Shown here in pieces: positions 1 through 64,000 of a stretch of DNA of 64,000 nt (positions are counted from its first letter, which is position 1; every line of letters begins with the position of its first letter). The stretch comes from Nymphaea colorata (lineage: Eukaryota > Streptophyta > Magnoliopsida > Nymphaeales > Nymphaeaceae), in contig NC_045148.1 in NCBI RefSeq assembly GCF_008831285.2, forward strand, positions 6,515,001 to 6,579,000, in the 5' to 3' direction. The position numbers and the translations under genes were made by a program. The notes below the pieces were generated by a model. The model ran no database searches and was not told the DNA's origin. It worked only from the letters and a program-made list of their open reading frames with translations.

Positions 1-1460
1 ATGAATGAGGAAATAAAGTCCATGATGGATAATGACGTATGGGACATTGTTCTCTTGCCTGAAGGTGTGAACCCCATTGGTTGTAAATGGATATTTAAAA
101 CCAAGAAAAATTCATTAAGAAATGTTAAAATGTATAAAGCACGTCTTATCGCAAAGGGCTTTACTCAAAGGGAAGACATTGATTATACAGAGACTTTCTC
201 TCCAATTTCGTCGAAAGACTCTTTCAGAACCATAATGGAACTTGTAGCTCATTTTGACTTAGAGCTGCATCAAATGGATGTAAAGATAGCATTTCTAAAT
301 GGAGACATTAATGAAACGATATATATAGTGCAACCAGAAAACTTTGTTTCAGGGGATACATAGAAAATGGTCTGCAAACTCAAGAAATCCATTTATGGGC
401 TAAAGCAAGCTTTCTGTCAGTGATATTACAAATTTCATCAAACTATAGTTTCATTTGGTTTCGAGACTAATATGGTTGATGAATGTGTATACCAAAAGTT
501 CAGTGGAGGTAAATTTATCTTTCTGGTTTTATATGTTGATGATATATTACATGAAACTGAGAAATTTTTGTCAACAAAGTTTGACATGAAAGAACTTGGT
601 GATGCATCTTTTGTATTGAAGATCCAGATATTTCGAGATCGTTCTCGGGATATTATTGGATTATCACAAAAGACCTACATTGATAAGATGCTTTAGTTAT
701 ATGGCATGAAAGATTGCAAACCAGGAGATACTCTAGTTGCTAGAGGAGACAAGTTTAGTCTCCAACAGTGCCCTAAAAGTGAACTCGAATCTAAAGAAAT
801 GGAAAGGATTTCCTATTCATCTGTTGTGGGAAGCCTTATGTATGTTCAAGTTTGAAATCATCCAGATATTGCATTTATCGTTGGAATGTTAGGCAGATAC
901 TTAAGTAATCTTAGTATGGATCATTGGAAAGCAACCACAAGTGTATTGAGATATTTACAAAAAACAAAAGATTTTATGCTCATATACAAGAAGTCAGACC
1001 AGTTGGAGATCATTAGGTATTCAGATTCTGACTTTGCTGGGTGTCAAGACAGTAGGAAGTCTACTTCAGGCTATGTATTTCTATTGGTTGGAGGATCTAT
1101 ATCCTGGAAAAGTGTCAAACAGACACTAGTAGCTACTTCAACCATGACAGCAAAATTCATAACATGTTAGGAGGCATCCAACCATGTTTTGTGGTTGCGG
1201 AATTTTGTCACGGGGCTGCGCATTGTGAATGGTGTAGAAAGACCACTAAGGTTATTATGTGACAATAATTCAGCAGCCATGTACTCTAATAACAGCCGCA
1301 GTTTGTCAAAGTCGAAACACATTGGCATTAAGTTTTTTGCTGTTAATGAGAGGATAGAGAATGGTCAGGTATCTTTAGAGCATGTTGGGACAAACTCTAT
1401 GATTGCGGATCTGCTTACTAAAGGTTTAACACCCAAGGTCTTTCACGAATATGTTGTTTA
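1..1460 (+). pseudogene. Ty1/copia pol remnant (reverse transcriptase and RNase H)
   Basis: Decayed retrotransposon polyprotein whose reverse transcriptase and RNase H would once have copied element RNA into DNA. A single reading frame runs through the whole stretch. It holds the copia RT start (GCKWIFKTK, KARLIAKGFTQ, QMDVKIAFLNGDI), the YVDDIL active-site motif near 532, and the RNase H domain (SDSDFAGCQDSRKSTSGY, LCDNNSAAMY, ADLLTKGL). Five in-frame stops (361 TAG, 421 TGA, 694 TAG, 853 TGA, 1168 TAG) break it, and about ten residues are missing directly after YVDDIL. It enters from the left edge, so gag and integrase are not visible. The stops look like single-base changes and there is no frameshift, so decay is moderate. 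Confident as a copia relic; clade not assigned. Confidence 0.93.
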
Positions 1461-1900
1461 CACGGAGGTTTATCTTTTGATGATGTGCTGGTTTAGTGGG
1501 AGTTTGTATTTTGTTCGCTCTTATGTATAGACACATGTTCATTTTTCTGCATAATATAGTTTAAATTTCTTTGTAACATTCCATTCTGTGTTTGTGTTTT
1601 TTGATCTCCATAAGGTTTTAAAGTAGGACCAGTTGAGAATAGAGATGTTGTAATCACATTATATGTAATTCTCATGTTATACATCCATACCAGGTCTGTC
1701 TATGACATTAATTATATCAACATTTGTGATCATTGAAAGTTTAGCTAATTTTAATATAGCAAAAGCCGCATTGGTTCTGTGTTGATATGATCATGGATGA
1801 GATTGGTGAAAATGACGTTTAATAAGATAATAGTTATGAGCTCCTAAGGTTTTATGTAATGTCTGAATGTATAAAGACATATTTGGCCCAAGTGGAAGAT
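1461..1900 (+). other. copia 3' non-coding region ending in a polypurine tract
   Basis: No gene seen. The stretch after the RNase H domain is AT-rich. It ends in a purine run (AAGTGGAAGAT, about 1890-1900) placed directly before a TG dinucleotide, the arrangement expected of the plus-strand primer site just inside a 3' LTR. Confidence 0.5.
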
Positions 1901-2329
1901 TGTAAGAATCATTTGGTAGGCCAACATATGTCAATGAAGAATTTTTGACACTGACTATCTTAATGTAAATATCTGGTTAAGTGCTTGCGTTTTGAGATAT
2001 CACGTCATTTAATAAAGTATGGGGTATTTTCATAATGTATAGATACCTATACGCAATTACAGATTCTTTGATGGGTTAAATCTGTAATTGCTTATAATAT
2101 AAAAGATAGTGGTCCCTGGGGTCGTGCAGAGAGAAGAATAGAGTTGAAACTTCGCTTTCTGGAGTTGTCTCTTCTCCATTTGAGAGAAACCACACGTGCT
2201 CCGCATAAACCCTGGAAGATCCTACTATGATCTCATTGTCTGGCTGTTCAGATGGATTTAGGTACGTTTGCACTACAGTTAAAATTTTGATTCGGTTATT
2301 TAGCATGAACAAAATCTTGCTGTAGGGCA
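1901..2329 (+). mobile_element. probable copia 3' LTR
   Basis: Starts TGTAAGAATC immediately after the polypurine tract and could end ...TAGGGCA at 2329. A TATA-like ATAATATAAAAG lies near 2093 and a GAGAGA-rich leader follows. The left edge is supported by the polypurine tract. The right edge is only a plausible CA, because the 5' LTR lies outside the window and cannot be compared. Confidence 0.5.
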
Positions 2330-2399
2330 TATTCGTTTGTTTGTATATGCATGAGGAAATCTCTCCATCAAAAGGATGTGAATAACATTTTTCTAGACT

Positions 2400-2830
2400 T
2401 AGAGGTTTGCCTCCCCTCTACCTTGTTCTGGCTTTCGCAGATGATGTCATCATGTTCTATAGAGCATACCTGCGATCGGTGAATTGTATTAAAGCGGTGC
2501 TTGACGACTTTAAGAGTACAGCATCTATGGTTTTTAAACCCTCCAAGTCTGCCATTGTCCCCTTCGTAGTGCCTCCTCCTCATGTCATGAATGATAACGC
2601 AGTCAACCTTGGTTGGACGATAGGCTCCCTGCCAAGTGCCTATCTCGACCTCCCTCTCTTTGAAGGTAAACTTACTGAAAGTCCCTGTGACAATCTAGTG
2701 GAAGAAGTTTCTCCCAAACTCAGTGGCTGGAAAATGAAAGAACTATCTTTTTGCGGGTAGAAGATGTCTCGTAAGGCACGTCATCTGACTCATCTCCCAA
2801 CTTGTCGCTTACTGGTCCACAGCTTTCCGG
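2400..2830 (+). pseudogene. LINE (non-LTR retrotransposon) reverse transcriptase fragment
   Basis: A 117-codon open stretch (2407-2760) reads LAFADDVIMF, then LDDFKSTASMVFKPSKS, GWTIGSLPSAYLDLPLF and KLSGWKMKELSF. These are the catalytic FADD block and the following thumb-side blocks of plant L1-type LINE reverse transcriptases. A TAG at 2758 replaces the residue expected after LSFCG, and the frame is poor beyond that. Only this scrap of the roughly 1,200-residue ORF2 remains, with no endonuclease domain nearby. It lies just beyond the copia LTR, so this part of the window is a transposon graveyard. Confidence 0.85.
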
Positions 2831-4237
2831 CTTCTGACTGGCGACATTCAAGATTTTGATGAGTCATGTCACTGGCGTGCGGTTTTTCAAAATTTTAAAT
2901 TCAATCCCCATTCTTTTTACGGACAAGGAACACCGATGTGGACTGATCAAAATATCGGTCAGTTAAATTCGTATAAAATGAAATCCAAATGTGAGCCAAT
3001 GGAACCAAAATAACAAAAGTCACAAACTCATAACTGAAGCAGTTAGTTCTTCAGGCTTATTGGTCCTTCCATACACCGTCAACCAGATGACATTATATAG
3101 TGCCTTCAGTCGATTAAGGTATAAAAAAGAAATTTTCACTCCCATTCACGGCTTATTATGGGTATATTAATTGTTCATGTACAGATTACATTTTTTTTTC
3201 ACTATGTAAAAGAATCCATATCACTCATCTCCAGACCATACCTTAGATAATGTTATGACGGAACGTGGAATTCAGCATCTGCACATCTTGCCTTATGAGA
3301 ATATAATATTCCTTTTATGAAGCTGTTTCTTTATATGGACTTTTTTTTTTCAGTATTAACGACAACGCTCTCTTTTTTCCTTTGTTTTTTTTATCAACAT
3401 TCTTCAATTAACTTTACCAACTTTGAAACAATTTAATATTCCTCATTCCGTCAGTCTCTATTCAGAAACCACTCAGTAAGAGGACCGCGTGCCACTTCCA
3501 TTTATTCATAGCAAAAAGGAGAAAGGAAAATAAAACTATTTTTTCTTATTGTACAATACATGAAACTTTATAAAAAAAAATGCATGCACATTAATGAAGA
3601 GCACTCATTTAGATGGCAACCCAAAAGGGCCAAAACCAGGTTTTGGAAGTAAAACCTGTTTTATTAACAAAGTTTGGATGGATGACATGAAATTTCGGTT
3701 TTGCCAAAATCGTGTTTTCAAAAAATATTTGCATTTTCGATGTATCATCCAACATAAAACTCATTTTGAAAAACCCTTTTACAAAAATTGCTATAAAACA
3801 AAATTTTTACAAAACTTGATTTTTGAGGGGTGTCATCCAAAACGTCATGTATAGGAAAACCTTTTTTTTATATATTTCCTGTGATGCTTATTTATAGTAC
3901 GACAGTTGAAGAACCCAAAATAAAATATGTTTATGAATTTGGAGAACATTTTACAGAAAGACGACAAATTCTTGATGGAGGCACCCAATGGGAAACGGTA
4001 CGAGTAAGAAGGCACCTTAATTCCATCTCCTACTTTTAGAGGGAAAAAAGTCATAGTTCTTATAAATCTCAAGTTCTTAAAACAGAGCAATACGCCTCTC
4101 TCATCCCTGCGAAGAAAGAGGAAAATTCATCACCCAAACTTATGGATATCTCTTCCGCACCTATTAGCCCTCAAAATGATGAAACTATTATGGGATACAC
4201 TGGGGAATGAGAGACACAGCCAAAGCTAGAGCCCTCA
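2831..4237. other. intergenic, no gene recognised
   Basis: AT-rich sequence with several short open frames (for example 3594-3854) that match nothing I recognise and have no coding-like composition. The segment 3605-3860 has phrases that look partly self-complementary (TTTTGGAAG, GTCATCCAAAACG) and could be an old MITE, but no target duplication was found. Confidence 0.5.
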
Positions 4238-4735
4238 GCCCTTGGTCGTCTTTGCCATGAGCCATAAATGGTTCTGAATTCCATGTTTCCTTTAGCTTTA
4301 GAGGTGAAGACAATCGGGAAGGATTCACTGACCATTTACAGGAGGTCCTCAAGCAGCAAGCTGCATGGCATTAACACATTCATAGACAGCGAGAACCTAG
4401 AAAAGTGTGAGGAGATCAAGAGGCTGCCTGCGTACATCAAAAAGTCTAAGATCTGTGTCCCCATCTTCTCCAAGGCTTATGTTGATTCAAAGTGGTGTTT
4501 AAAAGAGCTTGCCAAAGTAGTTGAGTGCAACAAAATGACAATCCTTGTGTTCCTTGACATGGATCTGTTGGTCATTAAAAAACAGAGTGGTCCTTATACT
4601 TCTGCGTTCCAAAGACATGAACCTGAGGAGCAGCTAAAGCCTGAGGAGGTGAGAAAGTGGAAAGAAGCATTAAAGAAAGTGGAAAATATCTCTGGTTTCA
4701 CTCGGAAGGACACAGATGGGTATGTGTGATTTCAT
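4238..4735 (+). pseudogene. TIR-domain cassette, copy A (frameshifted)
   Basis: TIR domains of plant TNL and TIR-only immune proteins are NAD-cleaving modules. The TIR frame opens GSEFHV..FSFRGEDN at 4270. It then shifts by a 7-bp insertion (CAGCAAG, about 4358-4364) and continues in the frame of an open stretch from 4268 with GINTFIDSENLEK, KKSKICVPIFSKAY, SKWCLKELAKVVEC and KWKEALKKV, up to GFTRKDTDG. The glutamate of the CLKEL motif, the position of the catalytic acid in active TIRs, is present. The sequence ends at DG|GTATGT, which resembles the donor closing a TNL first exon; no NB-ARC exon follows. Unlike copies B-D, it lacks the promoter-like block upstream. Confident as a TIR pseudogene. 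Confidence 0.85.
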
Positions 4736-6160
4736 TTTCTCTCCCACTCTTTAACATGTATGCCGTCATGATCTCTATCTTGATATATTTGTTGATGACA
4801 ATTGTTTTGGTTTCCTTCTTGTTAAAAGTTTTTGTTGGTTAAATATGATGGTCATTTTCCATTGTCTCTCTTTTTAATTATTGGCTTGCCAGAAAAATTA
4901 TCGTCCTTTCATAATTGTGTTGTCAGTGGTCTCCACCATTAGAACACACAAAAATTAACTAGTTCAAGTGTGCATCAATAATGGAAGGTAGTGTAGATGG
5001 ACCCGTCTACTACCTACTATAATTGATGACTACCTACCATTGTGGGTCTATCTACTACCTACTATAATTGATGACTACTTACTATAATTGAGCACGAAGT
5101 AGTAGGCTACTAGTAACACAATTATGAAAAGATGAAAAGGACAATTGGTTCTCTAGTTATTGATTTTCGTCCACACTGAAAGAAAACTTTTAAATTATTG
5201 TACGTACCAAACCTGCAGCGAGATATTTCAAGCTTAAGCTTCGAGTATGTACCAATTGAAAGCTTGCAGTCAAGAGTGCAATAATCGAGTGCAGACCCTC
5301 TTCAAAGAGGGCCAGCTCAAGACCCCTTTAATGATGTTGTTGATTATGATGACTCTGTGCTTCTCAAGGGCCTGCAAATAGGTGGCTCTGTGCTTCTCAG
5401 CTTCTCCAGGGCCTCCCACTTGTGCTTGGGGCTAGCTTGAGAACCTTGACCAAGGCTAGGCTAGGTCAAAAAGGTTGAGTCTAACATCTTTGACCATGCC
5501 AAGTAGGCTTATCCTAACTTCCCTAAGGATGCCTAAACCTATGCCAAGTGTGCTCATGTGTCCAATGGGATCCATGGTCGTACCTAAATGTTTCATAGGG
5601 TTCATATCACTTTCCGTTTTAACTGTGCCGATTGAGCTCAACTTGAACCTGACTGCCTAAATGCATTATTTTCTCAATATAATGCTTAATGGGTAACTTT
5701 AAGGTGAATATCATAAATTTTGTTTTTTAAGTTTGATATAGTCAAATAATATTGGTATGAAATTAAGGTAGATGAATCAATCAAACATGAACATATATAG
5801 TGAACCAACTTAAAAGTTGCTCGGCATTTGGTGCTATGACTCATTTACTAGCTACCATAATTGACGGTATCCATCATCTTCCCGTGTTCTTTTCATATGT
5901 AAGTTGGTTAATAGATGCACGATTTTTTTTTTCCTTTGAGAAACTACAATCACATTTTGAGTAGGCATGTCAATATATCTGAATTGAATTTGATATCTGA
6001 CCAAACCATATCTGAAAAATCATATATGGAAAAAAAATTAATATCTGATTAAGAAATTGGATCGGATCTAGATTTAAGAAATGACGTTCAATTGGATTCG
6101 GATATACATAAATATTCGATTTGATTTAGATAAGATTTACTTTTAGACAAGTATCCTATA
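4736..6160. repeat. array unit A, tail: intron-like segment, minisatellite and spacer
   Basis: Repeated unit shared with copies C and D and, in part, B. It begins with a T-rich intron-like stretch. About 4970-5115 holds a minisatellite built on CTACTACCTACTATAATTGA, with copies in both orientations. The block 5455-5660, with both-strand 61-codon open frames, is repeated at 14567-14772; both frames are probably non-coding. The tail closes in AT-rich DNA up to the gypsy gag remnant. Confidence 0.75.
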
Positions 6161-6164
6161 TCTA

Positions 6165-6405
6165 ATGCCATTAGGCTCCGGGACCTTTGTCTTTGATGTC
6201 TCCCCTACAGCCGCTATCAACGCACGGTGCACAACAACAAGTTCATGCTACCAGACTAATCTGGTTTCCCCAAGCTCATTGTGAAGGTCTTCGAACAGGC
6301 CATCCAAGCAAGCAGCGAGTTCTTTCATCTGATTCTCAAGAAGGGTTAGATGCTCAATGATCTGGTGGTTATCTCAACATACAGAGGACACTTGAGTCAT
6401 TAGTG
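6165..6405 (-). pseudogene. Ty3/gypsy gag N-terminal remnant, unit A
   Basis: Minus-strand reading resembles the start of plant gypsy gag proteins: HLTLLENQMKEL, GLFEDLHNELGET and KVPEPN. It contains in-frame stops and is cut off after about 80 codons by unrelated AT-rich DNA. It lies directly downstream of an iMet-type primer site in its own orientation, as gag should. Confidence 0.75.
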
Positions 6406-6473
6406 AGCCAACAGATTCTTCCAAGCGAGAGAGTACTCCTAAGTCTCAGCACCAGTAGTTATAGTCTAACCAA

Positions 6474-6485
6474 GCTTTGATACCA
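6474..6485 (-). other. retroelement primer-binding site (iMet tRNA type), unit A
   Basis: The minus strand reads TGGTATCAAAGC, one base from the TGGTATCAGAGC that pairs with initiator-methionine tRNA. It sits two bases beyond an LTR end (CCCTGTAACA on the minus strand), the normal spacing. Confidence 0.75.
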
Positions 6486-6487
6486 AC

Positions 6488-6693
6488 TGTTACAGGGATG
6501 AATTTTCTATCGTTCTCAACCTATACGGCATAAGTCCGTAGCCTAGACATACCAGCCAAACCACCACTCATACAAACAAATAAACTCGAATGAACAAGGG
6601 ATAATCCACTTTTGCCTTAACTTGAGGATTTAGTCTTTTTTCATTAAGCAAAATTTACAAGATAGTAAAAGCAAAACATGTGCCCTCTCCTCT
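6488..6693 (-). mobile_element. gypsy 5' LTR, end adjoining the primer site (unit A)
   Basis: The minus-strand LTR terminus ...TGTAACA is at 6488. The same about 210-bp block recurs beside the primer sites of units B (12571 onward) and C (15538 onward). Its outer boundary is not clear, because unit A is interrupted at 6699 by another insertion. Confidence 0.6.
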
Positions 6694-6698
6694 ACTAC

Positions 6699-9690
6699 TA
6701 ATACGGACCTACCTAGGACGATGTCGAGGCCAGCCGACAATGTGGCCAAGTGCAGCCAGGCACGTCATGGGCCGCCAGCAGATTTGAGGGGGTTAGCCAC
6801 CGAAGGCGATGGTAGGCTAAGTGAGGGTAACGCGGTGGGAGGAAATGTTGGTGGGGGTGATGAGTTTCATTGTGAGGCTATCTTTGATAGCTCTAGACGT
6901 CAGGAGGCAGCAGCCAAGAAGACAGGATCAAGGGGAGGTTGTGAGCCATGGTGAGATAGCAGTGCACGACCAGCGTCCAGGTGAGGTTATGCGTGGACAA
7001 CAGTGCACCGACAGTAGGACAGGACCCGATATAGGCCAAGCCAGTTTGAATATTGAGACTGAACCCAAGCAAGACGATAGCAGCCTAGGGCGAACCTGGG
7101 CGTGTGCAACAGCTGAACCCAGCAGCCTAGGGCGAACCTAGGCGGGTGCAAGCTGCAAGGCTCTTCAGTTACAAACGAGTCTGGGCGGAACCCAGATTGG
7201 TGCAACTCGGACTCACCAAGTCTGAGACGATTCAGAAAGCGGTCGAGCCTCACTCAGACCGAGTCACGCAAGGATTGCCTTGCTTTTGCTCTTTGCTTTT
7301 GTACTGTCTTAGTTCGAGACCTTAAGAAAACAGAGACATTGTCAAGAACTATTTAAGCTTTGTGTTAAGGGGAAACCCTAGGCAATTATTGATGTTAATG
7401 AAGATTTGAGTTTCTTTATCTCTTGTCTCTCTCTCCTTCTACCCCGACCAGCGGCTGCCGGATTCTTCACCAAACCTGACGGCCTTCTCCTCCTTCCTCT
7501 TCTTCCTCATCTATACCTTCTTCTTCTTCCTCTCCATGGCCGAAAGGAGACTACGGTTGGCGATCTTGAGGAACGGCTGCGGGCAACCACTCACAAATCT
7601 TCAAACCACGTACAACCTGACCAGCAAGCATCATTCCGATTTTCGGTGCATTCTCCCTAACCACAAGGGAGTTTAGAGGCCGAAATCGACATCTGGGACA
7701 GCAGCTCAGGTGGGCGATGCTCGTGGTTCTGGCAGCAACATCTGAGGCGGCATCGACTGGTGATCTTTGGATAAGGCAAGTACCTGATTCGCTCCTCGGT
7801 ACTTCCGTTCAAGTATTGTTTCCAGCAATCTAGGTGACCTAACATCGCTGACATACCCCCAATTCCGTCCAAGAATTGTCTAACGTGGGTATAGATCGGA
7901 TGATTTCGGTCTAGATTGTAGATCGAGCAAGGCTGAAAAGTCACTTAGAATCCGGTGCATTCTATTGCTCACAGCAGTGGTCTAACACCGGTTTCTTTTG
8001 AAGCTGATCACCGGTCTTGATCAAGATATATCTCGCCCACCTCGATTACTCATTCATTCCCTGTTATTGGCGGTGATATTTGGGAGAGAACCAGCTCAGT
8101 TCCTACGGCAATCAGACTGATTACACCATCCGGCCGGACTGCTACAACCTGTGGAAGAGGTGGCTGATAAAGTGACATTTTCTACCAACCGGTGGTTGAT
8201 TGAAGGACCGCGGAATCACTGCTAGATCTGCCCAAGACCGAGAGTCAGTTTGAACCAATTCCAACCAGCATTGAAAGAGCCATCGACCACAACCAGAATC
8301 GAGTGTCTCGGTGGCAGTGCTAGGGCAAACTCATCAGAATTTGCCCACTGATGGCAGCTTTCCCAATCTTCACGAGAATTTTGGGAAATCCACGTGATCC
8401 GATGACATTTACAGTAATGCCCCTCTCCGTTAATTAATTTGTTATCTTGGGCTTGACACCTGTTGCCCTTTTGCTCATTTGCATGGAGGACTTGAACTTG
8501 AAAAGGCAAGGAGTGGCACCGATTTTGGAGGGCGTCCTAGCAACCGAAAAGGAAAGATCTTAGTGCCACATTTGGAGGAGTTTGGAACGGTCCGAGCTCA
8601 AAAAGGCAAGCGTTTGGTGCCCATTTTGGTGAAGGAGTTACGTCTTCAAGGGCAAACCCTAACCGGCCGGCATTAGTGGAGGCAACCTCATCCAAAAAGG
8701 AAAGACCGCCACACCGAAATTGAAGGAGGAGGTCCCACGCACACCACATCCTCTTTCATTTTCTAACCGTCCCTATCTCATCTCTTTGGGAATGGCTAGG
8801 GCTGAGGTGTCCAACGAGTAAAGAGGAAGGAGTCGCACATCCACTTGACCAACATGCACCAAGGCACAAACCCACTTGAAGTCGACCCAACCGAGGATGC
8901 ACTTGAGGGAATTCAATGCAGCCACCGGTGCTTACCGGCGATTTCTTCCCCCTTCTCATTACAATGGACTGGGGTTTAAATGGTCCTCCAGTGACTTCCC
9001 TCTACATCCACCAACTCTTTACTTCTTGCTGTTAAATTGAACTTGATACGCCTTGTATTGTGTTGACAAGGTTTGGCGGGTGCTCCTGGCGCACATGGTT
9101 AGGTGTAGTCGTGATTTGTGGTCGAAGATTGAAGTGTTGCTGTAATAACGAGGTGCAGCATTGCTGCCGGCCCTTACCCTCGGTCATACTTGCTGGTTTT
9201 GACACCAGGCTAGCCCCGGTAGGTGAGAACTAAACCCCTATAGCAGGGGGGGAGGGTGCATTTGCTTTGAACCCAACCTTTGGCCTTTGCAACCAACCGG
9301 GGCTCCTCTAAGGCACGAGTGCCAAGGACACAGTCACAGGTTGCTAGGCCTACCTATGGGTGCTTAGGTGTGGTTTGGCCGCCTAGGCATATATGACAGG
9401 ATGGTTTGCTGTGGATGAATGTTTGAGTGAGCTGGGTGTTTTTATGTATCGCTCTTGGTTGTAATAAGCCTCACACCTCTCTACATTTTTGTAGTAGGCT
9501 CAAACCATGTTGGGTAACCTCACTTGTACTCCGTCCTAAGGGTTTAATTGTGCTGGGGTTGTTGTTCGACCGGGTCAACATTATTGTAATCTTTTAATTT
9601 GCCTATTTCCCTATGGTTGTCTCAAGAGATCTTGGGGGAAGGATCGGCTTTCGATAGTGGTTTTGGTCGCTATCGGGTCTGGTCCTATCA
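6699..9690. mobile_element. 2,992-bp unclassified insertion with 5-bp target duplication ACTAC
   Basis: Units B/C and C/D join directly at CTACTACACTTCTCGG-type sequence. Between A and B the same point is split, with ACTAC on both sides (6694-6698 and 9691-9695). The inserted DNA starts TAATACGGACC and ends GGTCCTATCA, so its ends form an imperfect inverted repeat (TGATAGGACC on the minus strand). A 5-bp duplication and near TG..CA ends suggest an LTR-type element on the minus strand, perhaps a non-autonomous one. No gag, pol, transposase or paired LTR was recognised. The interior is more GC-rich than its surroundings; its open frames (for example 6721-6954, 8479-8676) look incidental. Confidence 0.6.
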
Positions 9691-9695
9691 ACTAC

Positions 9696-10197
9696 ACTGT
9701 TCGGCCCGCTTGAGTTTAAGTCTACACTGCTCGGCGTGCTTGAGTTTAAGTATCTGGCCGTTCCCTCCGAGGTACCATATCCATATTTGTGCTATCAGGT
9801 GCTACCAGGTGTCCCAGCCTTCCCTTTCATAGAGGCCACGTGTCGAGGGGCTGGTAACCCTCAACTGATAGTAGTCCCTATATAGGTGTAAGAGTTGATT
9901 GCCCCTCGCATACAAGAGAAACACCAAAACCCTTGGGCTACAATAAATTTTGGACTCTATGTGGATTTCTGTGCTGCTACTTGTTTCTGCCGAGATGTAG
10001 TTTGTTGTTGTTTCCTAGGGACCATGTAAGTGTCGTCCATGGCCCTGGCTACGCCAAGCCATCCCCGGCTACGCCAAGCCATCCCCGGCCAGGGAATAGG
10101 GCAAGGTCTTTGTTCCCAACAACTTGAACAATCAAATCCAGAACAGGCCAATGAACTTGGCATCACGGTCACTTACAATGTCGACATGTACCCCTTT
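9696..10197 (+). promoter_or_regulatory. promoter-like block upstream of TIR copy B
   Basis: Block shared with C (12786-13225) and D (15748-16150). On the + strand it has a G-box core (CACGTG at 9838-9843) and then CCCTATATAGG near 9875. CCTATATAGG is a palindrome, so the TATA could serve either strand, and the whole block could equally be LTR-derived. Two local tandem duplications occur here: about 30 bp at 9690-9750, and an exact 20-bp unit (CTACGCCAAGCCATCCCCGG) twice at 10047-10086. Transcription is not shown. Confidence 0.4.
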
Positions 10198-10212
10198 GGT
10201 CATCTTTGCCAA

Positions 10213-11479
10213 GAGCCATAGATAGTTTTGAATTCCATGTTTTCCTTAGCTTTAGACGTGAAGACACTCATGAAGGATTCACTGACCATTTACATGAGGT
10301 ATTCAAGCTTCATGGCATTAACACATTCATAGACAGCGAGAACCTGGAAAAGGGTGAGGAGATCAAGAGGCTGCTTGCGTACGTCAAAAAATCTAAGATA
10401 TGTGTTCCCATCTTCTCCATAGCTTATGCTGATTCAAAATGGTGTTTAAAAGAGCTTGCGAAAATTAAGCCTGGGCACCGGGCCGGGCCGCCGCCGGGTA
10501 CCCGGTACCCGGCCCGACTCGGTCCCGGGCCCGGGCCTTGCTTTTATAGTAGTCGGCCCGTTAGTTACCGGGCTCGGCCCGGCCCGGTAACTAACGGGCC
10601 GGGCAAGGGCCAGCCGCTTTGATCGGCGGCGGCCCGCGAAGCCCGTTGTTTTTTTTTTTTTAAATGAACTACATTACTCGTTAGGGACCTAGGGTTAAAT
10701 AAAAATGAACTTGAGCTTAGAGAGTTATGGTTTACTTTTCGACCTTCCGTCGTCACCGTCGCCCGTCGAGACTCGAGAGATTGCATTTGCGGCATTGCCT
10801 CCTCTTCGCCCATCGGCTGCTCCTCCGGTCGTCGCCGTCGCCATCGGCTGCCTTCTCCGGTGACCGTGTGCCGGCTGCCGTGAAGGTCTTCAGTCTGTAA
10901 ACTATCAATGTGCCTATAAAAGAACTTGATACTCCATGGTGTTTCATCATCTGAAGCTGTAAATTGTGTTGCCTCCTGCATTCGTTGTGTCTGAGTTTTT
11001 TCAATAACGGGCCGGGCCGAAGCCCATCTCAGCCCGCCCGGCCCATTATTAATCGGGCCGGGCCGGGCCTCGGGCCTTGACCGAAGCCCGAGGCCCGATA
11101 TGACTTGGGCCCGGCCCAGCCCGTTTAGAAACGGGCCGGGCCTCGGGCCAGCCCGTTTAGAAACGGGCCGGGCCTCGGGCCAGCCCGTTTAGGTTATTGG
11201 GCTTCATTTTTACATTTTTATCGGGCCGGGCCGGCCCGGCCCGGCCCGATGCCCAGCCTTAGCGAAAATAGTGAAGTGCAACAAAAAGATAATCCTTGTG
11301 TTCTTTGATGTGGATCCATTGTACATTAAAAAATAGAGTGGTCCTTTTGCTTCCGCATTCTGAAGACAAGAATCCGGGGAGCAGCTAAAGCATGAGGAGG
11401 TGAGAAAGTGAAAAGAAGCATTAAAAAAAGTGGGAAATGTCTGCAGTTTCACTCGAAAGGACACATATGCGTATGTGTG
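10213..11479 (+). pseudogene. TIR-domain cassette, copy B (split by a MITE)
   Basis: The TIR reading SFEFHVFLSFRREDT, GINTFIDSENLEKGEEIK, KKSKICVPIF and SKWCLKELAK runs to about 10465. It resumes after a 796-bp transposon at 11270 with CNKKIILVFFDVDP. The second half carries a TAG at 11334, at the position where copy D also has TAG and copy A has CAG, and further TGA stops. The conserved GEDT is REDT here. It ends at the same RKDT..GTATGTGTGA junction as copy A. No in-frame ATG precedes the domain. A clear pseudogene. Confidence 0.88.
10466..11261. mobile_element. hAT-type MITE inside TIR copy B
   Basis: 796-bp element with GGGCC-rich terminal inverted repeats: left TAAGCCTGGGCACCGGGCCG, right (reverse complement) TAAGGCTGGGCATCGGGCCG. 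It is flanked by a perfect 8-bp duplication GCGAAAAT at 10458-10465 and 11262-11269. An 8-bp target duplication with CTGGGCA..CGGGCC ends is typical of hAT elements. No transposase is present, so it is non-autonomous. Subterminal repeats of CGGGCCGGGCC in both directions make the ends very GC-rich against an AT-rich background. Confidence 0.9.
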
Positions 11480-12200
11480 ACTTCATTTTCTCTCCCACTC
11501 TAAACATGTATGCCATCAAGATCTCTATCATTTTTTTTTCTTGTTGATATATTTGTTGATGATAACTGTTTTGGTTTCCTTCTTGTTAAAATTTTTGTTG
11601 ATTAAATGTGATGGTGCTTTTTATTTTTCTCTTTTCTTTCGTTAGTTGTGCGCTCTCTCTCTAATTATTGGCTTTTCAGGAAGATTATCGTCTTTTCATA
11701 ATTGCATTGTCAGTGTTCTTCACCATTGTCACTTGTCCAACCACTTTGTGCATCAAGTATAGTAGGCAGTCATCAATAATAATAGGTAGTAGAAGGGCTA
11801 TAAGGACATACAAAAATTAACTAGATCACTTGTTTTACCACTTCGTGCATCAATATGGTAGGTGGTCATCAATTATAGTAGATAATAGACGGGTCATATG
11901 AACACACAAAAATTAACTAAGTCAAGTGTGCATCAATAATGATTGGTAGTCATCAATTGTAGTCGGTAGTAGACAGACCCGTCTACTACCTACTATAATT
12001 GTTGACTACCCACCATTGTGGGCCCGTCTACTACCTCTATAATTGATGTCTACCTACCATAATTGAACACGAAGTGGTAGGTTGGGTCAAAAAGGTTGAG
12101 TCTAACATCTTTGACCATGCCGGGTACGCTTATCCTAACTTCCCTTAGGATGCCTAAACCTATGCCATGTCTACCCATGTGTCTAGTGGGATACATGGTT
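11480..12200. repeat. array unit B, tail with minisatellite and deletion
   Basis: Counterpart of 4736-5590 in unit A. The minisatellite of TAGTAGGTAGTCATCAATT-like units spans about 11750-12080. It runs straight into GGGTCAAAAAGGTTGAG near 12083, skipping about 350-400 bp present in units A and C. A second jump at about 12205 removes roughly 500 bp more before the gypsy remnant. Confidence 0.7.
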
Positions 12201-12243
12201 GTGCCTACATAAATATTTGATATGATTTGGATAAGATTTATTT

Positions 12244-12492
12244 TTAGACAAACATCCTATATCTAACACTATTAGACTCTGGGACCTTTATCTTTGACGT
12301 CTCCTCTGCAGCCGCTCCCAGTGCACGGCGCACAACAGCAAGTTCTTGCTGCCAGACTACTATGGTTTCCCCAAGCTCATTGTGAAGGTCTTCGAACAGG
12401 CCAACCGAGCGAGCAGCAAGTTCCTTCATTTGATTCTCAAGAAGGGTAAGATGCTCAATGATCCGATGGTTATTTGATGAAGTAGATGACAC
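12244..12492 (-). pseudogene. Ty3/gypsy gag N-terminal remnant, unit B
   Basis: Open minus-strand frame of 82 codons with HLTLLENQMKELAA, GLFEDLHNELGET, VVRRALGAA and SKIKVPES. The KIKVPEP-type motif is a landmark of plant gypsy gag just before the capsid-like region. The frame then ends in unrelated sequence, so it is a truncated 5' end and not a working gag. Confidence 0.85.
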
Positions 12493-12556
12493 TTGAATCT
12501 CAGTGAGCGAGAGTGTCTACTCCCGAGTCTCAGCACCAGTAGTCATAGCTAACCTA

Positions 12557-12785
12557 GCTCTGATACCAACTATTACAGAGATGAATTTTTCTATCGTTCT
12601 CGACCTATACGTCATAAGTTTGTAGCCTAGACATACCAGCCAAACCATCACTAGTACAAACAAGTAAACTCAGATGAACAAGGGATAACCCAGCTTTGCC
12701 TCAACTTGAGGACTTAGTCTTCTTTCATCAAGCAAAACTTACAAGATAGTCAAAGCAATACATGTGCCCTCTCTTCTACTACACT
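12557..12785 (-). mobile_element. gypsy primer site and LTR end, unit B
   Basis: The minus strand carries TGGTATCAGAGC (12557-12568), an exact initiator-methionine tRNA primer site, followed two bases away by the LTR terminus at 12571. The LTR block matches those in units A and C. Confidence 0.75.
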
Positions 12786-13225
12786 TCTCGGCCCAGTTGA
12801 GTTTAAGTATCTAGGCATTCCCTCCAAGGAACCGTATTCAAATTCATGCTATCAGATGCCCCAGCCTTCCTTTTGCAGTGGCCACGTGTCGAGAGGCTGG
12901 TAATCATCAACCGATAGTAGTCCTTATATAGGTGCAAGGGTTGATTACTCCTCGCATACAGGAGAAACACCAAAGACCCTTAGGCTACCAAAAATTTTGG
13001 ATTCCCTGTGGATTTCTGCCCTACTACCTGTTGCTGTTGAGTTGTGGCCTGTTGATTTTTCTTAAGGACCAGGTAAATACCGCCCATGGCCCTAGATACT
13101 CGAGGCCATCGCCAGCCAAGGGATAAGGTAGGGTCTTTGTTCCTAGCAACTCAAACAAACAGGTCCAAAACCAGCCAGTGAACTTGGCATCACGATCACT
13201 TACAATGTCAAACGGTACCGTCTTG
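12786..13225 (+). promoter_or_regulatory. promoter-like block upstream of TIR copy C
   Basis: Same block as in B and D. G-box core CACGTG near 12883, then CCTTATATAGG near 12921. Downstream, CAGGTAAATACC (about 13069) sits where the D copy has CTGGTAAGTACC, so a 5' splice site could lie here. Function is inferred from motifs only. Confidence 0.4.
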
Positions 13226-13244
13226 GTCGTCTGCCAAGAGCCAT

Positions 13245-13685
13245 AGATGTTTCTGAATTCCATGTTTTCCTCAGCTTCAGAGGTGAAGACACTCGGGAAG
13301 ATTCACTGAACATTTACTTGAGGTCCTCAGGCTGTGTGGCATTAACACATTCATAGACAGCAAGAACTTCGAAAAGGTGAGGAGTGCGTACATCAAAAAA
13401 TCTAAGATCTGTCTCCCCATCTTCTTCAAGGCTTATGTTGATTCAAAGTGGTGTTTAAAAGAAATTGCCAAACTAGTGGAGTGCAAAAAAAGATAATCCT
13501 TGTGTTCGTTGACGTGGATACGTTGGAAGTTAAAAAACAAAGTGATCTTATTGCTTCTGCATTCCAAAGAAATGAATATGAGGAGCAGCTAAAGCCTCAG
13601 AAGGTGAGAAAGTGGAAAGAAGCATTAAAAAAAGTGGGAAATATCTCCGGTTTCACTCAGAAGGACACATATGGTATGTATGATT
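13245..13685 (+). pseudogene. TIR-domain cassette, copy C (multiple deletions)
   Basis: TIR motifs are present but scattered over frames: FHVFLSFRGEDTR first, then a one-base loss in the GGAAGGATTC region. GINTFIDSKN is followed by a deletion of about 10 codons around the EEIKR segment. KKSKICLPIF and SKWCLKEIAK come next, then loss of bases around 13483. The last third reads open in another frame (13448-13750: LVFVDVDTLEVKKQSD, RKWKEALKKVGNISGF). The CLKEI glutamate is retained. No intact product is possible. Confidence 0.86.
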
Positions 13686-15140
13686 TCATTTTTTCTCACA
13701 CTCTAAACATGTATGCCATCATGATCTCTATCATTTTCTTTTCTTGTTGATCTCTTTTGGTTTCCTTCTTGTTAAAAATTTTTGTTGGTTCATATGATGG
13801 TCCTTTTCATTTTCCAGTTTTCTTTCTTTAGTTGTGTTTTCTCTCTTTAATTATTGTCTTCCCAAGAAGATTATCATATTTTCAATATTGTGTTGTCAGT
13901 GGTCTCCACCATTGTCACTTGTCCTACTACATTGTGCATCAATTTGTTAGGCAGTCATCAATTATAGTATATAGTAAACAGGCTATAAGGATACACCAAA
14001 ATTAATAAAGTCATTTGTCTTACCACTTCAATTATGGTAGTGGTCATCAATTATAGTAGATAGTAGATGGGTCATTGGAACACACAAAAATTAACTAGTT
14101 CAAGTGTGCATCAATAATGGTAGGTAGTCATCAATTATAGTAGGTAGTAGATGGGCCTGTCTATTACTTACTATAATTGATGACTACCTACCATAATTGG
14201 GCACGAAATGGTAGGTTACTAACAACACAATTATGAAAAGATGAAAAGGACAATTGGTTCTTCAGTTATTGATTTTCGTACACACTAAAAGAAAACTTTT
14301 AAATTATTGTACGTACCAAACCTGCAGCGAGATCTTTCAAGCTCAGGCTTCGAGTGTGTGCCAACTGAATGCTTGCAGTCATGAGTTCAATAATTGAGTG
14401 CAGACTCTCTTCAAAGAGGCCCAGCTCATGACCCCTTCTTTAATGATGTTGTTGATCATGATGGCTCTGTGCTTCTCGAGGGCATGAAAATAGGTGGCAC
14501 TGTGCTTCTCTGCTTCTCTAGGGCCTCCCACTTGTCCTGGGGGATAGTTTGAGAACCTTGACCAAGGCTAGGCTGGGTCAAAATGGTTGAGTCTAACATC
14601 CTTGACCATGCTGGGTATGATTATCCTAACTTCCCTTAGGATGCCTAAACCTATGCCAAGTCTGCCCATGTGTCTAGTGGGATCCATGGTTATGCCTAAA
14701 TGTGTCATAGGGTTCATATCACCTTCCATTTTAACTATGCTGATCAAGCTCAACGTGAACCAGATTGCCTAAAAGCTGTAGTTTCTCAATATAATGCTTA
14801 ATGGGTAACTTTAAGGTGAATATCATAAATTTTGTTTTTTAAGTATGATCTAGTCAAATAACATTGGCATGAAATTAAGGGTGATGAATCAATCGAACAT
14901 GAGCATATATAGTGAACAAACTTAAAAGTTTCTCGGCATTTGGTGCTATGACTCATTACAAGTTACTGTAATTGAGGTTATCCATCACCTTCTTGTGTTC
15001 TTCTCATATGTATGTTGGCTAATATATATACATTTTTTTTTCCTTTAGAAACTACAAGCACATTTTGAATAGGGATGTCAATATATTTGATTTGAATCGG
15101 ATATCTGACTGAACCATACATGAAAAATCAGATATGGAAA
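13686..15140. repeat. array unit C, tail: intron-like segment, minisatellite and spacer
   Basis: The most complete copy of the unit tail. The minisatellite spans about 13940-14225. A conserved spacer follows, including CCAAACCTGCAGCGAGAT (near 14317) and the 14567-14772 block, then AT-rich sequence before the gag remnant. No gene recognised. Confidence 0.75.
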
Positions 15141-15156
15141 AAAAGTTAATATCTGA

Positions 15157-15447
15157 TTAAGAAATTGGATCAGATTCAGATTTAACTAATAACATTCGAT
15201 AGGATTCGGATATGTTATTAGGCTCCGGGACCTTTATCTTTGATGTCTCCCCTGCAGCCGCTCCCAGTGCACGGCGCACAATAGCAAGTTCTTGCTGCCA
15301 AACAAATATGGTTTCCCCAAGCTCGTTGTGAAGATCTTCGAATAGGCCAACCGAGTGAGCAGCGAGTTCATTCATCTGATTCTCAAGAAGGGTTAGATGA
15401 TCAATGATCTGGTGGTTATCTGATGAAGCATATGACACTTGAGTCAT
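15157..15447 (-). pseudogene. Ty3/gypsy gag N-terminal remnant, unit C
   Basis: Best preserved of the three: 96 open codons starting MTQVSYASSDNHQIIDHLTL, with ENQMNELAAHSVGLFEDL, IVRRALGAAAGE and SKIKVPEPN. The frame is open from its ATG, about 90 bp past the primer site, then ends where element sequence gives way to AT-rich DNA. Normal gypsy polyproteins exceed 1,400 residues, so this is a truncated relic. Confidence 0.87.
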
Positions 15448-15522
15448 GAGTGAGTCAACCGATTCTTCAAAGCAAGAGGTCTCGACTCCTGAGTCTCAAC
15501 ACCAGTAGTCATAGGCTAACCT

Positions 15523-15747
15523 GACTCTAATACCAACTGCTGCAGGGACGAATTTTCTATCATTCTCCACCTGTATGGTGTACGTCTACAGCCTAGACTT
15601 ACTAGCCAAACCACCACTTGTACGAATAAGTAAACTCGAATGAACAAAGGATAACCCATTTTTGCATCAACTTGAGGACTTAGTCTTTTTTTCATCAAAT
15701 AAAACTTACAAGATAGTCAAAGCAATACATGTGCCCTCTGTTATACT
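15523..15747 (-). mobile_element. gypsy primer site and LTR end, unit C
   Basis: The minus strand reads TGGTATTAGAGTC (15523-15535), an iMet primer site with two changes. The LTR terminus starts at 15538 (minus-strand CCCTGCAGCA). The block continues in step with units A and B to about 15747. Confidence 0.7.
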
Positions 15748-16137
15748 GCACTGTTCGGCCCAATTGGGATTAAGTATCTGGTCATTCCCTCTAAGGCACC
15801 ATATTCAAATTCGTGCTATCAGGTGCTACCAGGTGTTTCAGAACCGATAGTAGTCCCTATATAGGTGCAAGGGTTGATTACTCTTTGTGTATAGGAGAAA
15901 CACCAAAGACCTTTGGGCTACCATAAATTTCAAACTCCCTGTGGATTTCTGTCATGTTGCCTGTTGCTGCCAACTTGTGGCTTGTTGTTGTTTCCTAGGG
16001 ACCTGGTAAGTACCATCCATGGCCCTGGATATGCGAGGCCATCCCCAGCCAGACGCCAAGGCAGGGTCTTTGTTCCTAGCAACTCGAACAAGCAGGTCCA
16101 GAACCGGCCAGTGAACTTGGCATCACGATTGCTTACA
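15748..16137 (+). promoter_or_regulatory. promoter-like block upstream of TIR copy D
   Basis: Shares CACTGTTCGGCCCA at its start with B. It has lost about 40 bp including the G-box: the sequence jumps from CCAGGTGTTTCAG to AACCGATAGTAG at about 15842. The CCCTATATAGG TATA palindrome is at about 15856-15866. CTGGTAAGTACC near 16003 looks like a good 5' splice site. Confidence 0.4.
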
Positions 16138-16650
16138 ATGTCGAGAGGGACCCTCTTGGTTGTCTTTGCCAGGAGACAACCAAGAGATGGTTCTAAATTC
16201 CATGTTTTCCTCAGCTTTAGAGGTGAAGACACCTGGGAAGGATTGACTGACCATTTACTTGAGATCCTCAAGCTGTGTCGGATTAACACATTCAAAGACA
16301 ACGAGAACTTGGAAAAGGGTGAGGAGATCGAAAGGCTGCTTGTGTACTTCAAAAAATCTAAGATTTGCGTCCCCATCTTTACCATCTTTACCAAGGCTTA
16401 TGCTGATTCAAAGTGGTGTTTAAAAGAGCTTGCCAAAGTAGTGGAGTGCAACAAAAAGATAATCCTTGTGTTCCTTGACGTGGATCCGCTGGACATTAAA
16501 AAATAGAGTGGTCCTATTGCTTCCACGTTCCAAAGACATGAATCCGAGGAGCAGCTAAAGCCTGAGGAGGTGAGAAAGTGGAAAGAAGCATTAAAAAAAG
16601 TGGAAAATATCTCTGGTTTCACTCAGAAGGACATAGATGGGTTTCTGTGA
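16138..16650 (+). pseudogene. TIR-domain cassette, copy D (nearly open, one stop)
   Basis: The least damaged copy. The first in-frame ATG is 16138; the open frame upstream has no ATG. From there it reads through KFHVFLSFRGEDTW, RINTFKDNENLEKGEE, KKSKICVPIF, ADSKWCLKELAKVVEC and KKIILVFLDVDPLDIKK to TAG at 16504. Beyond the TAG the same frame stays open to TGA at 16648 (EEQLKPEEVRKWKEAL, GFTQKD). A 9-bp direct duplication (ATCTTTACC, about 16375-16392) adds three residues after CVPIF. The catalytic-position glutamate in CLKEL is present. As it stands it would give a 122-residue truncated TIR; no NB-ARC follows. Confidence 0.85.
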
Positions 16651-17340
16651 TTTCATTTTCTCTCCCACTCTAAATATGTATGCTTTCATTCTCTATCATT
16701 TTCTTTTCTTGTTGATATATTTGTTGATGATAACTATTTTGGTTTCCTTCTTGTTAAAAATTTTTGTTGGTTAAAAATGATGGTCCTTTTCATTTTCCTC
16801 TTTTCTTTCTTTAGTTGCATGCTCTCTCTTTAATTATTGGCTTACCAGGAATATTATTGTCTTTTTATAATTGCATCGTTAGTGGTCTCCACCATTGTCA
16901 CTTGTCCTACCACTTTGTGCATCAAATATGGTAGGCAATCATCAATTATAGTAAATAGTAGATGGATTACAAGGACACACAAAAATTTAAGTCACTTGTC
17001 CTACCACTTCGTGCATTAATTATGGTAGGTGGTCATCAATTATAATAGATAGTAGACGGATCATAGGAACACACAAAAATTAATTAGGTCAAGTATGCAT
17101 CAATAATGGTAGGTAGTCATCAATTATAGTAGGTAGTAGACGGGCCTAGGCAGCCTACTACCTACTATAATTCATGACTATCTACCATTGTAGATCCGGT
17201 CTACTGCCTACTATAATTGATGACTACCTATCATAATTGAGCATGAAGTAGTAGGCTACTGACAACACAATTATGAAAAGACAAAAAGGACAATTGGTTC
17301 TACAGTTATTGATTTTCGTCCACACTAAAAGAAAACTTTT
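16651..17340. repeat. array unit D, tail, truncated
   Basis: Intron-like stretch and minisatellite (about 16890-17260) as in the other units. Homology stops at GAAAACTTTT near 17340, after which the sequence is unrelated. Unit D therefore lacks the spacer and the gypsy 5' end and marks the right boundary of the array. Confidence 0.75.
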
Positions 17341-19044
17341 GTATGCATAAATGTATAAATGTAATGTTTCAAAAATAGGGAAATAACATAACCGTTTCAA
17401 AAATGCATAAATGTATTGTTTAGTTTCATTTTTTTGCCTGATCGCCTAGACTTGTCTTGTCCACTCAGTCACCCAAACTGGTTATATGCACCTCTCAGTA
17501 CACAAAAAAGATTGTGCACCAAAATGCATAATGACCAAAATGCCCTTGAAAAGGAGAATCTTTTTGGTAAAGATAAAGAGGATAATGAAAAAGATAAAAG
17601 ATCAAAAATGACATTTCTTTTTAGAAATCACCCAAATACCTTACGCACCTCTTTTATGGGTGTATATTTGCTGTGTGCATAGGGTAAACACAACTCGCTC
17701 TCCTTAGTCACACAATCATTCTCATGCAGCAGCAATTCATGCCCTCTTTCCAAAGCCTCTTATCTTATCATGACCCTCAAATGCAGGCCTGGATTTTTTC
17801 TGTGAGGACTTCAATGATCAATCGAATACATGATCAGCACTGAAAGACACGGATATGGACCAGCGACATACTTGTGTGATCACATACATCATGCCATTAT
17901 TTTGCAATTCCAGATTTTTACTACTTCAAGTCCAATCTCGTCCTTGGTTCAGAACCTTTCAAACATTTTATTATTTTCTCACGATGGTCTGTGGTATTTA
18001 TCCTTTTCTTCCCCTAAACCGTTTTAACTGTGACCATACACATGGGGGTGGGTGGGTGTGTGTATCTTGCACCCCAGTTTTCTAAAATCACTTTCCATAT
18101 GAATCGCAAGAATTGTTCTTTCTGTGTGATTTTACAATGTTTTTCAATCGTCTTGGTCTCTCCCTTTTCTCTGTTGATATCTTCAATTGCCAGATATAGG
18201 TCATTCTTTCAAATCTTTGGCCTCATGCCTCCTAAATCAACAGTATCTAAATCCTATAAAAGCATTGATGTTTCGCCAGAATCAAATAGCATCGAATCTG
18301 AATGATGCCTACCTAGTCTTATGTCATGACAGAACAGTATAAATAACTCATTTCGGGCTAAGAAAAGAAAATATTTGGAAAAGAATTAGCTATAATAAGA
18401 TGAACTGCTTGTTAGGATACCAGATAGGCAAGATAACTAAATGATAAAGAAACTGTGAAGCATAACTAAATTAGGTTTAGCTAGTAGACTTGTCAATTCG
18501 CTTGAGGTGGCATTCCAAAAGATCAACTATGCAAGATTGTGGGACAAGCAGTGGCTTTCCCAGATAAGTGGAGAATCTAAAGAGGAAATGTTTATGAAAA
18601 TAATAGGATGCACGTTACTCAGGTGACAGTGACAGAGCGAAAGCTCTCAAAAGGTTACCATCGTCAAAACTCAAGATGGAAAATAGTGTATTCAAAGTTC
18701 AAACTACAAAAAGAAACTGTAGATTTAAGTGAAGAAGACATTCCACAACTACGGGCAGTAGTCCGTCAACCACCAGCATTGTCTAAGACTAATAACTGAA
18801 GAACTGTATCATCCTTATCTCTTCTTCTGCTTATGGGAACGTTTCATATGCAACTTAGCCAAATGTCAAGAGAAAATAGATGAACGTAAATAAATTCATC
18901 TATTACGTAATTGCATCAGCTTGTTTCCAGCGCTAATTAGTAAAAAGCTTTTTTAGTGCCAGGTTTTCAAATCCAATTTAGGCACATGCCAAGAGAAAGC
19001 AATGATTTAAGCAATCTGCCAATTTCCCCAGTTTCTATCAAAAC

Positions 19045-19091
<47 letters not shown>

Positions 19092-19392
19092 TGTGTGTGA
19101 GAGAGAGAGAGAGAAAGAGAGTTTGTGTCATGCTTCAAGTTTGTGTCTCTAACACACAAATAATTGATTATTTGACAAAAGGGTGTCTTATCCTACAAAC
19201 TGAAACTATTGAGGACATCATGGACAGGTGCCAGAATGAGAATGACTATAGGACCAGTAACTTTTGAACGGTTTCTGAAAATTACAAAGCCAAGCCAACT
19301 GCAGATTCAATAAATGCTAATCCATGGCTCCATGAATTACCGGACAAGCCCTCCACCTCAAGTCCCGAATCATACATCATTCAACAGTTATA
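17341..19392. other. intergenic region, no gene recognised
   Basis: AT-rich, with scattered short open frames (17416-17682, 18608-18799) of no recognisable family. The right part may include the 3' untranslated region of the Mpv17-family gene, whose stop codon is at 19393. Confidence 0.5.
19047..19120. repeat. (GA)n microsatellite with a GT interruption
   Basis: About 21 GA units, a short GTGTGTG break, then another GA run. Confidence 0.95.
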
Positions 19393-22300
19393 TTACATGT
19401 CTCTCAACTTCAAGTACATTGTTCGTGCACGAAGATTCAGAAATATGCCCCTGATAATGAAAGAAGCAGCAAACTTATATGACTGATCTCGTGAATACTG
19501 AATAGTCTAAATAGCAAATAATTTATGAAAAGTCAAGAATATGTACCAGCCGCACGCAACAAAACTATGGAACATAACACGGAATTGCAAAGGCATATAT
19601 CTGTGATTTATCCAACCAACTAGGGGCCAAAACTGAAGATTTTTGTTAGTCTCTAGAAAAGGGAAAAAAGCATCAAAGAAAGAAGCACTGTGTAATAAGG
19701 CCATATATATACCATCCAAGCAGTCAACTGAACTGACGGATAATCTTTCTTAATTCTGGTTTTAACCTGAAACCATGGCCTTCCTGTGGAGCCACAAATA
19801 GTCTTAACTAAGTAAAACAAAAATAAAGATCAAATATAAAAACATGATGCTTACAGACAGAAAATTCCATTGTGAAATCAGTAAGTAAATTTCAGCTAAT
19901 CAAATTACTGTCAAGAGTTAGACAAAGAACAATTAGTTAACAAGAACATTATAGCAAAAATACTGCTAGTCACGCAGCAGAATTCCTGGAAGTTATGACT
20001 ATGTAGAATCCTAAATGGTAGGCCACAGAAGCATGCTCTTCAATGAGAGTGCCCAAAAATCTGCACTTTTTTCTTCATTCCTCAACCATCCTGATGAATT
20101 GCAGGCTTTAGCACCTTAAACTCACTCAGATAAAGTGCTCAAATTGGTGCATCTTAATCCAAGTATTTAATTATCAAAGTAAAAGAGACTTTCAAGAGAA
20201 TGTTTCGATGATTTCAATCAGAAAAAGCAAAGTCCTTGAAAGAAATCAAAGGGCACAAAGTAAGTCTGACATCATCCAGACAAGCAAAATTGTCAAGCAA
20301 GCTACTCGGAATTTCTCACTTATGGCATGCCCGATTGCCAGGAAAAGAAAGTTGATAAAACTCAGTCCCACACATTTCATTGCACAACTGAGTCATGAGA
20401 TGTTCTATACCATGTTCCAATAATGAAGATTACAAATGGGCAAACCATCCAGGCACCCTTCTCCAGCATCTGGACATGCCTTTATATCTCAAAACAATGT
20501 TAAGACATCTATCAGTTTCAAATTTAAGCAGACCCTAAAGTACTCCGTACATGCCAAAGAATTCTTTTATGCACAAAAGGAATGTGAAATAAGAAAAGGA
20601 AACCTTCTCAGTAACAAGATAATTTCAATCTAGAAAGTTGCTGGACATTCTAGGATTTACGAATTAGAAGACCTAGACCTAGATTTCCATGGAACTTTCA
20701 GACCAGAAAATTATATAGATCTTAGAACAATGTATAATAATTTTCAATGCCAACAGTGCCAAAGTCTTCTAACATGCTAAGTTGTTAACCAACATGATGT
20801 GGCATGTATAAAGGATCTACTTGGCATCTAGGGATGACATTACTGACACTATATTTTTACTGAAAAAAAGGATATCTATGATCTTAAGCAGGCCTATGGA
20901 TTGGCTCTGAAATATTAATGATCAATGCTCATCATATTAGAAATTTTTGAAAAAAAAAAGCAGATACTATGAAAAACAAAAATACTTTAAAATATTGCCT
21001 AAACCAAATATATTGCTAAAGAATTTATCATAATCTTTGTATCCAAATACCTCCCATTTATGTTCTATAAAATTCAAGAAAGGACAACACAAGGATGTGC
21101 TTTGAAAGTAATCAGTTTAAGAACATTGATAGAAATAATCACTTTGCATCAGCCTAGCATAAGGCAGACATTAGCGATATAGACATGACCCGCTGTATGC
21201 CTAGACAGGCTTCTATCACCTTAACTTTTATAAGGACTAGACCATGACAAATTTCAGAAGAACCAGTCTCTGAGGCAACAAAACACTTCATTTTAACTAG
21301 ACTATGTTTGACTTACTGCAAGTCAAGGATTGTTTTTGTGCATGTCAAAGAGAGCCATAACAAGGCTGAAATGCATTAAATGCAACATACTAAAACAGCA
21401 TTATATAAGATAACATACCAAACAAAAGCTACTAGGATTCCTTTGTATGATAATTAAGCAAGAGACTTCTAATAAAATGTTAGTCACAGGATGGAATGCA
21501 TGATTTATTTAGCTTGGACTGCTTTGCATTCTTTCTGATCTTGTTTGTACAAAGCAACACTTAACACTAACCAAACCTCAACATCAACCATATCAAGAAT
21601 CCCAAAGGCTCTTTACATTAGTTATGTAATCAAAGGAGGGACTTCTAACAGAATGCCAGTTTTTGGATGGATGCACTTTTAGGCCTTTTGATTATCACAA
21701 ATCATGTCTGACCCAAGTAAATCACAGACAGATGTGGTCCTGGTCTACACCTCCATGGTAAACCTGAAGAGGCTACAAACAACAGCACCTAATTCCTAAA
21801 GTATGTCTATGCATACTTCTGCTATGAAATAACTAAAATAAGCCACTGGTCTCTTCAGAGACATCCGATAAAATTATAACTAAAATAAGTGACTGAACAA
21901 TTCTGATTCTAAGAAAAGTTCCAGAAAGTGAAAAACTCTGGATACAAAATTTTTAGTTTAGTTGCCTATTGATTTCTTGACTGATATAAGAACTCCCGGT
22001 AATTACACTAACATCAGTATCAGAATCATGTAAGGCTTATCATGGTGGACATATCAACCTTGCTTTCCAGGATTCATATACTCCATGCATCAGGATGCCA
22101 GTTTACATCATACCTCATTTTGTTCCATGAAAAATCCTCATATCAATAGTCCCATGCACTAATTGATGGTGTCTCTATGCTGAAGTGGAGACAAAGCCAG
22201 CTTGAGTAGTGGCTACAGACCAGGGTGACACCCAGATTGAAACCTTGCATTACATGATTATTATCAGGCTTGGGCCAAGCTCAGGTACCATAACCCATGA

Positions 22301-25056
22301 CGAATCTGACGAGGATGGACCAACTACGGTCTTAACTCTTAATACTAGTTTAACCAGTTGAGTATGACTACTATAGGTCCTCCGTCCTCCATGCAGTTGA
22401 AGAAAGTCTACTTCATATCAGGTGACATACCAGATGTTAACACCCAATGCAATTACAGTCTTTGATGCAGGACCAAACAAAAAAAATCATACTGAATCTA
22501 TCTCTTCACCTTTCATTCGTACCTTGTAGCCAAAGAAACAGAGATTTTTATGCACATGGTTTCACATGGATTAACCGTCTTCCTGGTTCAAATTGCATGT
22601 TCATGTGAACCGAAACTCAGATTTTTTATACTTACTGAATTACTTCTTTCTTATGTTTTGTATTAGAACCTTTGGAGCCTGCTATATCTTACATTTAAGT
22701 TATGTCTGACAGCAAACAATACTTCAAAAACAACTAGAAGGCAGGTAGACACAACCACTTCCTATTAAGATTTTAGATGGTCAGTAATTATTTATTGGAT
22801 GGTACAATGGTATTCATAATTCAGGCCATAAACTGCTACTACAAAAAGAACATCAACCATAAAAAGTTTAGCGGACAACCCCATGGCTTCCTCAGATCTT
22901 CACCTACCCCCTTGACCTTGTATTTACCAATTTTATGAAAAAAAGAAAGAATTTCAAGGCAGATTACGTAATTATACAGTGAGCATGTACTGTTTACATT
23001 AATTATCAGCAAACATCTTTTCTAGAACTATGACATGAAAAGCAAGAGGAAAAAATATTTTTTTGTATAACCATATATCTAATAGATTTTCCACATGCAG
23101 GTTAAAATTAAGGTCATTACCTTCCACAACCACACCATAGTATATCATAAACAGCACATTGTTCCATGGTGAAGAAGTTAGCTGTTCGATCAGAACCTGG
23201 CAGCATAATTAAGGCAAAAATATGTCATGGACATGTTGCATCCACTAGCATCTAAGAATTTCACAAAAAAACAGCACAAATGTTAAAATTTAGTTGCAAA
23301 CGTTCAAGTAAAAATTTTAGAATTGAAACTCATTAATTTGAAGAGGAAAAGGAAAAATACTGACAAATGATACAAGCACAATAGACGGCAAAGTAAAGCC
23401 TAATAAGCATCATTAAGATTCTATCCATGTACTCATCAAATAGATATGCAGACTAACAATGAACAACAACCCATGGAAAGTTTAACCATAATACCTTTTT
23501 GGCTGCTGTTTTATTGTCTTTTTTTCCTTGAAAAATAATATCCATTATCTTGTGGAAGAAGTGGCCAAACGGTCCTCCATATGCAAATCCATACAACTGC
23601 AGTAACAAAGTGAGGATGGAATTTTATTGAAACAATTTTATGTGCTTCAGTTCTACAAGGATGCAATTAACAGAACCAGCCAGAAATGGCATGAAATTGA
23701 GCATAAGCACATAGTATAAGCATGAATAAAAATAAGAATCAAGGCCTAAAATGAATTCAATGCAGAAATTGTCTAATCACGTGCTCCATGTGAAGTTTGG
23801 AAGATGAAATCATAAAAGCATGCACCTATAGGGCACAGCTACAAACCTGCACATACACGCCCCATCAACTAGATGTATCATTTACCAGAAAAAAAAGACG
23901 CACAAGAACGCACATGAACAACTACTGGCAGGACAAAAGATGTTTATAGTGCAATTGTATTTTAGTATTTTCAGTAACATCCAACGTCAATTGCCCACTA
24001 ACAGAGAGCACACCAGACATCAGCTTAAGGCCAGTGGAAAAGTGAATAGTTCCAGCCAAAGGGGTTGACGAAACACCATCCAAAATAATACATGAACTCG
24101 TTAGCCCCAAAATTGTAAATCCGAAATGCATCCTACAGATATTTGCCAGACAAAGCTAGGCTGGATTAGGCAAGTGACATCCCCGAGATGGAACTATCAC
24201 ATCTGATTTCTGGCAACTAAGATCTCGTACCATCCTCCAACTATTTTTAAGAGGAATGTACTTGTATATATTCCATTCTCATATCCAACACACTGAAAGT
24301 CGTAACTATTGCAAATGGTAAGGATGAACCCGAAGTTCTGGAGGCTATGACAGAGCACGGAAAGCATGTTTGCTTGAATTGGCTCATGAAAGAAAAAAAG
24401 ATGTACCTCTCATCAACTTAAACAACTCAGTGACATCAGTGCATAGTACCAAATGTAATTCAACAGGTAACAAAGACAATATTTGCCTCAAAGGGCGCCA
24501 ATAAACATAGCGAGCATCTGGGGTTTTACATACTACCAAAAGCCATAGAGGCTTGAGTGACAATTTTCGGACATGGCTAGGCTTAAAAAACCAATGTCGC
24601 GAAATTGGTACATAAATGGCCATATCACAGGTAAACCATTTGCCATAACAGAAGAATGCTTAGGGAGTTACAAAAAGAAATCAATGACAACCCCCAACAA
24701 TAAACTTCATTTAGGTGAGAAGACATTAGACATACATAGCCCAACAACAACGAAAGATGATCAGTACTCAGTTTTAAGGGAGAGGAAAGACAGACCACTT
24801 TGAGAAGCAACCGTTTGAATTGAAGCCTCTGGATGCCGGAGAGCTTCTGCGAGATAGAATCGCTACATCCTGCCAGAACGCCGACTGTCAAAGCCTGTGC
24901 ATCAACACCAATCACCAACAAAATTTCGACTGAAACTTAAGTTTGCCTTTCCAAAATCAGAGAGAGAGAGAGAGCCTTGGTAAGCAGGGGATTAGTTTGT
25001 AGCTGGTAGTGGTAATATTGCCATCCTTTCTTAGCTATGCCTCCCGCTGTCGCCAT
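19393..25056 (-). CDS. Mpv17/PMP22-family peroxisomal membrane protein
   Basis: Small four-helix membrane protein of the Mpv17/PMP22 family. Members sit in peroxisomal or inner mitochondrial membranes and are linked to metabolite or ion permeability; the exact substrate is unknown. Exons: 25056-24976, 24894-24799, 23596-23495, 23196-23121, 19783-19713, 19632-19547, 19450-19393, joining in frame to 189 residues. Landmarks in order: WQYYHYQLQTNPLLTK; ALTVGVLAGCSDSISQKLSG; YGFAYGGPFGHFFH; LIEQLTSSPWNNVLFMIYYG; RPWFQVKTRIKKDYPSVQLT; FWPLVGWINHRYMPLQFRV; FHSFVACGW; FLNLRARTM. Length and motif order match plant homologues of about 185 residues. Introns 2-6 are GT-AG. Intron 1 needs a GC donor (AAG|GCTCTC), next to a CT repeat. 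Intron 4 is 3.3 kb. Start chosen as the only ATG giving the expected N-terminus. Confidence 0.93.
19784..23120 (-). other. long intron 4 of the Mpv17-family gene
   Basis: 3.3-kb AT-rich intron with GT and AG ends in the gene's orientation. Short open frames (20208-20423, 20436-20633) look incidental. No transposon protein fragment or repeat boundary recognised. Confidence 0.7.
24895..24975 (-). other. probable GC-AG intron 1 with adjacent CT/GA microsatellite
   Basis: Exon 1 ends ACCAAG and exon 2 begins after GCACAG. No GT is available at the needed place, since the transcript reads AAG then GCTCTCTCTC. Joining at AAG|GC gives NPLLTK followed by ALTVGV, the family consensus. Without splicing, the frame hits TGA after six codons. 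The microsatellite (24960-24974) begins immediately inside the intron. Confidence 0.65.
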
Positions 25057-26680
25057 GAATGTTCTTTGAGGTTCAGCACGTTCTCAATGACGCCTCATGT
25101 TCGGCTACAGAGCGACAACGTCAGCTGTTGGAATTCAAATTGGATATTCCAACACATTCTTTCCCTTCCAACCAAATTGGAATCCGTTGGACTTACTCGA
25201 GTTACCGGACTAGTCTATCTCTCTCTGAGGTCAAATCCACATCCACTACCAAGTCTTGAACTAGCTGGACAAGGTCATGGTGGCTCCAGCGAGGAACTAC
25301 CTCGCCCGGCCACGCTCTGCTGGTCAGGGGCTGAAACATGACCTGATTTTCCAACCATGGGTAGGGCCAGCGGTGCTGTTACCATAGCTTACCGGTGAGT
25401 TCTGACATTGTAATTAACCGGTTTTTGTACTGTTTCTCTGTTTCATCTCAGAACTTGGCATCCTTCAACGGACACTCGAGGCCACCTTTTCTGTTCGGCT
25501 ATAGGACTATAAGCGCAAAACAGCATTGTTTCAAGAATTAGATTTAGTCCGAACAGTTTCTCAAAAAAAAAAAAAAATCGAAAGAAATTGTTTAAAGCGC
25601 CAACCAAAAGCCGTTTGATCTAAGCATAACATATCTCTTTGGTTTTTTAGGATTTACTCATGGAAAAAGCCAGCCTTGCGCCTGCAAGCTAAGGTACTTA
25701 GTCGCTTGTCCAGGAATACAAAACCTCAAAGACCAGAGGCGAGGGAATGGGGGTTTTATAGTTATATTTTTAAAATTTTTTATTTGGTCTATGTAAAAAT
25801 TTTGAAAAATGTTATTAGGTTCCTGTATAAATTTTGAAAATACCAATTTGAAAATATCATTAGTCTCTTACTAAAAAAATTTCTAACTCCGCCCCTTCAA
25901 ATCTACCATCTAATATTTTGAAAATTAACGTTCCGCCAAATTTTGAAAATACTATTCCGCTTCCCAGTGAAAAATAAAATTCTTACAATCTTAAATTTAG
26001 TAGTCGATCTAATGCTTGACAACCACCTACATGCAGGTTAAATGGAAGATGGAAGAGACTTGTGCGGATGGCTCTACGGAATCAACCTCAATAGAGGCAG
26101 TGCTTGAATCTAGTTCATCTGGTCCAGTGGAAGTTGCACTCAACTAGCTCCCGAAATTTTCTAAGTGATGGATAATTTTCTAGAGAGGTGGATGACGCGT
26201 CATCAAAAGTTGCAAAAAGCATGAATTTTAGTTCATCACCATGACTGTGAGCTATGTTCTTCTTTCTTATGGAATTGAAACGGAAAAATATTTTAATCCA
26301 TGCCTTCACTCGTCAATAATTTATGAGTTTCCAGTACATTTTCTTATGAAAGCCTATGTTTTTAATACTCATAAAACAATAATTCATTGTGAACTTCAAT
26401 TAAAAGAAAAAAAAATTGATATGTGTGCAAGAACCAAAATGAACAATAGCTAATTAGAGCAAAAACAATTTATTGTTAAGTAAATTGAACAGTGTAAAGC
26501 ATATTAAATAGAATTCATGGTTCCACGTTAGTTCGATCGAACAAAGTGCGCAGGAATGAACTGGATCATCAAGATTCATTCAATCAAATGTCCTTGGGGA
26601 AAATTAAAAATGAAAATTAACTAATTACAAAATCCAACAAGGAATGAGATTTCCAGGTGGATCGATTTCTCATTTCACAC
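25057..26680. other. intergenic region between divergent Mpv17 and LEA genes
   Basis: No gene recognised. It should contain the Mpv17-family promoter (read leftward from about 25100) and most of the LEA promoter. An A-run lies at 25563-25576; 25740-26000 is AT-rich with repeated ATTTTGAAAAT phrases. Confidence 0.6.
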
Positions 26681-26686
26681 TACAGG

Positions 26687-26802
26687 CACGTGTTCTGTCT
26701 TGCTCCCAAGAGCCGACACATGCACAGCTCGCGTGTCCTTCAGTCACAGACGCCCCCTGATGTTAAGCCGTCCACCTCCCGTCCGCCGGACCTTTATAAT
26801 AC
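26687..26802 (+). promoter_or_regulatory. LEA promoter elements: G-box/ABRE, DRE and TATA
   Basis: GGCACGTGTT (CACGTG at 26687-26692) is a G-box/ABRE-type site bound by bZIP factors in ABA responses. GCCGAC at 26712-26717 is the DRE/CRT core used in drought and cold responses. CTTTATAATACC (about 26791-26802) is a TATA-like box some 50 bp before the ATG. ABRE plus DRE ahead of a LEA gene fits stress or seed-maturation expression; activity is inferred. Confidence 0.6.
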
Positions 26803-26848
26803 CACCCTGTCTTTAGGCCACCTGAACCAAAATACACAGCGAGCGATC

Positions 26849-27851
26849 ATGGCGTTGATCAGATCCGTGGCCGGCGTCAACTTGAGGTACTGCGTTCCTC
26901 AACGTCTCGGTGCCTTCTCTTCCTCTCTTCTCAGCCGGAAATCTAGCAGGCTGACCTTCCGGGCCGCGTCCAACTCGCACCTTGAGGTACCGTGGCCGTA
27001 TACTTTAGCTGCCCGCCGTAGATTCTAACTATTAAAGATTCGGTCGTCAAGTTATTATGTGCAGATATGAATTTGTAGAAGCCATTGTTGCTTGCTACTG
27101 AATATTGGGTGTTCGTTCAATTTTCCATTAATGTTTTGTTCAGGAGAAAAATGGAGGGTGCGAAGAAAGAGAGGCAAAGGAGAAAGCGAAGGAAGCCGCG
27201 GAGAGGGGCAAGGAGGCAGTGAAGGAAGGGAAAGAGAAGGCTCAGGGGAAGGGCCGAGAGACCATGGAGGAGGCGAAGATGCGGGCGGAGGAGGCGAAGG
27301 CCGAGGGATCGGAGACGGTGGAGCAGGCGAACGAGCGAACGTCGGAGGCGGCGGATGCTGCGAGAGAGAAAGGATCGGAAGTAGCGGAGAAGGCGAAGCA
27401 GAAGACGGGGGAGGCGACGGAACGGCTGTCGGAGATGGCGGACAGGACGAAGGAGGGGTTGAAGGAGGGCAAGGACAGCACGAAGGAGACGGTGCAGGAG
27501 AGCATGGACGCGGCGAAGAGGCGTGCGGACGAGGCCGGGAGGTCTGCGTCGGAGACGGCGGCTAGGGGGAGGGAGAGGGCGTCGTCTGCTGCCGAGGCTG
27601 TGAGGGACAAGGCGTGGGAGACGGCGGAAAGCGCGGAGAAGAAGACCAGGGAGGGGGCACAGAACCTCGGGGAGAAGGCGAAGCAGGGGGCTCAGAGCGC
27701 GTGGGAGGCGGCGAAGGGAGCGACAGAGAAGATCAAGGAGACCATCGTGGGGAAGGGGGAGGAGGCGAAGGAGCAAGCCGACGAGGCGGGTGAGGAAGCA
27801 AGGCGACGTGCTCAGAGGGAGAGGATTGATACAGACTACAGTGGAAACTAG
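26849..27851 (+). CDS. LEA_4 (group 3) late embryogenesis abundant protein, probably mitochondrial
   Basis: Group 3 LEA proteins are disordered, alanine/lysine/glutamate-rich and become amphipathic helices on drying, protecting membranes and enzymes. Exon 1 is 26849-26986 and exon 2 27144-27851, with a 157-bp GT-AG intron, for 281 residues. Residues 1-45 (MALIRSVAGVNLRY, then Arg/Ser/Leu-rich, ending SNSHLE) have no acidic residue until 46 and look like a mitochondrial presequence. The rest is a run of LEA_4-style 11-mers (AKEKAKEAAERGKEA, EGSETVEQA, GEATERLSE, GAQSAWEAAKGATEKI). Exon 2 is strongly GC- and G-rich against AT-rich surroundings and lacks stops on the opposite strand. The 3' UTR starts with a CTTTCT-rich run. 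Family assignment is firm; organelle is inferred. Confidence 0.93.
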
Positions 27852-29387
27852 GACCTCTCTTTCTCTTTCTCCTTCTCTTTCTCTTTCTCTTTCCCTCCCC
27901 TCGACCGTCGGCTTTTGCATGCATGAATGAGTTCATAGTTTTGATGAGCTTTTGTTGGTACTATTCTTCTCTGCCTCAGAATCGGACGACGAACGACGTA
28001 GATTTTCATCTCAACTTCCCTGTTTGAAGACAGAGAGAACCGAGTGCTTTTAAAATGTTCAGTGTTTTAGGTAGTCTCATTTCGATTGTTTTGAGCAAGC
28101 TTTTTTACTTGGAATCTGGAGTTTCTCGGCTGACAGTTACGTAGTTCTTGTTGTTCCTGAGGGTGCTGAGACCCTGCAAAACAACGCTACATGGATGTTT
28201 ATGACATTCCAGTGGCGATCTCCACCTCTAAAGAATGAATCAAATCTGATATAGTCAAATCTTCATAGTTAATTAAAAAGTTCCTCGATGCAAAAGGAAA
28301 TGCAACTCAACAAGAGCCTAAATTGAATTGTTTCCGCTGAAGGATGAACTGTTTCTTCCCTGAAGATGTTTACGGAGAACCTTATGTTTGCGAAGATCGG
28401 AAAACTCAAAACCTCTTCGTGAGCGTCGGCATATGAGGCTCTAGTTTGAGCTCGAAGCATTATCGTCTTGGTGATGTTTGCATGGGAAACTTCCTTGAAA
28501 AAAGGGTCTCTCGCTAAAAGGTCCTTGCCGTGTTAAGTTGTTAACTCCACACGGCTTTACATTCCCCTCTCTGTTTATGATCAAATCATTCTAGGGATGA
28601 ACTCGTTTTGTGATACTTATATTTTGTGAAAGTTGAAATTGAATAGTTTTTAACAAGATAGACACACCGGGATTTTACATCCAGGATTGCAACGAACCAC
28701 ATACTATCGGAAACAATTTTACGTTCAGAATGGCAGCAAACACGACACATGCTCTCTAGGGGAACCAGCCCCATAGATACGGCAGGTTAGTGAAACTGTG
28801 TGGCAGATTTAACATGGTAAGACAGATTTATGGAAAACTGTAGTAATGTATCTAAATTTGTGAAGCAATCTCATTTCAATTTTGCATAAGATCTCGATTT
28901 TCATGAATTTAACTCAATTTTTAAGTAGATTCATGAAAATATTTAATTAACGTTATTTTGAAGATTTATGGAACAGATTCATGAATTGACTTTATTTCCA
29001 AGTGACTCTTACGACTAATTATGAAGGAGAATCGGTTAATTTGTAAACTTGGATAATGTAGAATTATTTCTAATGGGTGAAAGAACAGTCTTCCGTCGCA
29101 TCCCATCAATTAGAGTGTTCGTGATCTATCCTTTACAATTTATTTGCAATTTATAAGAAGAGTGTTCAGGAAAATGAAACCTGCCAGCCCATCTATGCTA
29201 CAGACCATAATGGAGATTATTTGTTGTAAAATCCCAAACTGATTAGCTAATGTCTAAAATCTTTGGTGGTGGTTAGATCATAGTACATTGTTGGGTTTAT
29301 GCTAGTTTATCCACAAAAATATAATATATGTGAGAAATTACAAAAGTGTAATATATATGAAGAATTGGTAAGTACTGTTAGACGAAT
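27852..29387. other. intergenic, downstream of LEA
   Basis: CT-rich LEA 3' UTR to about 27900, then AT-rich sequence with no recognisable gene. Confidence 0.6.
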
Positions 29388-29416
29388 AATGTATTTTTGT
29401 TTAAAACACGTTTTGG

Positions 29417-29452
<36 letters not shown>

Positions 29453-29481
29453 CCAAAACGTGTTTTAAACAAAAATGCATT
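29388..29481. repeat. long palindrome with (AT)n centre
   Basis: Two arms of about 35 bp (left arm includes GTTTAAAACACGTTTTGGTC) are near-perfect inverted copies flanking an alternating AT run (29420-29448). One arm has GTATTTTTG where the other implies GCATTTTTG. It could extrude as a cruciform or fold as a hairpin RNA. No flanking target duplication noticed. Confidence 0.92.
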
Positions 29482-29808
29482 TTCTAATATGTTTACGAAT
29501 AATAATTTAATATAAATCATGTTTTAATTTAAATCTTTTTTCTAAAAAAAATGATCTTTCCTGCTAGCAAAATTCCAATCTTATAAGACAATATTATTTA
29601 AAATAAAAAACAACTAACTAAATATATATTTCTCATAAAGTAACTCTTAAAATCATATCTACGAGGTTAGATTAGAAAAAAATATTTTACTAATTACGTA
29701 AAATAGGTTTTTACTCTCTCTCTTTCTCTCATATATATATATATATAAAGCTGAAATCTTCAAACTCTGTGTGAGGGAGCCGAATAAATGACTAGATAAA
29801 TCCAATTA

Positions 29809-29850
<42 letters not shown>

Positions 29851-29856
29851 TGTGTG

Positions 29857-30048
29857 CAGGGGCGGAGGGAAGGGGGGCTGCTTAGGCCATGGTCCCATCC
29901 TGGCCAATGAAAAAAAAAATATATTGAAAAAAATATATTTTTTTAATTGTGTCATGTAATTTTTGAATTAGAATTCAATTTGGCCCTACCCAGATCTAGA
30001 GGTTGGCCTGTCGGCCCGTCTCTAAAGAAAATCCTGACTCTGCCCCTG
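29857..30048. mobile_element. 192-bp hAT-type MITE
   Basis: Starts CAGGGGCGGAG and ends CTCTGCCCCTG, inverted ends with one mismatch. It is flanked by a perfect 8-bp duplication TTTGTGTG (29849-29856 and 30049-30056). It has no coding capacity. The 8-bp duplication and CAGGGGC ends are typical of plant hAT non-autonomous elements. Confidence 0.9.
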
Positions 30049-30306
30049 TTTGTGTGTATGTGTGAAACACAGAAAGAGAGAGAATCGTAGGTTTCGACGC
30101 TTGAGTCAACATCCAATCTTTACAAGCAGACCAGCTTCTTTCCATGCATTAGAGGTTGGACTGTCGGCTCGTCCCTAAAGAAAATCCTGACTCCGCCCCT
30201 GCCCCTGTTTATGTGTATGTATGAAACAGAGATAGAGAGAATCGTAGGTTTCGACGCTTGAGTCAACATCCAATCTTTACAAGCAGACCAGCTTCTCTCC
30301 ATGCAC
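29998..30306. repeat. tandem duplication of about 155 bp
   Basis: 29998-30150 and 30151-30306 are close copies, sharing for example AGAATCGTAGGTTTCGACGC and CCAATCTTTACAAGCAGACC. The unit starts inside the right end of the hAT MITE, so the duplication took in that end plus flanking DNA and postdates the insertion. The copies differ at scattered sites and by a repeated GCCCCT. Confidence 0.9.
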
Positions 30307-30770
30307 ATTATTACGAGAGAACGCATTTTTCACGTCAATTCAACCGGAGGTGCTGCAGTTTCGCTGATCGTCATTTGTTTATCTCGACGTATGTTGGTCG
30401 CCGGAGGCGATTAACGCAAATAAGCCTTAAAAAAACAAAATTGTTGCCCGATTCTTGTGGCCTCCTCAAGTTCCATTTTGATCACAGTTCAAGGGTTGAA
30501 GGGTCGCAGCAACCGGCCGATTCAAAGGGGGGGCCAATTCTCGCAGAGGGGCACTCGGGCGCAGAGGCGGAGGTGCAGGGGGCGTCGGTCAGAGGTCGAA
30601 GGGGCGGAGAGGGTAAGGGAGGAGAGAGTAAGAGCGTCGAGTTCGGGTGGTAGAGTCGGGCGGAGAGGGTAAGAAAGGAGAGACAGTGGGGTTCGCAAAA
30701 GAGCGTGGTCTGTCCAATTGCGCAAGATCGGACGGCCGACGCCAAATGACCCCCGTGGGGTTAAATCGAC

Positions 30771-30827
<57 letters not shown>

Positions 30828-31177
30828 AAGAGAGAGAGAGCATATTTATTGTGATCAGAATGGTGGTTACACACAGAGAGAGAAAAGAATGGTGGTTACA
30901 CACAAAAGAGAAAATGTGCGTGTGCATATCTATTGTGATCAGAATGGTGGCTGGTCACACTTGACCCATGACAAGACCCTTTTATTTCATTTCTGTCGAG
31001 ATCCACAGAATAAAAACAAGCAAAAATTTAGTATAAAAAATGGTGAGTTCCTTTGCGGAAAAGAAATGCTTAATCAGAGAAACTGAATCTTAGATAACCA
31101 GCTATGAAAATTCAGCAAGATGCTGTAACCTTCCAACGACTATCATGTACAAACTCATCCCAACTTACGCTCTACTT
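30307..31177. other. intergenic, GC-rich patch and microsatellites
   Basis: 30400-30760 is purine- and GC-rich, with overlapping open frames on both strands but no recognisable family. A (TA)n run spans about 30776-30812, followed by GA repeats to about 30840. Then comes ACACAGAGAGA-type low-complexity sequence. The LEUNIG-like 3' UTR probably ends near 31178 or a little leftward. Confidence 0.6.
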
Positions 31178-31625
31178 TTATTTCCAGAGCTTCACGCACT
31201 TGTCATGACTGGCTGTTGCAATCATTCCGGTGACCGGTGACTGTGCCAAACCAGCAATAATACCATCGTGGGCGGCCACTGTTGTCACCCGATCAGCCAC
31301 AAGGTCCCACAGTTCGATTGACTGCCATCAGGTAGAATATTAGTCACAAGTGAAGCAGCAGAACACAATAAGGGTTTAACATATATACACCACCCACTAA
31401 ATAAATCAGTTATTGTCAGATTCATTTCTCAGCTATGAAACGTGGGTGCGCCTGAAAAGGCGGTACACTCATGTTGATACCGGTCAACACGAGTCCAGGC
31501 CTGATACAGCGGCTTACTTTTTGTATTTTTCCAGTAATATTTTTTTATGAATGTAAACAATGAATTTATGCATTTACTTAACCAAAAAATTTTATTATAT
31601 GCATGGGTAGGCGTGTGTGCGCGCG

Positions 31626-31711
<86 letters not shown>

Positions 31712-34700
31712 CACATACGGCTGTGCTCCCTACCAAAGAAAACTGCTCAACATTTGTACCCGTACCAGCATCCATATATGTGAAACATCTTATCGGATGA
31801 AACTGTGTAAAAAGTTCAAAAATTGGTCTTCCTGAAACATGGGTATTCTGCACGCAGACAAACACAGAACCTGGGTTTGTACGCTGAGCTGCTCTACAGA
31901 TCATCAAAACGATAAATTCTAGTCTTCGCATGTTTCTCATTTTTTAAACTAATGACAATTGTAAAACCATCCACTGGCTTCATATGCTTCAATATTAAGT
32001 GCGGTAACTTGTACCACCTATTCACCGCAAGCGCATGCAAGGATAAAACGAATGCTAATTCACAAGATTGCCTGCAGATCAACTGACTTGGTAATACACA
32101 CACACACACAGAGAGAAGGAACTTGGTTTCGTCTGTCTTGGAGTTATCTGCAAGTCAACAGTAACCTTTTTAATTGACGTTCTCACCTGATAACCACTCA
32201 CAACAAGGACGTGCGTGTGAGCTGGATGGAATACACATGATTGGAACTTGTTGCCATTAGATCTCAGCTTATGTGTACTTTCTCCACGTTTTGCTGTCAT
32301 CGGCCAAACCCTCACACAATCCTCACTTACAGATGCTAAAACTTTACCATCCCAGTTCCAGCAGATTGAGCGAACATCCTTCCCATGGCCCTGTATAAAG
32401 CCACCATCAGATGCAAGACAAAAAGTCAACAGGCATCTAGATATCTTCAAAGAATGACATAAACCTTCAGGGAAGATTCACAGATGTGAGATTCCACATC
32501 AAATACATTGACCACGTTGTCAGCTCCAGCGGCAAAAAAATGACCAGAACCAGGTTGAAATCTCACTTTTGAAGCACCACCCTGTAACATTCATAAGATC
32601 ATGAATGCTCCCATTAATTGACTGAAACGAGGATGCAGCAGTTGGATACATGCGTTGTAAAACTCGGCAGTATGTCCTGGTCTACCTTTTATTGATGACT
32701 GAATGATGCATAGAAAAATGAAAAAAAAAATACTAGCTAGGTAAGTTCATTCAAGATAAGTTCATGGTTACCCTGTACATAGGAATATATTGATGCATTA
32801 GGCAACAATAAATATCTGTGAAAATACACTGCGGATAGAGTTTTTATTGCAACAAGGATTTCCCTCTCATTAACAATAAACTAAGTAACAGTCAAACATT
32901 ATTGCAAAACCACTTCTATAAGCTTTCACTAGATCATTCAAATAAGCACGTAGTTGTGAAAGCCAGTCGCACCAACATGGAGAGATGCAATCATGTAAAT
33001 GCTGGTCTATCATCTTATGTACCAGCTCGTTAAGCCAATGAGCAAAATGGCATGTTCATAATGATAGCACCTTTTATTTTTAAGTTGAAGAGCAATTTTA
33101 AGAACTTGCATGCTCAAACTCAAGAAATGGCCATGCTCATTCGTGTTTCGTTATGTAGACATATCCTCTATCTTGGCAAATTTTTGAAACGGTAGCCACT
33201 CCATGGTCCACTTTGAATTGAGGTTTCTCTGAGAAGCATGGATAAATCACTACAGACCTCCACAGCCCATCTGGCTGCCGCAAGAGCCTTTGTGAAGAAG
33301 TCGCCTAGTTGATATTTAGAAGAAACATAAGAGAGATCAATATTTTTCTGAAAGAATTCTTCACGAACATAATGACAATCCATCTCTATATGCGTCGTTC
33401 GTTCGTGAAAAGTGTGATTGCTAGCAATATAAATTGCATTTTTGTTGTCACAACAAAGCTTGACAGGATCCTTGATATGAATTCTCATATCTTTCAACAA
33501 GCTTTTGAGCCACACTATCTCCATTGTTGTAGTTGCCATTGCACGATACTCAGTTTCTGTTGACGATAGTGACACCTTGTTTTGTTTCTTGCATCGCCAA
33601 GAAATTAAGGAATCACCTAAAAACACACAAAAACCAGTGGTGAAGTGCCTATTATTGGGATCTCCACCTCAATCAGCATCTGTATAAGCAACTAATTCTA
33701 ATATAGAAGAGGAAGACAGAAATAGTCCTTTGTTGATAGTGTTTTTCACATAACGGACGATCCGCATTGCCGCTCCCATGTGAACTAAGGTGGGTCTTTG
33801 TTGAAATTGGCTTATCACATGCACGGCATGAGCAATGTCAGGTCTGGTGATGGAGAGGTATGAGAGAGCACCAACTATTTGCTGAAAAGGAGTGGGATTC
33901 TCTAATATCTCTCCATCATCAATTTTCATTTTAACTCCCAGTGCTTCTGGAGTATCCACAACTTTATAGATACCTGTTTTGTCAACTAATTCACTAGCAA
34001 ACTTCATTTGAGAAAGAAGATTATTGGTTGTAAATGGATATATATAGTCAAAACTAGAAATGATGGAACTTTAGAAAGATATAAGGCCAGACTTCTTGCC
34101 AAGGGATATGCTCAAGAATATGGGATTGATTATGAAGAAACCTTTACTCATGTTGCTCGCATGACTTCTGTTAGAATTCTTATTGCCATTGCTTTTATTA
34201 AACATTGGACTATTTTTTAAATGGATGTTAAAAATGCCTTCTTAAATGGTCACTACAGGAAGAAGTTTTCATGAGTGCTCCTCCTGGTTTTGATCTACCT
34301 AAAAACAAAGTTTTAGGTCTTAAGAAAGCTCTTTATGGTTTACAACAAGCTCCCAAGGTCTGATTCGACAAGTTTAGTAGTGTTATGTTTAATCAAGGTT
34401 TTCAATCTTGCTGCTCTGATACCATGTAAATCAGGCCCAAAGAGACAAATACTTCAAGCAAATCAGCCTTGAAGCTTCCACCAATAAGTCAAGCTCACAA
34501 GCCCTCAAACAAGAGGTGAAAAAGAACTTAAATTAATCACAATAAGAGATACATAAAGTAGGCTAAAAAGCCATAACCTTACACTAGAGAATCTACACTA
34601 TTTATAAGGAAGAAGACAAAAGAGAGGAGAGAGCTAGCCGTTGGAGACTAGTTCCAACGGCTAGAATTCTAGCCGTTGGGAGTAGTCTCCCCTTGGGTCC

Positions 34701-37700
34701 CCTTTGGATAAAATCAGAAAGGGGCAGGGGTAAAACAGGAAAATACAGAAAATAAAAAGACAAAAAGAAGGTAAAAAGTTACATAAATATCCTAAGTACC
34801 CAAACCTATAAAATACATATATATGTCTATATGACACATATTAGATGACTAAGATATGTAATGTATATACATATATGTATGTATAGAAGGGATACATACA
34901 TTCTAACAGTAGGATACTATCAAAGGTTTGTGAAAAATTTTGGAACAATGGCAGCCAGTGTTGTACATATCGTACGGTAAGTATCGTACGGTAAGTATCG
35001 TCGCGTTTCAAAAATGCGATACGATACACCACCTGTATCATACAGTTACGATACAAGCACTGTAGTATCGTACGATACGACTACGATACAGTTACGATAC
35101 AACTACGATACGTTACGATCTCTGTCATATGGGTACTCCTCCTAAAGAGGAGTACCCATACGGTACCAATACGACACGGTACGGGTACGGGTATGCCCCT
35201 GGGTACGGCAAGGGGTACTGCGTTGACCGCACCCGGTGCGGTCAATGCACCCAAGGTCATTTTCACCCTATTTCAGACTCGATCAAAGTTGACCGAGTCT
35301 AAAGTTGTCCGATTTTAATGTTAACGTTTTTTACATTTTAACATTTTTTACATTTTAATGTTTTTTACATGATTTGAATGCTCTTAATATGGACCTTACA
35401 AAACCTGTTGTTCCTTCTAATATTGATGATGCAACTTAGGAGAATCAAGAAAGTTGATGTATTTTGTATGTTAATTATGCGACTGAGGAGAATGAGAATA
35501 AAAAATGATAAATTTTGAATTATGATTTATGAATATGTCATTTTGTTTGTAATTTTTTTATATGTGTATATGTGCATGTGTGTGTACGGCCGTACCCCCG
35601 CACCCAAGGTTTTTAAAAATGGTCTGTACCCGTACCCGTACCCGTACCTATGTGACATAGGTTACGATAGAGCTACGAGACGCTAATTTTTATTGATTTT
35701 TTTAGAACCTTTTCTATTTTTTCTGATTAATTTTTGTGTTTAAAAAAAATACGATACGTTACGATATTTTACGATACAGCGTATCGTAAAGCCAGACCGA
35801 TACGGCTTACGATACACTTTTTACAACATTGATTGCAGCACCACTGACCAGGTCCAAAATGCTGGAAAGAAATCAATTGAGTGGAGTATCAAAAGTAAGA
35901 AGCCAGCTACCACTTTTGCACTTCCCTGTTTATACCAATGTGTAACAGCTTCCAAGGAGCAATTTTGAAGCTATAGTAATTCTAGGAATGGTAGAGTTGT
36001 AAGAAGGAGAGAAAACAGATCTATTATGATCTGAAAAGCTATGGGGTCCTTCTCCAACATTGAATGGCAGAAGCCTCTTCGCATTGGATTGATCCTCTCA
36101 CTTAATTAGGCTTATAAATATATGACTCCAAATGACTGAAAAGCCCTTATGAAGCGCATATGAATTTTGAGTCCATATCAGATGTAGACGTGGAAAAAGA
36201 CTTCAAAGACAACACACTTGAAGAACTCCTCAAGTTGAACAAGTTGCTGAATCATGCCTGATTTGCCCTTAAGAAATCAAAACCTCCTTACTGTTAATTC
36301 TTTCAGAAAAAAGACCTACCATTTGGTATCAGTCCCAATGTACTTAGTCTCCAATTCACCATCCTCGACTTTTTTGCATGACAAAATGTTGATCCATCTC
36401 AATAGGTTTCATTTTTGGTTGTCATAGAAAAGAATGGATTTTTGGCAATGCTTCTCTTAAGTCTTAATTTAGCCAAAAGATATCTGATTCATGTCCATTC
36501 AGACATAATAAAGGTCATAGCATGATATTTTGTTTTTGTACTTAATTGTGCATCAGCTCTTTGTTTTTTACTACCAAGACCATGTTTCTTCCAACAAATA
36601 CACAATCTCCCAGAACCAGCATTCTTTAAAAAAGTTCAAGGGTTCTGTTTAATGTTTTTTTATATCATGTGTACACTTGGATGTAAGTTTTGTGTCGACC
36701 ACTAATCTCTATTTAAGGGAGATTAGGATTAATCTCAGATTTCCACTTTTCTTCCCAAAACCATTGCAACACCCCTATTATATAAACATCCCTTTGTATA
36801 TCTATTACTTTTTGACTCTTTGACATGTCCAGGTTTCATGCATATATAACAAAGCAGAACTTTTCTAACATTTCTGGGGTGAGGGATATTAGGAGAGGGT
36901 AAAATACAACCGCCTCCTTCAGTGTTTTGTTTACCTCAGCCCTTTCCTCCTTGATCTCCTGTCTTCTCTCCCTCTCCCTTTAATAGTGCCTACAAAGAAC
37001 ACCTTTGAACTCTTTTGATGATGCAACATTCCCTAAAATGCCTATCAAATTCATCTCGTATTCAAGCAAACATGGCCTTGGATCTTCAAACAAGGAAAGG
37101 ATGGAAAAACACTATAGCGTAGTGGAAAAGACGTGATATTTGGGTCCTAAACTGGCAACATTTTGCTGGACTTCGTCTCAATCAGAAATAGTTCACCAAC
37201 CAATGCTAGCTGACCGACAGCAAGCTTCACTTTGTCAAATACTCCATCACAATCAAGAAACCCTTCTTTAGATTCTCAAATTCAATATTGAGATACATAA
37301 ATCAATAGAATAAGGCATAGCTGGACTGTCCCATAGTTATTTGGTTGTGCATTCACCTAATTCCTACGACTACCCTCCTGTGAAAGAATGGACGTCAGAT
37401 ATGCAAGAAGAGCTTTGATCCCTTTTCATCCACGCATTTATTCCGGACTTTCGATTTTCGACATTGACTGCCACAGTTTCATTGTCATCTTTCTGGTTTT
37501 TTATGAAAAATGACATTTTCATTGAACTATCAAGATCTCAGAACACAGAATAGATTTTGATGAAATGAATAATTTATTTTTTATAAGTCAAAAAATTGAT
37601 GATGATCAATTTTTCAGACATTGATTGAGGTAGGAAATTGGAAAATAACGTGGAGTGAGAACCGTCGAAGTCCATGACAGAGAATCGGATCAAACAGCAG

Positions 37701-40700
37701 TAAAGAGATAACTTCATATATTGCCTTGCAGAACTCCTATAGTCAATGAAATCATGTTTATTAAGTAAAATGATGGGTTCACATTGTGGCATGCATAATC
37801 CAACGGATACAGAAGAAATTACCATTATATGTCTGAAATAAATACATTCACGAATATACCCATTTCAAGTGCCGTCATCAGTGCCCATAAGTTTTTCTTT
37901 ATTTCCATTTGTTTAATCAAAGTTAGTGACCTATAGTTGACCAGTTTTTTTCCACACACACATGCGCTCACTCATGCAAAAGATCAAGCACACAGCATGT
38001 TTGTGAAGTAATTAGAAAATCGAACTTATCTCCTTTTTGTAGATCATTGCTCCAATATTTCTCAATTACATCCAATTTTTTCTTTGTAGGAGATCACTGA
38101 TAGTAGATTTCACATAGAGTTGTTGAAATGTTTCTGCTTCATGCTTTGTTATCTTGTAAATGCTGTCAACTTATCTTCTGCAGAGAAATTATCCGTACAA
38201 GGATGAAGTTTACCTTGTTGTATGCCTCTACGTGTTACAAACAGGGGAGAAGAGGTTGGACCCTGACTTTTCCCCAATGGCGCCTGCACACTGACTGAAT
38301 CCACCTGGGTGTATCCTGGTGAATTCATCTATGTCATCTAAGAACCCCCAAAATAAACTAAGAAGCAAGGACTATCGGAACTAATGCTAAAGAAAGGGTG
38401 AAACAACATGGAATCACTCAATCAATCAGACAAGGAAAGAAATCAGCATTTACACAAGTGAAGATCCATACAGGCAATAGAAAACATCAGAAGTAAAAGA
38501 ACAGTATCATGGTTACACCAACTCATATGAATTAGGACCAAGATATCTGACATCCTCCACAAATATAAAATGAGTCAGCTATTTCATAACAGAAAAGGGT
38601 ATCTGACCTTGAGGATACAGTGGGTGGTAGAGTCTTTGACACTCCAAAAGCGGATTTCTCCATTAGCATCACATGAACACAGAAGATCTTCATTTGTTGG
38701 ATGAAAGTCCAATGACATCACCTGTGTCATATGCCCAGAAAGGCTGCCTACAGAATGGAGTGGCTACAGTCCAATTGCAATGAGTCAGTGAACTACTCTA
38801 TAAAAATTGTCATAAAAGAAAAAAAAGACATGATTGGCAGATCAGTTTCAATACTAACTGCATAACCAGACAGAAAATCAGTTGAATTTCACAGTCCTGT
38901 CATTTAATAATGGATCCAAGATCCAATGTAGGTAGAAATCTCTATTTAAGGTGGACGTGTGGTTCATTTAGGGGGGAAGTCTAATGAAAACCCTAATCTC
39001 TTCTTTTACGTAATTTTCTTCCTTTATTTCTATGCTTTTTCTACATTCCTTTCAATTTGCCTTCTTACTTGTCGTTTAGATAGTAGTTTGTTCTGGGGAT
39101 TAGAGCTAACCCTTTAATCACTGCATCATTAGTTTACTGTCCGTTGTTGTTCGCAATGTGGCAGAACTACATCTCACAGTATGCATTCAAAGACTATCCA
39201 AATCTGTAGTCACAACTGGAATATGTCCCTCTGACATTACCTTGCGGAATTCTTTTCCAGAAAATAATGCTTTCTTCTGATTTAATTTGTAATAACCCAG
39301 CCCTAAACTAACCTTGGCACTCGATGTACCAAATCTCAACCCACCATAATGCTGGCTTCAGTCTGCATCATATAGAGGGGGAGTTTATACGTTCATTAAG
39401 GTCTTTAAATCTCAAAAATAAGATAAACGTACATCCCTTTAGTAAACTAGTGGGAACAACGACACACACTTGTAAAGAATATGAATTTTTTTCAGATAGG
39501 TAGAAAAAATACATCTATTTAAAGAGCTACTTTTCACTGCAATTCTTCAACTCTTGATTTAGTGAATCTGTTTATGTAGTTTTCACTTGTTGACCCACTT
39601 CACATTAGTGTACTTCATTCTTCCCATGATGAAAAATGAAAAAACACAGTGTCAAACTGACTCTGTTTAATAGCTTCTGCAAACAAAAGGAAAGAGATTA
39701 TGATGAAAGCCAAACAAAAACCATACTTCTGCTGCATTCCATAAACGCAAGGTCCTGTCAAATGAGGATGTCGCTAAGTATGTTGAGTTAGGCCTAAATC
39801 GGACATCTGTGATCAACAGTGCGTGCACATCTGGTAAGCTCTTGGTCTCCAGGGTATCCATGTTCCAAAGAAGAACCTGCAAGGCCACAATAACTTGCAT
39901 TTGAAAAATGAGGAAATAGGTGCATGGGAGGAAACCATTGCAGCACGTTACCTTCTTGTCATGACCCGCACTAGCTAACAGTTTTCCATCAGATGAAAAA
40001 CTGCAGCAAACAACCTTACTATTGCTTGAACGAAGGCAGGCAACTTCAGACAATGAATCCACTGGAGAAAAAAAAAATGCCTTACTAGACAAAATTAAAA
40101 GATTAAAATCTAGAATTAAAAAGTTAATTACCATTTAGGGGATCAGAGTTCCTTTTTGATGTGCCAACTAAAGAATCAACAGCATTCTCATAATCGTGTG
40201 AAAGAAATGAGTCGACATCATCCTCTAAAGAGGTAGCAGCGTGACAATTGTCCAAGTTTTCCTGAAGCAACATACAAACTATGTCACGGAAGTGCAGTGT
40301 ACAGATGAGGATGACATGGGGGCAGGTGCTAAAGAATATCTGTGTGTGTGCGTGTGTACTGTCTCATGCAGTTAACCAACAATAAAATTACCAATTAATT
40401 ATTTACAAACTATGATTTTATTAATGACCCAATAAATAAAGAAAGAAAATTGCATGTTCCTGCATCCACGTGTGCCGACTTGAGTGCAGTGTTTTTTTTG
40501 AAGAGTCTATGTTACTTAGCATACAAATCCATCACCTAGATGACATCCAAAGGAGAGAAAATCTGTCAAGGCAACTAAATGAATTATGTTAAGATCGTGT
40601 TACCAGCTGCTCTAAAGGGTGTGTATTTCCTCTCATTCCAACAGAAACATGCGGCTGATTCTTCCTTGACATGCCACTATGCCCCGATGCATTCCCTGCA

Positions 40701-42285
40701 GACTTCCTATGACCAGATGACAGTGCTGAGGTGAAGGAAGCACCTGTAAAATCATCCATACCAGCACTTTTTGCAGTTCCAAGATTCTCAGATTTTTTCC
40801 GCTTACGGCAATTCTGTTGCAAATATACTGGTCACTTCAACAACATTTAGTATGAAGATGTCATGCATGTAATAAATAGAATTCAAACACAAACTGGATT
40901 AGGCCTAATGACATAAACCTTATCAAGGTTCATAAGTACACAAAATATTCAAGACAGGAGAGAACTAACCTCTAGTGGTGGTCCTTGGTCTTGTCGAACC
41001 TGTTGTCCCTTAGTGTTACCAGCCAAAGCACATAAGGAAACAAACCATCAAATGTTGGATGACCACAAGAACCATAAAAGAGAGGATTATGATGGAAATA
41101 TGATGGAAAAGCCAAGTACCACTACATTAGTATGCTACATATTAAAACTTGCACGGAAGGAAATATCTGAAGTCCCTAGGCCCCCAAATGCAAACCTAGC
41201 ACCTATGACCATCTTGATGCCTAAGCAACTAGCTAACAAAAGGGGCACCCAGTTTCCTGTTTTATAATGTAAAAGAAGTGTTAAAATAAGTTGAGCTTTT
41301 CAATTAGTTATATGAATTTTCTTCAACTGCTTTTAGTTTTACACAAAAGTTGCAAGTTTAAATAAATAACTTTTGACTGTTTTTTCAGTGTCAACTAGGT
41401 CACCTAATTCCGCCTACCTGACAAGACCTTTAAGGACCTTGGTAAGCACTGGCTGGTCCATTTGATTTCCTAATTAACAGATAGAAATAACGTTCATGTT
41501 TTGGGGATTTACCAAGCAAACACATTATTGAAACATAATATGTGGAGTCAACTCCAGTCAGTCAGGTGATGATAACATGCCCATGAGATGGGCGAAAACA
41601 AGAGACAAAATGCCAATATGCAATGGAATATAATATTCTCTGTAATCGGCATTTTGTCACTGAATAATTTTCAGCAGATAAATTTAATGCAAACACCTTA
41701 AGACAGTAAGAAATCTAGTATACAGGATATAAGGCTAACCACTGGGCGATATACTGCTTGGTTGTCTGAAACTGCACCAATCAATTGCGAAGGAAGTTGA
41801 ATAGGAGAACCTACAAAAGGAGTGCCAGCACGGGCAAAAAATTGGGCATCTTTGTAACAGAAAAGAACCCAAGGAAATTCTTCCAGTACCTTTGCCTGGT
41901 TGAGAACAATTTGCTGTGAACATAGATCTACAATTTTCAGGAGCATCAGTCAACTGCTGTCGTTGTTGAAGATGCATCAACAGCTGAGACTGCTGTAATC
42001 TGTCAGGCCTTTGCATAGGAGAGACCCATGCTGAGTGCAGTTGAAAATGGTCACTTCCCTGTCAAATGATTGCAAACCAGAATGTGCTAAAACTCCCCAG
42101 TCATAAGTTAGTTGGGAACTCTGTCCTAGCATACATTGAATTGCACTCACCATTAAAGGCCCACCATTGAGAGGCAGTGGCTTAATCCCCGGACTCATAT
42201 CTGCACATAGCATACAAAATCCATTCAGGCTTGAAATGACCAGCAGCGACTGATGTTTACATTTCCCTAAAGAAAAAATTAGGAA

Positions 42286-42334
<49 letters not shown>

Positions 42335-45300
42335 AAGAAGGAATACTTAGAAAATATATATATCAACATAAACAAATAAACAACATAGAAAATATATATC
42401 AACGGCTCCTGCAGCAATGTGTTTAAGAAACCTATGAAAAACTTTAAAAATATGGACAACCGAGCAGCCCCTTAGACAGTCAAATATGAACATCAGTTGA
42501 ATTTTCATATCCAAAACACGACTCAGCCCCCTAGACAGTCAAATATGAACATCAGTGGAATTTTTACATCCAAAACATGGCTCAACATTGTGGAACTAGA
42601 ATCTAAGTGCTAAATGCTGAACTGGAATGACTCAATTTAAATCCTGCATTTTCTTGCAGGATTTAAGCACCAAATACAGAAAATATTGGAATGGCTCAGC
42701 ATTGTGGAACATGGTCGTATAAATGTAAAAGAGAAAGGACGGACAATATGATTTTCGAAGAAAAGAAGGAAGATTAAAAATGACAATAAAAAGAAAAATA
42801 ATTCATGCAGGAAGGACGCTAGAGGTCGCCGAAAGTCGTTGGATGTCGCCGGAGGTCGACAGAAGAAATATCGCCCAAATCGGCCAACGTTGGCACAAAT
42901 TGTTTCCGCTGGAGGTTGCCAGAGGTCGTTGGAGTTCTTCCTCAGCAAACTGCGGTGGAGAAGAGCAAAACAGAGCCCTCGCTGGAGTTCTATCGAGGCT
43001 CTGTGTTTTTGAAAGGAAATACCAAAACCAAAAAAAGAAACCCTAAATTTTGGATGAAAATGGACTCGGTCAACATTGACCGAGTCTGGTTTTGGACAGA
43101 TACGGACCCAGGTATGTTGACCGTACTTGGTACGTGTTGACCGGTACCTGAGCCGTGTCCGACTACATACCCATACCTGTATCGGTGTCGAACCCAACCG
43201 GTATGGGTACTCCACCAAAATTAACGTACCCATGTTACATAGATTCAAATAGAGTTCCCAGAAAAGGAAAAGGGAAGGGAAAGGAAAACATCCCAAGTAA
43301 GCAATAAAATAGAACATTATAAACATTCAGTATGTGAAAAGAAAAGTTCCAATAATTCAATGGACATTGATAAGATGTAAGAGTGACAAAGAAAACCTGT
43401 TAGAGGTCTAGATCTTGACTGCATGTCTGCTGGTATACCACACAATGCTGGATCCAAAGATCCAGTTTTGTCATTTTTAGCCAAATTTGTATCACCTATG
43501 TTGCTCTGGAAGATATTAAACTGATAAGATTCAGAACCATTTATCTTCCGTGTCCCAAACTGTTCCATTCAGAAAAGCAGAATGGTGTGATACTCACAGA
43601 TGCCTGTGAAGGGGGAAGGTACAGACCTCCTGAAGCCATAGAGAGGTTCCTTCTTGAAACTTGGGCTACATCCCTGTAAATTGAATAAGAAAAAATTAGC
43701 TTTAGATAAACCATTAACAACCATGACATTACAGCAAAATATGCTCTCAGTAACAGAAATACATATTCAGACACTACTTATTCATAAGCACAGAAATCAA
43801 TCTGAAATACCGAGAATGGTCAGTCACAAGCTTTTGAGAAGCATCAAGATAGGCAGAACAATCTAACTGTTGTGCATAACCATGTCTAGGTAACTCTGCA
43901 TAAAGTCTTGTGGAGGCAGCTGGCTGTCTCGATATGTGCTCAGGAATCCCTGGGCCTGAGCAAACAATAAAAGGCGAAGAACACATGTCTGGAGTCTGTT
44001 GTTGTCTCAGTTCATGCATCATTTGAAGATTCGGAATATCACATTGAATTTGTTTGTCTTTCTCCTTTAATTGCTGTATCCGTAGACAGTATTAGCCTCT
44101 GAACAACAAAATGATTACTGTACAAGAACCAAGTGAAATCCATGAGAAAAAAATACAAACACTTATCACCTTGAGATATGAAGCAGCAGCATCCGAACAT
44201 TTTGCATTTGTTCTTGCCAGGAATATGTCCCAGAAAACAGACCACCATTCCAATAAGAACCCAGCAGGAGCATCAATTACTACAATTTGATTGAGCATTA
44301 TGTACTTAATAAGATTCAGTGAAGATCCTACATCCAAACTTATAAGAACAGACCCAATTTACAAAATTTAAATGTGGCAAAGGAAAAGTAAGATCCATTC
44401 AGTCCATATACATCTCCATACATAGGAAAATTCAAAGAAGTATGACTACAAATCTAATTTCTTTTCCGAAAGAAAGCATTAATAAATAAAATTAAACGCA
44501 CAAACCATGCATGCACTTGTCTGGAGAGTAGGATTATGCATGTGCAGATCTGCATGCTGTGTGACAAGAAATGTATGTCCACATGTATGTGTGTATAAGC
44601 ATGACTTGTACTTCCAATTATTAATTACATTAACAAAACTAGTATGAAGAGAAATATGCCTGTAAGAAATCATGATGAGTATCAAATAAATGTAATAAAT
44701 AAGTGATGTCTCATATAACAATAAAAATAAATAAAAAGCACAAATTGAAATAAGAAAAAACTCATTCACAAGGTCTGCCCCATAGCATCACCTCGGACCA
44801 TTGACACCTAATTTATGAAATACTTTTGGAAATCTTAGGAAGCCCTATTGAAAACCAAGTTACAATTTAGTAGTGCTTATCATACTAAAACAGATGGTCG
44901 AACTAAGGTTGTCAATCACACTTGGGGAAACCTACTTCATGAGCTGGTCACTGACGATGTCAAAACACAGGACTTAGTATTGTTGCAATCCGAGTTTGGT
45001 TATAATAGTACAATCAATCATTCTACTGGCTAATCCCCCTTTGAGATTGTCAATGGGTGTTCTCCTACACATGTGGTTGACCTGGCACTTATGTCTAGTC
45101 CCTCTGATGTTGACCCTAATGCACTATACATAGTGGCATATGTGTGAGACATCCATCAATAAGTCAAACAGAAGTTGCCATAGAGGTATGAGTCATATAA
45201 GGTATGTTGATCAAGGTCATCACAAACTTAACTTTAACGTTTCTCTGCTTGTGTCTTTATTTGTGGCTATAACTAGCTTGGATCTAAAACTATGTGGAGA

Positions 45301-48300
45301 TGTCATAGAAATGAAGGTCAAACGATCGAGGATGCACGTTTCTGCCATCATGTTTTGCAAATTCTACAGGTTACTTCTCAAATTCAATGGTGGCTCAATC
45401 TGAATGAAAGTAAAATTTGAATACTTTATTTACTGAATTCTAGAACATAAGGATAACTGTTGCACCTTCCAGCATGCTTGAAAGATAAGCATGTCAACGG
45501 ATTGGATTCAAATTAAATATACCTTTAACCATGTCCATATTTTCATGTATTCACATCTTTAGATTTAAATTCGGGTTCAAATATAAACAAAAGGTCATAT
45601 CAACTTGAACTCCTCAAAGATTGGAACATTTCCCCAACATTCAGTGTGGCCAATCTATTTCCCTACTATGATCCAACTGAATCATCTGAATTAATTCAGC
45701 AGGCCAGACCAATCTGAACCTCGTCAGCACCAGGACCTCAGGAGGATGCTAGTACAAACAGTGCACCTAAGGCAACAGATTTTGTTCCAGTCCAACTTCA
45801 GCAAACCAATAACCCATGCATACATATTCAAAGCAGACCAAGGGACAGCTACAACAGCACAGATCGTCATCATGATAGCATCAGGACTCATTCCTCCGGA
45901 ACCAAAATTTTCAACTTGGGGACATTGATACAAGAGTGATCCATTTAGGCTGGATCTTAGAGTTGATCTAGTTGGTTGTTGCTTTGTTTGTTTTCATTTT
46001 ATATGTTGATTTTGGACCCTCTATTTCTAGCAGGAAATCCAAATATCCATATTAGTTAGAAGACCCTATTTAAGGAGACGTGCTAAGTCACATGGATACT
46101 GGTACAGGCTCTGTCACATGGGTACTCCTCCTAAGGAGGAGTACCCGTATGGTACGGGTACGACACGGGTACGGGTACGGGTACGGCCCTGGGTACGGCA
46201 GAGTACTGCATTGATCGTACCGGGTGCGGTCAACGCACCCAAGGTCATTTTTTACCTTTTTTAGACTCGGTCAAAGTTGACTGAGCCCAAATTTGTCTGA
46301 TTTTAATGTTAATGATTTTTACATTTTCACTTTTTAAACCATTTTAACGTTAAAATTTTCGAAACCCTCATTTTAATGTCCCACTTCCCTCTTTTTTCTT
46401 CATTCTTGCTTAGTAGTGTTGGGATTTGTTTTTTGCTTCGCTAGCTCGTTTATCTTGTTATGTAAAAGTTTATGTTGTTCCTTTGTTTGTGCTTATGCTT
46501 CTGTACACGCGTGATTTTCTTCGGCCTCAGTTGAGCAGTAAATTTGCGACTGAGGAGAATGAGAATAAAAAATGGTAAGTTTTGGATTATGATTTATGAA
46601 TATATTATTTTGTTTGTACTTTTTTTATATATATGTGCGAATATGTTATTCTGCTTGAAATTTTTTGACATATATATGTATGTGCATGTGTGTGTACGGC
46701 CGTACCCCCGTACCCAAGTTTTTTAAAAATGGTCCGTACCCGTACCCGTACCTATGTGACATAGGGTACAGGTATAAGGAAGTGGGTACGGACACAGCAA
46801 TTTTAAAAATTATAGTTAGGGGGGATACAGCAAAGTACATATACATATATATGTATGTGTGCAACATTTCACCAAAAAATGCAAAAGCAATGCAAAACAG
46901 GTAGAAAAATGTGAAACAGGTGAAAAATACATTTTAGGTAATTAATATGCAAAAATAATATACAAAACCTTAAAATTATGAAAAAATGCAAAAAATAATA
47001 TGCTTTCTTAAGAAGTCATGTGCAAGTGTCGCCGTATCTGAGTCTGCGTGTAGCCGTGGCAACATGGTACGGCAGCAAAATTGCCATATCTCTGTCACTT
47101 AGGAGATGTGAACTTTTTAGGCTTATTGAAGTTGAACAATGAAATTTAACCTGATTTCTTTGTTGATCCTTTTGGTTCTATCCTTTCTACATTTAATTGC
47201 TTTTAGTTTCCTCTTGAATCACCACAGGGACTACGGTGAGGAAACCTAATCCCTAGATCACTTTATGACTGATTGGCATAATTATGCAACCACCAGAGCT
47301 GCCCAAGTAAAAGAATTGATCAACCACTATAAAGTCATTAGTATAGGGAAGGGGTGTAACCATCCCTTGAAGCTTTCTCTAAAGACTGAAAAACTGGAGG
47401 CTTATCAAAAGAAAGAGATTGTCGTCTGCTACACCACAAATTAGCATCTTTCATATGTATACAAGAGCAAAGCAATGGCAAAAAAAAAAAAAGAAGCAAG
47501 TTCTTGATAAGCTGTTGAATTTTGCATAAGATTATGTTATCATCAACTTATATTCTTTCATGTACCTTTCTACAACACTGCCAGGAAGGTTTGGCTCTGT
47601 AAAACATGATTGATCAATGTAGACAAAGTCATTAATAAACCAAAATTGGTCTATCTGCATTTTGTCCTTTTTTCTAATTAGGTCATGAAGGTGTGCTATC
47701 TGCTGCTTGGTTAGTAGATGATATGCATGAACTCAGGAAGTTTATATCAGGTACATCAAGGACATTTTTTTAAGTGAACAAATAATAACCAAAATTTCAC
47801 AATAGAGTCCAAATTCAACAGCAAAAGTCTAGGTTATGATTTAGAAGATAAGCAAAATGGAGTCAAACGTAACTGTCAATACTATTGTATTTTGCAGTAT
47901 CCAGAAAGTTCGACATCATGAAATTTAACCAACTCTGTGATTTCTTGATTACAAACAACAGTTTACACTTTACAGCATTGCGATAACTAATGAAAATATT
48001 TATTCAACTCATGCAGTCCCTGCAAACAACAGAAGAAAAACAACCCTCCCAGAATTTTAGCCCCTGGGAAGAAGGGTGATATGTCATCATCACTAACACG
48101 CCAGAACCATTTTTCTCATTCAATCGCCCGTAAGAACAGGCCCCGCCAAAAGCAAATGGCAAACTTCACATCCCAATGCCTAGAGAATGAATGAGAGAAC
48201 ACCCTCGATATAACCAGAGTTGCAAATCATTCCCAAGGAAAGGCCAATCACCAAAATAAGAAAAAATAAAGCAACTAAAGATCAAAAAATGCACAGACAC

Positions 48301-48549
48301 AAAAGCCAAGCCAAATCAAATTATTTACCATCAACAGCAGAACGTTTGGGAACCTTCCCTTCTTTCATGAACGTACTAGCCGATGCATGGAGATTCTTCT
48401 TCATCATGTAATCCAGGATATAAGCATCAAGGCTGAAACCATCCAAACGAAATCACAACAAGAGAAAAAGCAACGTGAAGAAACCACAGAAAAAAAAGCG
48501 AGGAGGTCGGGCATCGAATTTACATCTTGCTCATGTCTGTGCCAGCCAT
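31178..48549 (-). CDS. LEUNIG-like transcriptional co-repressor (LUFS and seven WD40 repeats)
   Basis: Plant Groucho/Tup1-type co-repressor: the LUFS domain binds SEUSS-type adaptors and the WD40 propeller recruits repression machinery in the nucleus. Eighteen exons: 48549-48524, 48432-48329, 44279-44170, 44073-43811, 43673-43598, 43505-43397, 42200-42151, 42058-41890, 41810-41740, 41008-40970, 40813-40604, 40261-40132, 40061-39952, 39876-39727, 38763-38608, 32581-32465, 32390-32187, 31321-31178. All are GT-AG and all phases agree: 745 codons. LUFS, about 9-77: [20 protein letters not shown], then [18 protein letters not shown]. Modest Gln-rich patch [10 protein letters not shown] (no long polyQ). 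Basic RKRKK near 342. WD40 from about 455, with blade ends LLWNM, LRLWNA, IRFWSV, VNVFDV, VRVWPM, IELWDL and VKLWK at the C-terminus. Shorter and more divergent than LEUNIG itself (about 930). The exon 8/9 junction, with a 79-bp intron, is the least certain. Confidence 0.92.
31637..31708. repeat. (AT)n microsatellite in LEUNIG-like intron 17
   Basis: About 35 AT units preceded by a short GC/AC run (31619-31636). It generates the repetitive open frames seen on both strands here. Confidence 0.95.
33168..34007 (-). pseudogene. Ty1/copia RT C-terminal and RNase H remnant in LEUNIG-like intron 15
   Basis: Minus-strand reading has [30 protein letters not shown] and RIVRYVKNT (34007-33669). After a short disruption around 33650 comes [67 protein letters not shown] and FFTKAL. 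This is the back half of copia pol. It is in the same orientation as the host gene. The opening of the RT lies next door in the opposite orientation. Confidence 0.92.
34008..34400 (+). pseudogene. Ty1/copia RT N-terminal remnant, inverted relative to its neighbour
   Basis: Plus-strand reading has [45 protein letters not shown] and then, past a stop at 34218, [10 protein letters not shown]. After a frame disturbance [14 protein letters not shown] follows. It stops before the YVDD motif. These blocks belong upstream of those on the other strand at 34007, so the two pieces meet head to head at 34007/34008. Confidence 0.9.
34413..34908 (-). mobile_element. copia 5' LTR and iMet primer site, minus strand
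   Basis: The minus strand reads an LTR of 484 bp (34908-34425), beginning TGTTAGAATG and ending GATTTACA. The exact primer site TGGTATCAGAGC (34424-34413) follows with no gap. This is the standard order LTR then primer site for a minus-strand element, whose pol remnant lies at 34007-33168. The 3' LTR was not found. Confidence 0.82.
34956..35831. mobile_element. hAT-like element with GTATCGTA-rich ends, hosting a second element
   Basis: Left end CAGTGTTGTACATATCGTAC, right end (reverse complement) CAATGTTGTAAAAAGTGTAT. Flanks ATGGCAGC (34948-34955) and ATTGCAGC (35832-35839) form an 8-bp duplication with one mismatch. The interior has many CGATACG repeats in both directions and is interrupted at 35120-35660 by another transposon. 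No transposase. Confidence 0.78.
35120..35660. mobile_element. nested hAT-type MITE, GTACCC-rich
   Basis: 541 bp, left CTCTGTCATATGGGTAC, right (reverse complement) CTATGTCACATAGGTAC, flanked by a perfect GTTACGAT duplication (35112-35119 and 35661-35668). Same family as 46109-46764. Contains GGGTACGGGTACGGG arrays near one end, the complement near the other, and a central GACTCG..TCAA..TTGACCGAGTC motif. Confidence 0.9.
35840..38607 (-). other. remainder of LEUNIG-like intron 15
   Basis: No gene recognised. A phrase near 36705-36735 (AATCTCTATTTAAGG) resembles ones near 38938 and 46064 and may mark dispersed LTR scraps. The ORF at 37574-37825 is not a recognised protein. Confidence 0.5.
42287..42331. 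repeat. (TA)n microsatellite in LEUNIG-like intron 6
   Basis: About 22 alternating TA units. Confidence 0.93.
42466..42584. repeat. tandem duplication, period 59 bp
   Basis: Two adjacent copies sharing CTAGACAGTCAAATATGAAC and ATCCAAAACA. They lie in LEUNIG-like intron 6. Confidence 0.8.
43060..43254 (-). mobile_element. GTACCC-rich hAT-type element, one recognisable end
   Basis: The minus strand begins CTATGTAACATGGGTAC at 43254, like the ends of 35120-35660 and 46109-46764. Inside lies the family's GACTCGGTCAA..TTGACCGAGTC motif (about 43056-43086). The other end was not located, so the extent to the left, perhaps covering the GC-richer 42780-43050, is open. Confidence 0.6.
44770..45950 (+). 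pseudogene. Ty3/gypsy integrase C-terminal remnant in LEUNIG-like intron 2
   Basis: Plus-strand (antisense to the host gene) reading has [17 protein letters not shown], then [40 protein letters not shown], a stop, [17 protein letters not shown] and, further on, VKQKL. After more stops comes [16 protein letters not shown] near 45625. These are the end of the integrase catalytic core and the C-terminal tail of gypsy polyproteins. Many stops; no LTR identified with certainty. Confidence 0.85.
46109..46764. mobile_element. hAT-type MITE, GTACCC-rich, intact ends
   Basis: 656 bp, left CTCTGTCACATGGGTAC, right (reverse complement) CTATGTCACATAGGTAC, perfect 8-bp duplication GGTACAGG (46101-46108 and 46765-46772). 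Internal direct and inverted GGGTACGG runs and the GACTCGGTCAA motif match 35120-35660. The flank GATACTGGTACAGG..GTGGGTACGG suggests it landed in an older relative. Confidence 0.92.
46773..48328 (-). other. remainder of LEUNIG-like intron 2
   Basis: AT-rich, no gene recognised. The intron totals about 4.0 kb (44280-48328) and is mostly transposon-derived on its left side. Confidence 0.55.
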
Positions 48550-48992
48550 GTTGTCCACAACCACCAACACCTCGTTAAGCCCCTGCAGAAGCCCAGAGTT
48601 GCTTCGAAGCCCAATCCACAAGAACGCATGCCCAGAACGCAAGACCAAGAAAAAGGGCAAGAGAACCTCCCGAATGGAGCGGATTCTAGCACCAGAGAGA
48701 AGGAAAACGTTCAATAATGAAACAAACAGATACCAACCGGAAGAAAAATCGTCCTTAATACGAGGTGATAGTCTGCGGAAGCAGAAAGCAAATGAGAACA
48801 CAAACAGGGTGAAAGAGAAGGCCGAGTTTCGAAGGGAATACGCAAGGATGGAGAAGAACGTCTGCCTCGCCTGAGCTAACTCTCAGCATGCAAGAGCGCG
48901 AAGGGAACCGCCTTAAAACAGAGCAGCAGGAGACGGGGGCCCAAAGGCGCAACTGAAAGTCTGGCGAGCGAAGAAAACGTATATAATATTAT
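48550..48992 (-). promoter_or_regulatory. LEUNIG-like 5' UTR and core promoter
   Basis: On the minus strand a TATA-like ATTATATACG lies at about 48978-48988. TTGGGCCC (a TGGGCC site II-type motif, about 48936-48943) follows, then a leader of about 400 nt to the ATG at 48549. The leader is TC/CTT-rich with upstream ATGs (for example the open frame beginning at 48801), which could dampen translation. Motif-based only. Confidence 0.45.
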
Positions 48993-51034
48993 TTTTTGAA
49001 ATGTCACATACTGCTTCCTATTGTGGATTTAATATTCCCTTACTCTCGACTGTATGGTACCTATTAGTAGAAATTTTACTGTTTTTACCCTTACAATCGC
49101 TAAGTTGGGGTTGGCACTTGTGCCATTAGCCCTTACATTTCATTGTATCTCGAAGGAAAATTGAAAATCAACTTCTTCAATTTTTTTTTTTCAAAAAATT
49201 TCAAAAGATTGTTGGTGAACGTAAATTATACAAGATATGGACCTGATTCTAATAGTTAACACAAAAGTAAATATGAAAATCATTGAACTCTTTTCTTGCA
49301 CTTTTCATATGATGATTACAGGATCAGCTTGTCAAGAAGCGTTACATAAAGAATTTACCTAAAGAATACATTTTCCTTGCTGATGTTTGTGGGTGCCAAA
49401 CATTTCTCAATTTTTTTTCAAATGCACATAGATCATTTTGTTCAATAAATACTTTTTTCGTATAAACGTTTCTAGTTGTCAAGAATGACAAAGAACCATG
49501 GTCCACAATGCCCTATAATTTTTTGGACAAATCATGCCTGCTTTTATGATTAAATCACTCAATCCAAATTATATTCCTAAAAACTATTATAATATTAACG
49601 TAATATGCAGTCTCATAGACGGTAGATATCATTGACGCTAATGAACATTTTATTAGGTTTAGAAATCAGGTTCCATGTCCCCCAACCAACAGTTCCCAAA
49701 TATAGACTTAGCGGTTTTAACAGCACTAGGACTTACATGAAGCACATATCATTAGCATCGTACTATCTAGCCATACTAGTTGTTGAATTATTGTTGAATT
49801 GTCTTCTGGAATGTATTTTTGAATTAAAAGATGCAGATGTGATCCTCATAGCTTGCTTTGCTGATCAAGACAGTACTCCAATTGGGTCACATGTTGGTTC
49901 AGCATATACCTTCACAAAAGAAATAGAGAAGAGAAGGATTTCTCCAAATTCATCTGTAACTTATGCGCAAAGGCAAATCCATCCTTCAAATGTATTGCTT
50001 GATGGTGGCTGATATTTGCACTTTCGAGATAAATCAATTATGTTTTTCTATTTCATTGTGGTTAACAGCTCAGTAGAACTGCCTGAGCAGAATCTTTCCA
50101 AAAGTGTATTCTGCAAACTACTATCAGCTTCTCAAGGGGGTGAAAAAAATAATCTCACGTTCGAGTATACTAATTCAGGGACACATGAGCTAAAAAAATT
50201 CAAAGTTGCGCATGCTTTTCTTATCACTAAGTTGGCGACCTTTTGTAAATTTCCTTAAAAAAGTATTTCTCTGCCATGCTATTTCATCGTTTCCTCTTTA
50301 AAACCTGTTCCTTCCCGTTGAAAGACAGTACTATTTACCTAAGTTTAACCCTATGAGCTCGCTTAGTGGGGAAGAATAAGGATGGACTAATCGAAGCCTG
50401 AGGGAAAAGAAAAAATAGATGCGAACTTCAAAGATAAGCAACCCATTTGAATGTTTTTCTCTACTAAAAAAAAAAAAAAAACTTTGTGGATTTCATCAAC
50501 AGCTATAGTCGGCATCAAAGGATTCAACAATCTAGAATAACTTTAAGAGGCTTTTGCTGGTAGTAAGCAGCGGTTTTTCTCATTGTTTTTGTAAAAGCCA
50601 TCTTTAGAAATGAATGGATCAGATTTGGTAAGATCTTAATTTGAAGGTATTACAACATCTAACCAATTTTGGGGACGGATTTCAAGTTTGTAGTCCGTTT
50701 TGCATGTTATCTAATTGACATCCTTCTTGTTATGCAGTCACACCATTGTTACAGGGAAATTCACTTCGTTTTGTAAAGTATTTTCCTCATGCTTCACATC
50801 ATTCCTTTGAATTGCATCAACTATGCTAGAACGGTATGTTTCAAAGCATTCCTCTCTGTGTTATATCCATTTTATTTGCTTGCAGCTATAATCCTCTATG
50901 CCCCGAACCCCAGGTTGGTATCATGGTTGGAGAGTTGTTTGCCAGCTACGGAAGCTCTGGATGAAGGAAAGATCAACGACCATTGCCCGGAGAAGAGCTG
51001 AGAATTCTTGCTTGCATGCCCTCAAGGTCTAGGC
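48993..51034. other. intergenic, two unrecognised open frames
   Basis: Open frames 49632-50012 (126 codons, with a hydrophobic stretch YYLAILVVELLLNCLL, then CFADQDSTPIGSHVGSAYTF) and 50016-50258 (80 codons) are adjacent and of similar quality, but I recognise no family. They could be one decayed gene or retroelement. Otherwise AT-rich. Confidence 0.45.
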
Positions 51035-51369
51035 TGCCGTAGAGAATCAAAGAAAAGAGAAAACAAGATTTTAACGTGGTTCAGTCATTCATACCTACAT
51101 CCACGACAGGAAAACTGCACACCTCGAGTTGTTTTTCATTACTGTGTGTAAAGGAAAATACAACTACACATAACAAAAAGCAAGAGGGTTCTGTTGAGAA
51201 TCGCTCAAGACGATGGTTTCTACAAGGCAATACAATTAACCAAAGAACATTAAAGGAAAGCGGTAACAAGGCAATAGGTCAGCTTCCAATCTGAGAGCTC
51301 TCCTACGATACACACAATCGTACGGGATTAATGTGCGGGAGTTAAATACTGTAACTCCATTCTTCAACA
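51035..51369 (-). mobile_element. copia 3' LTR (minus strand)
   Basis: On the minus strand a polypurine run (ACTTGAGGGGGAA, about 51370-51382) is followed by TGTTGAAGAATGG at 51369. The LTR ends CTACGGCA at 51035, giving 335 bp with TG..CA ends. This is the standard 3' end of a copia element, whose pol remnant lies upstream at 51400-53560. The 5' LTR was not found. Confidence 0.8.
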
Positions 51370-51382
51370 TTCCCCCTCAAGT

Positions 51383-53560
51383 GGGGTTTAGATGTAAACA
51401 CATCCCTACTTGCTAAGGAGTTTATGATGTAATTATTGACTTAGGCCCTTAGTAAATCCACATGCTAATTGATCTGAGCTATGGGTGTAAGGAGTAGATA
51501 TTTCAGCTTTCCGCACTTTTTCTCGAATATAGTAACAATCAATCTCTATTTATTTGGTTCTTTGGTGAAGTACTAAATTTGCTGCAATATATATGGCAAC
51601 CTAGTTATCACAATGTAAAGGTATAAGATGCTAAACTAGTAAACCAAACTCTAATATAAGGGTTCTGATCCAAGTTAAGCTCACTAGTTGCAATTGTCAT
51701 GGCACGATATTCTGTTTTGACACTTGATATGGCCACTACAGTCCTTGTCTTGCTTTTCCAAGACACCATATTTCTTCATACAAACACACAATAGCCAGTT
51801 GTAGATATTCTATCAGAATTGCTTGCCCTTGGCATTAGTGAATCCTTGAATTTGATGATGTTCATTCCTTTTATACCATCCGCCCTATCCTGGTGCCTTT
51901 GTTAGGTATTGTAGAATACAATTGATGATTTTTCAATGATGCTTTATATAAGAGCGTGCATACATTGGCTAGTAATGTTGACTACATAGATTATATCTAG
52001 TACAATAATAGTTAGATATATGAGCTTTCCTACTAGTCATTAGTAGCCTTCTTTGTTGATGACTAGATCGTCCTAAGTGGCATCAGTTTTTTGACCGACT
52101 TCAATTGGTGTTTCTGCTGGTTTGCATCCAATTTTTCATGCACTTTTAAGCAAATCCAAGTATATTTTCATTGAGATAGTATTAGACCCATCTTTGATTT
52201 TGTGATTTCAATACCCAAAAAAGTAGTGGGGCTTTCCTAAATCCTTTATGTCAAAGGTTTATGGATTAATTCTTTGGTTTCCAAGATTCATGTCAATCCC
52301 CTGTCAATATAATATTATCCACATATACTAACACGACAATGAACTTGTTATTTTTTTGTTTAACAAATAAGGAGTTATTTGTGTTGCTTCTCATAAACTC
52401 TTGTTGTCCCAAAAGAATTGCTCAAATGATAGTGCCATGCTATTGGAAATTGATTCAACCTATAAATAGCCTTGCGAAACTTGCACACCCTATTTGCTTC
52501 TTCAGAATGTCGGGAAGGTTCATATAGACTTATTCTTCTAGATCCCTTTGAAGGAAGCCATTTTTAACATCTAGTTGATGTAGGGAGCAATTATGGTTAC
52601 ATGATATAGATAGCATCACCCTGACTATATTCATCTGCGACAGGTGCAATGGTCTCCTTATAATCTAAGCCTTCTGCTTGCCTGTACACCTTTGCTACAA
52701 GTCTGGCCTTGTATATTTCAATAATTCCATCATTTCTGTGTTTTATTTTGAATACCCATCGGCACCCAACAACCTTTCTTCCTGAAGGTGGTATGACAAC
52801 TTCCCAAGTTTTGTTTTTACGCAAGGCATTGAGTTCCTCTTTCATGGCTTTTACCCATACTGTGTTTTTCTTGGCAACTTCATATGTCCCTCTTTCATGG
52901 CTTTTACCCATACTGTTGTTTTTCTTGGCAACTTCATATGTCGTTGGTTCCGTGTGACCAGAGACTTTAGATATATATGCTCTATGCTTGCAACCGATTT
53001 TCTTGTATCCAACATAGTGTTCTATAGGATGGTTTATAGATGCAAAGGTGACATAATTTAATAATCGAGCAGGAGGTCATGTTTGACGTTTCGATCTTGT
53101 TACTATATGATAAACGTCACCTTCCTATCAACATTGGTAGTGGTTGAGTGTCGATCTGATTATCTATATTTGCAATCTCAATATCAACCCCTTCCAATGC
53201 TTCTGGCAAACTATGATTGTCTCTTATAATGGTAAACTCACTATATGGGTCCATCATTGGCAATATTGTCTCTCTATGACAGCAAGCCTTATCAAAGACA
53301 ATTGATGTAGGGGTAGACTCCCCCCTTGAAAATGACTTTCTTGTATTGAACGACAGAAATAAGGTGTATTTTCTTCAAATACAACATCTTTGGATATTAT
53401 GAGTCACATTTCTTTCACACTATAGCATCTATATCCTTTCTGAGAAATAAAATATCCTATGAAAACACATTTAAGAGCTCAACTACTAAGTTTATCCATA
53501 TTTGCTCTTTTATAGATATGAAAGCGACACATCCAAAAAGTTTAAATGTGATTTAAATTA
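51383..53560 (-). pseudogene. Ty1/copia pol remnant (integrase end, RT, RNase H)
   Basis: Minus-strand blocks in order: ALKCVFIGYFISQKGYRCYS near 53480-53420 (end of integrase); [39 protein letters not shown] and [12 protein letters not shown] (52870-52640, start of RT). Then heavily decayed RT and RNase H sequence runs to about 51400. Frames change repeatedly and stops are common. It is more decayed than the elements at 1-1460 or 33168-34007. It lies in the 7-kb space between the divergent LEUNIG-like and eIF3b genes. Confidence 0.85.
52845..52941. repeat. 48-bp tandem duplication within the copia remnant
   Basis: CTTTCATGGCTTTTACCCAT and TTCTTGGCAACTTCATATGT occur twice in direct succession, differing by one inserted T. 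The repeated section is the pol stretch read as VKAMKEE. Confidence 0.88.
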
Positions 53561-53616
53561 AGCTTACGCACTTTTAGAATCTCAAGTGAAGTATGGTTCA
53601 GAAGAATTTTAATAGG

Positions 53617-53918
53617 TAGTCTCATTGCAAGCTTATTTGATATATAGATTATTCTGTTTCATTTTTTTTTCAACAATCATGATCTTTAATTTATTTGGAA
53701 GTCCATCAGTGGTATTAGGGTGATTTTCTGTTTGACAATTTTTTTTTCATATTTTCTCATGTAAGTTTAACCTATTGAATTACATTTTATATGGTATCTA
53801 ACCTTATGATTGAGAAAATGCTGTATAGACACACTTCGCCTTTTCTTTTATTTATCTGCATAAATCATTTTTGAAAATATCTTTGAAGTCTATTTGTATT
53901 CTCTATCCTAATATCATT

Positions 53919-53985
<67 letters not shown>

Positions 53986-54600
53986 CTTGCAACCCTCGAC
54001 TATGGTTTTTTGGGATGTGCCGCACCCGCATCGGTGGCCGCACTACACACCCATGTGACATAGGGTGCTATTTAGTTTTTTTTGTACTTATTTCAAATTT
54101 GATAATAAGTTCGTTTTGGTAATTTTCTGTTTTTATGGCTATTTATAGAGGCATATCTCCTAAAAATCTATTATGTCCTTTAATGTTGTCATTTGATGAG
54201 TAGTTCGTGTAATCAATTTAATTAGTTTCTTTACAGTAACTTGTTTTATTTCGTACCTTCTATTGTTTAGATGTTTGGATTGTTGCTCATATAATTTATG
54301 GCTTTTTTGAGTAATCTCATTGCAAGCTTATTTGCTGTTTTATTTTCCCTATTTTATCTCTTTCAATAGTCATGATCTTTCTTTTCTTGCCAAGTCCGTC
54401 AGTGGTATTGAGGGGATTTTTTGTTTGAGAATTTTTTTCTTTGCTCATGTAAGTTTAACCTGTTGAATTACTTTGTGTATAATATTTTGTACTCCATGCA
54501 TTTTTGTCTTGGTTGCACGTTAACCACATGATTGGATGGTGATTGGAAGAATGGTGTATGGGAAAACTTTGCCTTTTCTTTTGTTTATATGTGTAATGCA
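53617..54600. repeat. pair of direct repeats (53617-53870 and 54311-54600)
   Basis: Both copies start with TCTCATTGCAAGCTTATTTG. They share CAATCATGATCTTT-like sequence, TCAGTGGTATT, CTCATGTAAGTTTAACCT and CGCCTTTTCTTTTATTTAT-like sequence, with about 80% similarity by eye. They are separated by about 440 bp that include the (TA)n run at 53923-53982. They could be old LTRs of a short element or a segmental duplication. Confidence 0.7.
53923..53982. repeat. (AT)n microsatellite
   Basis: About 29 AT units. Confidence 0.95.
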
Positions 54601-54658
54601 TTTTTAAGACAATCTTTGTTTCTTGGGATCTCATGCTTCTACCTCCGCACTGTCATAG

Positions 54659-54735
54659 CTAAACCTGGGCATCGGGTCGGCTCGGCCCGATAAGGAGCCG
54701 GGCTTGGGCCAGGCCCGAGCCCAACTGATTAAATT
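54659..54735. mobile_element. hAT-type end fragment, GGGCC-rich
   Basis: TAAACCTGGGCATCGGGTCG resembles the terminal repeat of the MITE at 10466-11261, followed by GGCTCGGCCCGATAAGGAGC. Only one end is recognisable; the sequence turns AT-rich by 54736. Confidence 0.6.
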
Positions 54736-55483
54736 AAAACAAAACAAGTTTGATTATCCACCTCTTGTTGTTGACGCAGAAAACAAGTTTTACACTTCTT
54801 AAGACCGAAATACCTGTCAATGGAAATGAGGGAGAGAGAAAAAAAAAAGAAAAAGGAAAATTTTTGTCTCTTAAAAAAGTAAATCATTTGATATGCATAA
54901 AATTAGAAAAAAAATAAGGCGAATATGAATTCAATTTATCTAGAAATCAAGTGTAGACGTACACGCAACCTCATGTCTCTTTATCTAGAGTCCGCTGATT
55001 GAATTCATTTTTTTAAATTTTTATTTGGTAATAAACTTTACCCAATTTCACACTTGATTGAGGATGTCTTAGCGGGTTAAATACTTTATGGAAATTACTT
55101 TAAGAGGCATTTGATAGCCTTGAATTTTGATTTTGGAATTAAAATCATAGAAACACATTCCACCTCAAACTAGAATTAAAATGAAAATTCTGGTTCCAGT
55201 TTTTTTTTTTTTTATGTTTGATAGTTGGGAATTTTGATTCTAAAAAGTGTTTGACAAATAAAATGGGAGAACTGATGAATTAAAACCATTGTTACATGTA
55301 ATCATAATTCGTAATTTTGATTCACCTTATAATTTCCAAATCAAAGTTCTATAAATCCTAATTTAAAAAAAAATAAAAATTTTTATTCTAGAATTCTATA
55401 ATTGAATAAGAAGCACCACGAAGTTTCGTTTTCCCAACCATACTTCCGCGCTAACAAATTTCAATTAGCCACAGCTTTGACAC
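54736..55483. other. intergenic, AT-rich
   Basis: No gene recognised. Many AATTTTGATTCTA-like phrases in both directions around 55120-55410 suggest an old inverted-repeat MITE, without clear boundaries. Confidence 0.45.
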
Positions 55484-55692
55484 TATAAAATGGTACATGA
55501 CAATTCCAGTGTAAAAACCCCGAAGGCGATTAAGCAACCTTCTACGAGTGTAGTAGTGTTCGCTCACACCTGTTCGCTCTCACCTGGACGTCCAATTAAA
55601 TCCCTAACCCTAGGGCCCCTGGGAGAAAACGAAGAAGTAGAAAGCAGAGAAGAGGGGGGAGAGGAAGAACGTGAAAGACGAACCAGTGAATC
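55484..55692 (+). promoter_or_regulatory. eIF3b core promoter and 5' leader
   Basis: TATAAAA at 55484-55490. Downstream are a telo-box core AACCCTA (55606-55612) and GGGCCC (55613-55618), a combination common in promoters and leaders of plant translation-machinery genes. The leader before the ATG at 55693 is purine-rich (GAAGAGGGGGGAGAGG). Confidence 0.6.
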
Positions 55693-58600
55693 ATGGCGAC
55701 GGACGTGCTATCAAATGGTCCGCATAGTCTCGGCGGCCCTATGGAGCCTACTGCTGCTACGCCCCACCTGGTGATCGACCCCTCTCAAATTGACGTCTCG
55801 AGGGTCGACCTCGATTCCATCCAGCTTCCTCCCGGCGAGAACTTCGGCATCATAAGGTAACAAGTTTACCCCTTCTAATTCCAACTGGTAGTAACGATTT
55901 GCGAATGTTTACTATGCTGACGGAATCCGAAACCGACGGGGGAGTGTCCCTTGCCGGAAAGTCTACTTTGGAGTACTGCTTGATAGGCGGGAATCAGGTT
56001 GAAGGGTTCCTACAAACCGGAGGCCTGCTAATATGCGGCTTTGTGGCCAGTCAAAGAGAGTTCTTTCCGGAGAAGGAAATAAAAACCTAATCTGGTTGGT
56101 ACCTCTTATAAGGTTTCTGTTTTATTGATGAAACTTTATTCATTTCGATTTGTTTTGATAGCGATGATGAGGATGTGATCGAGAGTGAGAACCTAGACTT
56201 CGATTCTGGGTTCGAGAACGTCATTGTAGTCGATAATCTTCCTGTTGTCGGCCTCGACAAGTTTGAGAAGCTAGAGGGTGTCATCCGTAAAATTTTTGGG
56301 CAGATCGGAACCATCAAGGAGAAGGGTCTCTGGATGCCTTTGAATCAGGATACCCAGAAGACTCATGGATACTGCTTCATCGAGTTCAGTAGCAAGCAGG
56401 TGTGTTCACTTTCTTTTCGTTTGATCAAACTCGAAAATTTTCCTGATAGAGTTAGTTCTTTGTACTGCTTAGAACTTTGTTTGGATAAAGAGAGTTAAAG
56501 GTGTTAGAATTGAAGATACAGTAATCTCACTTGTGCTAGGCTAGTGCACTTTGTTCTTATTCAAATCCATAATGCATATTTTTAATTCTGTACATTGGAA
56601 GCTAGGGAGAAGTAGCTTTTGAATTAATCTCTAAGAATTCACCTTGCTCTGTCGAGATTTCTTTCAGGTGTAGTGTTTGAGTGTTATTCATGAAATCTTT
56701 GTTTATCTTGAATGAGCACATTCTGTTCCATCTACAAACGAGGGGTTAGTTTATGAGATTTGTTAATTATTTTTTATTGAATTTGGTGAAATTTTGTAGA
56801 ATCATTTGTTCACTTTTGTTTCTGTATGATATATTTTGTGGGCACATAGTTTGGTTTAAAACCCGATGAGCTAGGAAAAATTCTAGTAGTAGCTATGGCT
56901 CATGTTAAAAATATTGCTCTTGGAAGTATCTCTGCAAGTGACTCTATCGAGACTCCTCCTCCCCGCCCCCCCGCCCGCCCCCCCCCCCACTCTATGGAGA
57001 CTCCCCCTCCCTTTTTTCCTTTTCTAGGATGCTTTGTCCAAAAAATTGACACAAGCAGCAGCATAATTACAGGAACCTGAATTTTTGGTTATTATGAATT
57101 TTGGAATTTTGTATGTATCACCATAATCTTGCGCTGCCACTTCATACAATGATAATGTTGTGCTAATTTGAATCCTTCTTGCCAAAACATTGCACTATTA
57201 TCAAAACCGAGAGAATGTGTATACTCTATACTTATGCCTGATGGTTCTATGTTTTAGTGGGTTCGGTATGATTTTACTTTTATCTCTCTCCTTCACTTGG
57301 ACATCAGTACAATTTTTCGTAGTTCCTATCACAGGTCCATAGGCTCTGTTGCACAAATCAGACAAGGAATAAAGACGAGTATGCATGATTAGTGTTGAAG
57401 TAAATGAGAATTGATTGACTTGCTTAAAGGATTTTTAAAAATGTTAGTGAAGATGATTGCAGATGGTTGCATTTGTATTCACACTTTTCTTTTGGAGAAG
57501 GGGATGGGGGGAGTGGTGAACGTTCGTGGAGAATAACTCCACATACCTATGCCACATGGATATGCCTAGAAGGGCACAACACTTGTGTTGACATGTCTGG
57601 ACACAAGTGCAGGTGCAAGAAGTGGCTCAGACATAGTGTACTCGTATTTTGCATTTTTTGGGATCTATTTTGGTATTTTTGTTTAGCAATTTATATGATT
57701 TATAATGGAAAGAGAAAGAATGGTGTCAACTAGCTTAATCCACAAATGCCATGTCACATGCCAGTGGGGGAATGTCCAATGTGGGCATGGGGACATCCCT
57801 GAGATGCCCTCGTTTTTTTGGTTAAAGTTTAAAAAGATCCTTCAGTTGTCGGCAGCTGTGGTAGGATAATACAAAATAGATGCTGCTAGGTCATGCTTTG
57901 GGCGCGTGCCCTCTGTTCTTATGACAATAGAAGCAAGGGTTTCTTTCGGGGGTTAGAGAATTGGATCTCCTTGGACAATTAAAATCTATACAAATCAAAA
58001 CAATTAAGGAACAATTGAAAACGTTTGAAACATCGAATTGCCTCCATTTAACACAAAAGTTCATTTTGACGTGAAGGTAAAACAATAAAATGCGGCATTA
58101 ATTTTAAAAATTAACAACAAAACTATTTTTCAATAAAGAATCTATTATTTAATTAATTAAAATGCATGATAGCACTCACATTTGACGTTCCCATTAGACA
58201 ATATTAACACAATTAGAAGGTTGAACAAGCAAATTTAATAAAAAATAATTAATATTTAAAGGTGATAATATTATGTTGCATAAAAAGATTATTAAATTTA
58301 CAATTTAAAGGTTAGTGCTTCACTATGTTTTGGAGCGTATGAAATCTTCTATTTTCCTAATTTCCATCTAACAAAATCTCTACTTCTAGTTTCTAGAATC
58401 TAAAGCCTATTATAACCTATAATTTCTAATCTATTTTCTTCCTTATGAAATAAGGAAAATAAATACTCGGTTCATAATCACAACTTCCATTTAACATTGG
58501 CTGTCATAAAACTGTTATCTGATATAATTTTAATAAACAAGAAAAAGGTATTAGGATATCTGACATTCACAAATATTTCCTTTTTTTTTTCAAAAACTTT

Positions 58601-58791
58601 TAGAAAGGAAAATGAGAAGAAGGAAAATCATGATATTTGAGAAAAATGCTGAAATGAGAATGTCGCATTTTTGCACTATTTTCAGAAAAAATATTTTTAA
58701 TATAATTACATTTTTTGAGGTTTCTTTTAGTATGTTAATAATATTTGAATTTTTATCAATGTTTTCTTAAGAGAATTAGTAGAAAAATCAA

Positions 58792-58831
<40 letters not shown>

Positions 58832-59493
58832 TTATTTATTTTCTTGTTTGTTTTAAAATTTTTTAAGTTGTTGAATTTTTCCTGCTAACGTCCAATTTCC
58901 ATGTTAAACTGACAAAAATTTTGTCGATAAAAAATCAATAATGATATTTGTCAAAATGACACACACACACACACACACACACAAATATATATTCGTAATT
59001 GTCAAAAGCGTCTCTAGTTGGTCCCTAGTTAGCTGACTCGTCCCTGCCTCCTAGTTGGCTGGACCTGTTTGTGGAACTAGTGGACTAGGCAACTACTGGT
59101 CATTGTGATGGCCCTTCCTAAAAAAAAGCGGTCCTTCTAAAATATCAAATATGATTTTTGTTTTTATATATGATTTTGTATTTTATATTTCTAGAAAATC
59201 TAAACAATTATCTGTTTTCTATATATGTGTGTGAGTGTGTCTTCATATATATTACAATTCTGTATGTTTTCTGTCCTGTATACTCTTTCTCTAAAATGTG
59301 AATATCTGTTTATTGTATATATATTTTCTGTGCTCTAAAATGTGAAGCACTAAGTTTGTGTATAAAAAATTATTTTTTTCAATTGACTTGGTCCAGCTCA
59401 ACCTACTAGAATTTTTACTTTTTACAGTCTTGACAGACCTGAGTCCAACTTTTGATTTTGACAACTAGTGTATGTACATATGCATGTATGCGG

Positions 59494-59538
<45 letters not shown>

Positions 59539-62500
59539 TATATATAATTGCAAACTATTAAGTTTAAAACCTAATGACATAGCGATGTTGAATTCGTAAT
59601 AGCATATGAACTATCTATAACTGTAATTAGAATTATAAGTGTATTAATGCATACTTATATACTTATAAGGCAAGCCACATGCAATGTTAGAAAAACTAGG
59701 AACAGAAAATCTGCATAACAACATAGGATGAAGAAGAAAAAGATGAAGAAGAAGAAACTAATTCAAGTCACATGAAGAGAGAAAAATATCTGCTTGAGAC
59801 AGGTGAAGAGGCAAAAAAAGAAGAGGAAGAATAAAAAGAAAATAAAAAATGGAAAATTCTAGGCTGTTCAATAAAAAAAAGTCGAAGCTGTTAAGTGCCT
59901 AGGTGAGCTGAGGGACCAGGCTATGGCCCAAGGCTTTTTAAAATGCAGGTCACCAAGGAACAGCCAGCCTGTAGCAAGCCTAGGGGCCTAAGGCCTAAGG
60001 GAGCTTAGGTATGAGCCTAAGTGCATTTTAACAACATAACTTTTATCTTTTGTTTATGACAGTTTCTCAATGTTTTGTAGATTCTCCGGAACTGAAATGA
60101 TATTAAGGAAACAACAGATTTAAATGGTTGTTAATATTTTTATTATAGTATACATTAACAAATATGCTTTTATCTGCATGTGCACATAATCGTGCTTATG
60201 CTGTGTACGTGTGCATGTACATGATTGTGTCAATTAATATATGGAAGTTGATTTGTCATCCTTGTGGGTGCTTCATTTGATTATTATGCATGATTAGTCA
60301 AAGCTAGTCTGTCAGTTATGGGTCTTTCTTGTACCAAATAAGCTTGCCATTTGCTAGCTTTGTTCAGGCGCATATAGCATGGGTATTCAGAATTTCACTT
60401 TTCCTGTGGAAAAGCTGGGTACTTAAGGTCTGGATGCTTGTTCCTGTCACTACCTTTCTGTGCATATGAAGAATGCAATTATGTGTATTGGTTTACTTAA
60501 TCATACTAGTGGTTTTCATCAGTCATTGACTGCATCCATGTAACATAGATTCAAGCAGCACATACAGCTTTGGTAAAGCTTGTTCTCCCTTATTTGCTCG
60601 ACATGTTATGGTGAACTGTTCCTACATATTTCAGTTAAAGTCATTTCAAACGAGGCATTGATCTTGGTGATTCCTTCACATTGGAGATTGTTGGTGCTCA
60701 ATTACGACTAATTATTGCAGTTGAACTCTTTGTAAATCAAGTTTTTCTATTACACATGGTAAAAACAATGGTGCAGGATAGGGAATAAACTGGCTGTTGT
60801 CTTGCTTGTTCCTCCACAAATTACTAGTATCATTGTCTTGCATCAACTTTTCCTTGGCCTTTTATCTTTTCCACATCTATTTCCCTGTTGAATGTCATTT
60901 TGTTGCATTGATCTACATGGGAATTTTCTAGTGTTACAGGATATTGTGGTTTTGTTGGAATTAGATATAATTGATAACCTTTTCTCTTATTCTATGCTTA
61001 CAAAACAGGAAGCAGAGTCAGCTAAGGAGAAGACAAATGGCTACAAGCTGGATAGATCACATATATTTGCCGTGAATATGTTTGACGATTTTAATAGATA
61101 TATGAAAGTTCCTGATGAGTGGGCTCCTGCTGAAATCAAGCCATATACACCTGGGGTGAGATTTTAAGACAACAAAATGCTTATTTTAGTGGTTGATGGT
61201 ACAAAAATTTTTGACCTTACACGTGGTGATGGCTGCCAATGTTTGAGTTATTTGTTTTCTATTTGTTGTTAATCAAATTTTACATTTTTCATGTTTTATT
61301 CACATATTGCTTCCTTGCGTGGGGTTCATGGCACCATTTTAATGGAAATATGCTTTTTTTTATGGCAAGATGATCTGGTCAACTGGGGCTGGTATTTTCA
61401 CCTGGTGGGCGTTACCTCATCAAGTTTATCGTATCTTCCTTGTTTACTTTCTCAAGGAATTGATATTTTATGTTATTTGCATATCTTCTAGTACAATGAA
61501 CTACCTATCTTTGATAAATTGGCGATCAGAATGTACAGGGTCAAATCAAAGTACATGTTACTAAAATGAAGCTAAGTTCATTATCCATCTTCCAGGGATA
61601 CCAATTTCAATTTTCTGTTCTGGTTATTACAGGAAAACCTACAGAAATGGTTAACTGATGAAAAAGCCCGTGATCAGTTTGTTATACGTTCTGGCACGGA
61701 CACTGAGGTGTTGTGGAATGATGCACGACAACTGAAGCCTGAACTTGTCTATAGTCGCCGGGTAAGTGAAGTATCAACCATTTGTTCGGAGGTCTATTCA
61801 ACTTGACAATGGCTTTCTTATTCCCTTTTTTTTCCTCGTATGCTTTCCCTTTCAAGTAAACATGGATGATTTCATGCATTAGTTATTGGTTTTATTTTTT
61901 ATGTATACTTCTGAATTCTGATGCATGGGTTGGAGATGCTTCTCCATTATAAGTTTTATTTTTCTGTTTTCCACGTAACAAGAATTAAAACATCTTTTTT
62001 TTCTTTTTTTGGTTTCTTCTGTTTCCATTGTGTGCCTCTCCCTCCATCTAGGGCTGGTTTGTCATGCCACAAGTTTGATTGTCCTGGTATTTGATGGCAA
62101 GGCATGCTGGTCACAGAGTTCTTCTTACTTTTGTTTTGCAGCACTGGACAGAGAAGTTTGTGCAGTGGTCCCCTCTAGGTACATATTTGGCCACAGTACA
62201 CAGGCAGGGAGCTGCTGTTTGGGGAGGCGCTGCGACGTTCAACCGGTTAATGCGATATGCACATCCTCAGGTTCTTTCCGTCCTCCAAAAACAAAATCTA
62301 TCTTGCTATAAGTTTATTTATCATTTTGATTTCTGTCTATGTTTAGAGCAGCTTGACATGTATCATTTTTTACTTACGTTCCTAAGGTTCCTTTCTGTTT
62401 GCTGATTAAAGTTGCATTCTATTCATATGATAGGTTCACCTTATTGATTTTTCGCCTGGAGAAAAGTATTTGGTTACATATAGCAGCCATGAACCGAGCA

Positions 62501-64000
62501 ACCCTCGAGATACACAGGTGATTTAAATTTTAACTAAGAGAGTACTTGAGTTTTATTGTTGTTAATTGTCAACTAATTGTGTAACTTGTGTCTGAAGACG
62601 GTGGTGCTCAACATTTTTGATGTGCAAACTGGTAAAGTGATGCGAGAGTTTAAAGGACGTGCTGATGAGTTTGCCACTGGTGGAACAGGAGGTTTAGCTG
62701 GTGTGACATGGCCTGTATTTAGGTAATAGAAATAAGTCTGTTGATGCTGATTTGGTCGACATGGGCATTTCTATTTTCCTGACTCCAAGTGGATTGGAGG
62801 GTGATGATGATGGAGGTGGGGTGTGTGTGTGAAAGAGAGAGCGGTGCATGGGTGTGTGTGTACATGTGCATGAGAGAGAGTCACTGACGTGTATCTTACT
62901 TCCAGATGGAGCGGTGGGAGGCAAGCCAAATATTTTGCTAGAATTGGCAAAAATGCAGTCAGTGTCTATGAGACAGAGACTTTTGGGCTCCTCGACAAGA
63001 AATCTATTAAGGTTGAAAATGTTATGGATTTCAGTTGGTCTCCTACTGATGCCATCTTGGCGCTGTTTGTTCCTGAGGGAGGTGGTGGAAACCAGCCTGC
63101 CAGGGTAAGGGAGAACGTCAATTATTTTCAGAGGTTATTTTTATAGCATGAATGAGATACAGGCTGAGTCAATTATTTTCAGTTATTACTTTTATAGCGT
63201 GAATGAGATACAAGGCTGCTTTCAGTCTCAAGCTTTCATTTACATGAGCTGCTTTAGGTTTCAACCTTTCATTTTTCACTTCAATTTCACTTATCTTTTC
63301 AGGTTAGTCTTCTTCAAATTCCTGAGAAACAGGAGGTGAGGCAGAAAAATCTCTTCAGCGTTAGTGACTGCAAGATGTATTGGCAAAGCAATGGTGACTA
63401 TCTTGCTGTAAAAGTTGACAGATACACCAAGACAAAGAAAAGCACATATACTGGCTTTGAGCTCTTTCGCATAAAAGAACGAGATATTCCAATTGAAGTT
63501 TTGGAGCTTGAGAACAAAAATGACAAAATTATTGCCTTTGCCTGGGAGCCTAAAGGTCACCGATTTGCTGTCATCCATGGCGATAGCCCACGGCCTGATG
63601 TTAGTTTCTACACCATGCGAACTGCTCATCACACTGGTCGTGTCTCAAAGCTCACTACATTGAAAGGCAAACAAGCCAATGCTCTGTATTGGTCTCCTAC
63701 AGGCCGCTTCATTATCCTTGCTGGCATGAGGGGTTTCAATGGCCAACTTGAGTTTTACAATGTTGATGAGCTTGAGACCATGGCAACAGGGGAGCATTTC
63801 ATGGCAACTGATGTAGAATGGGATCCTACAGGGAGGTGCGTTGTGTTTATGATCACGCATGTGTTCCTGTTCACTGGATTGTTTGCGTATATTATGTACA
63901 TATAATTTCTCATTTAGGCATAAAATTTTTGATCTAATCCTGTCAGATACATCTTTCTTTCTTTGACTTTAAACTCCACAATTATGTAGATATGTTGCCA
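55693..64000 (+). CDS. TIF3B1: translation initiation factor eIF3 subunit b (5' part)
   Basis: eIF3b is the scaffold of the eIF3 complex on the 40S ribosome and is needed for mRNA recruitment and scanning. Exons: 55693-55856, 56162-56399, 61009-61155, 61633-61761, 62142-62270, 62434-62517, 62598-62722, 62906-63104, 63303-63835, 63990-beyond 64000. Junctions are GT-AG and keep frame, giving about 586 of roughly 720 residues. N-terminal acidic segment [23 protein letters not shown] about 74-160 ([11 protein letters not shown]1 HGYCFIEF); then the beta-propeller: [117 protein letters not shown]. Intron 2 is 4.6 kb. The gene continues past the right edge. Symbol follows the plant name; paralogue not determined. 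Confidence 0.95.
56400..61008 (+). other. long intron 2 of eIF3b
   Basis: 4.6-kb intron that splits the RRM just after RNP1. Contents: a C-run (56964-56987), AT-rich DNA, a (TA)n run (about 58793-58832), (CA)n runs (58959-58982 and about 59499-59534), purine-rich DNA (59730-59880) and a repeat-like patch at 59885-60045. No transposon protein fragment recognised. Confidence 0.75.
59885..60045. mobile_element. possible MITE remnant
   Basis: Left part GCTGTTAAGTGCCTAGG and right part (reverse complement) ATGTTGTTAAAATGCACTTA are loosely inverted, with CCTAGGG/CCTAAGG repeats between. No target duplication confirmed. Confidence 0.35.

Follow-up and report, generated by a model that had tools for sequence, protein, structure and literature searches.

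NLR pseudogenes in cacao have been discussed, in the accessible part of the report, in terms of local duplication, unequal crossing-over and birth-and-death, crossing-over not having been tested explicitly there (PMC12405883). In pepper, tomato, potato and rice, LTR-mediated retroduplication of NLRs has been reported and, according to the available portion of that text, is marked by intron loss (PMC5664825). The window analysed here is a stretch of 64,000 nucleotides from Nymphaea colorata (NC_045148.1, 6,515,001 to 6,579,000; positions below count from its first letter). Within it, TIR exons alternate with retroelement remnants in four units, A to D, the features of which are listed in Table 1. 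We propose that the array, very probably, arose when the 5′ end of a TNL-type resistance gene was duplicated in tandem, and has since decayed.

Self-alignment resolved four tandem units within 4239-17340, 79-93% alike by segment. Strong matches join 12270-14300 with 15216-17340 (80%, 2015 bits), 14073-15747 with 4937-6696 (82%) and 11262-12081 with 16432-17255 (86%). The parallel diagonals expected from the sequence-only reading are therefore present, far above the top score of 33.7 bits in 20 dinucleotide shuffles of the region, and the tandem array is confirmed. The copies differ at 7-21% of aligned sites, depending on the segment; JC distances are mostly 0.12-0.19, with a maximum of 0.25 in the block upstream of the TIR exon. 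Units B and C keep the common order claimed earlier, namely block, TIR exon, intron, bidirectional minisatellite, spacer and, on the opposite strand, gag start, primer-binding site (PBS) and LTR, with most of the spacer of B deleted. Unit D stops in the spacer at 17340 and is without the LTR end. Unit A has no block, and what had been described as an absence is a native 5′ end that was kept.

Two pieces, of 3 kb between A and B and of 0.8 kb inside B, are later insertions flanked by target-site duplications (TSDs). Units A and B, formerly given separate starts, were contiguous until the 2,992-bp piece (TSD ACTAC) entered. It gave no Pfam match and has no long direct repeats, and is perhaps a decayed LTR-type element. 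The hAT-like insert (TSD GCGAAAAT) splits the exon of copy B.

Table 1. Features of the array and its left flank, in positions of the window.
Feature	Position	Strand	Evidence or remarks
Native 5′ flank and TIR gene start, copy A	3358..4238	+	homology to L040, L041, L035
TIR exon copy A	4239..4719	+	PF01582, E=3.5e-23; 7-bp insertion shifts frame of first part against the rest; stop near start
Rest of unit A: intron, minisatellite, spacer, MITE-like repeat, then minus-strand gag start, PBS, LTR (6170-6698)	4720..6698		array alignment
Insertion between A and B, 2,992 bp	6699..9690		TSD ACTAC; ends TAATA...TATCA
Chromovirus LTR outer part and integrase piece before TIR copy B	9691..10192	-	first 30 bp duplicated
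TIR exon copy B, first part	10193..10465	+	PF01582
hAT-like non-autonomous insert in TIR copy B, 796 bp	10466..11261		TSD GCGAAAAT; G+C-rich terminal inverted repeats
TIR exon copy B, second part	11262..11470	+	carries stops
Unit B intron, minisatellite, internally deleted spacer	11471..12269		array alignment
Unit B gag start, exact PBS (12557-12569), 213-bp inner LTR (12571-12783)	12270..12783	-	self-alignment
Chromovirus LTR outer part and integrase piece before TIR copy C	12784..13221	-	homology to relatives
TIR exon copy C	13222..13673	+	several frameshifts
Unit C intron start (to 13870), foldback-like minisatellite (13871-14247), spacer, MITE-like repeat (15070-15213)	13674..15214		homology
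Unit C gag start, degenerate PBS (15524-15536), inner LTR	15215..15747	-	homology
Outer chromovirus LTR, with internal deletions, before TIR copy D	15748..16068	-	homology
Chromovirus integrase fragment joined to TIR copy D	16069..16153	-	homology
TIR exon copy D	16151..16640	+	PF01582, E=1.5e-30; in-frame TAG
Unit D intron, minisatellite, first 87 bp of spacer; array end	16641..17340		array alignment

The Pfam TIR domain (PF01582) was detected in all four copies. In a tree of 11 sequences these exons form one clade (100/100) with L031 as sister, a locus where TIR, NB-ARC and LRR frames are present. Among the relatives of copy A with a solved structure are Roq1, L6 and RPP1. The array exon belongs to the TNL family of this genome. 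No copy retains a TIR frame open over the whole exon (0/4), frameshifts and/or stops being found throughout; copy A is nonetheless open across most of the TIR match. The splice-donor-like GT claimed for every exon end is indeed present in the four copies, as GTATGT in A, B and C, though in D as GTTTCT. The claim that no NB-ARC or LRR exon follows likewise stands, neither being detected at E<=0.1 by six-frame Pfam search of 1-22335 apart from the TIR exon 4239-4729 (stretches 1-4238, 4730-9690, 9691-12780, 12781-17340 and 17341-22335). Between copies, dN/dS is 0.43-0.82, with Fisher p<0.05 in three of the six pairs, which are non-independent. The ratio is below 1 in all six; for some time after they were duplicated, part of the copies may still have been constrained.

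What distinguishes copy A from the others is its left edge. A second copy of the segment 3358-4200 lies some 35.6 kb upstream (L040; 84% over 903 bp). Homology to other TIR genes crosses the edge of A at 4239: 4158-4426 is continuous with a TIR gene in L041 and 4158-4730 with L035. None of the six loci compared gave a chromovirus match at 3900-4500. In B, C and D, TIR homology to L041 starts at 10192, 13223 and 16151 respectively, which is the integrase junction. From this comparison, copy A is the one that keeps the native gene start, not one that lost a promoter, and the duplicated segment would have started inside TIR exon 1.

The block preceding copies B, C and D had been called promoter-like. 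By homology to other loci it is a minus-strand chromovirus (Ty3/gypsy) LTR followed by about 85 bp of integrase, a relationship that eliminates it as a TIR promoter. It is found on several contigs and has the same orientation as the gag piece; the retroelement part accordingly reads gag-PBS-LTR-integrase. An assignment of the whole block to the internal 3′ end of the element was rejected, the greater part being LTR. In four of the seven loci tested, its first part is overlapped by long direct repeats (LTR pairs). For all six loci compared, the homology to chromovirus stops at 10186-10194 (B), 13209 (C) and 16144-16153 (D), and in copy C 13 bases separate this end from the start of TIR homology. 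Beyond the junction the relatives continue in frames that, judged by eye from the motif, look like integrase. In the relative L025, Pfam places SH3_Tf2-1 and Chromo domains between the integrase stretch and its LTR, the chromodomain being found by Pfam in L025 only and not in the array. A Pfam gag domain adjoins the matching gag stretch in L022 and L036; the short gag piece of the array and its minus-strand block ORF gave no Pfam match. Units A, B and C carry a minus-strand PBS-like stretch, which presumably pairs with tRNA-iMet and is exact (TTGGTATCAGAGC) in B only. The array shows the features of a chromovirus, namely gag start, PBS, LTR and integrase, the chromodomain being found in the family. 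That internal sequence borders the LTR at either end calls for two elements in tandem, or for one insertion nested in another together with a deletion. Seven pattern matches on viral contigs included no relatives.

Behind the exons, the intron start is retained in the array and is homologous to introns of L032, L033 and L034. In a genome search the matches of the unit spacer were confined to the array (four of four candidates), an absence elsewhere that does not prove rarity, and this speaks against a dispersed family. The earlier idea of a TIR first exon and a retroelement 5′ end amplified as a unit thus holds for the tandem arrangement, the lack of NB-ARC/LRR and the opposite-strand gypsy 5′ end inside it; of an amplified cassette family there is no sign. 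At the right end, 17341-22335 contains neither integrase nor NB-ARC. This end, at 17340, is a point against the duplication model, which does not account for it.

How could such an array have arisen? At the outset, copy A would have been a TIR first exon that still had its own start. In and after its first intron lay a foldback-like minisatellite, a repeat resembling a MITE and, in antisense, a degraded piece of chromovirus (gag-PBS-LTR-integrase). A segment with one end within the TIR exon (at 4239) and the other within the integrase, taking in the intron and the nested mobile elements, would then have been duplicated in tandem, possibly joined at CC/CCC microhomology; the junction microhomology is 2-4 bases, a length at which chance is possible. 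From two tandem copies, unequal crossing-over may have lengthened the array. The copies would afterwards have diverged, taken the two further insertions and lost the intact TIR frame, and a deletion at 17340 may have removed the remaining gene. Direct support covers the tandem order, the native edge of A, the common integrase-TIR junction, the chromovirus identity, the TSDs, the broken frames and the spacer, for which the genome search gave no copy outside the array. Besides the right end, what weighs against the model is dN/dS below 1, the largely open frame of copy A, the 13 bases at the junction in C and the LTR with internal sequence at either end. The copies are adjacent, share one junction, form a single clade and are decayed, as in a tandem array of NLR-fragment pseudogenes. 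The array is probably debris of NLR birth-and-death, and resembles what the turnover of gene clusters ordinarily leaves behind; it does not look like a novel type of element. Its composition, for which the sequence-only reading knew no named family, needs no new one; among the literature searched, in which subscription journals are poorly covered, no title or abstract opening names it.

An improbable alternative is that a chromovirus captured the TIR exon in antisense, giving a chimeric element whose copies came to lie in tandem with common LTRs. In element orientation the unit does read LTR-PBS-gag-TIR cassette-integrase-LTR, with single LTRs between units, and retroduplication has the precedents cited above. 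Against capture stand copy A, which lies in native gene context across the junction, the intron start, kept where a retroduplicate would have lost it, and the spacer, whose matches in the genome search, where absence does not prove rarity, all lay in the array and so gave no dispersed LTR-bounded copies. On these grounds capture was rejected. Quite improbable, too, are units made by unequal recombination between the LTRs of two elements that lay in the same orientation on either side of the TIR exon, the LTRs being the unit ends. An LTR does lie between successive TIR copies, bordered by gag and, at its other end, by integrase; this reading, however, predicts LTR and integrase before copy A, where native gene sequence is found instead, so that the left end of A would need a separate event. 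It is very doubtful that, after duplication, antisense transcription out of the chromovirus LTR once let B-D make short TIR proteins, led by a stretch of retroelement origin and subject to selection, before the copies died. The selection in it is drawn from dN/dS below 1; a TATA-like stretch lies near 15860 in the LTR before copy D, and an open frame at 15895-16506 extends from the LTR and the integrase fragment into TIR copy D. An assembly artefact, suggested by similar units arrayed in a repeat-rich region, is scarcely conceivable and was dismissed, given the divergence of the copies and two private insertions with TSDs.

Under the preferred reading, tandem duplication of a gene 5′ end, the locus shows how part of a resistance-gene exon inside a transposon nest can undergo tandem duplication while the gene start is left out, and how easily a promoter may be seen in what is a retroelement. 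It is a clean example for the annotation of TIR fragments and leaves the general picture unchanged.

Compared with exon 1 of TNL genes, the array shares the TIR domain, the GT after the exon and an intron start common to TIR loci of this genome, NB-ARC and LRR frames being present as well in two of these loci (L032 and L033); it differs in having no detected NB-ARC/LRR exons and in that every copy is broken. With chromoviruses it has in common the gag start, iMet-type PBS, integrase and LTR, and the chromodomain of its relative, but it holds only a degraded gag-PBS-LTR-integrase stretch. As in the retroduplicated NLRs, to the extent that the accessible text describes them (PMC5664825), NLR sequence adjoins LTR element sequence; unlike them, the array keeps an intron start and a native copy, and a dispersed chimera was not found. 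With the cacao pseudogenes, as the available part of that report presents them (PMC12405883), it shares decay and local duplication, possibly of already dead copies, the difference being that its unit consists of exon 1 and transposon remnants only.

Long parallel diagonals in a BLASTN comparison (E ≤ 1e-10) of positions 3501–18500 with the window are confined to 4239–17340 and score far more than 33.7 bits, the highest self-match among 20 dinucleotide shuffles. This bears out the repeated order that the sequence-only reading had described for 4238–17340. In the four-copy alignment of the tandem units A–D, the segment distances correspond to 83–93% identity for the TIR exon, intron, minisatellite, spacer, MITE-like repeat, gag and LTR (ungapped positions, in pairs sharing over 60 aligned sites), and to 79–82% for the block preceding the TIR exon in B, C and D; by BLASTN, the block of D is 77% identical to that of C and 70% to that of B. 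Unit C represents an intact period of ~2.97 kb. With its inverted arms, the minisatellite resembles foldback-type elements.

Inserted and repeated features of the array, and other features of the window
Feature	Position	Length	Description
Insertion between A and B		2,992 bp	5-bp duplication ACTAC; ends TAATA...TATCA
Insertion splitting TIR copy B		796 bp	8-bp duplication; G+C-rich terminal inverted repeats
Minisatellite	13871–14247 and equivalents in other units		20-bp units in both orientations; 30-bp inverted flanking arms
Mpv17/PMP22-family exon, right of array	~19.5–19.8 kb, minus strand
Copia-type retrotransposon remnant	31–1530		RVT_2 match at ~31–726, plus frame, E = 9.4e-55; more open frames to 1530
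Second retroelement	33168–34070, minus strand		Open frames resembling copia RT/RNase H (by eye)

The Pfam TIR domain is present in all four copies, and among solved proteins copy A is closest to Roq1, flax L6 and RPP1. Every copy is broken: A has a frame-shifting insertion and an early stop, B carries three stops besides a hAT-like insert, C contains frameshifts and D one stop. The dN/dS values among them range from 0.43 to 0.82 (Fisher tests on the pairs, p 0.004–0.57, below 0.05 in three of six), and by segment distances the exon as a whole is not more conserved than the intron or spacer, a pattern that fits decay, perhaps with a degree of constraint once the copies had arisen. Six-frame searches of 1–4238, 4730–9690, 9691–12780, 12781–17340 and 17341–22335 gave no NB-ARC or LRR at E ≤ 0.1, in agreement with the earlier claim that no such exon follows the TIR exon. 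The exons A–D form one clade (100/100), within which branching is weakly supported; among 11 other TIR sequences its sister is L031 (99/97), a locus carrying TIR, NB-ARC and LRR frames. L041, a TIR gene at C2:22.696 Mb, was left out of the tree because its exon is split.

The block had been described as promoter-like. Eighteen stretches of the same genome were fetched and all were compared with the array features; of 13 picked for chromovirus parts, 12 matched, the exception being L026. The inner LTR piece and the first part of the block stand together at both element ends in L021, L022, L030 and L036, and direct repeats of 675–866 bp confirm these as LTR pairs (four of seven loci tested; the others have repeats of 228 bp in L037, 219 bp in L025 and none in L023). 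The plus-strand LTR end GGTCTTACA occurs at 6 of 16 edges, with close variants at five, none at four and one edge sequence incomplete. In relatives, frames over the last 85 bp of the block read as integrase (motif by eye); this stretch lies 0.83–0.86 kb from the LTR in L025, L027, L028 and L030, 130 bp from it in L023, and in another order relative to it in L038. Between this stretch and the LTR, L025 carries SH3_Tf2-1 and Chromo domains, and a Pfam gag domain adjoins the matching gag stretch in L022 and L036; for the gag and block frames of the array itself there was no Pfam match. The LTR pairs, integrase-like frames and Chromo domain of the relatives thus displace the promoter reading, and by sequence comparison the block consists of chromovirus LTR and integrase sequence, sharing its strand with the gag piece. 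The retroelement part of the array therefore runs gag–PBS–LTR–integrase, with internal sequence on both sides of the LTR, an arrangement that may have come from tandem elements or from nested insertion with deletion. The C15 chromovirus relatives L021, L022 and L036 are ~4–5 kb long with LTRs and gag, and are perhaps non-autonomous.

Homology to L041 (4158–4426) crosses the edge of A, as does that to L035, likewise from 4158. L041 homology begins in B, C and D at 10192, 13223 and 16151, and chromovirus homology ends at 10186–10194, 13209 and 16144–16153, respectively (six of six loci); none of six chromovirus loci matches 3900–4500 around A. Homology to L031 and L032 begins deeper in every copy of the exon and is uninformative on the native copy. 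CC or CCC is common to the joined sequences at the junction (by eye). The 5′ flank of A (3358–4200) has a second copy, L040, ~35.6 kb upstream at 84% identity, with no TIR match beside it among the matches listed (150 of 263 candidates scored). Without the 2,992-bp insertion, the A end and B start resemble the B/C and C/D junctions by eye; the 796-bp insertion has features like those of hAT-type non-autonomous elements. Since both insertions are later, A–B–C–D was formerly one contiguous array.

The genome searched comprised 407.8 Mb in 783 contigs (window at G000:C11:6515001-6579000); PMC7015852 reports Nymphaea colorata as 409 Mb, 804 scaffolds and 14 pseudo-chromosomes. Unit C had at least 56 matches, at least 18 inside the array and at least 38 outside, these being lower bounds from 40 of 2,345 candidates scored; sorted by query range, those outside include at least 15 to gag/LTR, 14 to the MITE-like repeat, four to the block and five to TIR. 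The block gave 35 matches, 32 outside the array (29 of 29 candidates scored), and the TIR protein at least 150 (150 of 263 scored), many in a cluster on C2. The four matches to the spacer (4 of 4 candidates) all fall within the array, although absence of a match is no proof of rarity.

The simplest history would start from a TNL-type exon 1 that had transposon remnants both within the adjoining intron and beyond it. A single tandem duplication, one end of it lying in the TIR exon and the other in the integrase, would have been followed by unequal crossing-over that lengthened the array, and then by decay, the two insertions and loss of the right end. Retro-capture of the TIR exon by a retroelement is disfavoured, because the intron is kept, the array holds a native copy, A, and dispersed chimeras are lacking in the genome search with the spacer. 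Distances of 0.12–0.19 over most segments would suggest several million years or more. Local NLR duplication, pseudogene duplication and unequal crossing-over are among the usual routes discussed in PMC12405883, and a figure legend of PMC7015852 names tandem duplication for resistance-gene expansion in N. colorata. Set beside these routes of local NLR duplication, the array is one more case, unusual in its mix of parts.
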